NCBI GenBank assembly: GCA_013041765.1
Contig: JABDRL010000110.1
Coordinates: 1-37,310 of the forward strand
Source: Dactylosporangium sp.
Lineage (GTDB): Bacteria; Actinomycetota; Actinomycetes; Mycobacteriales; Micromonosporaceae
DNA: 37,310 nt
Direction: 5' to 3'
In this document: positions 1-37,310 of the stretch, one piece after another
Position numbering within the stretch: position 1 is the first letter of the stretch
Layout: every line of letters begins with the position of its first letter
Notes under the pieces: model-generated
The model's input: the letters and a program-made list of their open reading frames with translations, nothing else
Database searches by the model: none
Told to the model about the DNA's origin: nothing
Translations under genes and position numbers: made by a program

Positions 1-19
1 GCCGCCCTCACGGGGCGGC
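1..19 (-). terminator. Stem-loop after the winged-helix gene
   Basis: A 7-bp stem, GCCGCCC (1-7) paired with GGGCGGC (13-19), lies just beyond the stop codon of the minus-strand gene ending at 49. It has no T-tract, which is common for actinobacterial terminator-like hairpins. It may belong to the intergenic hairpin set seen across the window. Confidence 0.45.
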
Positions 20-48
20 CCACCGGCTTCGGGGTGAACGCGGTGCTG

Positions 49-1140
49 CTATGCGGCGCTGGTGGACTGCGGCTCGGTGGCGTCGGCCGCTGGCCCGGTT
101 GCCTCGGCCGTCGGCTGGGTGGCGTCGGTCCGGCTCGCCTCGTCCTGGCCGTCGCTGCTGGGCTCGCTGTTGGTGTCCGCGTCGGGCTGCTCGGTGTCCT
201 GGAGCTTGTAGCGCTCGGGGTTGTCGCCGATCAGCTCGGCTTTGCCGGTGGTGGTGAACTTGCGCATCGCGTTGGTGATGGCGCCGGGGCTGCGGCCGGG
301 CAGGTGGATGGCTAGCCGGCCACCGGTCCAGCCGACGACGCCGCCGAAGGCGGGCAGCGGCTGCTCCCGCATCACCTTCTCGACCATGGCCTCCAACTCG
401 CCGGGGCGTAGCTTCGGCAGCCCATTGGACAGGATGATCGGCTCACCGGGCTCGCCGCGCCGGACCTGCGGCATGGTGCGCCGGCACGTGCCGCAGTAGG
501 CCGGGGTCTTCTGCCAGCAGCACTCGCAGACCTTGGGCATCTGGGCCTGGCAGCCGCGGCACAGCTTCGGCGGTTCCACCTCGGCCTGCTTGTCGCTGCC
601 GCCCTCCTTGTCGCCGCCGTCCTGCTTGGCCTCGCCGTCGGCCGTGGTGTCCCCGTCGGTCGTGACCTTCCCGTTCGGCGTTGCCGTGCTGTCGGGCTGC
701 GCGTCGGCGTCCGAGCCCGCGCTGATCTGACCTTCGCCAGACTCCGGCGTCTCGGTGACAAGCGGCTGCGGCTCGTCAGCCGGGTCCGGCGCATCGCCCA
801 AGCGCGCCGGCTCAGTCGCCTCGTCCGGCGTTGCCGCATCGGTCTCGGCCGTGCCAGAAACGTCGGTGTCCGACTCGGTTGCCTGCTCGGCGTCGGTCGG
901 CTGGCCGGCCTCGTCGGCGGCGAGTGCCGGGGCGGCGAACTGCCAGCGGGTCGGGGCGCCGCCGGCGGGGTCGCCGCCGACGTCGACCTTGACGATCAGG
1001 CCGGCCTTCGCCAGGTCGTTGATGGCCTTGTCGGTGGTCGAGCGGCTGCGGCCGGTGCGCTCGCTCAGCTCGTGCACGTTGCCGGGGCCGGTGTTCAGCG
1101 CGTCGAGCGTGCGCTGGGCACTGGGTGTGAGCTTGTCCAT
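49..1140 (-). CDS. Winged-helix / zinc-ribbon DNA-binding protein
   Basis: Probably a DNA-binding regulator of the mobile element. Residues 1-60 look like a MarR-type winged helix (TGRSRSTTDKAINDLAKAG is the recognition-helix region). An acidic Ala/Asp/Thr/Glu-rich linker covers about 75-185. A Cys cluster follows at about 193-217 (CRGC, CECC, YCGTC), which should bind zinc. A second winged-helix-like segment spans about 230-315, and the tail is disordered. The ATG at 1140 is preferred because AGAGAGGA precedes it; an in-frame start at 1179 lacks this. It is last in a minus-strand series after a sigma-factor gene. The domain calls are by eye and the target DNA is unknown. Confidence 0.75.
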   Translation of the reverse strand: MDKLTPSAQRTLDALNTGPGNVHELSERTGRSRSTTDKAINDLAKAGLIVKVDVGGDPAGGAPTRWQFAAPALAADEAGQPTDAEQATESDTDVSGTAETDAATPDEATEPARLGDAPDPADEPQPLVTETPESGEGQISAGSDADAQPDSTATPNGKVTTDGDTTADGEAKQDGGDKEGGSDKQAEVEPPKLCRGCQAQMPKVCECCWQKTPAYCGTCRRTMPQVRRGEPGEPIILSNGLPKLRPGELEAMVEKVMREQPLPAFGGVVGWTGGRLAIHLPGRSPGAITNAMRKFTTTGKAELIGDNPERYKLQDTEQPDADTNSEPSSDGQDEASRTDATQPTAEATGPAADATEPQSTSAA

Positions 1141-1179
1141 GGTGGATATGTCCTCTCTGGGTTGGTGTGGATGGGGCAA

Positions 1180-1206
1180 AGCCCGACCCGGGCTTGGGGT
1201 CGGGCT
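1180..1206 (-). terminator. Intergenic stem-loop upstream of the winged-helix gene
   Basis: A perfect 10-bp stem, AGCCCGACCC (1180-1189) with GGGTCGGGCT (1197-1206), lies between the sigma-factor stop and the winged-helix start, 39 bp from the latter. It may end transcription of the upstream gene or act as a leader hairpin. Confidence 0.5.
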
Positions 1207-1247
1207 CGTCTGTGGTCGCGCGTGACCGGGCGAGTTGCGGCGTACGC

Positions 1248-1883
1248 CTATGCGGCCGGCGCCCCGGCGACCAGTACTGGAACCTCGGCAGCCGGGAGGA
1301 ACTGCTGGTACAGCCGACGCAGGGCGGCGCGTTCGAGGTGGCGCACGGCGTTGGTGGTCCGGCCCATCACGGCTGCGACGGCGTCGCGGGGGTAGCCGTC
1401 GATGTGCCGCAGTTGGACGGCGCGGCGCTGGTCCGGGGTCAGCCGCGCGAGGGCGTGCATGAACGCCATCCCGGTCACCGCCTCGGACACCGTTGGTACG
1501 GGCGCTCCGAACGGGTCCGGGTTGGGGCCGGTCTGCTGTTCTTCACCCACGGTGTACGCCGCGCGGATGTAGCGGCGGGCCGACCACTGGTGGCGGGTGA
1601 CCGCGCGGGCGGCCAGCCGCAGCATCGAGCCCACCGGGTCCTCGCCGATGAGGGTCGGCTCGGCCAGGGCGAAGCAGTAGGCGTCGTGGACGAGGTCGCC
1701 GACCGCGTCCCGGTCGCGCTCGCGCATGCGGACCGCGACGTAGCGGGTGACCGCGTCCAGCGTCAGTTGGTACAGCTCGGCGAACGCGGCCCGGTCACCG
1801 GCGCGGGCGCGCTCGACCAGACCGGGAGCGTCGAGGGTGGTGCGGCGGCTGGCGAGCGTGGGTTGGTGCGGTGTCGTGACCAT
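1248..1883 (-). CDS. Small RNA polymerase sigma factor, ECF-like
   Basis: A 211-aa sigma-70-family protein. Region 2 is at about residues 20-75 (ARAGDRAAFAELY, then DAVGDLVHDAY). Region 4 is at about 140-195 (LTPDQRRAVQLRHIDGY, then a helix-turn-helix DAVAAVMGRTTNAVRHLERA). The length and the absence of regions 1 and 3 fit a group IV/ECF factor. The ATG at 1883 has AAGGAGGG upstream and is preferred over the longer frame to 1940. It lies in the conjugation cluster, so it may redirect polymerase to element promoters, which is inference. No anti-sigma partner is visible. Confidence 0.8.
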   Translation of the reverse strand: MVTTPHQPTLASRRTTLDAPGLVERARAGDRAAFAELYQLTLDAVTRYVAVRMRERDRDAVGDLVHDAYCFALAEPTLIGEDPVGSMLRLAARAVTRHQWSARRYIRAAYTVGEEQQTGPNPDPFGAPVPTVSEAVTGMAFMHALARLTPDQRRAVQLRHIDGYPRDAVAAVMGRTTNAVRHLERAALRRLYQQFLPAAEVPVLVAGAPAA

Positions 1884-2020
1884 GGCGGGGATTCCCTCCT
1901 TCACATCGGCGTGGGAACCCAGGCATGGCCCTGCGGCCACGCCCGGGGATGCGCCGTGCGTGGCGCGAGTCGGCTGGGCGATGGCCGGGGTTCAGCAACA
2001 GGTGGGCAGCGGGGTGCTCG

Positions 2021-2761
2021 TCACGCGGTGAGTGCGGCCTGCTCGGCGGCCGACAACTGGGCCGGGATGCGGCTCTGGCCCTGGTCGGAGTCGCGCAGCG
2101 CCCACCAGCGCAGCAGGGCGCGGCAGGCGGTGGCTTCGGTGTCGGCCGTCGGCAGCGGGTACACCAGGTGCGGGCAGGTGGTGCGGTGCTCGGGGTGGGT
2201 GTAGGCGGTGGCCTGCCAGCCGGCGTCGCCGAGCCGGATGTCCCCGACGAGCGCGCCGTAGCTGCGCAGCCCGTGCACCTCCGCGGCCACCTGGTCCGGG
2301 ACCACCAGCCACGCCCCGGTGTCCTCGGCCGACAGCGCGACCATGCCCTTGCTCGGGTCGTACGGTTGCACCCAGAGCTGCCGGACCCGGGGGTCGCGGT
2401 ACGGCGGCCGGTGGCGGCGCCAGACCGCGTACAGGCTCAGCAGCGCCTCGCGTTGGGTGTCGAAGCGTTCGAGCTGCTGCAGGATGCGGAACGCGTCGAT
2501 GTCCAGGGAGTGCGGGTAGACGGTGGTCAGGTCGGTGATGGTCGCCGCGTGCCGGGTACAGGTCTGCCCGACGTGGGTCAGCAGCCGGGTCAGCAGTCTG
2601 GCGGTGGTGAGGAAGTCCTGATCCTTGCGGACCAGCTCGATGGCCAGGTGGGCGATCGGGTCGCCGGCGTCGGCGGTGGCGGTGTCGAAGCGCCACAGGT
2701 GGTCGGTCAGGGCGTCGTTGGTGGCGACCGCAATGGCGGTCACCGTCGGGTCGTAGGGCAC
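2021..2761 (-). CDS. Conserved mobile-element protein, unknown function
   Basis: A 246-aa protein that I do not recognise. It looks soluble and mostly helical, with no signal peptide or membrane segment. Visible landmarks are a helical stretch RLLTRLLTHVGQTCTRHAA, a central LYAVWRRHRPPYRDPRVRQLW and a C-terminal Ala/Gln-rich helix. The GTG at 2761 is chosen because GAGGAG lies nine bases upstream; the in-frame ATG at 2854 gives a Pro/Arg-rich extension that looks non-coding. It sits between a sigma factor and another unknown gene, all on the minus strand downstream of the transfer genes. A cytoplasmic accessory role in transfer or maintenance is a guess from context. Confidence 0.7.
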   Translation of the reverse strand: MPYDPTVTAIAVATNDALTDHLWRFDTATADAGDPIAHLAIELVRKDQDFLTTARLLTRLLTHVGQTCTRHAATITDLTTVYPHSLDIDAFRILQQLERFDTQREALLSLYAVWRRHRPPYRDPRVRQLWVQPYDPSKGMVALSAEDTGAWLVVPDQVAAEVHGLRSYGALVGDIRLGDAGWQATAYTHPEHRTTCPHLVYPLPTADTEATACRALLRWWALRDSDQGQSRIPAQLSAAEQAALTA

Positions 2762-2895
2762 GGCGGGGTTCTCCTCACGGCGTTCGGGCCGCCGCATCGG
2801 GCGGCCGGGAATGGGGCCGCCCGGCGTGGGCCGGGGCGCGTATCGCCGCTCCATCCGCCCGGCTGGTCAAGGCGGGGGTGGAGGGCTCGAACGGC

Positions 2896-2927
2896 GAACA
2901 GCCGGTCGCGAAGGCGACCGGCTGTTC
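2896..2927 (-). terminator. Strong 14-bp stem-loop between two minus-strand genes
   Basis: GAACAGCCGGTCGC (2896-2909) pairs perfectly with 2914-2927 around a 4-nt loop. It lies just downstream of the stop at 2950 and upstream of the GTG at 2761. It looks like a terminator or attenuator without a T-tract. Confidence 0.65.
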
Positions 2928-2949
2928 TCAAGGAGGAATCGATGGGTGG

Positions 2950-3666
2950 TTAGGGCTGTGCTCCCACCGTGACGGCGAGGAGTTGGTGGCTGCGGCGCAG
3001 CTTGTTCAGGTACGCGCCGGCCTCGGCCAGGAAGCGCAGCTTGTCGGCCAGGGAACCCGAGGCGGGTTCCAGGAGCCGACCGTCGTCGGTGACGACCGCG
3101 TCGCCGGTGATGGCCTGCTGCCAGTGCACGACCGTGTAGGTCGCCTCCCCCGCCTGGTAGGCGTCCAGCTCGTACGGGTCGAGGTCGACCCGCGCGGACG
3201 GGTGGGAGTTGTACGACAACATCGCCAGCACGCGGGGCTGTTCCTCGAACCGGCGGCGGGCCTCCTCCAAGGTGACCTTGGTCGGGTTGGCCGTGTGCTG
3301 GGCGAGGTAGTCACCCCAGGGCTTGGCGGCCGGAGTGGTACGAACCACCTGAGCCCAGGTGCGCCACCGGTACACGGCGGCGGCGTTGGCTGCGGTGACC
3401 GCGGCGGTCAGATCGAGGCGGCTCTTGCGACCACCGGCGGCGAAGACGACCGCGCCAAAGCGGCGGGTTGCCTGCACCAGATGGCGAGCCGACCAGCGGC
3501 TGAACCAGCCGATGATCCGGCGACGGCGCACCGGGAACATAGTGCGCGGGGTACCGGCCGGCAGGTGGTGCCAGTCGAGGATCTCCGAGGCGGAGAACCA
3601 ATCGATCGGCGTGTCGGCGGGCATGCAGACGATGACGGTACGGGCGGAGGTGGTGTTGGTGGACAC
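2950..3666 (-). CDS. Conserved mobile-element protein, unknown function
   Basis: A 238-aa protein not recognised. It is basic in the middle (VRRRRIIGWFSRWSARHLVQ), with a helical Ala-rich section and an acidic C-terminal half that includes DLDPYELDAYQAGEATYTVV. No clear transmembrane segment or signal peptide is present. The GTG at 3666 has GAAGGGAG eight to nine bases upstream; the longer frame to 3984 crosses an intergenic region full of inverted repeats, so it is rejected. It follows the replication-relaxation gene after about 330 bp of structured non-coding DNA. A DNA-binding or processing role is possible from its basic middle but is not shown. Confidence 0.7.
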   Translation of the reverse strand: MSTNTTSARTVIVCMPADTPIDWFSASEILDWHHLPAGTPRTMFPVRRRRIIGWFSRWSARHLVQATRRFGAVVFAAGGRKSRLDLTAAVTAANAAAVYRWRTWAQVVRTTPAAKPWGDYLAQHTANPTKVTLEEARRRFEEQPRVLAMLSYNSHPSARVDLDPYELDAYQAGEATYTVVHWQQAITGDAVVTDDGRLLEPASGSLADKLRFLAEAGAYLNKLRRSHQLLAVTVGAQP

Positions 3667-3996
3667 GGCAGGGTGCTCCCTTCGCAGAACGCGGACAGCG
3701 GGGATCGACACCAGTGCCGTCGCCAAGATGGGACCGCTATGGACAACGCCAAGGGGCGAACACCAACCGACCCGAGAAGGGTGGGCTGAAACGGTGTTCG
3801 CGCGGGGACGCGAGCGGGATAGAGGTGGCGACGAACGGTGCAGGGATAAACAGATGTGCTGGGCACCGTAGCTTCGCCACCTGACAGGCCCAGCCCCGCC
3901 GGAGATGCCCGGCGGGGCTGTGACCTGCACTGTTAGAACTCGGCCCGCCAGCTGACAGTTCCTGTCAGCTCCGGGTGCGGCCACGCCCGAGGGCCC
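3667..3996. other. Structured intergenic region, candidate origin or control site
   Basis: This 330-bp non-coding stretch holds three nested structures. A long imperfect inverted repeat has GTGGCGA...ACGGTGC at 3825-3841 and its complement at 3863-3880. A 12-bp stem-loop has CAGCCCCGCCGG at 3891-3902 paired with 3909-3920. A perfect 9-bp inverted repeat with a 3-nt spacer has AGCTGACAG at 3950-3958 and its complement at 3962-3970. CTGACAG/CTGTCAG heptamers start at 3881, 3952 and 3962. Its position beside a replication-relaxation gene and a T4SS operon makes oriT, a replication origin or an operator plausible; nothing here distinguishes them. Confidence 0.5.
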
Positions 3997-4875
3997 TCAG
4001 GCCGCGAGGTCGGCCTGGTTGGACAGGTCGAGCTGACCGCCGACCCAGTTGGGATTCGCCGCGGTGTTGCGGCCGTGGTCGCTGGGCAACTCCGGCAGCG
4101 ACACCCGCTGCCACCCGTCGACCGGCAGCCACACCGCCCCGGCGGGATCGGTCTCGTGGGTGGCGGTGGCCACCGGCACCTCCGGCAGCCGCTGCCGCAG
4201 CGCCTGTTGCAGGTGCGACTCCCGCTCGGCATTGGGCAGCCAGAACAGGACGGGATAGGCCGGGCCGCCGGAGGCGGCCAGCCGCTCGTACGCCTCCAGC
4301 TTGCCAATGACGCGGGTCAATGGCTCACTGCCCAGATCGGTCTCCAGGAACCAGCCGACCGTGCGCCCGGCTGCGGTCCACAGCCCGTGCCCGTCCGGGC
4401 GGATGCGCATGAACTTCCCGGTGGTGGTGCGCTCGGACCACCACCGGTCCAACCGGACCCGGGCATCGATGCGGGCGGTGCACGCCAGCCGCACGAAGAA
4501 CTCGTTGGTGGCGAGCAGGTGCGGCAGGCGCGAGCGCGCGGTCAGGCGGATGACCTGGTCGCGGTGGGCGCGCTCGGTAGGTGCCGGGCGGCCGGCGGCG
4601 CCGGCCATGAACCGGGCACCGTGCAGGCCCAGGACCCAGTGCCACGGCTCGGAGCCGCCGTAGAGGCGGGCGAACCGGAACCGGCCCAGCAGCCCGATCT
4701 CGTACAGCTCGCGCAGCCGGATCTGACAGGTCCGGATCGCGGTGTAGTGCAGCCGGTGTACCTGTCCGGTGGTCAGGACCTGGTGCTCGTCCAGCAGGGC
4801 GAGCAGGTTGCGGTCGCGCGGGGTCATGCGGTGGTAGAGGGCCAGCGGATACGCGGCCGATGCGGATGTGGGCAT
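3997..4875 (-). CDS. Replication-relaxation family protein
   Basis: A 292-aa protein resembling the Replic_Relax family of actinobacterial and firmicute plasmids. The N-terminal winged-helix-like section (MTPRDRNLLALLDEHQVLTT, then QVHRLHYTAIRTCQIRLREL) is typical. The centre carries the nuclease-like landmarks usual for these proteins (RPDGHGLW, then WFLETDLGSEPLTRVIGKLEAYERL). The family is thought to act in plasmid replication or relaxation at conjugation; the biochemistry is poorly defined. The ATG at 4875 has a GGGGGTGA stretch upstream; M17 is an alternative start. It follows the VirD4-like gene on the same strand after 247 bp that include hairpins and one CTGACAG. Confidence 0.8.
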   Translation of the reverse strand: MPTSASAAYPLALYHRMTPRDRNLLALLDEHQVLTTGQVHRLHYTAIRTCQIRLRELYEIGLLGRFRFARLYGGSEPWHWVLGLHGARFMAGAAGRPAPTERAHRDQVIRLTARSRLPHLLATNEFFVRLACTARIDARVRLDRWWSERTTTGKFMRIRPDGHGLWTAAGRTVGWFLETDLGSEPLTRVIGKLEAYERLAASGGPAYPVLFWLPNAERESHLQQALRQRLPEVPVATATHETDPAGAVWLPVDGWQRVSLPELPSDHGRNTAANPNWVGGQLDLSNQADLAA

Positions 4876-4993
4876 AGGCAGTCACCCCCATGGGGTAGAG
4901 AGGTACTCCCGGTACGGGAGTCTGGACGGGTGGATCATGCGGACCGGTTCACCGGTTCGCTGGTGGGCGGCCTGACAGCCGCCAAGTCCCTGT

Positions 4994-5032
4994 CTCGTGT
5001 CGGGGCTCGTTTCCCGAGCGCCCCAACACGAG
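4994..5032 (-). terminator. Imperfect stem-loop after the VirD4-like gene
   Basis: CTCGTGT plus GGGGC (4994-5006) pairs with GCCCC plus ACACGAG (5020-5032), interrupted by one mismatch, with a further short TCG/CGA pairing inside. It lies downstream of the stop at 5123. A second small stem (4905-4921, ACTCCCG) and a CTGACAG at 4972, flanked by GGCGGC/GCCGCC, are in the same 247-bp gap. Confidence 0.45.
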
Positions 5033-5122
5033 CGACCAGCCGAGAACCCGTGCGAGCATCCAGACGAGGACGTCAGCCGGGATGCTGAACGCCCTCGACA
5101 GGCAACAAGCGGGTTGGGGTGG

Positions 5123-7633
5123 TCAACTCTTCGGTGTGGTCCGCCGGTGCAGCGCCTTGCGGGCTACCTGCTGCATCGGCGTGTCCTCCTCGGTCGGCCG
5201 GGCGTGCGCCGCGGCGACCCGTTGCCGGATCGCGGTGGCCTCACCCACCGCCTCCACCGGCGGGTTGGTGGTGAACGTGAACGCCGGCATCTCCCGGTTG
5301 GCCACCAGCAGCCGCGCCGAGGCGGTGAACACGTCCAGATGCGCCAGGTCGTGGTCGTCCAGCTCCGGCTTGGTGTGCTTGGAAAGCTCACGGGCGTCGT
5401 TCGGGTCGACGTTGAAGAAGATCTTCGACCGGGCGTTGGCGGAGATCGCGTCGGCGGTCTCCTTCGGCAACTGGGCCAGGTTCTGATGCGCCAGCACCAG
5501 GCCGAGGTGGAAGCCCCGGGCCTCGGCCAGCATGTCGTCCACCGAACCCGGAAGATTCAGAAAATTGTGACATTCATCTATATATAGGGTGGCGTCTCTG
5601 CGCTGATCCTCCGGTTGCGCGGCGCGGGCGATGGCGGCCTGCCAGGTCCGCGCCACGATCAGCGAGCCAAGGATGCGGGCGGTCTCCTCGCCCAGGACCC
5701 CTTTGGGCAGCCGGCACAGCAGCAGCCCACCGTTGAGAATCTTGGACATCTGGAACGAGGTGTGCGCGGTACCGATGACGTTCTTGACGAAATCCCTGAG
5801 CAGAAACGCCCGCAACCTGGCCAGGACCGGACCGATGACCTGGGCACGCATGCCCTCGTTCATCGAGTCGTACCAGGCCCAGAACCCCCCGAGTCCTTCC
5901 GGGTCGGTCAGATCGTGGGTGAACCTGCCCCGGAACGTGCGGTCGTTGAGCAGAGGCGGCACCAGGGACAGGGTCGGCTGGGCATGGCGCATCAACGTCA
6001 GGCACGACACGCGCAGGGTGTCGTCGATCCGCGGCCCCCAGTGCCGCTGGAAGATCTTCGAGAACACGCCGACGAGGTTGTCCACCGCCAGGTGCGCGTC
6101 CCCGCCATCGTCGAGCGGGTTGAAGCAGGCCGGGTTGGTCTGCTCCGGATCGATGATCGCGATCCGGTCGGCGTAATCGGCCGGCAGCCGGTTGAGGATG
6201 TCCAGGACGAGGTCGCCGCGTGGGTCGATGACCACCGCACCCCGGCGGGCGTGCACGTCGGACAGGATCATGTTGAGCAGCAGGGTGGACTTGCCGACCC
6301 CGGTCTTACCGATCAGGTGCACGTGCTGGCGGGCGTCGACCACGTTCAAGCCCACCGAGTGCCCGCCGATCTGGGATCGGCCCAACACCTTCACCCCACG
6401 TCCGCCCGACGGGGTGGCCGCCGGTGCCGGCATGGCCTTGGCCCTGGCCCGGTCCAGGCCGGGTACGGCGAGGTCCTGGGGCAGGGCGGCGAGGACCGCC
6501 AACTCTTCGACGGTGGCCAGGAAGCCGCGCAGCAGCCGCCGCGAGGCAAGCACCGCCACGGGGTTGGCCATCTTCATCCGCCGCAGCCGGTTGGGTCGGG
6601 TGTAGGTAGCCGCCGCCGAGGCGACGGTGTGCCCGAGCCCGGACAGCCGCGCCCGCATCTGGGTACGCCGCTCGTCCTCGCGCTGCCGATCCTGCTTGCT
6701 GCGCCGCTCACCCCCCGCACCCTTGCCGGTGGGCTCCGGCTCCGCGTCGATGGCCACCGCATACCGGATGGCGATCTCGAAGTGCGGTACCCGCACGGCC
6801 TTGTCCACCACCGCGTGCTGGCGAGCGTCGGTCACCGGGTCGCGCATCTCCATTCGGGAGGCGTAGGTGCGCGGCGAGGTGGGCCGGCGGGTGGGGCCGG
6901 GAAGGAAGGCGTCGAGCAGCCACAGGATCGGCTCGATCGCCAGCCGGGCCACGGTGTTGACCGCTTTGGCGGCCGGGTCCGTGCCGGGAGTCCCGGCGGG
7001 CTTCGCAGCGGCCCGGCGGGCGCGGCGTACTCGCCTCGGGGTGGCGGGGCGGGCCAGGATCTGCACGCAGGCGTGTTCCCGGTGCCGTACGCCGGCCCCG
7101 GCGGACAGCAGTGCCCGCAGCGGGTCGGCCTCGTGCTCGGTGCGCAGCGGCAGCGCATCGGTTTCCTGCGGCCACAACGCCCCACCGGCCTGCTCGGCGA
7201 CCTGGTCCGGGATCGGTGGTCCGGCGGTCTCGTCGGTGGTGACCGTGCAGGCGGGCCACGCCGCCCGCACGGCGCTTTCCACGGCTCCGGGCGGCACGAT
7301 GCCGGGCACCCAGATCCGGATCGTCAGGGTCCGGCCGCTCCAGGTGTACTCCCACGCCACGTGCGGGATGCCGAAGATCCGCCGTCGCCATACTGACGGG
7401 GTGAGGACCCCGGTCATCGTGGTCCACAGCGCGGCGGCCGATTCGGGCGTGACCTCCGGCGGTGCGGCGATGCTCACCCACCGGGCACCGGCGACGAGGC
7501 GGCGGTGCCGCCAGACCAATACCTGGTCGCGGCCAATGACATAGGTGACCAGGCCCAGTGCGGCGACGACGGCCAGCCACGGCCGCGCGAGCACCCAGTC
7601 CACCTGCGCCTGCCACGTCGGGCCGGTCATCAC
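5123..7633 (-). CDS. VirD4/TraG-like conjugative coupling ATPase
   Basis: An 836-aa membrane-anchored ATPase that should bring DNA to the type IV secretion channel. A hydrophobic segment near residues 17-35 (PWLAVVAALGLVTYVIG) anchors it. Walker A, LIGKTGVGKSTLLLNM, lies at about 442-456. Walker B, ATLYIDECHNFL, lies at about 677-690, followed by a long ATPase C-terminal half with AHQNLAQLPKE. Starts are GTG 7633 or ATG 7630; both overlap the VirB4 stop, so the genes are translationally coupled. Codons over Walker B are strikingly A/T-ending, unlike the rest of the gene (see findings). No relaxase is visible beside it. The family assignment is secure; the substrate is inferred. Confidence 0.9.
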   Translation of the reverse strand: MMTGPTWQAQVDWVLARPWLAVVAALGLVTYVIGRDQVLVWRHRRLVAGARWVSIAAPPEVTPESAAALWTTMTGVLTPSVWRRRIFGIPHVAWEYTWSGRTLTIRIWVPGIVPPGAVESAVRAAWPACTVTTDETAGPPIPDQVAEQAGGALWPQETDALPLRTEHEADPLRALLSAGAGVRHREHACVQILARPATPRRVRRARRAAAKPAGTPGTDPAAKAVNTVARLAIEPILWLLDAFLPGPTRRPTSPRTYASRMEMRDPVTDARQHAVVDKAVRVPHFEIAIRYAVAIDAEPEPTGKGAGGERRSKQDRQREDERRTQMRARLSGLGHTVASAAATYTRPNRLRRMKMANPVAVLASRRLLRGFLATVEELAVLAALPQDLAVPGLDRARAKAMPAPAATPSGGRGVKVLGRSQIGGHSVGLNVVDARQHVHLIGKTGVGKSTLLLNMILSDVHARRGAVVIDPRGDLVLDILNRLPADYADRIAIIDPEQTNPACFNPLDDGGDAHLAVDNLVGVFSKIFQRHWGPRIDDTLRVSCLTLMRHAQPTLSLVPPLLNDRTFRGRFTHDLTDPEGLGGFWAWYDSMNEGMRAQVIGPVLARLRAFLLRDFVKNVIGTAHTSFQMSKILNGGLLLCRLPKGVLGEETARILGSLIVARTWQAAIARAAQPEDQRRDATLYIDECHNFLNLPGSVDDMLAEARGFHLGLVLAHQNLAQLPKETADAISANARSKIFFNVDPNDARELSKHTKPELDDHDLAHLDVFTASARLLVANREMPAFTFTTNPPVEAVGEATAIRQRVAAAHARPTEEDTPMQQVARKALHRRTTPKS

Positions 7634-9405
7634 AGCTCACCGCCGATCCCCGTCGCCGCGAGCAGATGCTCATCGCCGGACGCCTGCGACCGAAACGGCA
7701 CCCGCGAGCGGCCCGCGACCAGCAGGCCCTCGCCCCTGCCTGCCGACAGCAACAGCCGCGCCTCGCCGCCGGTCAAACCGAAGGCGTCGGTGACCGCGTC
7801 GATGGCCTGGGTCGCCTGGCGCATCAGCACCTGCGTGGCGGCGTTGGACACCACCGCCAGCCCCAGGTCCGTGCCGAGTACGTCGGCGGCGTCCTGGGTC
7901 ACCACGGTCAACCCGGCCGCCCGCTTGCGGGCCGCCTTCGACATGCGGAACAGGAACCGGGCGCCTTCGCCGTCGCGCATGAGCAGCCAGGCTTCGTCGA
8001 CCACGACCAACCGTCTGCGCCGGGTTCCCGGCGTGTCGCCGGCTGGCTGGTCGATGCGGCCCCAGATGTGGTTGAGGGCCAGCATCGTGCCGATGGTGCG
8101 CAGCTCGTCGGGTAGGTGCCGCAGGCTCCAGACGACCAGGTGGCCCTCCGGGCGGGTGCTGGTCGGTCCGTCGAACAGGTCCTTGAAGCTGCCCGACACC
8201 CACGGGGCCAGCCGGGCGGCCATCTGCTGCGCCGCCGGGTCCGGATCGGCCTTCAACGTCGCGGCCAGGTCGCGCATCAGCGGCGCCGGCCGACCCCAGG
8301 TGTGCGGGTCGTGGGTGATGCCGGCCGCCTCGTAAGTGGCGGTCATAGCCCGGTCCAGGGCTTCCCGTTCGGCCGGAGGCGGGACGGCCCCGAGCATCAC
8401 CTTGATGATCGTGTGCAGGGTCAGTTGGTGGTCGCGGAACGTCGTCGGTCCGGTGTCGGTGGGCACGTCCAGGGGGTTGAGGCGTACCCCCTGCTGGCCG
8501 AGCTGGATGACGGTGCCGCCGACGTGGTTGGCCAGGGGTGTGTACTCGTCCTCCGGATCGATCACGCTGACCTCGACCTGCTGGTACAGCGACCGCAGCA
8601 CGTCGAGCTTGACGAAGTACGACTTGCCCGCACCGCTGCGCGCGAGGACCACGCTGTTGTGGTTGTCCTGCGCCCACCGGTTCCACATCACCACCCCGTG
8701 CGAGCTGGTGTTCACCCCGTAGAGCACCGCCTCGGCGCTGACGTACTGGCCCGGAGCCGGGGCGGCCAGGTCGCCGGAGGCGAACGGAAACGCTGCCGCG
8801 AGGGCCTCGGTGTCGAAGATGCGCCGCATGCCCAGGGCGTCCACCCCCAGCGGCAAGGTGCTGGTGTAGCCCAAGTGGTGGCGGAACGTGGCCGGTTGCA
8901 GGTCCAGCAGCATCGACGCGGCGGCCGAACGTACCCCGGCCGCTGTCTCATGCAACTCGTCGAGGGCGCGGCCGTGCACGGTGACGTAGAACGCGGCGTC
9001 GTGCAGCTTCGCCGCACCCCGGGCCACCCGTTCGGACAGGTCGGCGGCGTCGGTGGCGGCGGCGTCCACGATGGGGTCGGACAACTTGCCCCGGTCGGCG
9101 TCGATGCGGCGGGTGGACTCCAGCCGGGCGCGCTGCTTGGTCAGCATCGGCGCGGCGAGCTGCGCCGGTACCGGCCGGGTGTGCACGGTGACGGTGACCC
9201 GCCCCGGGTAGGACAGCAGCGGCACCAACCAGGCCGGGCCGACCTCGGCCGGGAAGCCGCAGATGGCGAAGGTGGCGGCGTAGCCGTCGCCGAGCCGAAC
9301 ATACGTCGGGAAGATCTCTAGTACCGCTGGCGCCGGCGCCCCGTCCGACCTGGTGCTCGCGGTGGTGCTCGCGGTGGTGCGCGAGCGCGGGGACAGCAGC
9401 TTCAT
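7630..9405 (-). CDS. VirB4-like type IV secretion ATPase
   Basis: A 591-aa cytoplasmic ATPase energising the conjugation channel. Walker A, ARSGAGKSYFVKLD, lies at about residues 255-268. Walker B, RRLVVVDEAWLLM, lies at about 465-477, followed by VVTQDAADVLGTDLG and the family-typical RQATQAID. The ATG at 9405 has AAGGAG eight bases upstream and overlaps the preceding PrgI stop (TGATG). The N-terminus carries a short Thr/Ala/Ser repeat coded by a near-tandem repeat at about 9354-9382. It is shorter than proteobacterial VirB4, as is common in actinobacterial versions. Confidence 0.9.
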   Translation of the reverse strand: MKLLSPRSRTTASTTASTRSDGAPAPAVLEIFPTYVRLGDGYAATFAICGFPAEVGPAWLVPLLSYPGRVTVTVHTRPVPAQLAAPMLTKQRARLESTRRIDADRGKLSDPIVDAAATDAADLSERVARGAAKLHDAAFYVTVHGRALDELHETAAGVRSAAASMLLDLQPATFRHHLGYTSTLPLGVDALGMRRIFDTEALAAAFPFASGDLAAPAPGQYVSAEAVLYGVNTSSHGVVMWNRWAQDNHNSVVLARSGAGKSYFVKLDVLRSLYQQVEVSVIDPEDEYTPLANHVGGTVIQLGQQGVRLNPLDVPTDTGPTTFRDHQLTLHTIIKVMLGAVPPPAEREALDRAMTATYEAAGITHDPHTWGRPAPLMRDLAATLKADPDPAAQQMAARLAPWVSGSFKDLFDGPTSTRPEGHLVVWSLRHLPDELRTIGTMLALNHIWGRIDQPAGDTPGTRRRRLVVVDEAWLLMRDGEGARFLFRMSKAARKRAAGLTVVTQDAADVLGTDLGLAVVSNAATQVLMRQATQAIDAVTDAFGLTGGEARLLLSAGRGEGLLVAGRSRVPFRSQASGDEHLLAATGIGGEL

Positions 9406-10289
9406 CAGGTACTCCTTGTGGTGATCGGGACGCCGGGTACGGCCCGGGGCCCGGGTGTCGGCGGGTCGTAGGGGTCGACCGCACTCGCGAGGGCGGCGGT
9501 GACCGCCCCGCCGTCGAGCGGGTCGGCGGCCACACCCAACGCGGTGAACGCCCGGACGGTGGCCTCCCTGGCGGGGCCGGCCGGCACCACCGTCAGGGCC
9601 TGGCGGCGCAGCGGATCGTGGGTCTGGTCGAGTTCCAGCAGGAATGCGGCGTAGTCGTCGGCTGCCGCGCGCAGCGCCTCGTGCGGTAGCCGGGGCGTGG
9701 CGTCGAGGACCGCCTGCGCGTACGGGGTCAGGTCATGACGTTGGGCGACCACCACGATCTGCGCTGGGCCGGTCAGCGCGTTGAGCCATTGCCCGAACCC
9801 GGCCAGCAGCGCCCCCTGTTCCTGCCCGGTGCGCAGTGCGACGTTGGTGGTGCCGCAGGCGATCATGGTGCAGGCGGCGCCGTCGACGGTCAGCGTGCCG
9901 TCGGCGGCGATGGTCGTGACCGGGGTCCGCAGCGGCGCCGGTGGCCTCGGCGGCCCGGTCGTCGCGACCAGCGGCTGCCCGCTGCGGGCGGCGCCGGGGG
10001 TTTGCAGCTTTGCCACCCGCCGCAGCGCGAGGCCGTGGCGCAGCCATAGGTCCAGCGGCAGCCCGTCGCGGCGGCCGAGGGCGACGACCACGGTCACCCC
10101 GGCGATCGGGATGGCGGCGATCACCCAGGCGATCGGGGGTAGCAGCGGCCCGAAGCGGGTGTAGGCCAGCCAGCCGGCGGCGGCAACCGTGCCGATGATG
10201 GCGAGCTGGCGAAAGGTCAAACCCCAGGCGATCTTGTCGGGAGTTCCGATGTCGGCGGGCACCGAGGCCCTGGGAAGGTCGTCGTCCAT
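9405..10289 (-). CDS. PrgI-family T4SS membrane protein
   Basis: A 294-aa protein. The first 110 residues match the PrgI family: an IGTPDKIAWGLTFRQLAII start, then two membrane helices at about 28-46 and 49-71, then a basic LRHGLALRRVAKL segment. The C-terminal two thirds is an Ala-rich soluble domain of unknown role. PrgI proteins in Gram-positive systems sit between the membrane protein and VirB4, exactly as here. The ATG at 10289 has GAGGAGAG upstream. It ends one base inside the VirB4 start, showing a tight operon. Confidence 0.85.
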   Translation of the reverse strand: MDDDLPRASVPADIGTPDKIAWGLTFRQLAIIGTVAAAGWLAYTRFGPLLPPIAWVIAAIPIAGVTVVVALGRRDGLPLDLWLRHGLALRRVAKLQTPGAARSGQPLVATTGPPRPPAPLRTPVTTIAADGTLTVDGAACTMIACGTTNVALRTGQEQGALLAGFGQWLNALTGPAQIVVVAQRHDLTPYAQAVLDATPRLPHEALRAAADDYAAFLLELDQTHDPLRRQALTVVPAGPAREATVRAFTALGVAADPLDGGAVTAALASAVDPYDPPTPGPRAVPGVPITTRST

Positions 10290-10316
10290 GGCAGCTCTCC
10301 TCGTCAGGACAGGTGA

Positions 10317-11228
10317 TCAGCGGCGGCCGACCGGGATCCGCAGCCGGCGGGTGATCGACTGGACAACCACGGCGCGCAGCACCAGCCCGGCGCTGGACAT
10401 CTGGCCGCCTCGGGTGACGTAGCGGGCGACCAGCTTCGGGATGTGCACGGTCACCCACAGCAGGCAGGCGGCGATGAACAGGTTGAAGGTGTCGGTGCTC
10501 GCCGTGGTCGGCCCGGTGCCCAGCAGCAGGATCTGCACGTTGCGGTCCGGGTCGAGCAGCAGCTCCACACCGGTGGAGAAGAAGATCGCTTGCAGGACCG
10601 GGGTGGCCACGCAGCCCAGCAGCGCCCGCCACCACAGCGCGGCAGCGGCCTGGGTCTGCGGAAGGGCGTGGCAGGCCAGCGCGACCGGCGCGACGCCAGC
10701 GAGGACGATCAGCGTGGCGATGCGGGCGAACCAGCCGACCAGCAGCATGTAGAACAGCACGACGATCAGCAGTCCGATCACCACAGCGAGCAGACCTGCG
10801 GTCGGATCGCGCATCGCCGAGACGATGCGGTCCTGGACGAACCCGACGACCTTCGTTCCCGACGCGGTCTTGCCGACCATGGCGGTCATGAGGGCGTTGG
10901 CCGTCTCGGTGAGCATCTGACACAGCTCGACGCCGAAGTTGGCGATGACGAAGCCGAACACCAGTCGCGGCAGCAGGTCTTTGGCCTGGTATCGGATCTG
11001 GAAGGTGCCGTGCCCCATGGCGATGGCCCCAGCGGCGATGATCGCCAGTACGAACGCGGCGTTGACCACCACGACCGAGCGGTCCACCAGAGCCTGGACC
11101 TGCGGGAAGCCGGTGACGTCCGGGGAGGTGAAGAACGTGGCGGTCAGGAACGAGACCAGCCCGCCGAGCATGCCGGTGACATGCTTGGCGAGCCAGTCGA
11201 TCAGGCCGTTGTACAGCCAGTCGGTCAT
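10317..11228 (-). CDS. VirB6/TrbL-like polytopic channel protein
   Basis: A 303-aa protein with about five or six hydrophobic segments, including VVVNAAFVLAIIAAGAIAMG, LLAVVIGLLIVVLFYMLLVG and LIVLAGVAPVALACHALP. The layout (short amphipathic start, several helices, conserved AGVAPVALACHALPQT, basic C-terminus ending in RR) fits the VirB6/TrbL class of inner channel proteins. It lies between the pilin and PrgI genes on the same strand with gaps of 12 and 27 bp. The ribosome-binding site is weak, so coupling to the pilin gene is likely. Confidence 0.8.
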   Translation of the reverse strand: MTDWLYNGLIDWLAKHVTGMLGGLVSFLTATFFTSPDVTGFPQVQALVDRSVVVVNAAFVLAIIAAGAIAMGHGTFQIRYQAKDLLPRLVFGFVIANFGVELCQMLTETANALMTAMVGKTASGTKVVGFVQDRIVSAMRDPTAGLLAVVIGLLIVVLFYMLLVGWFARIATLIVLAGVAPVALACHALPQTQAAAALWWRALLGCVATPVLQAIFFSTGVELLLDPDRNVQILLLGTGPTTASTDTFNLFIAACLLWVTVHIPKLVARYVTRGGQMSSAGLVLRAVVVQSITRRLRIPVGRR

Positions 11229-11240
11229 GACGGTGGCCCG

Positions 11241-11543
11241 TCAGCCGCCGAGGATGTCCTGCAGCACCTGCAGGATCACCGGGGCGAGCACCGCCAGGGC
11301 GTAGCCCGCGAGGGCCGCCTTGAAGTTGCCCTTGGCCTGTTCGGCCTGGGCCGGGTCTCCCCCGGCGGTCATGTACCGCAGACCCCCGATGACGAGGAAC
11401 AGGGTGGCCACGGCCGCCAGGATTCCCATGATCCACAACTTGAGGCCGTCGATGACCTCGGGAATGGTCTTCGCCGCCAGGACATCCGGCGCCGGTGCGC
11501 CGAGCAGGTCCCCAGCGACGGAGACGATGGTGTACGCGTGCAT
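11241..11543 (-). CDS. VirB2-like T4SS pilin subunit
   Basis: A 100-aa small hydrophobic protein with two membrane segments: LWIMGILAAVATLFLVIGGL at about 36-55 and ALAGYALAVLAPVILQVLQD at about 77-96. They are separated by a polar loop with MTAGGDPAQAEQAKGNFKAA. This two-helix layout and position at the head of the operon fit VirB2/TrbC-type pilins of Gram-positive conjugation systems. The ATG at 11543 has GGAG about eight bases upstream. A cleaved leader is not evident. Confidence 0.8.
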   Translation of the reverse strand: MHAYTIVSVAGDLLGAPAPDVLAAKTIPEVIDGLKLWIMGILAAVATLFLVIGGLRYMTAGGDPAQAEQAKGNFKAALAGYALAVLAPVILQVLQDILGG

Positions 11544-11957
11544 GAGCGCATCTCCACGGGGCTCGTGGGACCGCCTCGGCGGGAAAGGCTCGGGCGTGCT
11601 GGCCGGTGGGGGCGCTCCTCCCTACGTCGTGTGCGAAGGTTGGTGGTCAGTACGCCGTACCGGATCGCGGCCAGTCGCCCGAGGCCGTGCATCCCGCCGG
11701 GGCGGGCATGCCATCAGCGGCATGCACCCGCCCAGACCGCCGCTGTCAGCCCCCACGAACTCCCCGGCAAGCTGACCGAAGCTGACAGCAGCTAACGCCG
11801 CAGCTCACGATGCAGACGTCGTCGGCAGGATCGGAATCCGCTTGGCTGGGATGACCCCTGTCCGCAGGGCCGAGCCGCACGAATTGTCCGACCCCAATAC
11901 CGCCAGCGTGGTAATTCATTTGTCTGTATTGCTGTGCTCAATAGGGTGGTTTCGATC
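11544..11957. promoter_or_regulatory. Divergent spacer between transfer operon and pentapeptide gene
   Basis: This 414-bp gap must hold the promoter of the leftward transfer operon and of the rightward pentapeptide gene. It contains a palindrome GCATGCC (11706-11712) with GGCATGC (11719-11725), a CTGTCAG at 11743 and a CTGACAG at 11782. The last 80 bp before the pentapeptide gene are clearly less GC-rich than the surroundings, as expected for a promoter. I cannot assign -35 and -10 boxes with confidence. Confidence 0.5.
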
Positions 11958-13043
11958 GTGCGTCGCCAGTCCGGTCGGCAACGTCGGCCGTCCAGGGTAC
12001 GGCCCCGTTCCCTGTTGCTGCACGTGTCGGTCCTGTTGGCGCTCAGCGCCACCTGTGCCGCCGGTCTGGGCGCAGCGCTCTGGCTGGTGCTGGGCCGGCC
12101 GGTCCTGGCGGTCCGGCAGAGCCGAGCGACACCGGCGCCTACCTCGGCGACCGGCGCGGCGGTCTCTGGCGTGCCGGTCCTCAGCACCGGCGAGCGGTTG
12201 GAGAGCCTGAAGCTGGTCCTCGCGACCGTTGGTGGGATCGGAGCTGTGGTGGCACTGACCGTGGCCTATCGCAGGCAGCGCGACAGCGAGATCGCCGAAC
12301 ACCGCGAGGACACCCGCCTGTTCACCGATCGTTTCGGCCATGCAGCCGACCAGCTCGGCAGCGCCCAGGCCGCCGTAAGAGTCGCTGGCGTCTACGCCAT
12401 GGCGGAGCTGGCTGACGACTGGAACGAGGGCCGCCAGATGTGCATCGACGTCCTGTGCGCCTATCTCCGTATGCCCTACGATCCCGACCAGCACCGCGAA
12501 GGCGACCGAGAAGTGCGCCGCACGACCGTGCGGGTCATCCGCAATCACCTGCGCCCGGGCTGGAGCGCCGTCAGCTGGAGCACCAACCGGTTTAGCTTCG
12601 AAGGTGCGGTGTTCGACTGTGGTGATCTCTCCGGTGCGCGCTTCCTCGCCCCTGGCAGCGTTTCCTTCCACGCCGCCACGTTCGCCAGCGGAAGCTTCGA
12701 GTTCAACAGGGTTGTGTTCGCCGCACCGACCTGGTTCACCCGGGTCCGATTCGCCGGGGCAAAGATCGGCTTCAACGAGGTCCAGTTCGCGACCGACGAG
12801 ATCCAGTTCGACGATGCGATATTTTCCGCCGGCATCGTCGATTTCCGCCATGCCCGTGTTCCATCTGGCCAGATCACCTTCGCTGAGGTGACGGTCCTGC
12901 CGACAGCGGCGGTCGAATGGGGGCCGTTTCTGCCGATTCCTACTAGTCCCGAGGCCGCTGCGGCAACCAGCCACAGCCAGTCACGCGGCGTCAGGCTTCC
13001 CAGTCCGCGCCGATCGCGTCGACAGAGAAGAAACGCACGATGA
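11958..13043 (+). CDS. Membrane-anchored pentapeptide-repeat protein
   Basis: About 361 aa. A basic N-terminus leads into a first membrane helix (LLLHVSVLLALSATCAAGLGAALWLVLG) and a second near residues 80-95 (LVLATVGGIGAVVALTVAY). A cytoplasmic helical segment follows (LFTDRFGHAADQLGSAQAAVRVAGVYAMAELA). The C-terminal half has pentapeptide-like repeats with central Phe every five residues (FEGAVFDCGDLSGARFLAPG and on), which form a right-handed beta helix. Such actinobacterial proteins have no proven function; DNA mimicry as in MfpA/Qnr is known for other pentapeptide proteins but not shown here. The GTG at 11958 follows AGGGTGG; GTGs at 11934 and 11946 are alternatives. Confidence 0.8.
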   Translation: MRRQSGRQRRPSRVRPRSLLLHVSVLLALSATCAAGLGAALWLVLGRPVLAVRQSRATPAPTSATGAAVSGVPVLSTGERLESLKLVLATVGGIGAVVALTVAYRRQRDSEIAEHREDTRLFTDRFGHAADQLGSAQAAVRVAGVYAMAELADDWNEGRQMCIDVLCAYLRMPYDPDQHREGDREVRRTTVRVIRNHLRPGWSAVSWSTNRFSFEGAVFDCGDLSGARFLAPGSVSFHAATFASGSFEFNRVVFAAPTWFTRVRFAGAKIGFNEVQFATDEIQFDDAIFSAGIVDFRHARVPSGQITFAEVTVLPTAAVEWGPFLPIPTSPEAAAATSHSQSRGVRLPSPRRSRRQRRNAR

Positions 13044-13105
13044 CACCAAGATCGGCGACAGGGCCCAGCCGGAGCCCCTCCCACTACACCTGGTCATGGT
13101 CGGGG

Positions 13106-13903
13106 TCATGGCTCTGCACCGACCCCGACGCCTCGGTCCGGGCCACCGCTGTGTTCCGAGACCAGGGTCGGCATCAACCGCCGCTCGACGCGCGGAACGG
13201 CGAGGTCACCTCGGTGCAGCGCGGCCACCAGCTTGCGCTCGGCGCGCTTGCGTCGCATCCGGATCACCGAGCCGGGCTGGCCGGACTCGGCGGCGATCTG
13301 CTCGATGAGGACGTCGCCGACGCGGGTGGAGCCGATGAGGTCGGCCTGCGCGGCGGTGATGATGCGGGCTGCGACCGCCCGGCCGAGAATCAGATCGGGG
13401 TGGCCGTAGGGGCGGTACGGCGTGCGGGAGCCGACCGGCACGTCCGGCGGCAGTTCGAGCAGGTCATCGACCCGGCGGGCCTTGAGTCCGGCCCGCCACG
13501 CGGCCCAGCACAGCCGCAGCCAGACCCGCGGCGGGTGCAGGTCGCCGGTGCGTAGCTCGTCCAGGAACCCGGCGAGCAGTTCGGAGTCGATGTCCTCGGC
13601 CAACTTGGCGTACCCGGCCGACAGGCGGGCGGCCATGCGGGTCAGGCCGGGCATGGCCACGCCGACCGCGCCGACGACCCATCCCGGCCCCCACGTGCGG
13701 GCCTGCTCGGCCAGTTGCCGCCACACCGCGTCCACGGTGGCGCTGTCGGTGCCCCTGGCGCGTAACAGGTCGCGTAGCTCGTCCAGGGCGAGGTGCTGGT
13801 CGGGTAGCCCGAGGATCGGGCGGGCGTCGAATGCGAGGGGTGCGGGTCGGCAGACCAGCAGCCGGAAAGCGTCCTCGGCGACGGTCAGGGCGGTGCGGCG
13901 CAT
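13106..13903 (-). CDS. Conserved actinobacterial protein with HTH-like C-terminus, unknown function
   Basis: A 265-aa soluble helical protein with Leu/Ala-rich helices throughout. A conserved-looking centre contains RLCWAAWRAGLKARR. The section at about 205-240 (RVGDVLIEQIAAESGQPGSV, then RMRRKRAERKLVAAL) looks like a sigma-region-4/LuxR-style helix-turn-helix. The ATG at 13903 follows AGGAG. Leu47 is a TTA codon (13763-13765), the codon read by the bldA tRNA in streptomycetes. It converges with the pentapeptide gene and diverges from the methyltransferase pair across a spacer rich in CTGACAG-type sites, so a regulatory role is possible. I do not recognise a named family. Confidence 0.65.
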   Translation of the reverse strand: MRRTALTVAEDAFRLLVCRPAPLAFDARPILGLPDQHLALDELRDLLRARGTDSATVDAVWRQLAEQARTWGPGWVVGAVGVAMPGLTRMAARLSAGYAKLAEDIDSELLAGFLDELRTGDLHPPRVWLRLCWAAWRAGLKARRVDDLLELPPDVPVGSRTPYRPYGHPDLILGRAVAARIITAAQADLIGSTRVGDVLIEQIAAESGQPGSVIRMRRKRAERKLVAALHRGDLAVPRVERRLMPTLVSEHSGGPDRGVGVGAEP

Positions 13904-14146
13904 AGATGGCTCCTGAAGAAGCGCTGCCCCACGGGGTGTGGGGCGGAGAACCCCATTGGGGCACCGGGGCCTGTCACCACGAGGCGTTGTCAGATGCTGT
14001 CAGCTCCGGATAGATCGTGACAGGTTCGCCAGCTGACAGGTCCGCCTCCGGCCAGGTGCTGTCAGGCCGGCGTGCAGTTCGTACCGCCTGTCAGCCCGCG
14101 TCTGGGAGGTGTCAGTACGCCCACCGGGTGCGGGGGCCACGCACCC
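13904..14146. promoter_or_regulatory. Divergent spacer with eight TGTCA-type sites
   Basis: Exact heptamers CTGTCAG/CTGACAG begin at 13997, 14033, 14059 and 14088. One-mismatch versions begin at 13971, 13987, 14017 and 14109. That is eight sites in 145 bp, in both orientations and with irregular spacing. A small stem (GCCCCAC with GTGGGGC, about 13925-13943) is also present. The arrangement resembles an operator or iteron cluster controlling both divergent genes. Confidence 0.55.
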
Positions 14147-14743
14147 ATGACCGAACCCGAACCCATCCGTGTGCCCGCTCCGGACGCCATCGGCGACATC
14201 GTCCCGGGCGACCCGCCGGTGCCGATCACCGTCTGGTACGTATCCGCCGCGCGGACCGGCGAGACCATGTCCATGGCGCTCGCCGAACGACTGATCATCA
14301 ACTTCACCCACGGCCGGCGGCTGGTCATCGACCTGTCCGTCGGCGACCAGATCGCTCGCGCGGCCAGCACAACCCGACGCCGCTACACGCGGCACACCGC
14401 CCAGGACCTCGACGCCGGCACCCGCCGGGGCGAGCTGATCGTGGCCGGCTGGCCGCAGCCGCACACCCAGCCGGAGGCGTTCCTGGCCGACTGCGCGACC
14501 AGGGTGATGGCCGGCGGCTGCGTCGCCATCGTGCTCCGGGCCGGTGCGCTGACGGTCAATCAGCTCCTCATCGGCGCCGCCCGCGCGGCCGGGCTGACCT
14601 ACCTGCAGCACATCGTGGCCGCGCACGAGCTGAGCGACCGGCGTGGGCAGCTCCGGACCGACGGCACCCACCTGCCCGTGCACAGCGACGTGCTGATCTT
14701 CTCCAGCTCGCTGGGCGCCCGCTCGGGAGCTGCCGATGGTTGA
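14147..14743 (+). CDS. Methyltransferase-like protein lacking the catalytic motif
   Basis: A 198-aa protein that looks like a shortened, degenerate relative of the methyltransferase that follows. LVIDLSVGDQ (about 59-68) sits where the SAM-binding motif LVMDPMCGAG sits in the next protein. AGWPQP (about 100-105) replaces the catalytic TSPPYG. The later pattern GGCVAIVLR ... AARAAGL ... HSDVLIF parallels GGVFVFTGR ... ALSVGLEP ... HEDVYVL of the neighbour. It probably cannot methylate DNA and may be a partner or target-recognition subunit, which is inference. The ATG at 14147 has only a weak G-rich ribosome-binding site. Its end overlaps the next start by 8 bp. Confidence 0.7.
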   Translation: MTEPEPIRVPAPDAIGDIVPGDPPVPITVWYVSAARTGETMSMALAERLIINFTHGRRLVIDLSVGDQIARAASTTRRRYTRHTAQDLDAGTRRGELIVAGWPQPHTQPEAFLADCATRVMAGGCVAIVLRAGALTVNQLLIGAARAAGLTYLQHIVAAHELSDRRGQLRTDGTHLPVHSDVLIFSSSLGARSGAADG

Positions 14744-15647
14744 GCACCTTCCGGTCACCTCGGTCTGGCTGACCTGCCAGCGTCCGGCCCGCGAGCAGCG
14801 GCGCGGCCGGTACGTGGCCGACACCTCCCGGCACCCGGCGAAGATGCTGCCGGACGCCGCCGTGCACGCCATCACGGCGTACACCGCCCCGGGCGACCTG
14901 GTCATGGATCCGATGTGCGGGGCCGGCACCACCCTGGTCGAGGCCGTCCGGTCCGGGCGCGACGGCATCGGGGTCGACATCGAACCCAAGTTCACCGCCA
15001 TCGCGCAGGCCAACCTCGCCCTGGCCGCCACGCACGGATGCACGTCGTGGGGGCAGGTGGTCACCGGCGACAGCACGAACCTGGCCGCGTTGCTGCCGGC
15101 CAGCTCCCACGGCCAGGTGTCGCTGGTGCTCACCTCTCCGCCGTACGGGCGCGCGACCCACGGCCTGGTCCGGACCGTACCCGGGGCCGGGGTCGACAAG
15201 CGCGACCACCTCTACGGCGACAAGGGTGTCGGTAACCTGGCCTACCTGGGCTGGAACCGGCTGCTGGAGGGGTGGCGGCGCATCGTTGCCGGCTGCGTGC
15301 GGGTGTTGCGTCCCGGTGGGGTGTTCGTGTTCACCGGCCGCCCGGTCCGCCTCGCCCCCGACGATCTGATCGACCTGCCGGGTGAGCTGTTCACGGCGGC
15401 CCTGTCGGTCGGGCTGGAACCGGTGGAGCGGTGCGTGGCCATGCTCGCCGCCGTCCGCGACGGCCAGCTCATTCACCGGGCCAACATGTTCGGGCTCATG
15501 GCCGTGCGCAAGGCCCGGACCGACGGTATCCCCGTCTCGCTCGTGGCCCATGAAGACGTGTACGTGCTGCGCAAGCCGCGTGACCGGCTCCGGCCTGTCG
15601 CCAAGGCCGGTCCGCAGCACCACATGACGCCTGCTGAACGTCGCTGA
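14736..15647 (+). CDS. DNA methyltransferase, probable N4-cytosine or N6-adenine type
   Basis: A 303-aa enzyme. Motif I, DPMCGAGTT, is at 58-66, with an acidic SAM-ribose residue near D81 (VDIEP) and motif IV, TSPPYG, at 133-138. The order I then IV with a C-terminal remainder fits gamma-like or TRM11-like amino-methyltransferases; TSPPY is usual for N4-cytosine enzymes. No restriction nuclease is adjacent, so an orphan methylase protecting or marking the element is likely. The start overlaps the preceding gene, so the two proteins are probably made together. The recognition site cannot be read from sequence. Confidence 0.85.
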   Translation: MVEHLPVTSVWLTCQRPAREQRRGRYVADTSRHPAKMLPDAAVHAITAYTAPGDLVMDPMCGAGTTLVEAVRSGRDGIGVDIEPKFTAIAQANLALAATHGCTSWGQVVTGDSTNLAALLPASSHGQVSLVLTSPPYGRATHGLVRTVPGAGVDKRDHLYGDKGVGNLAYLGWNRLLEGWRRIVAGCVRVLRPGGVFVFTGRPVRLAPDDLIDLPGELFTAALSVGLEPVERCVAMLAAVRDGQLIHRANMFGLMAVRKARTDGIPVSLVAHEDVYVLRKPRDRLRPVAKAGPQHHMTPAERR

Positions 15648-15666
15648 CCTGCGACGTCAGGTCACC

Positions 15667-15699
15667 CGGCGTTGCTGACAGGTCCGGTCAGCAACGCCG
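15667..15699 (+). terminator. 13-bp stem-loop after the methyltransferase
   Basis: CGGCGTTGCTGAC (15667-15679) pairs perfectly with 15687-15699 around a 7-nt loop. The stem and loop contain one copy of CTGACAG (15675-15681). It is 19 bp past the stop codon. Confidence 0.7.
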
Positions 15700-15933
15700 C
15701 ACCTCGGCTGGCCTGGGCTGACAGGTCATCGAGTTAGCCTCGCGGCACACCTTTTGTTCGCACCACCCTCGCTGACCTGTCAGCCTCGCCGCGCGCCGGC
15801 AACCTGCCCACCCCTCCGGGGTCGGCCGCCCGACGCTCGGGCTGACAGCACACCAGCACCATCTCCAGCACGGTGATCACCCCGCACGCCCGAGCGGCGC
15901 GCGAGGCGACCCAGCACATCCGGCGTACCCGCC

Positions 15934-15960
15934 AGGGCGGCCACCACCGGTGGCCGCCCT
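15934..15960 (+). repeat. Start-associated stem-loop
   Basis: A perfect 12-bp stem, AGGGCGGCCACC with its complement, has a 3-nt loop and ends 31 bp before the GTG at 15992. It is one of a series of hairpins placed just before start codons in this region. Confidence 0.6.
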
Positions 15961-15991
15961 ATTCGTCATGCCCAACCGAAGGGATCCCATC

Positions 15992-16477
15992 GTGCTCAAG
16001 AACGCCTGGTACCTGATCACCCACATCGACTTCTTCGACGCGGTCACCAAGCTCCCGCGTCTGGCGGACGCGCCCGACCTGATGGTCACTCTCGACAAGT
16101 TGTTCGGCGACGAGGGCTGCATCAGCGCCGCCCACACCGCCACAGCCGTCGAGGTCATGCTGCGCATGGCCGAGCACCTGTCCACCGCTATCCCCTACGG
16201 CCGGCACGTGGCCGTGGCCGACTGCGACCAGTTCGCCCGGCTACTCAACGGCCTCAACCTGCTGCTGGCGTACGTCGCACAACTGTCCGCCCGGCTGGCC
16301 CACCAGGTCGACACCGCCACCGGCGCCGACCTGTCTGCCCTGTCCGCCGACGAGCGGACTGCGCTGACCACGGCCCTGGCCACGGCCAGTTGCCGGCTGG
16401 AGGAGGCCGCCGGGCTGTTCAAGGAGGCGCACCTGGCCGCCGGTGACCGCGCCGCCATGCACGCCCGGCGGCGGTGA
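15992..16477 (+). CDS. Small mobile-element protein, unknown function
   Basis: A 161-aa, mostly helical soluble protein that I do not recognise. It begins LKNAWYLITHIDFFDAV after the initiator and continues with Leu/Ala-rich helices (FARLLNGLNLLLAYVAQLSARL) before a basic C-terminus. The GTG at 15992 is chosen because AAGGGA lies seven bases upstream and the hairpin at 15934-15960 lies outside the gene; in-frame ATGs at 15950 and 15968 would put the start inside or against that hairpin. It is the first gene of a rightward accessory series, separated from DUF932 by another hairpin. Confidence 0.6.
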   Translation: MLKNAWYLITHIDFFDAVTKLPRLADAPDLMVTLDKLFGDEGCISAAHTATAVEVMLRMAEHLSTAIPYGRHVAVADCDQFARLLNGLNLLLAYVAQLSARLAHQVDTATGADLSALSADERTALTTALATASCRLEEAAGLFKEAHLAAGDRAAMHARRR

Positions 16478-16577
16478 GCCAGCCGCGCTCGGCCACGCGC
16501 TGCGCGCCGAAGCCCCGCATCACCAATCACCGAACTGGCCACCCCACGGCGACCGGCACCTCACGTCGGCTCCGCTC

Positions 16578-16604
16578 AGGCGCCGCCCGCCCCGGGCGGC
16601 GCCT
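16578..16604 (+). repeat. Start-associated stem-loop upstream of the DUF932 gene
   Basis: A perfect 12-bp stem (AGGCGCCGCCCG with its complement) has a CCC loop and ends 30 bp before the ATG at 16635. The layout matches the hairpin at 15934-15960, with unrelated stem sequence. Confidence 0.6.
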
Positions 16605-16634
16605 GCTTCGTCTCACACAGGAAGGAGCGCCGCG

Positions 16635-17609
16635 ATGGCGCACGAAATCGAGCAGTTCAACGACGGTACCGCCGCCTTCTTCTCCAGTCGGATCGACGCA
16701 TGGCACCGGCTCGGCACCGTCACCACCGGCTGCCTGACCGCCGCGCAGGTCATGGACGTCGCCTTCCTCGGCGGCTGGGACGTGCGCAAGGAGACCGTGC
16801 AGACCGTTGCCTCCGGCGCGGTGGTCCCCAACCGGTGGGCCACCACCCGGCTGCACCCGAAGACCGGGCGGCGGGAAGTGCTCGGCATGGTGGGCAAGTC
16901 CTACCAGGTCGTGCAGAACGAGCAGGCGTGTGACCTGCTCGACTTCATCGTCGACGAGACCGGCGCCCACTTCGAGACCGCCGGCAGCCTGCGCGGCGGC
17001 CGGGAAGTGTTCGTGACGATGAAACTGCCCGACAGCATGCGCATCGCCGGCAAGGACGCCCTGGATCTGTACCTGGCCATGTGCACCTCCCACGACGGCT
17101 CGCGCCTGGCCCGGGTCCTGGTCACGCCGGTGAGAATCGTCTGCGCGAACACGCAGGCCGCGGCGTTCGCCAACAATGTCGGCGAGTACGCCCTGCGCCA
17201 TTCGGGCGACATCCTCGGCAAGCTGACCGAGGTGCGCGAGGCGCTGAACCTGGTGCCGGTGTACCTGGACCAGTTCCAGGCCGAGGCCGAGAAGCTCATC
17301 GACAAGCAGCTCGAATGGGACCAGCTCCAGCGCATCGCCGACGAGCTGTGGCCGCTGGACGACGACGACAAGGAAGCGGCGTTCCTGAAGAAGCTGGCCC
17401 GGGACCGGGACCTGAAGTACCTGTTCGAGGAAGCTCCCAGCCAGGCGCAGATCCGCGGTACGGCGTGGGCCGGCTACCAGGCCGTCACCGAGTGGCTGGA
17501 CCACAAGCAGCCCGCCAAGAGCGACTACCACCGCGCCAACAAGGTGCTCGCCGACGGCACGGTGACCGCCATCAAGAAGCGGGCCTTCGACCTGGTCCTG
17601 GCCACCTGA
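16635..17609 (+). CDS. DUF932 phage/plasmid-like protein
   Basis: A 324-aa protein of the DUF932 family common on plasmids, phages and integrative elements. Landmarks are the N-terminal AWHRLGTVTTGCLTAAQVM, the centre VGKSYQVVQNEQACDLLDFIV, SLRGGREVFVTMKLP, and the conserved LVTPVRIVCANTQAAAF. The C-terminal half is helical and charged, with DDDDKEAAFLKKLARDRDLKYL. The molecular function is unknown; some relatives are linked to anti-restriction or DNA maintenance only by context. The ATG at 16635 has GGAAGGAG upstream. The stop codon lies inside a CTGACAG heptamer (17606-17612). Confidence 0.85.
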   Translation: MAHEIEQFNDGTAAFFSSRIDAWHRLGTVTTGCLTAAQVMDVAFLGGWDVRKETVQTVASGAVVPNRWATTRLHPKTGRREVLGMVGKSYQVVQNEQACDLLDFIVDETGAHFETAGSLRGGREVFVTMKLPDSMRIAGKDALDLYLAMCTSHDGSRLARVLVTPVRIVCANTQAAAFANNVGEYALRHSGDILGKLTEVREALNLVPVYLDQFQAEAEKLIDKQLEWDQLQRIADELWPLDDDDKEAAFLKKLARDRDLKYLFEEAPSQAQIRGTAWAGYQAVTEWLDHKQPAKSDYHRANKVLADGTVTAIKKRAFDLVLAT

Positions 17610-17628
17610 CAGCTCCCAACCCAGCCCT

Positions 17629-17667
17629 GGCACGGGCGTGGACGCCTGCGGTGTCCGTGCCCGTGCC
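17629..17667 (+). repeat. Stem-loop upstream of the DUF4192 gene
   Basis: GGCACGGGC (17629-17637) pairs with GCCCGTGCC (17659-17667). An inner GGAC/GTCC pairing extends the stem. It lies 77 bp before the ATG at 17745 and 20 bp after the DUF932 stop, so it can serve as a terminator. Confidence 0.5.
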
Positions 17668-17744
17668 GGCGCATCCCCACACAGCGCGGCGGCCGGCACC
17701 TCCGTCCCCGCGCCCCGTCACGCACCCACCACAGGGAGATCACC

Positions 17745-18749
17745 ATGTCGTCGTCGGACGCACCGACCACCACCGTGACGGTCCGGTCCGCAGCCGATCT
17801 GGCCTGCGTCGTGCCGTACTTCATCGGTTTCCACCCGGCCGAGGGCAGCGTCGTCGTCATCGCCTTCGCGCACGCGCGGATCGTCTTCGCCGCCCGAGCC
17901 GACCTCCCCAAGGCCGGCGCCCCGGCAGCCGAGGCCCATCGCCTTGGCGAGCACCTCACCCCGGTCGTCCGCCAGCAGCAGGCGGTCACCGACGCCGTGC
18001 TCATCGGCTACGGCGAAGCCGGCCACGTCGACCCGGCACTGCGCGTCATGCAGCAGGCGTTCACCGCCGCCGAGGTCCCGATCCGGGACCTGCTGCGGGT
18101 CACCGGCACCCGGGTGTTCACCATCACCTGTCCCAACCCGGCCTGCTGCCCGCCGCAGGGCACCCCGTTCGACCCGGCCGCCTCACCGGTCGCCGCGCAG
18201 GCCACCGTCGCCGGTCTGGTCGCCTTCCCTGACCGCAACGCCGTGGCCGCCCGGTTCGCGCCGGTCGACGGTGCCGCCCGCGAGAACATTCACGCGGCGA
18301 CCCAGCGGGCGGTCACCCGGCTGAGGTCGCTACTCGACGCCGGCCACACCGTCATCTGCGAGACCGGGGTGCGTGCGGTCGAGAACGCGCTGCGCCAGCA
18401 CGACGCCGGGCAACGACTCACTGACGACCAGGTGGCCTGGCTGACGGCGCTGCTGACCCGAACCTCGGTCCGCGATCTCGCGGTGGAGTTGACCCAGCCA
18501 CACGAGGGACACGTCACCTTCTGGGCCGACGTCACCCGCCGCGCGCAGCGGTCGCTCGCTGCGGCACCGGCAACCCTGCTCGCGCTGACCGCCTGGCGCT
18601 GCGGCAACGGCGGCCTCGCCGCCATGGCCGCCGACCACGCCCTGGAGGTCAACCCCGGCTACCAGCTCGCCGGCCTGCTCCTGCAGGCGCTGGACGCCGG
18701 ACTACCGCCGTCGACGTTCGAGCAGGCACCGACCGGCGAGGCGCACTGA
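17745..18749 (+). CDS. DUF4192 domain protein
   Basis: A 334-aa protein with the actinobacterial DUF4192 signature: ADLACVVPYFIGFHPAEGSVVVIAF near residues 18-42, then FAARADLP, later CPNPACCPPQGTPFDP with Cys residues that could bind metal. The C-terminal half ends with the typical LLALTAWRCGNGGLAAMAADHALEVNPGYQLAGLL. Function is unknown. The domain is frequent on chromosomes and mobile elements of Actinobacteria. The ATG at 17745 follows AGGGAG. It stands between DUF932 and a small unknown gene, each with its own upstream hairpin. Confidence 0.85.
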   Translation: MSSSDAPTTTVTVRSAADLACVVPYFIGFHPAEGSVVVIAFAHARIVFAARADLPKAGAPAAEAHRLGEHLTPVVRQQQAVTDAVLIGYGEAGHVDPALRVMQQAFTAAEVPIRDLLRVTGTRVFTITCPNPACCPPQGTPFDPAASPVAAQATVAGLVAFPDRNAVAARFAPVDGAARENIHAATQRAVTRLRSLLDAGHTVICETGVRAVENALRQHDAGQRLTDDQVAWLTALLTRTSVRDLAVELTQPHEGHVTFWADVTRRAQRSLAAAPATLLALTAWRCGNGGLAAMAADHALEVNPGYQLAGLLLQALDAGLPPSTFEQAPTGEAH

Positions 18750-18825
18750 CGCGCTGACCGCACCAATACGCCCTCCGACCGGCCGCAGGCCGGCACCAGC
18801 GGGCAGGCGTGATCACACCCCCTCG

Positions 18826-18859
18826 GCCGGACGCCCGTGTGACCCGCACGGCGTCCGGC
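18826..18859 (+). repeat. Stem-loop between DUF4192 and the next gene
   Basis: A 10-bp perfect stem, GCCGGACGCC with GGCGTCCGGC, is extended by CGTG/CACG with a bulge. It ends 55 bp before the GTG at 18915. A smaller CCGGCC/GGCCGG stem lies at about 18779-18793. Confidence 0.5.
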
Positions 18860-18914
18860 ACTCGCCGTCCGGCGCGGGAAACCGCGCACCAACACCGAAC
18901 AGGAGCACACCATC

Positions 18915-19370
18915 GTGGACCCCATCCGAAGCATGCTGCTCGCCCTGGCCACCCGCGCCGAGGAAGCCTGGCTGCGTTGGCACGCCGGCCGCGCCGCCGT
19001 GCGCGCCCGCGATCAGGTCCCGGGTCGTACCGAGGCGTTCGCCCACCACGTGCAGGCCAACTTGTGTCTGCTGGCCGCGATCAGCGCGGCGGACCTGCCC
19101 ACCGGCTTCAAGATCTACGACGTTAGCCTGTCGAAGGACCCGCATACCGCCGCCCGGCAGCTCCGCAAGATCGTCGTCGCCTACTACCCCAGCGGCCCGA
19201 TCGAGACTGAACAAGAAGCCGCCCGACTGGCCTACAAGGCGGCCTACGCCGAGTCGATCACCGACCAGGAGCAGCGGTACGTCGACCTCTTCGCCGCCCT
19301 GCCCGCCGCCCGACGCGACAAGATCATCGAATTGGTCGAGGACCGCGCCCGGTATCCCCGTGAGCGTTGA
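18915..19370 (+). CDS. Small mobile-element protein, unknown function
   Basis: A 151-aa, all-helical charged protein not recognised. It has an N-terminal RAEEAWLRWHAGRAAVRARDQV, a central KIYDVSLSKDPHTAARQLRKIV, and a C-terminal helix ending ARRDKIIELVEDRARYPRER. No membrane or signal segment. The GTG at 18915 has CAGGAG upstream. A GC-rich CCGCCG/CGGCGG stem follows the stop directly (about 19380-19395). Confidence 0.65.
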   Translation: MDPIRSMLLALATRAEEAWLRWHAGRAAVRARDQVPGRTEAFAHHVQANLCLLAAISAADLPTGFKIYDVSLSKDPHTAARQLRKIVVAYYPSGPIETEQEAARLAYKAAYAESITDQEQRYVDLFAALPAARRDKIIELVEDRARYPRER

Positions 19371-19444
19371 CGGCACCATCCGCCGCCGGACGGCGGGGTG
19401 AGCCACCACGGCGTACCCCGCTGCCGGTTCCCCTCCTTCCCGCC

Positions 19445-19470
19445 CGGCCCGCCCGATTCCGGGCGGGCCG
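19445..19470 (+). repeat. Start-associated stem-loop before a possible tiny gene
   Basis: An 11-bp perfect stem, CGGCCCGCCCG with its complement, has the loop ATTC. A ribosome-binding-site-like GAAGGGA follows at 19483-19489. A second stem with a similar ATTCC loop lies 100 bp further on. Confidence 0.6.
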
Positions 19471-19499
19471 TTGCCATGACCTGAAGGGACAACCCGCTC

Positions 19500-19556
19500 A
19501 CGACGGCGTACCTCGGCGAGCACATCGACCACTGCCTCGACCCCGACCGCGACTGA
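19500..19556 (+). other. Possible 18-codon peptide or its remnant, no standard start
   Basis: After the hairpin at 19445-19470 and GAAGGGA at 19483-19489, the frame ACG ACG GCG TAC gives TTAYLGEHIDHCLDPDRD and then TGA. The spacing to the ACG at 19500 is normal for a start, but no ATG, GTG or TTG exists in frame. Either ACG is used, an ATG has mutated, or this is chance. It is flanked on both sides by perfect hairpins, like the real genes here. Confidence 0.25.
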
Positions 19557-19569
19557 CCAATCCAGCACC

Positions 19570-19598
19570 AGGCCCACCCGGATTCCCCGGGTGGGCCT
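19570..19598 (+). repeat. Start-associated stem-loop
   Basis: A perfect 12-bp stem, AGGCCCACCCGG with its complement, has the loop ATTCC and ends 25 bp before the ATG at 19624. AGGGAGG lies between the hairpin and the start. Confidence 0.6.
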
Positions 19599-19623
19599 TG
19601 CCGTATGCACAGGGAGGAACCCG

Positions 19624-20265
19624 ATGTACCAGAGCACCCCGTTGGGCCAGCTGCGGTTGCCTACCGCCACCGGCGACATCCCGCTGCGCATCCACCTCGT
19701 CACCCGGCTGCCCCAACCGGAGGACACCGCCTCGATCCCCACCGACCCCGGGCAGCCGGCCTATACGGCAGTCACCGTCTTCGCCGAGGTCGGCGACCGC
19801 GCCCTCGACCTGGAAGTCCACTGCGAGCACACCACCGTCGCCGACCTACCCACCGACATCGACCACCTGGTCAGCGCCGAACCGGTCGCCGGGCTGGTCA
19901 CCGAGTACCGTGACCGGCTCGCCGCCCTGGCCTTGGACCTAGCCGCGCTGGGCCTTGCCACCGGCGATGGCATCGCGGTCGCCCTCAGCGACGACGACCT
20001 GGGATTCCTGGTCCACTGCCTGACGCTGGTGCAGCGACGCTGGCGGGAGGCGATCGACGACGCGCAGGCCGCCGCCGACCGGCCCCGCCGCGCCGACCCG
20101 CCCCGGTCGGGGTTCATGGACATCGAGCCGACCCCCGCCGGGTACCGGGCCGCCGCCGACATCTTCGCCACCGAACTGGCGCGGGTGCAGCAGCTCCGCC
20201 AGCGGTTGGCCCGGCTGCTCGACCACACCCACGACGCCGCCGACCAGGACGGTGAGCTGCGATGA
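19624..20265 (+). CDS. Mobile-element protein, unknown function
   Basis: A 213-aa protein. The N-terminal half looks beta-rich (LPTATGDIPLRIHLVTRLPQ, then AVTVFAEVGDRALDLEVHC). The C-terminal half is two long helices (FLVHCLTLVQRRWREAIDDAQ and YRAAADIFATELARVQQLRQ). I do not recognise a family. The ATG at 19624 follows GGGAGG. The last codons overlap the next start (ATGA at 20262), so this and the Cys-motif protein are translated together. Confidence 0.65.
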   Translation: MYQSTPLGQLRLPTATGDIPLRIHLVTRLPQPEDTASIPTDPGQPAYTAVTVFAEVGDRALDLEVHCEHTTVADLPTDIDHLVSAEPVAGLVTEYRDRLAALALDLAALGLATGDGIAVALSDDDLGFLVHCLTLVQRRWREAIDDAQAAADRPRRADPPRSGFMDIEPTPAGYRAAADIFATELARVQQLRQRLARLLDHTHDAADQDGELR

Positions 20266-20822
20266 CCGCCGAAAGGTCGCCGTCGTCCGACCAGGGAGTG
20301 CTGCCCTGGGTGGCCTCCGCCCCGCAGCCGCTACTGACCGTCACCGGCGACAGCGCCGTCATCACGCCGGTGCGGTTCGTATGGCGCGGCACGTACTGCG
20401 GCTGGTGCCGCCAGTACGCGCCGCTGTGGACCGACGGCGGCACCATCGAGCTGGGCATCCGCGTCGGGCTGCCGCACCGGCGGGCGCAGCAGGAAACCGC
20501 GCACTGGTACCAGGTCTGGCGGCCCGCCGCCGTGCCGGTGGTTCCGCCCGACTGTCCCAACCCGGCCTGCCGTCGTCCCGCCACCCGGATGCTCGCCGAA
20601 CAGGAGGTGCCCACCGGATGGCTGACCGGCACCTGGCGGTTGTCGATCGGCCCGTTCCCGATCGGCGACTGGCTGGATGATCGCTGCCCGTCGCCGGTGC
20701 ACCCGGACACCTACCGGCTGATGGGCCAGGCGCGGTCCACGATGCGATCCACGCATCCGGACCTGGCCGCCGCCGCTGACGCCTACACGGCCCGCCAACA
20801 CCACCGGGCGCAACGGGACTGA
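20262..20822 (+). CDS. Small protein with CxxC pairs, possibly zinc-binding
   Basis: A 186-aa protein starting four bases inside the preceding gene. Two Cys pairs, TYCGWC near residue 47 and CPNPACR near 98-103, could form a zinc ribbon. The section between them is beta-rich, followed by WLTGTWRLSIGPFPIGDWLDD and a helical tail. Function unknown. The ATGA overlap with the upstream gene indicates a shared product or complex, which is inference. Confidence 0.6.
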   Translation: MTAERSPSSDQGVLPWVASAPQPLLTVTGDSAVITPVRFVWRGTYCGWCRQYAPLWTDGGTIELGIRVGLPHRRAQQETAHWYQVWRPAAVPVVPPDCPNPACRRPATRMLAEQEVPTGWLTGTWRLSIGPFPIGDWLDDRCPSPVHPDTYRLMGQARSTMRSTHPDLAAAADAYTARQHHRAQRD

Positions 20823-20857
20823 CCCCACCACCCGGCACACCCCTACCGCGAAACCCG

Positions 20858-20891
20858 CGCCCCCGCCACCGGACCCGGTGGCGGGGGCGCC
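20858..20891 (+). repeat. 16-bp stem-loop, strongest of the series
   Basis: GCGCCCCCGCCACCGG (20858-20873) pairs perfectly with 20876-20891; the inner pairs must open to form a loop. It is 35 bp past the stop at 20822 and 47 bp before the GTG at 20939. Confidence 0.65.
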
Positions 20892-20938
20892 CGCATGCGC
20901 ACACCACGAACCAGTACGAAGGAAGGGACATCACCGAC

Positions 20939-21541
20939 GTGTACACCATCGACCAATGGATCCGGGACTCCTACGGCCTGCTCCTGCACACCGACCGGCC
21001 CGCGTGGCGGCTGATGTCCGCCGCCGGCCTGCGGGCCGCCGCCCACGCCGCCGGCTTCATCGCCGCCCTGGACCTGACCAACCGCGAACTCATCGCCCAA
21101 CTGACCACCAACGGCCAGGACCCGAGCGACCCGGTCGTGCAGATGCTCGCCGCCGCCCGCGACGCGGCCTGGCAGGCCATCACCGTGCTGGCCGCCGACG
21201 CCCACCGACTCGGCTGCACCAGCCTGCCCTCCGGTCCCCACCCCGACTGGGCACCAGTCTGCGTACGCACCGAGGCGGTCGGCCCGAAGCTGTACCCGGC
21301 CCTGGCCAACGACGCCGACCCGTCCGCACCGCCCCGGTTCGCCCGCACCACCGCCGAACGCATCACCGGCGATCTCGCCGCCCGCCCAGGGCAACACCTC
21401 CGCGTCCGCCTGGCCGGCACCGTGCACAACCTGGCACGCGCCGAACCGACGATCGTCGGCCCGGACGAGCACACCCCCGACGACGACGGGCTCTACACCC
21501 TCACCGCCCGCGGCCTGGACTGGCGACGGGTCCGGCGGTGA
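20939..21541 (+). CDS. Mobile-element protein, unknown function
   Basis: A 200-aa protein beginning YTIDQWIRDSYGLLLHTDRP after the initiator. Ala-rich helices follow (AAGLRAAAHAAGFIAALDLT). The C-terminal part has a beta-type GQHLRVRLAGTVHNLARAEP and ends in DWRRVRR. No family recognised. The GTG at 20939 has GGAAGGGA upstream. The stop codon overlaps a GTG that opens a decayed reading frame (see 21538-21849). Confidence 0.6.
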   Translation: MYTIDQWIRDSYGLLLHTDRPAWRLMSAAGLRAAAHAAGFIAALDLTNRELIAQLTTNGQDPSDPVVQMLAAARDAAWQAITVLAADAHRLGCTSLPSGPHPDWAPVCVRTEAVGPKLYPALANDADPSAPPRFARTTAERITGDLAARPGQHLRVRLAGTVHNLARAEPTIVGPDEHTPDDDGLYTLTARGLDWRRVRR

Positions 21542-21849
21542 CCGGCCCCGACCTGCCACCGGTCCTGGTCCGGCTGCGCCACCGCCCACTGCTCGGCGGG
21601 CTCGTCGCGCCGTAGATCACCACCCGCACCCCGGACAACCGGTACCGCCTCGGCGCCGCCGGTGCCGGTGCCGCCATGCACCCCGAATGCTTCGGCTACG
21701 CGGCACCGACCTGGCGCAGCCGGCCGAACCACTCCAGCGGGTCAAGCCCAACGACCACCGCGCCGCCGGATCGGGCGGCACAAACACGAAAAGCGGCCCG
21801 CCAATCGGCGGGCCGTCATCGCTTGTTGGACCCGGGACGCCTCGCCTGA
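21538..21849 (+). pseudogene. Amber-interrupted small gene remnant
   Basis: A GTG overlapping the previous stop (GTGA at 21538) opens the frame ...PLLGGLVAP, then TAG at 21613-21615, then ITTRTPDNRYRLGA ... MHPECFGYAAPTW in the same frame up to TGA at 21847. The text on both sides of the TAG reads like one protein, and a TGG to TAG change (Trp to stop) would explain it. MHPEC resembles the late Cys motif of small actinobacterial element proteins I recall, but the expected upstream CxxC is absent, so a deletion is also likely. The tail after about 21,720 probably is not coding. Confidence 0.4.
21794..21815 (+). repeat. Stem-loop in the GGDEF leader
   Basis: A perfect 9-bp stem, CGGCCCGCC with GGCGGGCCG, has the loop AATC, similar in style to the ATTC loop at 19456-19459. 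Confidence 0.55.
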
Positions 21850-21867
21850 GAAACGCGCGTCCCGGGT
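21830..21867 (+). repeat. Second stem-loop directly before the GGDEF gene
   Basis: ACCCGGGACGC (21830-21840) pairs perfectly with 21857-21867 around a 16-nt loop and ends 24 bp before the GTG at 21892. A small CTCTC/GAGAG stem follows and overlaps the ribosome-binding region, so folding could mask or expose the start. Confidence 0.55.
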
Positions 21868-21891
21868 TCTCTCGTAGAAGAGAGGACTCCA

Positions 21892-22632
21892 GTGTCCATG
21901 CTCGCTGCCCTCGTCGCTACCGCGGCGCTCGGCTTCGTCGCGGGCCGGCTCAGCGCCCGCCCAACGAGCCGAGCCCTCCGTACCCAGATCACCGACCTGT
22001 CCGAGCAGGTCCGCACCCTGGAGGGCCTGCTGCAGGTGGCCCACCACATCGCCGGACACGACCGGCTCACCGGTCTACCCAACCGCTACTCGGCCGCGCA
22101 GGTGTTCCTCCTCCGTGAGCTGCACGGCCAGCCCACCATCGTGATCTTAATCGACCTCGACCGGTTCAAGTGCATCAACGACACCCACGGCCACCACATC
22201 GGCGACGACCTGCTCCGGACAGTCGCCGAGCGGCTGGTCGCCATCGCGAAGGCGCACGGCGGCACCGCGGCCCGGCTGGCCGGAGACGAGTTCCTGCTCC
22301 TGCTGCCCGCTGACGACAGTGATCCCGCCACGCCGGTCGTGGCGACACTGGAGGCGGTGTCGCAGCCGGTCACGCTGCACACCGACGACGGCGAGGTCAC
22401 CGTGCGGCCGTCCGCCAGCGCCGGCATCGAGGTGTTCGACGGCAGCTACGGCTCGTTCGACACGATGCTGCACCACGCCGACATCGCCCTGTTCCACGCC
22501 AAGCAGCAACGGGGCATCCACTGCATCTACGGACCCGAGATGCGCATGCCCCGCAACGCCAGCCGGCATGGACCGCGCCGACGCGACGAGCACCCCACCG
22601 ACGACCAGCCCGGCGGGGAGGCGACGGCATGA
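21892..22632 (+). CDS. GGDEF-domain protein, putative diguanylate cyclase
   Basis: A 246-aa protein. One membrane helix at residues 3-20 and a short coiled coil at about 30-50 precede a GGDEF domain at 52-210. The domain shows HDRLTGLPNR (56-65), metal-binding LIDLDRFKCINDTHGH (86-101) and AGDEF (130-134) in place of GGDEF, a variant seen in active enzymes. The product would be cyclic di-GMP from GTP at the membrane. There is no sensor domain. Leu86 is a TTA codon (22147-22149), so bldA-type control is possible. Its last bases overlap the next ATG. The tail beyond 225 is basic and disordered. Confidence 0.85.
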   Translation: MSMLAALVATAALGFVAGRLSARPTSRALRTQITDLSEQVRTLEGLLQVAHHIAGHDRLTGLPNRYSAAQVFLLRELHGQPTIVILIDLDRFKCINDTHGHHIGDDLLRTVAERLVAIAKAHGGTAARLAGDEFLLLLPADDSDPATPVVATLEAVSQPVTLHTDDGEVTVRPSASAGIEVFDGSYGSFDTMLHHADIALFHAKQQRGIHCIYGPEMRMPRNASRHGPRRRDEHPTDDQPGGEATA

Positions 22633-23963
22633 TCGAGCAGGACATGGCGTGCGCGGTATGCACCTACGCCCTCAACGCCATCGACACCGACGACGGCACG
22701 CTGACCTTCGAGCACCCCGTCGCACCCACCGACGGCGACCACGACCCGGTACCCGTGCCGACCTGGCACCTGCCCGAGGTGTACCGGCGCTGCCACCTGT
22801 GCAGCGTCAACGAACCCATCTGGGAGTACCGAACGCCGGAGATCGAGGCCCTCGCCATCGGCGGCACCCGCCCGGTCGCCCAGACCTACAGCACCCAGTG
22901 GCACGCCTGCCTGCCGTGCTCGCGACTCATCGAGGCCAAAGATCACCTTGCCTTGACCCGCCGCAGCATCGCCGTGATCGGCTGGCACCCGACCGAGCCG
23001 GGCGCCCGGATCCTGGCCGGCATCCACCGCGCCATCGTGCTGACCCGCAAACCCGGCCGCACGCTGCTCACCACCGGAGCGTGGACACCGGCACCGGTGA
23101 AGGCCACCAGCCTGCCCAAGGTCCGCGACCGCCTCGCCGGGCTGCTCGGCGGACCCGTCCGGTTGCCGGCCCCGCTGCACCGCGCACGGGGGCTGGTGGC
23201 CGAGGGCCTCGACCAGGCCCGGCTGTACTGGATCGATCCGCAGTTCACCGGATTGGTTGCGCAGGTCCTGACCGATCTGCCGGACACCGCCGTGACCGAG
23301 CGGATCGTACCCGCCGGCAGTGGCCTGCTGGCCTGGTCGGCGCCGGTCGACCACCGACACCGCCTCACGGCCGCGTCGTGGACCGCCACCGCCGAGGGGT
23401 GGCAGGTGGCCTGCTACCGCAGCCTGGGCCTCGACCTGCCGCCCGCCGACCTCGAGCCGGTACGGCACGAGATCGGCTGGCTGGTCCCCGTGCACGTTGT
23501 CCGGCTTCGCCGCAAGGCGCTGGTCAACGGCGACGATCCCCTCGCTGCGCTCGTCGCATCGTGGCTGATCATCGCCCAGCAGCTAACGCGAGCCGAGCCA
23601 GCGACGGTCGACCCACCGATCCGGCGGGCGTACGCCCGCACACACCGGCCACCGCCCGAGGTCCATCTCGTACGGATTAAACCGGGTACCCCACGCCCCG
23701 CCCCGGCCACGGCAGTCAGTGATCGCACGCCCTCGGGCCGCGCCAAGCCCGATCACCGGTTCTGGGTCAGCGGCCACGAGCGCAACCAGGCGTACGGTCC
23801 CGGCCGCAGTCTCCGGAGAAAGATTGATATTGACCCATTTTTGAAGGGGCCGGAGGGAGCGCCGATCAAGGCCAGCACTACCGTGCGGATCCTCGGCACC
23901 AGTCGGAGACTGCCCGTCGAGCGCAGCGGCCGACCATCGATCGACGACGGCTCAACGGATTAG
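22629..23963 (+). CDS. Cys-rich mobile-element protein, unknown function
   Basis: A 444-aa protein starting inside the GGDEF stop (ATGA). Three CxxC pairs in the first 100 residues (CAVC, CHLC, CLPC) suggest a zinc-bound N-terminus. The C-terminus carries FWVSGHERNQAYGPG and then IDIDPFLKGPEGAP, a pattern I recall from proteins on actinobacterial plasmids and integrative elements; no function is known. Codons over RKIDIDPFLK are A/T-ending, unlike the rest (see findings). Coupling with a diguanylate cyclase hints at a shared pathway, but this is inference. It is the last gene of the rightward series. Confidence 0.7.
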   Translation: MIEQDMACAVCTYALNAIDTDDGTLTFEHPVAPTDGDHDPVPVPTWHLPEVYRRCHLCSVNEPIWEYRTPEIEALAIGGTRPVAQTYSTQWHACLPCSRLIEAKDHLALTRRSIAVIGWHPTEPGARILAGIHRAIVLTRKPGRTLLTTGAWTPAPVKATSLPKVRDRLAGLLGGPVRLPAPLHRARGLVAEGLDQARLYWIDPQFTGLVAQVLTDLPDTAVTERIVPAGSGLLAWSAPVDHRHRLTAASWTATAEGWQVACYRSLGLDLPPADLEPVRHEIGWLVPVHVVRLRRKALVNGDDPLAALVASWLIIAQQLTRAEPATVDPPIRRAYARTHRPPPEVHLVRIKPGTPRPAPATAVSDRTPSGRAKPDHRFWVSGHERNQAYGPGRSLRRKIDIDPFLKGPEGAPIKASTTVRILGTSRRLPVERSGRPSIDDGSTD

Positions 23964-23971
23964 CTGGAGCG

Positions 23972-24005
23972 GGCCCCGGGGACGATGGATCCATGCCCCG
24001 GGGCC
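23972..24005. terminator. Bidirectional terminator between convergent genes
   Basis: GGCCCCGGGG (23972-23981) pairs with 23996-24005. The loop itself holds the palindrome ATGGATCCAT (23985-23994), extending the fold. It sits between the rightward element genes (stop 23963) and the leftward lanthipeptide operon (stop 24102). Confidence 0.7.
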
Positions 24006-24101
24006 TCCGGCACGCGCGGCGGCCCTTTTCGCGTTTACGGCTCGTTTCCGGCCGAGGAACAGGCTGGACGCTGACGTCCTCCCAGGGCACTGGCCAGGGC
24101 A

Positions 24102-25040
24102 TCAGCAACTGTGGAGCGCGGCGATGATCTCCTGTTCGGCGCCCCGGACAGCGAGTATGAGGTCGTCCAGCAGCTGCGGTGGCACGGTGGTGCCGAGGCT
24201 GGCTGCTCGTACGGTTTCGCGCAGTACGGATGCGCTGTGCTCAGCGAGCGGGAGTTGGCCGCCGAGCGCGAGGATGTCCTGGGCGGCGTAGGCGTCGGCC
24301 GCTTCGACGACGATCCGCTCGATCGTCCGGCCGATCGACCGGAGATCACGGGCGTCACTGGTGAGACTGGCGGCGGTGAGACCGAGCCGGATGTGGAACA
24401 CCGTGTGGCCGGGGTCGGGCTCCAGCCGCAGGTACGCCTCCCGCATGGCTGCGGTCTCCGACAAGGCTGGTTGTCCAGCCCAGGTACGGCAGAGGACCGT
24501 CAGGCACGCGGCGACTGTCTGCTCCCACACGGTGGAAGCCGTCGTGGTGTCGATGAGGCGGAGCGCCTCGGCGTGGTCTCCGACAGCGCTGTGGGCCACG
24601 ATCGCGATCTGGCGACCGTCGAACAGCCGCTCACCGATGCCGCGATGCTGCTCGGCCTGTGCGAGCACTTCAGACCACCGACCGGCACGGCAGCGGGCGC
24701 GGAGGCCGTCGGCGAGCAGGACGGTCCAGAGCCACTGAACGACGGCCTGGTGATCGTCACCGGATCGCACGACCCTCGCGAGGTCGACCTCTCGACCGTC
24801 GATGCTGGCCGTGGTCAGCGCCTTCGCAGCCTGGAACATCGAATGGTGCACCCGGTACGCGGCATTGCCGTGGCCGTCGCGGGTGTGTAGTCGTCCGAGA
24901 TTGATCAGGGGTTGGAGGGCAAGCTTCGCGGTGGCCTGCTCGTACGGGCCGGCGGTGGCAAAGGCGTCGAACTGGCGCCAGCACAGCTCGCGGGCGGAGT
25001 CGGGCATCGCGCAGTCGGAGAGGATCAGCGCGGCGAGGTT
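24102..25040 (-). pseudogene. Distal fragment of the split lanthipeptide-operon gene
   Basis: This open frame encodes the last 312 residues of a helical-repeat, TPR-like protein (NLAALILSDCAMPDSAREL at the junction, later LALQPLINLGRLHTRDGHG, VVQWLWTVLLADGLRARCRA and AVGDHAEALRLID). An ATG at 25007 is available but has no convincing ribosome-binding site, and coding-like sequence continues upstream of it to the transposon edge at 25041. The missing N-terminus is at 31,196-31,000 beyond the transposon. The intact protein would have about 376 residues. It was probably a cytoplasmic accessory protein of lanthipeptide biosynthesis; I recall similar proteins near FxLD-type clusters but cannot verify this here. 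Confidence 0.8.
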
Positions 25041-25086
25041 GAACTGTTGGTAAGAAACATGTCACCAGCCGCAACCGGAGATGGTC
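25041..25086 (+). repeat. Left terminal inverted repeat
   Basis: Begins GAACTGTTGGTAAGAA; from 25043 it matches the right repeat over 44 bp with six mismatches. The invariant inner block is TGTCACCAGCCGCAA (25060-25074). Confidence 0.85.
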
Positions 25087-25128
25087 GTGCCGGCCATCAT
25101 GAGGAGCCGATCGGCTCGCGAAAACGGT

Positions 25129-26196
25129 CTACACGAGTCTGCGCTCAAGCGCTCTGAGGCTGTCGTTCATCTGCGTGATCTCATGTCCAAGACTGCTGCC
25201 GAACCTAGACGACCGCAGTTCGCCAGCTACTTCGCCCAGAATCGTTGTATTTTTTTCGTGCTGTCGAGCGACAGCGTCGACAATCATCGCGTTTCCCGAA
25301 CGGATAGTGTCCCCTAGACGGTCTACTGCGTCTTGAAGCGAAGAGAAACCGGAGATTACTGCAGCCGTCGTTCGGCGTTGCTCGTATATGGATGCGAACT
25401 GAAAGTCGGTTTGGGCCTCATAGACCGTTTTTCTGAAGCGATCAGCGACTGCCCCTCCGGCGCGTGATCGTCCGATTTCAGTGAATCCGGTCGGGATCGG
25501 CTCTGCCGTAACATGCCCCAGCTCGGGAGTATCCCGAAGCCGTTCTCGTAGTGACTCGTGCCGACGAATGACGGCAAGAAGCCTCTCCGCGCTGAGTCGG
25601 TACTCGTTGAGCGCCCCGAGGCCGATTTCGACCGTTTCCCAGAACGGCGTATACGCCGACCTGCGTTGGTGTTTGACCGCCAACTCCAACTTCGTAGTAG
25701 CGGTCTCCAACTGCACGAGGGTGGCGCGATAGTGCTCGGCAACGAGGCGGGGCGAGGAAACAACATCGTTTTGCAGTGCTTTCAGCTCCTCCGTCCTGCG
25801 AGCCTGTTCTCGTGTCGCTTGCTCGCGTTCCCGCTGTATTTCGGCCATCCGTGCGCGCTCCTGCGCCTCGGCGGCGTGGCGGTTTATCTTGTGCGACCAG
25901 ATCATCCGGTTCACCAGAAAAGCTACGAACGGAGTCGCGATGCCGAGGATGGCGCCGATGCAGACCCAGACAAACGATGCCTTAAACCATGCGTTATCTG
26001 CGGGATCCGGGACGTCAATGAATGCGCTGGCAACCGAATACAGAAACCGTATCGGTTGTCTCATCTCCTGCAGTGGACCCTTTTCTTGTGCCATCATGAA
26101 GGATGCCATGAAACCGACTACGAAAGAGCCAACCCCTGCAGCTACACCCATCTCCTCCAGCATCGGAAATCCAGGCTTCTGGGATGCGTTTTTCAT
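25129..26196 (-). CDS. Transposon cargo: two-helix membrane protein with coiled coil
   Basis: A 355-aa protein not recognised. Two hydrophobic segments lie near residues 17-35 (GVAAGVGSFVVGFMASFMM) and 69-92 (ASFVWVCIGAILGIATPFVAFLV). A long charged coiled coil follows at about 100-135 (AAEAQERARMAEIQREREQA). The rest is helical and cytoplasmic, ending SLGHEITQMNDSLRALERRL. The ATG at 26196 has only GAGG close upstream; the longer frame to 26316 overlaps the neighbouring gene. Base composition and codon use are far less GC-rich than the host DNA. It lies 62 bp behind the other cargo gene, so the two form an operon of unknown role. Confidence 0.75.
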   Translation of the reverse strand: MKNASQKPGFPMLEEMGVAAGVGSFVVGFMASFMMAQEKGPLQEMRQPIRFLYSVASAFIDVPDPADNAWFKASFVWVCIGAILGIATPFVAFLVNRMIWSHKINRHAAEAQERARMAEIQREREQATREQARRTEELKALQNDVVSSPRLVAEHYRATLVQLETATTKLELAVKHQRRSAYTPFWETVEIGLGALNEYRLSAERLLAVIRRHESLRERLRDTPELGHVTAEPIPTGFTEIGRSRAGGAVADRFRKTVYEAQTDFQFASIYEQRRTTAAVISGFSSLQDAVDRLGDTIRSGNAMIVDAVARQHEKNTTILGEVAGELRSSRFGSSLGHEITQMNDSLRALERRLV

Positions 26197-26258
26197 GGGA
26201 CCTCGATACGGATGGGGTGGGGGGATAAGGTGCAGTTGCTGAAGCTTACTCAGCAAGC

Positions 26259-26972
26259 TCAGTAGTTTTGCTTCGCGATAACCTTGCCAACTGGCGTGTC
26301 GGGGCTCTGGCCGCATTCGTAGTCAACGTTCAGTCGAGCCATGGGATTTCCGGCCCCAGTGGCACCCTTCTCAACACCAATGGTCTTTACGGCATGATCG
26401 CGATCTTCCGTCGAGGCTTTGAGGTAGTCTCGGCAGGAGGTATTCTCGGTGATTGTTGCCGAGTTGACCGTATTGCGAACCCACACAACAATTTTCGTCG
26501 CACCCCAGCCGAGAGCTAGCACTACTGCGATAACAGCTATGACCGCAAGCGGCCCTCCGTAGCTCGTACGTTTGTTTTTGGTATTGGTGTTGTTGATGTC
26601 TCGACCGGCTTGGTTGATCCGTGCGCGATTTCCAGCGGAAATCTGCTGCACGGTTGTCTGCTGAGAGTCAGATCGACCGATCTTCTCGATGAGATCCTCC
26701 AAACGAACGGCGGCCTCGGGCTGGTTTTCTAGTAGAGTTTCGAGTCGCCCCTGCCAGCGGCCGGCCGCCACGGCAGCCTCCACGTGGCCTGCGCGTATCG
26801 CGTCACGTGTCTCGCTCAACTGTCCGGCTACTTGGCGTTCGCGCTCCGAGTCGCCGCCGCTAAAGATTTGTGCGATCCTGTCGCGAAAAGCGACCCAGCT
26901 GTCCGTGGCCATGGCTTGCACGACGGCCTTTCCGGCTGCCGCCGCCAGTGCAGTGAGTGCCGCATCCAACAT
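26259..26972 (-). CDS. Transposon cargo: single-pass membrane protein with amyloid-like motif
   Basis: A 237-aa protein. Residues 1-95 are helical (LDAALTALAAAAGKAVVQA and on). The section GNRARINQAGRDINNTN at about 125-141 resembles Gly/Asn-rich beta motifs in actinobacterial conflict proteins, some of which act as amyloid-like signalling motifs. A membrane helix follows (LAVIAVIAVVLALGWGATKIVVWV). The outside domain of about 70 residues has two Cys (TSCRDYLKAS and DYECGQSP), reminiscent of HdeA-like folds. The ATG at 26972 follows GAAGGAGA. It is lower in GC than the host. Function is unknown; a sensor/partner role with the downstream gene is inferred only from adjacency. Confidence 0.75.
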   Translation of the reverse strand: MLDAALTALAAAAGKAVVQAMATDSWVAFRDRIAQIFSGGDSERERQVAGQLSETRDAIRAGHVEAAVAAGRWQGRLETLLENQPEAAVRLEDLIEKIGRSDSQQTTVQQISAGNRARINQAGRDINNTNTKNKRTSYGGPLAVIAVIAVVLALGWGATKIVVWVRNTVNSATITENTSCRDYLKASTEDRDHAVKTIGVEKGATGAGNPMARLNVDYECGQSPDTPVGKVIAKQNY

Positions 26973-27047
26973 ATCCGAATCTCCTTCATCAGCACCGGCG
27001 TCGGGCAATGAGTGCCGCCCGACAAGGAAAACGAATGGCGACAGGAA

Positions 27048-27077
27048 AAGTTCCGAATGTCGTCGAAGTCGGAACTT
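27048..27077. repeat. Inverted repeat, candidate recombinase site
   Basis: Two 9-bp arms, AAGTTCCGA and TCGGAACTT, flank a 12-nt spacer. Tyrosine-recombinase core sites have this general form (paired inverted arms around a crossover region), though the usual spacer is 6-8 nt, so an operator is equally possible. Confidence 0.4.
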
Positions 27078-27136
27078 CCCGCCATGATCGCCACGACGAC
27101 GTCGCAGCTCACGGGTGTGATCGTCGATCATGATCG

Positions 27137-27165
27137 GAGAGGGAACCGGCGAAGTTCCCTCTCCC
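27137..27165. terminator. 11-bp hairpin upstream of transposase
   Basis: GGAGAGGGAAC (27137-27147) pairs with GTTCCCTCTCC (27155-27165) around a 7-nt loop. It could stop read-through into the transposase or act as an operator. Confidence 0.5.
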
Positions 27166-27211
27166 GTGGTCAATCCGGAGCTTCGGCCGGGATCGGCTCG
27201 TTGGACCGGGT

Positions 27212-27274
27212 ATGGACGCCCACGACCGTTTTCCGGATCCTGAGCGGGGTCCGGGCACGAAGCGGCAGCGGTAG
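27212..27274 (+). CDS. Possible 20-codon leader peptide of tnpA
   Basis: ATG at 27212 opens a 20-residue frame (MDAHDRFPDPERGPGTKRQR) whose TAG overlaps the GTG of the transposase by one base. The overlap suggests translational coupling, which is a common way to limit transposase synthesis. Its ribosome-binding site is weak, and chance cannot be ruled out at this length. Confidence 0.3.
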   Translation: MDAHDRFPDPERGPGTKRQR

Positions 27275-30210
27275 TGGCCCGCCGGCTGGAGCTGGACGAG
27301 TTGGTCGACCAGTGGACATTGCTGGACGGCGAGCAGCCGCCGGTGGCGGGCAAGCGGGGTCCGACCCGGCTCGGGTTCGCGGTGCTGTTGAAGTTCGTCA
27401 CCCAGTTCGGCCGGTTCCCCCGCGGGCGCAGCGAACTACCCGACGAGGCGGTGGAGTTCGTCGCCCGGCAGGTCGGGGTACCCGCTGCGGATTTGGGGTT
27501 CTACGAGTGGGTTGGGCGGACGGCCGAGTACCACCGCGCCCAGATCCGTGCGCACCTGGGGTTCCGCGAGTGTTCCGTGGCCGACGCGGACAAGCTCACC
27601 GGGTGGCTGGCTCGGGAGGTGTGCCAGGCCGAGGTGGTCCGCGCGGAGTTGCTGGGCCGTTGCCGGACTGAGCGGATCGAGCCACCGTCGCTGGCGCGGG
27701 TGGACCGGATCCTGCGCTCGGCGCTGTTTCAGGGTGAGCAGGCGCTGACCGCCCGGGTCACCGGGCGCCTGTCACAAGCGAGCGTTACGGCGGTCGAGTT
27801 TCTCGTGGATCCCGACGATCCGGACGGGCCGGCGGCCCTGGCATTGATCAAGTCGGTGCCGGGCAGTGTGAGTCTGGAGTCGATGCTCACCGAGATCCGT
27901 AAGCTCCGCGCGGCCCGCGCGATCGGCCTGCCGCACGACCTGTTCGCGGAGGTGGCGCCGAAGATCCTTGCCGGTTGGCGTACCCGGGCTGCGGTGGAGT
28001 CCCCGTCGCATCTGCGTGATCATCCGCCGCTGCTGCGGCAGACGCTACTGGCGGCTTTGGTGCATACCCGGCTGCGGGAGATCACCGACGCGTTGGTGGA
28101 GTTGCTGATCGCCACGGTGCACCATATCGGCGCCCGCGCCGACCGGCGGGTCACCCAGGAGCTGGTCAACGCGTTCAAGCGGGTGACCGGCGAGGAGCAC
28201 ATTCTGGCCACGATCGCCGAGGTGTGTCTGGGCCGCCCCGACGAGGCGGTCCGCAAGGTCGTCTACCCGGCCGTTGACGGTGGGAAGGCCACGCTGCGGG
28301 AGCTGGTGCACGAGTTCCGCACGAAGGGGCCGGTGTACCGGCACACGGTGCGGGTGACGTTGAAGGCGTCCTACACCAATCACTATCGCCGTGGCCTGGT
28401 CGGCCTGCTGGACGTGCTGGAGTTTCGCTCCAACAACACCGCCCACCAGCCGGTCGTCGACGCCCTCGCGGTGATCAGACGGCACGCGGGCACGGCTGGG
28501 TTGACCTACTACCCGGTCGATGAGCAGGTGCCGACGCATCACGGGATCACCGCTGACTGGCAGCCGCTGGTCTACAAGGAAGGGAGGAAGGGCCGCCGTC
28601 GGGTGGTTCGGGGGGTGTATGAGATGTGCACCTTCCAGGCGTTGCGGGACCGGCTGCGCTGCAAGGAGGTCTGGGTGGTCGGCGCCGACTCGTGGCGTAA
28701 CCCCGACGAGGACCTCCCGCAGGATTTCGAGGCCCGCCGGGTCGAGCACTACGCCAAGCTCCGCAAATCCCTGGACCCCACCGACTTCATCGACGAGCAC
28801 CGGGCAGCGCTTGTCGCGTTCAACGAGGCCCTCCCCGATCTTGACTGGGTGCAGATCGCCGACCGGGGCAAGCGCGGGGCGATCAAACTCACCCCGCTGG
28901 ACGCGGTCCCCGAACCGCGCAACCTGCGCCGGTTGAAGCGGGAGGTCGCCGACCGGTGGGGCACGGTCCCGCTGATCGACATGCTCAAGGAGGCGGTGCT
29001 GCGCACCGGCTGCCTGGCCACGATCACCTCCGCCGCCACCCGCGGCGACCTCCCGGCAGAGGTCCTGGTGGAGCGGCTGCTGCTGGCGATCTACGCCTAC
29101 GGCACCAACACCGGCATCCGTGCTGTGGCCGCCGGCGAGCACGGCCACAGCGAGGACGACATCCGGTACGTCCGCCGCCGCTACCTCACCCCCGACCTGG
29201 TATGGGCGATGGCCATCGACATCGCCAATGCCACCTTCGCTGCCCGCCAGCAGCACATCTGGGGTACCGGATCCACCGCCGTCGCCTCCGACTCCACCCA
29301 CGTCGGCGCGTGGGACGAGAACCTGCTCACCGAATGGCACTCGCGCTACCACGGCCGGGGCGTGTTCATCTACTGGCACGTCGAACGACGCTCCATGGTG
29401 ATCCACTCCCAACTGCTGCGCTGCTCCGCCTCCGAGGTCGCCGCGATGGTCGAAGGCGCCATGCGCCACCAGACCAGCATGGACGTGCAGGCCAACTACG
29501 TTGACAGCCACGGCCAGTCCGAGATCGGCTTCGGCATCACCCGGCTGCTGGTCTTCGACCTGCTACCACGCATCAAACAGATCAACAAGGTCAAGCTGTA
29601 CCTACCCGCAGCCGGGGAACGCGACGCCTACCCCAACCTGGCCGCAGCGCTAACCCGCCCGATCCGGTGGGACATCATCGCCGACCAGTACGACCAGATG
29701 ATCAAATACGCGACCGCGATCCGCACCGGCTCGGCCTCGACCGAGGCGATCCTGCGCCGGTTCGCCAAGGCCAACGCCATCCACCCCACCTACCATGCCA
29801 TGATCGAAGTCGGGCGAGCGCAGAAGACCCTGTTCGTCGCCCGCTACCTACGCGACCGGGACCTACAGCGGGAGATCAACGCCGGCCTCAACGTCGTGGA
29901 GTCCTTCAACGGCGCCAACGCCGTCATCCACTTCGGCAAAGGCGGCGACATCGCCACCAACCGCCGCGAGGAGCAGGAACTGGCCGTGCTGTGCCTGCGC
30001 GTGCTGCACGCCGCGATGGTCTACATCAACACCCTGATGCTCCAGGACGTCCTCGCCGAAGACGCCTGGATGAAGCTGCTGACACCCGAGGCCCAGCGCG
30101 GGCTGACCCCGCTGTTCTGGAGCAACGTCGCCCCCTACGGCGAGATCCGCCTCAACATGACCCGCCGCCTGACGCTGCGCACCGACCCACCACGGGAGCG
30201 ACCATCATGA
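27274..30210 (+). CDS. tnpA: Tn3-family transposase
   Basis: A 978-aa protein, the normal length for Tn3 transposases. The N-terminus is the DUF4158 type ([21 protein letters not shown], then [22 protein letters not shown]). The C-terminal DDE domain shows the first Asp in [14 protein letters not shown] (about residue 672), the second in [13 protein letters not shown] (about 744) and the Glu in [14 protein letters not shown] (about 876), so it looks intact. It performs replicative strand transfer at the element ends. The GTG at 27274 is the first start after an in-frame stop and has no clear ribosome-binding site. It overlaps the recombinase gene by 4 bp. Confidence 0.92.
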
Positions 30211-30944
30211 CCGTCGACACGGCCGAGACCGACCCAGCCGCACCGGCGCGGACCGCGGCCCGCCGCAAAGCCCGCGAGCTGGCCAAATACCTGCGCGGCG
30301 AGCGCCCCGACTACTCCTACCTCAAAGACGTCTTCCGCCACCTACGTGCTGAGCTCGACATCGAAGTCGCCCGCGCCCCGAAACGCCTGCCGTACGTGCC
30401 CACCGAGGCCGAGTTGCGCGCCTTCTACCAAGCGGTCTGGCAAGCCCGCCGCACCAGCGACATCATCCTCATCCGCACCCTGCTCTACACCGGCGTGCGC
30501 GTCTCCGAACTCGTCCGCATCCGCTGCGACGACGTCGACCTCGACGCCTGCCGCATCCACATCATCTGCGGCAAAGGCGGCAAAGACCGCTACGTGCCCT
30601 TCCCCCGCCCGTTCGCCGAGACCCTCGCCCTGCACATCGACGCCCAACGCCGAGCCGGCGCCAGCCACCTGTTCGAATCCTCCTGGAAGAAGCCCTACAC
30701 CGACCGCGGCGTCCGCAAGATCCTCACCCGGTACACCCAAGCCGCCGGCATCACCGCCTCGATCAGCCCTCACACCCTGCGGCACTTCCTGTTCACCTGG
30801 CTCAAGACCCAGGGCATCGACGACGCCCTCATCCAGCCCTACTCCGGCCACAAGACCCGCCAGTCCCTGGAGATCTACTCCCGACTCGCCCTCGCCGACG
30901 CCCAAACCACCTATGACCAGGTCATCAACCGGTTCCCAGTCTGA
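30207..30944 (+). CDS. Tyrosine recombinase, TnpI-like resolvase
   Basis: A 245-aa phage-integrase-type enzyme. Catalytic residues are all present: Arg in [12 protein letters not shown] (about residue 97), Lys in [12 protein letters not shown], the box [12 protein letters not shown] (about 192), His in YSGHKTRQ and the Tyr nucleophile in LEIYSRLA (about 226). In Tn4430-like transposons such a protein resolves cointegrates made by the Tn3 transposase. Here it is downstream of tnpA and coupled by ATGA at 30207. It ends ten bases before the right inverted repeat. A role in host-gene inversion between the inverted ends cannot be excluded. Confidence 0.9.
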
Positions 30945-30954
30945 CCAGCAGAAA

Positions 30955-30999
30955 GATCATCCCCGTTTGCGGCTGGTGACACGGTTCTTACCAGCAGTC
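30955..30999 (-). repeat. Right terminal inverted repeat
   Basis: Read inward on the minus strand it starts GACTGCTGGTAAGAACC. It matches the left repeat over 44 bp (30998-30955) with six mismatches. It supplies a chance stop codon (TGA at 30959-30957) to the interrupted host gene. Confidence 0.85.
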
Positions 31000-31196
31000 A
31001 GGTCGTGGGCCTCGGCGGCGCGCAGCAGCGACTCGGCGGTGCGTTGGCTGGCCAGGTCCGCCTGGTGGCGGACCCGGCCGATGCGGTCGATCAACGGCGG
31101 GCAGGCCGGCTTGCGTCGAGGTACCAGCGGGAACCGCTGCGCGGCCAGGTCGCCCAGGCTCCGGTGGACGGTGGTTGTCTCGGCGTTCGTCGTCAT
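31000..31196 (-). pseudogene. Proximal fragment of the split lanthipeptide-operon gene
   Basis: The ATG at 31196 has GGGAGG upstream and encodes 64-65 native residues ending LASQRTAESLLRAAEAHD. Reading then runs into the transposon repeat and stops at 30957, adding about 14 foreign residues. The phase at 31004 equals the phase at 25040, where NLAALILSDC resumes, so the two pieces form one gene of about 376 codons. It follows the methyltransferase gene after 55 bp and would be the fourth gene of the lanthipeptide operon. In the present state only a truncated, probably inactive peptide can be made. Confidence 0.82.
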
Positions 31197-31251
31197 GATG
31201 CGCCGACCTCCCTGCCCCGACGCTCGTGCGCCGTGCGTCACGCTGCTCTGG

Positions 31252-33303
31252 TCACCACGTGATGGCGAACGTGGAGTGCGGGCGGACGATGTGCGCCTGA
31301 GCGTCGTCGAGCTGCGGGCTGCGGCCGGCCCTGTAGGCCGTGATGGCGGGCTGGGCCGGCCGTTCGCCGTCCCACTGGTGCAGCAGGTCGACGGTGCGTG
31401 AGATCAGCTTGGTGCTGTCGGGGCCGTGGGCGATGAGGCCGAGTTCCATCGTGTCATCGTTGAGGTCACGGGTGGCCAGGTAGGCCAGGCAGCCGTTGTC
31501 GTAGAGCGCGGCACCGCCCCAGCGGGGCGCGGGGTTGGCCAGGCCGGTCACGCGGGCGGTGGCGCCGACCGACAACCGGCCGAAGCAGTCCACGGTGGTG
31601 GTCAGCAGCCACAGGTCCAGGTGCTCGGCGGGCTCGTCGTGGCGGACCTGGATGCCGGTCCAGTGTTCCTGGTCGGGATGGGTCAACGTGCGTTCCAGGT
31701 CGGGGTGGCCGGGCAGATCCTCGGCGTCGACCTTGAGGACGGCGTCGTCGGCGAGCCGCACGTGCCGTTCGTCGTGTTCGGCCTGCCCGCGCATCGGTAC
31801 GAACCCGCACACCACGGCGGAGGTGCTCACCATGCGGTCGGCCTCGGTCAGGTCGAAGGCGATGGCGCGGGTCAGGCCGCTGCCGTGCAGTCGGATCGGC
31901 ACGACGATCCGGCCGCAGGGGGCCAGTTGCTCCCACCAGCTGCCGACGACGTCCCAGGCTTCGGCGGTGACGATGATGCGGTCGTAGGGGGCGTGCTCCG
32001 GGCGGCCCTGCGCGCCGTCCCCGCAGATGACCTTCACCTGGGGATAGCCGGCGCGGTGGAGGTTCGCTGCGGCACTGGCGGCGAGGTCGGCGTCCAGCTC
32101 GATGGTGACCACGGTGCCGGTCGGGCCGACGAGTTCGGCCAGCAGGGCGGCGTTGATGCCGGTGGCCGCGCCGATCTCCAGCACCCGCTGGCCGGTGCGG
32201 GCGTCGAGTTGTTCGAGCATGGTGGCCACCAGTTTCGGGCTGGAGGCCGATGAGATCGACGTACCGTCGTCGGTGCGGCGGGTGACCACCGGCTTGGTGC
32301 CGTAGGCGATGGCCAGGTCGACGCCGGGCAGGAACAGGTGCCGGGGCACGGTGCGGAACGCGGCCTCGACCTGCGGGGTACGAAAGGTGCCCCACCCTTT
32401 GATGGAGTCGGCGAGGTCGTCGCGGAGCCGTGCGGCGTGATCGGCAGCGTCGGTGGTCACCGTGGTCAGGGTAGCCGTGCCGGTACCGGGCACCGTGCTG
32501 GTCTGGACGCTGCCGGCGCGGTCGGGTGATGGGCCGAACGCGGCCCGACGGGCGGCGGTGGCCAGTAGATACTGGTCGTCGCCGGAGATGCCGTGCCGGT
32601 TGAACAGGAACAGCAGGTGGTGGGCGAGCACCGCACGCAGTCCACGGGTCAGCTGGCCGGCGCCGGCGAGGTCGGCCAGACGGCGACCGGCGTCCTCGAC
32701 CGCGGTGGTCCAGCCGGATACGGTGTGTAGCGGGCTGTCGGGGCGGTCATCGGTGGCGGTGATGAGCTGCCGGACGGCGGCAACCATGGCGGGCGAGGGC
32801 TCCCGCTGCGGCGTGATCGTCCGGTGCTCGGCAAAGCACGCCCAGCAGTCGCCCTGCTCGTAGAGGTCCAGACCTGCGGCCCGCAGCAGCCGTGCGGACA
32901 GGATCACCGCCAGCTCCCGCCGGTAGGTGTGCCGGTCGGCGGCGAGGGAGTCCAGCAGGTACCGGCTGTCGGCCTCGAACACCTCGTGGGTCAGGTCCAT
33001 GCCGGCCGGGCCGCCGAAGGCGTGGGTCTCCGGCTCGTAGATGGTCTCCGTGGCCGCCCGCACCGGCCCGTGCTCGGTGAGTGCGCCGATGGCCTGGTCG
33101 ATGAACGCGTCCGAGACTGCGCGCAGCCGCACCCGCCAGGTGCTGCCTTTGCGGACGAACCACCAGCCACCGATGGCTCCGGCATCCTGCGCGCGGCCCA
33201 GCAGCGGCCGGAGTTCGCTGATGCCCATCTGTTCGGCGGCGGCCCAGTCATCGCAGGTGAGGTTGAGTTGGCGCCACTGGGTGGCCGGGGCCGGGTTGGT
33301 CAT
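31252..33303 (-). CDS. Lanthipeptide isoaspartyl-methyltransferase-like enzyme, FxLD/LanSA type
   Basis: A 683-aa two-part enzyme. Residues 1 to about 260 form a thiopeptide/SpaB C-like domain (GGWWFVRKGSTWRVRLR, then DSRYLLDSLAADRHTYRRELA). From about 310 a protein-L-isoaspartate methyltransferase domain follows, with TSISSASSPKLVATMLEQL, SAM motif VLEIGAATGINAALL (about 374) and YDRIIVTAEAWDVVG (about 439). A C-terminal extension of about 170 residues follows. Relatives in lanthipeptide clusters methylate an Asp of the modified precursor, leading through a succinimide to isoaspartate. The ATG at 33303 follows AAGGAG. It is 31 bp behind lanC. Confidence 0.85.
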   Translation of the reverse strand: MTNPAPATQWRQLNLTCDDWAAAEQMGISELRPLLGRAQDAGAIGGWWFVRKGSTWRVRLRAVSDAFIDQAIGALTEHGPVRAATETIYEPETHAFGGPAGMDLTHEVFEADSRYLLDSLAADRHTYRRELAVILSARLLRAAGLDLYEQGDCWACFAEHRTITPQREPSPAMVAAVRQLITATDDRPDSPLHTVSGWTTAVEDAGRRLADLAGAGQLTRGLRAVLAHHLLFLFNRHGISGDDQYLLATAARRAAFGPSPDRAGSVQTSTVPGTGTATLTTVTTDAADHAARLRDDLADSIKGWGTFRTPQVEAAFRTVPRHLFLPGVDLAIAYGTKPVVTRRTDDGTSISSASSPKLVATMLEQLDARTGQRVLEIGAATGINAALLAELVGPTGTVVTIELDADLAASAAANLHRAGYPQVKVICGDGAQGRPEHAPYDRIIVTAEAWDVVGSWWEQLAPCGRIVVPIRLHGSGLTRAIAFDLTEADRMVSTSAVVCGFVPMRGQAEHDERHVRLADDAVLKVDAEDLPGHPDLERTLTHPDQEHWTGIQVRHDEPAEHLDLWLLTTTVDCFGRLSVGATARVTGLANPAPRWGGAALYDNGCLAYLATRDLNDDTMELGLIAHGPDSTKLISRTVDLLHQWDGERPAQPAITAYRAGRSPQLDDAQAHIVRPHSTFAITW

Positions 33304-33334
33304 CGCGAGGTTCTCCTTGCTGGGTGCGGATCGG

Positions 33335-34594
33335 TCAGTTGATCAGTAGGCAGGTCGGCCACGGGCTGGCTACGCCTCGGGCGATGGTGTGCAAGGTCAG
33401 GGCAACCCCGGCACGCCCCTCGATCAGGCCGACCAGCCGCTCGGGGCCGGTGTCGTCGGCATGGTTGACGAGCGCCCGCAGCAGCTCGGGCAGGTGCCCG
33501 GTCAGGTGTGGCGTGGTGGCGTCGGCGGCGGCGTACCAGGCGGTGACCGCCACCCCGGCCCAGCCGTGGCAGAGGTTGGCATCGCGCAGGCGACCGAGCT
33601 GGACCGCGTCGGCCAGACACCGGTGCAGGGCGTGTTCGGCGGCGGCCTGTCGGCTGTGGTCACCCCGGGTCAGGCCGGCCAGTTGCTGGGCGCGGGCCAG
33701 CCCTGGGGTGCCGTAGCACCAGGACGGTCGGGCCGGTCCCGCCTGGGTCGGGCGCCCGGCACGAAGGTCGGCGAGGGCGATGCGTTCGGGCCACCACGGT
33801 CCGGCCGGGCCGGGTTGGCGCCAGCCGTCGAGCCACCCGCAGATGCGGTCGATGGCCACGGTCTGGCCGGGCACGGTGATGCCGCGTCGCAGGGCGAGGG
33901 CCAGCAGCGCCAGAGGACCGGCGATGCCGTGGGCCATGCCCTGGTCGGCGTGGCCGCCGCGTACCTGCGGATGGCCGGAGGGTGGGTCGGCGGTCCACCA
34001 GCCCGGTGCGCCGGTGCCGGCTTCGTCGGGCGCCGGGACTGGTTCGGTGAGCCGGATGAGATAGGCGAGCACGTCTCGGATCTGGCCCCCGTCGGGGTGG
34101 TGGGCCAGGATGTGCGCGCCGAGTCCGGTCAGGCCACGGACCAGGTCGAACTCCGACAGGGACGGGCGGGCCGCCGCGGCGATGCGCTCGTGGGCGGCCT
34201 CCAGCCGCCGCTGGATCAGCCGAGTCACGGCGGCGTCGAGCGTGGCCCGGGTCTGCCGGTAGCCGCCCGGGGCGCAGGTGCCCAGGGCGAAGGCGACCGC
34301 CGGGGCGCCGAACCACAGGCCCGCGCCGGGGCCGGCACTGAGGTCTTCGCTGACCGCGCGGGCCAGCCAGTCATGTACCTGGCGGTCGTGGCCGTGGCCG
34401 GTCTGGGTGCGGACGGCGTGCAGGATCGCCACCCCGGCGGCGCCCTTGGACAGCGACTGGTGCCGCCAGCGCGGGCTGCTGGGGCTGTGGTCGCCGTCGT
34501 CGTTGACCGGGGCCGGGGCGGTCAGCTCGTCGCAGAGGTCGGCGGCGGCGGTCGTCGCATCGGATACCGGGAGGCGCTGCTCGCTGAGGATCAT
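33335..34594 (-). CDS. lanC: Lanthionine synthetase C-like cyclase
   Basis: A 419-aa LanC-family protein that should add Cys thiols to dehydrated residues, making lanthionine rings. Zinc-site motifs are complete: HGIAGPLALLAL near residue 219, the Cys of SWCYGTPGLARA near 291 and the Cys-His of LCHGWAGVAV near 341. The length matches the family. The ATG overlaps the LanB stop by 4 bp, so dehydratase and cyclase are co-translated. The cytoplasmic enzyme acts on the same leader-bound precursor as LanB. Confidence 0.9.
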   Translation of the reverse strand: MILSEQRLPVSDATTAAADLCDELTAPAPVNDDGDHSPSSPRWRHQSLSKGAAGVAILHAVRTQTGHGHDRQVHDWLARAVSEDLSAGPGAGLWFGAPAVAFALGTCAPGGYRQTRATLDAAVTRLIQRRLEAAHERIAAAARPSLSEFDLVRGLTGLGAHILAHHPDGGQIRDVLAYLIRLTEPVPAPDEAGTGAPGWWTADPPSGHPQVRGGHADQGMAHGIAGPLALLALALRRGITVPGQTVAIDRICGWLDGWRQPGPAGPWWPERIALADLRAGRPTQAGPARPSWCYGTPGLARAQQLAGLTRGDHSRQAAAEHALHRCLADAVQLGRLRDANLCHGWAGVAVTAWYAAADATTPHLTGHLPELLRALVNHADDTGPERLVGLIEGRAGVALTLHTIARGVASPWPTCLLIN

Positions 34595-37310
34595 GTCCGG
34601 GGTGCCTTCGCGGTGTGGTGGCGGGCGTTGTGGGCGAGCGCGACGGCACGGGCCAGCTTGTAGGTGCGGGCCTCGGTGGCGGCATCAGCGCTGTGTGCCC
34701 GGTTGTGGTGCAGGTGCAGCAGGGACACCGCGACCGCCGCCGGCCGTGGACCGCCCTCGGGCAGCGTGCCCGCGTACGCGTTCGCCGCCTGGCGGCGGGC
34801 CTGCCAGCTCGGCGTAAGCAGTGCCCCACCGGGCCGGCTCGCCGTGTCGCGGCCATCGGTTCCGGAGGCGGCCAGGTCGAGGGTCTGTCGCAGCACGGCC
34901 CGGTCACTGGCCCCGGCACGACCGGCGATGTCGGGGTGCTCCAGCAGCCACCGCACCGCCGTGGCCTGGTCGCCGAGCAGACCGGCGAGCAGGTCGATCA
35001 GGCTGGCCGCCGTCAACGCATCCGGATGTACCTGCCCGGTGGTGGTCGCGGTGAGCTGCGCGACGGCCGCCGCCGAGTCGGCCGCGAACAGTTCCTCGAC
35101 GGCGACCCGCGCGGCGCCGCCGCCGTAGCGGGCGATCTCCGGCCGGTAGGTGTCCAGGGTCAGCTCACCGACCAGGCCGGCCCGGCGCAGGCCGCTCGCC
35201 CAGGCGCCGACCCGTTCGGCGTCGCGGCCGTAGCCGTCGGTGCGGATCCGCAGGCGAAGGTGCGGCGCGGGGTCGTGGTAGCGCACGAACCACCACACCG
35301 GCGGGGTGTCCCATGCGGCCAGCAGCGCCGGCAGGTGCGCGGTGAGGACGGTGTCGGAGGTCTCGGCGGGGCCGTACAGCTTGGCCGACAGCATCGTCGA
35401 GCCCGGCAGGTGCCCATGTTCGGCGTCGACGAGCGGTAGCGGTCCTTCGCGGCGTAGTACCGCAGGTGCCGGCAGCGATGGTGTGGTCGCCGCGAGCGGG
35501 ATGACGACCTCGTGCGCGCGGCCGTCGAACCAGCCGTACTCGGCCGGGTCGGGGGCCTCGGTGAGCGTGACCGCGTCCCCGGCGCCGTCCAGGTGGGTAC
35601 GCAGCAGCGTCAGCCCCATGGGGTCGTCCAGGCACAACCGCAGGCGCCGGTCGGCGGTACCGACCGAGACCCAGGACGGGAGGCACAGCCGCTCCCGAAG
35701 CCGCTGGGCGGCGCCTGTCCACGCTGCCCATCCGGCCATCTGACCGGGCAACGCCCCCGGCGGGATTCGCCAGCAGGCCGGGGCCAGGATGGAGCGCCGG
35801 TAGCGCAGGCGGGGCCGGAACGGCAGGCACGCGGCCGTACCCCAGTCGAACACCGTCAGCGGCGCGCTGGTGGCGCTCGGGATCTCCACCAGCAGCCGGG
35901 CGAGGGCGGGCATGGTGTGCCAGGCCGCCGCGCAGGCCAGCACCGGCTCGACCACCCGTCGCCGCGACAGCGACACCAGGTAGCAGCGGTCGGAGTCGGC
36001 AGTGACGGCGAGGTCGTCCAGCACGATGCGGTCGCCGGCTCGATCACGGTGCTCGGCCAGCGAGACCACCGCCGGCAGCACCTGCGGGACCCGGGTGACG
36101 TTCTCGACCCGAGGATGATGCGGGGGGAACGAGATCTGGGCGACCAGCGCCGCGTCCACCCGGGTCGGCAGGCTGCCCATCCGCCGCCGGTCGGCATCGG
36201 GCAGCAGGTCGAGGAACCGGCCGCTGGTCGCGAGCGCGCTGCGGCCGACACCGGTCACCGCCAGGGTGAAGTACCCGGCCTCCAGCGCGGCCGTGGTGGC
36301 GGCACGCACCTCGACGGTCACGTCCAGATGTGGTGCCGGCCGCAGTTCGCCGCACGACTCGCCCGCCAGGACGTCGACGGCACTGTCGTCGAGCACCACC
36401 TCCTGGGTGCCGTCGAGTGCCGCCTGCTGAGCCAGCGCCAGCAGGCGTTCATCCCGACCCGACCGCTGCGGAACGTGGCCGAAGCGGTCCGGGTGGGCGG
36501 TGTGGCGCGGGAAGCCGAGGCCGGCGACCGGATCCACGAGCTGGCTGACGGGCACCAGCGCACCGCCGCCGAAGCGGTCCAGGAACCGCGCGTGGTACTC
36601 CCGCCACGCCGCTGTGCCCGCCGGAGCCGGGCTCAGCCGCAGCAAGGTTTCGGCGGCTGTGGCGGCTTCCACCGCGACCGGCGGTGGAAGGACCAGGGAG
36701 CAATCCATCCGCAGGTCGACGGCGAGCGGTTGGACGGCGGTACGGTCCGGGGTCCGCATCCGGGCCGTCACGACAGCAGCACGTCCACCCACCGCTGGCC
36801 GGGGACAGGCCGCGAGCTGCCGATGGATGACGCGAAGCTCGCCGACCATCGCAGCGACCTCGGCGGCGTCGGCGGCGTTCACCTCGTCCAGCGCGTCGAG
36901 GACGTGGCCGAGACCGTCGACCGTCGTGGATGGCGGTCGCAGATTCGTGATCAACGCGCCGCACGTCACCAGCTCGGTGACCATCGCCTCGACGGCTTCC
37001 GCGGAGGCATGGGGGAATTCGGCGGCGAGCTTGCCAAGCAGGTCGGCAACCGCTACCGGAGCATCGGCGGTCCGCAGGACCAGCGCGACCGGCGGCGTAT
37101 GCCGCAGCGACACCTCCACCGGCGCAGACCGGGCGGGATCACCGGCGTGCGGCTGCCACCGTACCCACAGCCTGACCCCACGCACCTCGATCAGATCGTT
37201 GGCAACCACCCGCAGCCGGCGCAGCAACGGCCGGCACGCCTCCAGTTGGGCGACCATCCCGGCCAGCCACACCCCGTCGGCGCGGGCACGCACGTGATGG
37301 GCGCCGGTCC
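34591..37310 (-). CDS. lanB: LanB-type lantibiotic dehydratase, 5' end outside window
   Basis: At least 905 codons, open to the right edge. The visible part begins within the N-terminal glutamylation domain, matching text that normally follows the TPFGLFAGV motif (VWLAGMVAQLE, then LRVVANDLIEVRG and ALITNLRPPSTTVDGLGHVL), so about 120-150 residues are missing. The GTG at 37293 is therefore not the real start. The C-terminal elimination domain is clear (STMLSAKLYGPAETSDTVL, WWFVRYHDPAPHLRLRIR near residue 668). It dehydrates Ser/Thr of the precursor using glutamyl-tRNA. First gene seen of the leftward operon; the precursor gene should lie upstream, out of view. Confidence 0.9.
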   Translation of the reverse strand, partial: TGAHHVRARADGVWLAGMVAQLEACRPLLRRLRVVANDLIEVRGVRLWVRWQPHAGDPARSAPVEVSLRHTPPVALVLRTADAPVAVADLLGKLAAEFPHASAEAVEAMVTELVTCGALITNLRPPSTTVDGLGHVLDALDEVNAADAAEVAAMVGELRVIHRQLAACPRPAVGGRAAVVTARMRTPDRTAVQPLAVDLRMDCSLVLPPPVAVEAATAAETLLRLSPAPAGTAAWREYHARFLDRFGGGALVPVSQLVDPVAGLGFPRHTAHPDRFGHVPQRSGRDERLLALAQQAALDGTQEVVLDDSAVDVLAGESCGELRPAPHLDVTVEVRAATTAALEAGYFTLAVTGVGRSALATSGRFLDLLPDADRRRMGSLPTRVDAALVAQISFPPHHPRVENVTRVPQVLPAVVSLAEHRDRAGDRIVLDDLAVTADSDRCYLVSLSRRRVVEPVLACAAAWHTMPALARLLVEIPSATSAPLTVFDWGTAACLPFRPRLRYRRSILAPACWRIPPGALPGQMAGWAAWTGAAQRLRERLCLPSWVSVGTADRRLRLCLDDPMGLTLLRTHLDGAGDAVTLTEAPDPAEYGWFDGRAHEVVIPLAATTPSLPAPAVLRREGPLPLVDAEHGHLPGSTMLSAKLYGPAETSDTVLTAHLPALLAAWDTPPVWWFVRYHDPAPHLRLRIRTDGYGRDAERVGAWASGLRRAGLVGELTLDTYRPEIARYGGGAARVAVEELFAADSAAAVAQLTATTTGQVHPDALTAASLIDLLAGLLGDQATAVRWLLEHPDIAGRAGASDRAVLRQTLDLAASGTDGRDTASRPGGALLTPSWQARRQAANAYAGTLPEGGPRPAAVAVSLLHLHHNRAHSADAATEARTYKLARAVALAHNARHHTAKAPRT

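Follow-up and report, generated by a model that had tools for sequence, protein, structure and literature searches.

A Tn3-family transposon splits the accessory gene of a class I FxLD-type lanthipeptide operon in Dactylosporangium sp.

Background

Members of the Tn3 transposon family encode a DDE transposase of about 950-1000 amino acids, are bounded by inverted repeats of some 38 bp and duplicate 5 bp of the target; a site-specific recombinase acting at its own site resolves their co-integrates. Insertional inactivation of genes by members of this family is commonplace. TPR domains, such as those of LGN, NprR and Rap, bind peptides or proteins.

Among class I lanthipeptide clusters, families I 1-4 combine a PF01135 methyltransferase with a conserved core Asp, according to the FxLD-related passages of Walker et al. 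2020 (PMC7268733), where elimination domains fused to PCMT proteins are also described. A solenoid protein is not mentioned in these passages, and looking in the literature for TPR proteins in FxLD clusters returned nothing specific.

In this study, we analyzed a 37,310-nt stretch of DNA from Dactylosporangium sp. (the window), which is the whole of one contig (C26; JABDRL010000110.1) of a 5.19-Mb, 434-contig assembly. An earlier note on this DNA had proposed that a transposon of about 5.96 kb splits a single gene, which follows lanB, lanC and the methyltransferase as the fourth of the operon. Homology of the spliced frame and synteny bear this proposal out. The operon is of the class I, FxLD type, and its last gene was very probably hit at codon 65 by a Tn3-family element of this size, with a target duplication of 5-6 bp. 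Coordinates of the features are given in Table 1.

Table 1. Predicted features of the operon and of the inserted element in the window
Feature	Position	Strand	Remarks
LanB lantibiotic dehydratase	34591..37310	-	Runs off contig; PF04738 560 bits; PF14028 142 bits; TIGR03891
LanC-like cyclase	33335..34594	-	Intact; PF05147 118 bits
Fused LanB elimination-like domain and FxLD-system PCMT-type methyltransferase	31252..33303	-	Intact; TIGR04364 446 bits (cut-off 320); TIGR03891 164 bits
Interrupted accessory gene, 5' fragment (codons 1-65)	31002..31196	-	ATG at 31196; homologues matched independently
Right target-site repeat copy AGGTC (or AGGTCG, 31000-31005)	31000..31004	.	Mutated copy
Right terminal inverted repeat	30955..30998	.	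44 nt, 86% complementary to 25043-25086
Tyrosine recombinase, TnpI-like, 245 aa	30207..30944	+	PF00589 101 bits; ATG overlaps tnpA stop (ATGA)
tnpA, Tn3-family transposase, 978 aa	27274..30210	+	Open throughout; NF033527 719 bits (cut-off 500); PF01526 391 bits; PF13700 82 bits
Cargo gene 1, hypothetical membrane-type protein	26259..26972	-	No Pfam, NCBIfam or PADLOC match
Cargo gene 2, hypothetical protein	25129..26316	-	Start codon uncertain; ORF; no family match
Left terminal inverted repeat	25043..25086	.	44 nt, 86% complementary to right repeat
Left target-site repeat copy AGGTT (or AGGTTG, 25036-25041)	25036..25040	.	Minus strand retains ancestral AAC codon
Interrupted accessory gene, 3' fragment (codons 65-376)	24102..25040	-	No stop or frameshift

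Results

Two fragments of one gene

The 5' fragment is native as far as ...LLRAAEAH-D at 31002, beyond which the frame continues within the inverted repeat as far as a stop at 30957. The 3' fragment opens with N (codon 25040-25038), continues as NLAALILSDC... and ends at 24102. Removal in silico of 25041-30999 together with one copy of the short repeat gave a single minus-strand frame of exactly 376 amino acids, for which the earlier note had given about 376 codons; its coordinates, codons, near-duplicate repeat and frame were all recovered when the sequence was re-read and spliced.

Homologues of the spliced protein occur in 70 of the 301 Micromonosporaceae genomes searched (best identity 52%), a tally that takes in the window's own genome, whose two matches are its own halves, and three weak matches. 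A contig scan with the 3' fragment alone as query gave zero matches; an alignment-based scan of GTDB species genomes later confirmed 391 relatives. The closest of these, in a Pseudonocardiales bin, is 59% identical over residues 4-373. Homologues borne on plasmids carry the annotation 'hypothetical protein'.

One reading frame crosses the junction in all 80 homologue loci inspected; in none of the 80 were the two pieces found as separate proteins, an arrangement that the earlier note had named as speaking against a single gene. Nearly all of these loci have homologues of LanB, LanC and the FxLD methyltransferase upstream of the gene and in the same orientation (L069, L104 and a few that are cut by contig ends are without some of the partners). 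The same neighborhood surrounds the gene in 12 of 12 further 20-kb regions, in some of which the methyltransferase is encoded apart from the elimination-like domain, at another place in the cluster.

The sequence around the cut is conserved as well. The cut falls exactly on the codon of Asn65, an invariant residue in an alignment of 25 proteins, and in near relatives the stretch AEAHNLAALI.SDC runs gap-free over the junction. Separate searches with the 5' piece (64 aa) and the 3' piece (312 aa) against every ORF of the 80 homologue loci picked out one and the same set of 55 ORFs (E<1e-3), in which the two pieces are offset by -2 to +3 residues. Because the 80 homologues are each one ORF and both pieces independently find the same 55 ORFs, the in-frame join can be placed far beyond chance. 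Each piece is an open frame by itself, as it would be if two separate genes flanked the element and joined in frame by coincidence; this reading is refuted by the intact homologues, in which the two matched segments abut within 3 residues, and the head of the 3' piece is without a start codon and ribosome site, so that we regard it as wildly improbable. The split of one gene by the transposon is thus confirmed as a real break.

Strongly conserved columns are retained in both pieces: 9 of 10 in the 5' piece, where the sole miss is the start Met and reflects an alignment-end effect, and 50 of 52 in the 3' piece. Since nearly all such columns are kept, the insertion is probably young. The check for an empty site within the genus covered one other genome, which has no homologue. 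Two further accessory-gene homologues appear to be broken, one by an internal stop (G270:C102:65337-66206) and one into two pieces in different frames (G126:C12:351307-352339), and the gene may therefore be lost repeatedly.

The inserted element

On the plus strand, the target sequence is nearly duplicated, with AGGTT and AGGTC agreeing at 4 of 5 positions, or AGGTTG and AGGTCG at 5 of 6; the 6-bp reading leaves the inverted repeats ungapped. Given the invariance of Asn65 in the 25 proteins, N can be assigned as the ancestral residue 65, and the right copy (GAC, D) as the mutated one. The terminal inverted repeats are the longest inverted-repeat pair in the region.

The insert belongs to the Tn3 family of transposons and carries four genes: tnpA, the tyrosine recombinase gene that overlaps it, and two of cargo. 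The NF033527 match spans residues 8-960 of TnpA, and the tyrosine recombinase is likely to be the resolvase of the transposon. The cargo has a G+C content of 57.5% versus 68-74% in the surroundings. Membrane segments and a coiled coil are predicted, on reading the sequence, in the product of cargo gene 2. Relatives of cargo gene 1 occur in 55 of 201 family genomes, mostly alike in just one half of the protein. The cargo genes and the recombinase had zero matches among defence-system models (PADLOC).

The transposon occurs once, with no further copy in the assembly. Weak matches to the sequence beside its right end on two other contigs (C215 and C183; 82-86% over about 40 bases) were judged to be chance. 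With 434 contigs, 94% completeness and 5% contamination, the assembly may be a metagenome bin, and the interruption might then come from a misjoin or from a mixture of strains, some with the insert. We consider such an assembly or binning artefact very unlikely: matched inverted repeats and the near-duplicate target stand at the same codon on both ends of an element that is single in the assembly, a structure that a misjoin would not give.

The lanthipeptide operon and a second cluster

Class I FxLD-type clusters are marked by LanB, LanC, an FxLD-system methyltransferase and a precursor peptide with an FxLD leader; the first three are present in the window, and the operon is assigned to this type. 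The first approximately 119 residues of LanB were not found anywhere in the assembly, and neither was a precursor gene for this cluster; the contig ends within LanB, short of the region upstream of it. Candidate FxLD-type precursors were found in 62 of the 80 homologue loci by a motif scan that admits some chance ORFs. Six near homologues (L057, L058, L059, L062, L066 and L070) have in common an unusual two-cysteine precursor core, TD(D/N)(G/N)CDT....(D/N)C, which is also the likely product type of the window cluster. The interrupted gene is the last of the operon, and the next gene downstream (end 23963) is on the opposite strand; a polar effect on the core enzymes is therefore not expected.

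The same genome contains a second FxLD cluster (locus L051, G000:C332:2000-21990, at about 5900-12800), in the order methyltransferase, precursor, LanB, LanC and a separate elimination-like domain. Its precursor ends TDDNCGSTCPNACVSEAGSI.

No solenoid gene of the kind interrupted in the window was found in this second cluster. Across the family, an FxLD methyltransferase scores above the cut-off in 136 of 301 genomes and the accessory gene is present in at most 70 of 301. From these two observations, not all FxLD chemistry requires the accessory protein. Both also favor a reading in which the insertion is real but functionally silent, which is taken up below.

A predicted TPR-like solenoid

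The intact homologue with 59% identity was modelled with AlphaFold2 from 61 sequences, at a mean pLDDT of 95. The model forms an alpha-solenoid of antiparallel helix pairs and is all helical except for one hairpin. The Asn at the junction aligns with N68 of the modelled protein, within the helix of residues 59-76. Its best structural neighbors are the TPR domains of LGN, NprR and Rap, with Z of 12-13; among helical-repeat proteins, a Z near 13 is suggestive and not decisive. A Foldseek search gave zero matches below E 0.001. Pfam TPR models match weakly in 14 of 25 family members, with no curated family model, TPR or other, above its cut-off; the best TPR match for the spliced protein is TPR_7 at 14.9 bits (cut-off 27.9). 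Overall, the confident model points to a TPR-like alpha-solenoid as the product that the cut gene would have encoded.

Discussion

Consequences of the insertion

These data support the following course of events. A replicative transposon of the Tn3 family landed in the operon's final gene, at codon 65, duplicating 5-6 bp of target. The native protein is predicted to be a 376-aa TPR-like alpha-solenoid encoded beside LanB, LanC and PCMT in actinobacteria. Because the cut falls within a helix near the N-terminus, neither half would be expected to fold natively. From the 5' part, a short peptide continuing into the repeat would be expected, and the 3' part seems to lack a good start, its first ATG being at 25007 with no evident ribosome site. 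The frames visible for LanB, LanC and the methyltransferase stay open; with the element behind them, in the final gene, they should still be expressed.

We infer that the strain would be without the function of the solenoid and that its peptide product may thereby be changed. The most likely reason for such a change would be that the solenoid holds the leader peptide or gathers the enzymes, and loss of an accessory step is plausible, so that the earlier note's proposal of an altered product, or none, is a reasonable one. The competing reading is that the insertion is functionally silent, either with the whole protein dispensable or with the 3' piece (301 aa from ATG 25007) sufficient. In addition to the second cluster and the genome counts, the absence of stops and frameshifts from the 3' piece and its retention of 50 of 52 strongly conserved columns speak for this reading, although the intactness of the 3' piece may merely reflect a young insertion. 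Ten strongly conserved columns fall within the N-terminal 64 residues, and the sequence ahead of 25007 showed neither a ribosome site nor one resembling a promoter. We consider a silent insertion somewhat unlikely.

The mechanism of insertion is ordinary and of a familiar kind. The interest of the locus is modest and lies in a natural knock-out of a conserved, unstudied partner protein that is annotated only as hypothetical. In automatic annotation, the two pieces would pass for small proteins with no relation to each other, and the damage to the operon would be overlooked. The intact homologues define a conserved 'hypothetical protein' family linked with a large group of class I lanthipeptide clusters, which makes the strain convenient for comparing operons with and without the gene. 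As a tentative and rather doubtful extension, the family might be one, so far undescribed, of peptide-binding solenoids that are fixed partners of LanB-LanC-PCMT in actinobacteria and steer residue modification, with this strain as a natural knock-out and its second cluster running without such a protein.

Comparison with known systems

The FxLD clusters in the passages cited above from Walker et al. 2020 (PMC7268733) have LanB, LanC and an elimination-like domain fused to a PF01135 methyltransferase, as in the window; in the window, the accessory gene is interrupted and the contig does not reach the precursor gene. RRNPP-type and LGN-type TPR proteins have an alpha-solenoid fold in common with the modelled intact homologue (Z 12-13), whereas sequence identity is only 6-12% and a DNA-binding domain is absent.

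The transposon can be compared with Tn3-family elements of actinobacteria (Streptomyces and Nocardia plasmids, and Micromonosporaceae genomes), whose TnpA proteins are 60-75% identical to that of the window and whose inverted-repeat core, GGTAAGAAACGTGTCACCAGCCGCAA, is nearly identical. Five of these relatives, examined by eye, have perfect 5-bp target repeats, whereas the repeat in the window is imperfect, at 4/5 or 5/6. The ends differ too. All inspected relatives end GGGGTG, and the outermost bases of the window element (25041-25050 and 30990-31000) read GAACTG on the left and (T)GACTG on the right, so that neither end has the outer GGGG. As the transposase and the repeat core match the family, the missing terminus is best classed as a deviation within Tn3, and the ACTG variant, being common to both ends, was probably present before the element moved.

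The gene that overlaps tnpA in the window has no counterpart beside tnpA in these actinobacterial relatives. A Tn3-family element of Deinococcus radiodurans pCP1 does have this arrangement, tnpA followed by an overlapping integrase gene, and its recombinase is 69% identical to that of the window; its TnpA is only 43% identical, and its ends differ. Since the two proteins stand at such different distances from pCP1, and the nearest TnpA relatives are without the recombinase, the window transposon looks like a mosaic in which the recombinase and transposase modules have different histories.

Follow-up and report, generated by a model that had tools for sequence, protein, structure and literature searches.

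A Tn3-family transposon of Dactylosporangium sp. carries a probable Bell-BASS-type protein with a membrane anchor and an HdeA-like outer domain

A low-GC gene pair inside a Tn3-family transposon

Two adjacent leftward genes are carried by a Tn3-family transposon in the window, the whole 37,310-nt stretch of Dactylosporangium sp. DNA that was analysed. P0001 (26972-26259, that is 26259..26972 on the minus strand) encodes 237 aa comprising a putative Bell-type helical domain, an amyloid-type motif, a membrane helix and an HdeA-like ectodomain, and P0002 (26196-25129, that is 25129..26196 on the minus strand) encodes 355 aa comprising two membrane helices, a long coiled coil and a conserved helical domain (PFWE...IYEQRRT...GFSSLQ). 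The ATG of P0001 lies 8 nt behind the Shine-Dalgarno sequence AAGGAG, and the most likely start of P0002, the ATG at 26196, lies 4 nt behind GAGG. The genes are co-directional, separated by 62 nt, and alike in low GC content and codon use. Their GC content of 57.6%, compared with 70.5% for the window, is approximately the minimum among all 1844-bp stretches of the window (mean 70.4%, sd 3.5), and third-position GC is 0.63 in both genes versus 0.90 in the transposase. An earlier note had described a leftward low-GC gene pair carried as transposon cargo, and our analysis confirmed its place, strand, base composition and position between terminal inverted repeats. Third-position GC is not elevated in either ORF, and codon statistics alone cannot separate P0002 from a statistically similar antisense ORF, so that homology was needed as proof of coding. 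Since homologues exist for both frames, with conserved domain limits, unbroken reading frames and a ribosome-binding site each, the view that these ORFs are spurious or decayed is contradicted and can be set aside as highly improbable. Neither protein gave a match over cut-off in Pfam, NCBIfam, PADLOC, PHROGs or PDB sequences; in PADLOC-DB 2.0, P0001 had no match and P0002 reached only LmuB, at an E-value of 0.87.

The element is bounded by a left terminal inverted repeat (25043..25086, plus strand; 44 nt, 86% complementary to 30955-30998) and the right repeat with which it pairs (30955..30998, minus strand). Between them, beside the cargo pair, lie a Tn3-family transposase (27274..30210, plus strand; NF033527, E 7.8e-216) and a tyrosine recombinase, the TnpI-like resolvase of the element (30207..30944, plus strand; PF00589, E 1.1e-28). 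Transposase, recombinase and repeats are those of Tn3-family transposons with a TnpI-like recombinase. In contrast with the window element, five related elements (tnpA identity of 64-75%) have the same repeat approximately 60-95 bp from tnpA with nothing between, and P0001 and P0002 are therefore an addition between the left repeat and tnpA. A search for a 5-bp target duplication at the element ends found no matching 5-mer, which may reflect changes at these ends since the insertion; the Tn3-family placement stands because both the repeat family and the transposase support it.

The element (24102-31196 region) adjoins P0004, a fragment of a TPR-like regulator outside the element. Most homologues of P0004 are far longer ORFs, and the insertion therefore probably split this regulator gene. 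Elsewhere in the window, a class I lanthipeptide cluster (Lant_dehydr_N/C, LANC_like and a Lant_dehydr_C-PCMT fusion) spans 31252-37257, and conjugation-type genes (Replic_Relax, a TraG/TrwB-type coupling protein and a TraG P-loop protein) at 4000-11543 suggest an integrative conjugative element or plasmid. In another genome (L174:483-9179 on G089:C2; the same stretch is in L168), two genes follow directly on a tnpA gene 75% identical to that of the window: one for a membrane protein of two helices in which GQSVT...V.QV..V.GDV motifs recur, the other for an AAA/STAND-TPR protein of 1703 aa that bears this motif at its N-terminus. The right repeat of that element was not found in the 15 kb read. 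Should the pair prove to be within the element, amyloid-type modules would be a repeated cargo of Tn3 transposons.

The helical bundle and amyloid-type motif of P0001

Descriptions of bacterial amyloid signalosomes pair an internal NLR receptor with an effector. Bell-BASS/NLR amyloid signalosomes of actinobacteria were reportedly described by Dyrka et al. in 2020 and have been reviewed (PMC7889193). Bell domains with BASS motifs have been documented in filamentous bacteria (PMC7889193), motif models are available (PMC8086366), and cell death by Bell domains stands as a hypothesis in the published work (PMC7889193).

The N-terminal part of P0001 (residues 1-107; 26652..26972, minus strand) is assigned as a five-helix bundle of the Bell effector type on the basis of its structure model, a family profile and the STAND neighbours of its relatives. 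The model places five helices within residues 4-107, with block pLDDT values of 93-98 across residues 1-100. Relatives of P0001 occur in 85 of the 301 genomes of the host's bacterial family, where matches stem mainly from the N-terminal domain and most alignments cover just residues 1-130 or so. The family profile gathered 93 distinct Bell-type ORFs, and 80 stretches were fetched around P0001 matches and related genes. Relatives that have the N-terminal domain are mostly proteins of 105-210 aa ending in a short G/N/Q-rich motif, and in the fetched stretches a gene coding for a P-loop STAND protein typically lies close behind, the partners examined bearing NB-ARC, NACHT, AAA/STAND and TPR domains of Pfam. 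Through these relatives, P0001 has a supported tie to immune-type STAND modules. A survey of 345 genomes of the class gave matches outside the bacterial family that spanned the bundle and motif only, and no relatives of P0001 were found in viral contigs. A structural match of P0001 to the plant Rx-CC domain (rank 15, Z 2.1) was too weak to retain.

Motif comparisons delimit an amyloid-signalling-type motif at residues 102-131 of P0001 (26580..26669, minus strand), with the core GNRARINQAGRDIN at residues 114-127, in a region that is largely disordered in the model. Among the relatives, the motif at the tail of the effector recurs at the N-terminus of the neighbouring protein, significantly so by a shuffle test at 23 of 45 loci. 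When a fixed local score of at least 46 was taken to mean a shared motif, 21 of 44 downstream neighbours reached it; among 20 upstream neighbours a single one did so (L065, likewise a STAND gene), and the rate in mismatched pairs was 1.9%. The P0001 motif aligns with those of canonical pairs, L068 (effector NATATGQARIYQSGRDQHI, neighbour AAEGHDHARIYQAGRDLHV) and L069, and belongs to the subgroup x-G-x-A-R-[IV]-x-Q-A-G-R-D that such pairs use. With the RHIM, PP and BASS3 motifs, P0001 has in common a short G/N/Q-rich segment between domains and a Q-x-G core (NQAGRD). It differs from RHIM in having no [IV]-Q-[IV]-G core: the fuller pattern [IV]-Q-[IVLC]-G-x-x-N is absent from P0001, whose VQQISAGN and INQAGRDIN place A before G in lieu of V, I, L or C. 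Thus, of the amyloid- or RHIM-type motif announced by the earlier note, the amyloid-signalling type is supported by motif sharing in the family and the RHIM class is not.

Taken by anatomy and neighbourhood, which were the terms of comparison in place of the published profiles, the P0001 family fits the published Bell/BASS description (PMC7889193, PMC8086366). In P0001, an amyloid-type motif comes after a small N-terminal domain made of helices, and its relatives adjoin STAND receptors that bear the same motif N-terminally. P0001 departs from that description in that its motif is succeeded by a membrane helix and an ectodomain of the HdeA fold, no NLR adjoins the gene and a transposon carries it. 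We consider P0001 to be a protein of the Bell-BASS type whose HdeA-fold tail is anchored in the membrane, with a probability of about 0.85. Because its helical domain and motif match a published type (PMC7889193, PMC8086366), the module is not strictly the undescribed system for which it had been put forward.

The membrane-anchored ectodomain and its relatives

A single membrane helix is predicted at residues 140-168 of P0001 (26469..26555, minus strand; Kyte-Doolittle value of 2.26, in a part of the model of low confidence), and the positive charges preceding it suggest that the N-terminus is inside. The remaining residues 170-237 (26262..26465, minus strand) are predicted to form a small, helical ectodomain of the HdeA/HdeB fold with two conserved cysteines, which are invariant across nine aligned relatives. 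The membrane anchor and external two-Cys domain proposed from the first reading were thus supported. The three best structural matches of the ectodomain by VIA are all HdeA/HdeB structures: 1dj8 (Z 8.6, rmsd 2.6 over 66 residues), 4xvv (Z 7.7) and 2myj (Z 7.1), the next row falling to 4.3. Foldseek ranked HdeA second with a probability of 0.91 and a weak E-value of 3.3, a profile of the ectodomain reached HdeB only at E 0.41, and a Pfam search with P0001 gave no match to the HdeA family. The likeness to these acid-stress chaperones lies in the fold and perhaps in the conserved Cys pair; identity is only 12%, and the ectodomain, unlike the soluble chaperones of the periplasm, forms the tail of a membrane protein. 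A profile match of the ectodomain to the solved structure of tau consisted of four weak repeats of 16 residues and was discarded.

Among the 93 Bell-type ORFs, a membrane helix follows in just four: P0001, L031, L032 and L060. Fusion of a Bell-type domain to a membrane helix is rare but recurrent. The HdeA-like outside domain is present in P0001, L031 and L032. In L060 (L060:377-1930), a Bell-type domain, motif and membrane helix are followed by an ectodomain of more than 300 aa that has no Pfam match, which is a second, different ectodomain on the same chassis. The closest relative of P0001 is L031, with 47% identity. At L031, 19 nt separate the Bell-type gene from the next one downstream, whose 86-aa product has two membrane helices and, C-terminally, the motif VTQSAVADGNAIINQAGGDIETR; this motif aligns to QQATASGNAQVNQAGRDI of the membrane-anchored Bell neighbour with a score of 75, compared with a maximum of 47 in 20,000 shuffles. 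That locus thus pairs a membrane-anchored Bell protein with a two-helix membrane protein through a common motif, with no adjoining STAND gene.

The P0002 model, of modest confidence, shows two membrane helices, a very long helix or coiled coil and a helical cytoplasmic region, in line with the architecture first proposed. Its structural matches (a MIC60 bundle, E 0.01) are generic coiled coils and bundles found with a low-confidence model and were not interpreted. The family, which has no name, has the core FAPFWDAVE ... FATIYEQRKTNQILVxGFxSLGxAL and is sparse, with members in Candidatus Aquicultor, Thermodesulfovibrionia, Nitrospiraceae, Parcubacteria and the Rhodococcus plasmid pWB1, the last confirmed at E 2.9e-19 by a profile built without that sequence. 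Searches of genome contigs yielded four loci with the profile and no matches with the single sequence, while the single sequence added one genome, weak or distant in its match, from each of the family and phylum sets. In the class set, the profile found the family absent from the other 295 genomes surveyed, and no relatives were found in phages. An apparent homologue in G079 (L050) matched only the membrane and coiled-coil part and was discarded. The pWB1 homologue (L029:5590-6597) lies in the transfer (conjugation) region of its plasmid and has a GC content of 52% versus 67% around it. Behind the Thermodesulfovibrionia homologue (L072:2646-3401) lies a gene resembling those of nucleoside deoxyribosyltransferases; its match to PF05014, at E 0.0028, does not reach the Pfam cut-off.

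The proposal that the two genes form one module fared less well than the rest of the earlier description. A P0001-type motif sought in P0002 scored no better than in shuffles (p 0.71), and no member of the P0002 family stands beside a P0001 relative in any fetched locus; one two-gene system is for these reasons unproven. A lack of co-occurrence was what the earlier note itself had named as grounds for rejecting its proposal. P0001 and P0002 might instead be unrelated passengers lying side by side in the transposon, a reading to which we give somewhat less than even odds. In its favour, besides the negative survey and the missing motif, their ranges differ, the P0001 family being actinobacterial and that of P0002 sporadic across phyla. 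This reading is harder to reconcile with their common strand, close spacing, individual ribosome sites and matching composition, or with the two-helix membrane protein that is also encoded by the next gene of the nearest P0001 relative. As this alternative concerns the pair only, it is compatible with our preferred explanation of P0001.

A possible membrane-anchored signalling switch

In our preferred reading, P0001 is anchored in the membrane, acts in amyloid signalling and possibly in cell death, has its own outside sensor and travels as Tn3 cargo. Its N-terminus and motif would be cytoplasmic and its ectodomain would face the cell wall. A change outside the cell would cause P0001 to cluster in the membrane; an HdeA-type fold, which by itself is no proof of sensing, would be suited to a change in pH or redox state or to unfolded protein in the envelope. 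The clustered motifs could then nucleate a cross-beta assembly, and the helical bundles brought together in this way might disturb the membrane so that the cell is stopped or killed. P0001 would thereby be sensor and executioner in one, with no NLR-type receptor required. The two-helix protein of L031, with its common motif, would represent a recruited partner. In the weakest step, a guess, P0002 may serve as a partner or anchor in the form of a membrane-anchored coiled-coil protein devoid of the motif. We hold this full mechanism at a probability of about 0.45, since the published work treats killing by Bell domains as a hypothesis (PMC7889193).

Two other explanations of P0001, both unlikely in our judgment, were weighed against this mechanism. 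According to one, P0001 is an ordinary Bell-BASS effector acting in trans with an NLR-type receptor encoded elsewhere in the genome, and its membrane tail is only an anchor at the target. Many Bell relatives are indeed single effectors beside a STAND receptor, and canonical pairs use the motif class of P0001. No STAND or NLR gene with the same motif was found beside P0001, which has P0002, the transposase and, beyond the element, P0004 as neighbours, and a motif profile showed no second convincing copy in the host genome (next best E 0.54); with this genome approximately 94% complete in 434 contigs, such a receptor could have escaped detection. Moreover, canonical effectors stop at the motif, and a trans-acting receptor would leave the conserved-Cys ectodomain without explanation.

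The other explanation, to which we give the same low credence, is that P0001 is an envelope- or acid-stress signalling or chaperone protein in which motif and bundle serve reversible clustering, not death or defence. This would accord with the HdeA/HdeB fold of the ectodomain and with the genomic setting of its simpler relatives: proteins made of the membrane helix and ectodomain alone are common in the host's bacterial family, and several of them (L034, L037, L038, L040 and L043) lie in a housekeeping setting that recurs, close to genes resembling those for alanine racemase and sigma factors. These housekeeping relatives, however, have neither the Bell bundle nor the motif, and the bundle, where present, often adjoins STAND immune-type genes.

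A bolder version of the preferred reading, which we find rather doubtful, would make P0001 the prototype of an amyloid death switch that works without a receptor, mobilised by a transposon and built from an HdeA-type sensor, an amyloid motif and a membrane-active bundle, with outside domains that can be swapped. The presence of an effector domain and motif within a membrane protein that has an outside domain would, if true, mean that amyloid signalling also reports on the cell envelope. P0001 would then offer a small module of one or two genes with which to ask directly whether Bell domains kill, and its carriage by a selfish transposon suggests that modules of this kind may be exchanged as cargo for defence or addiction.
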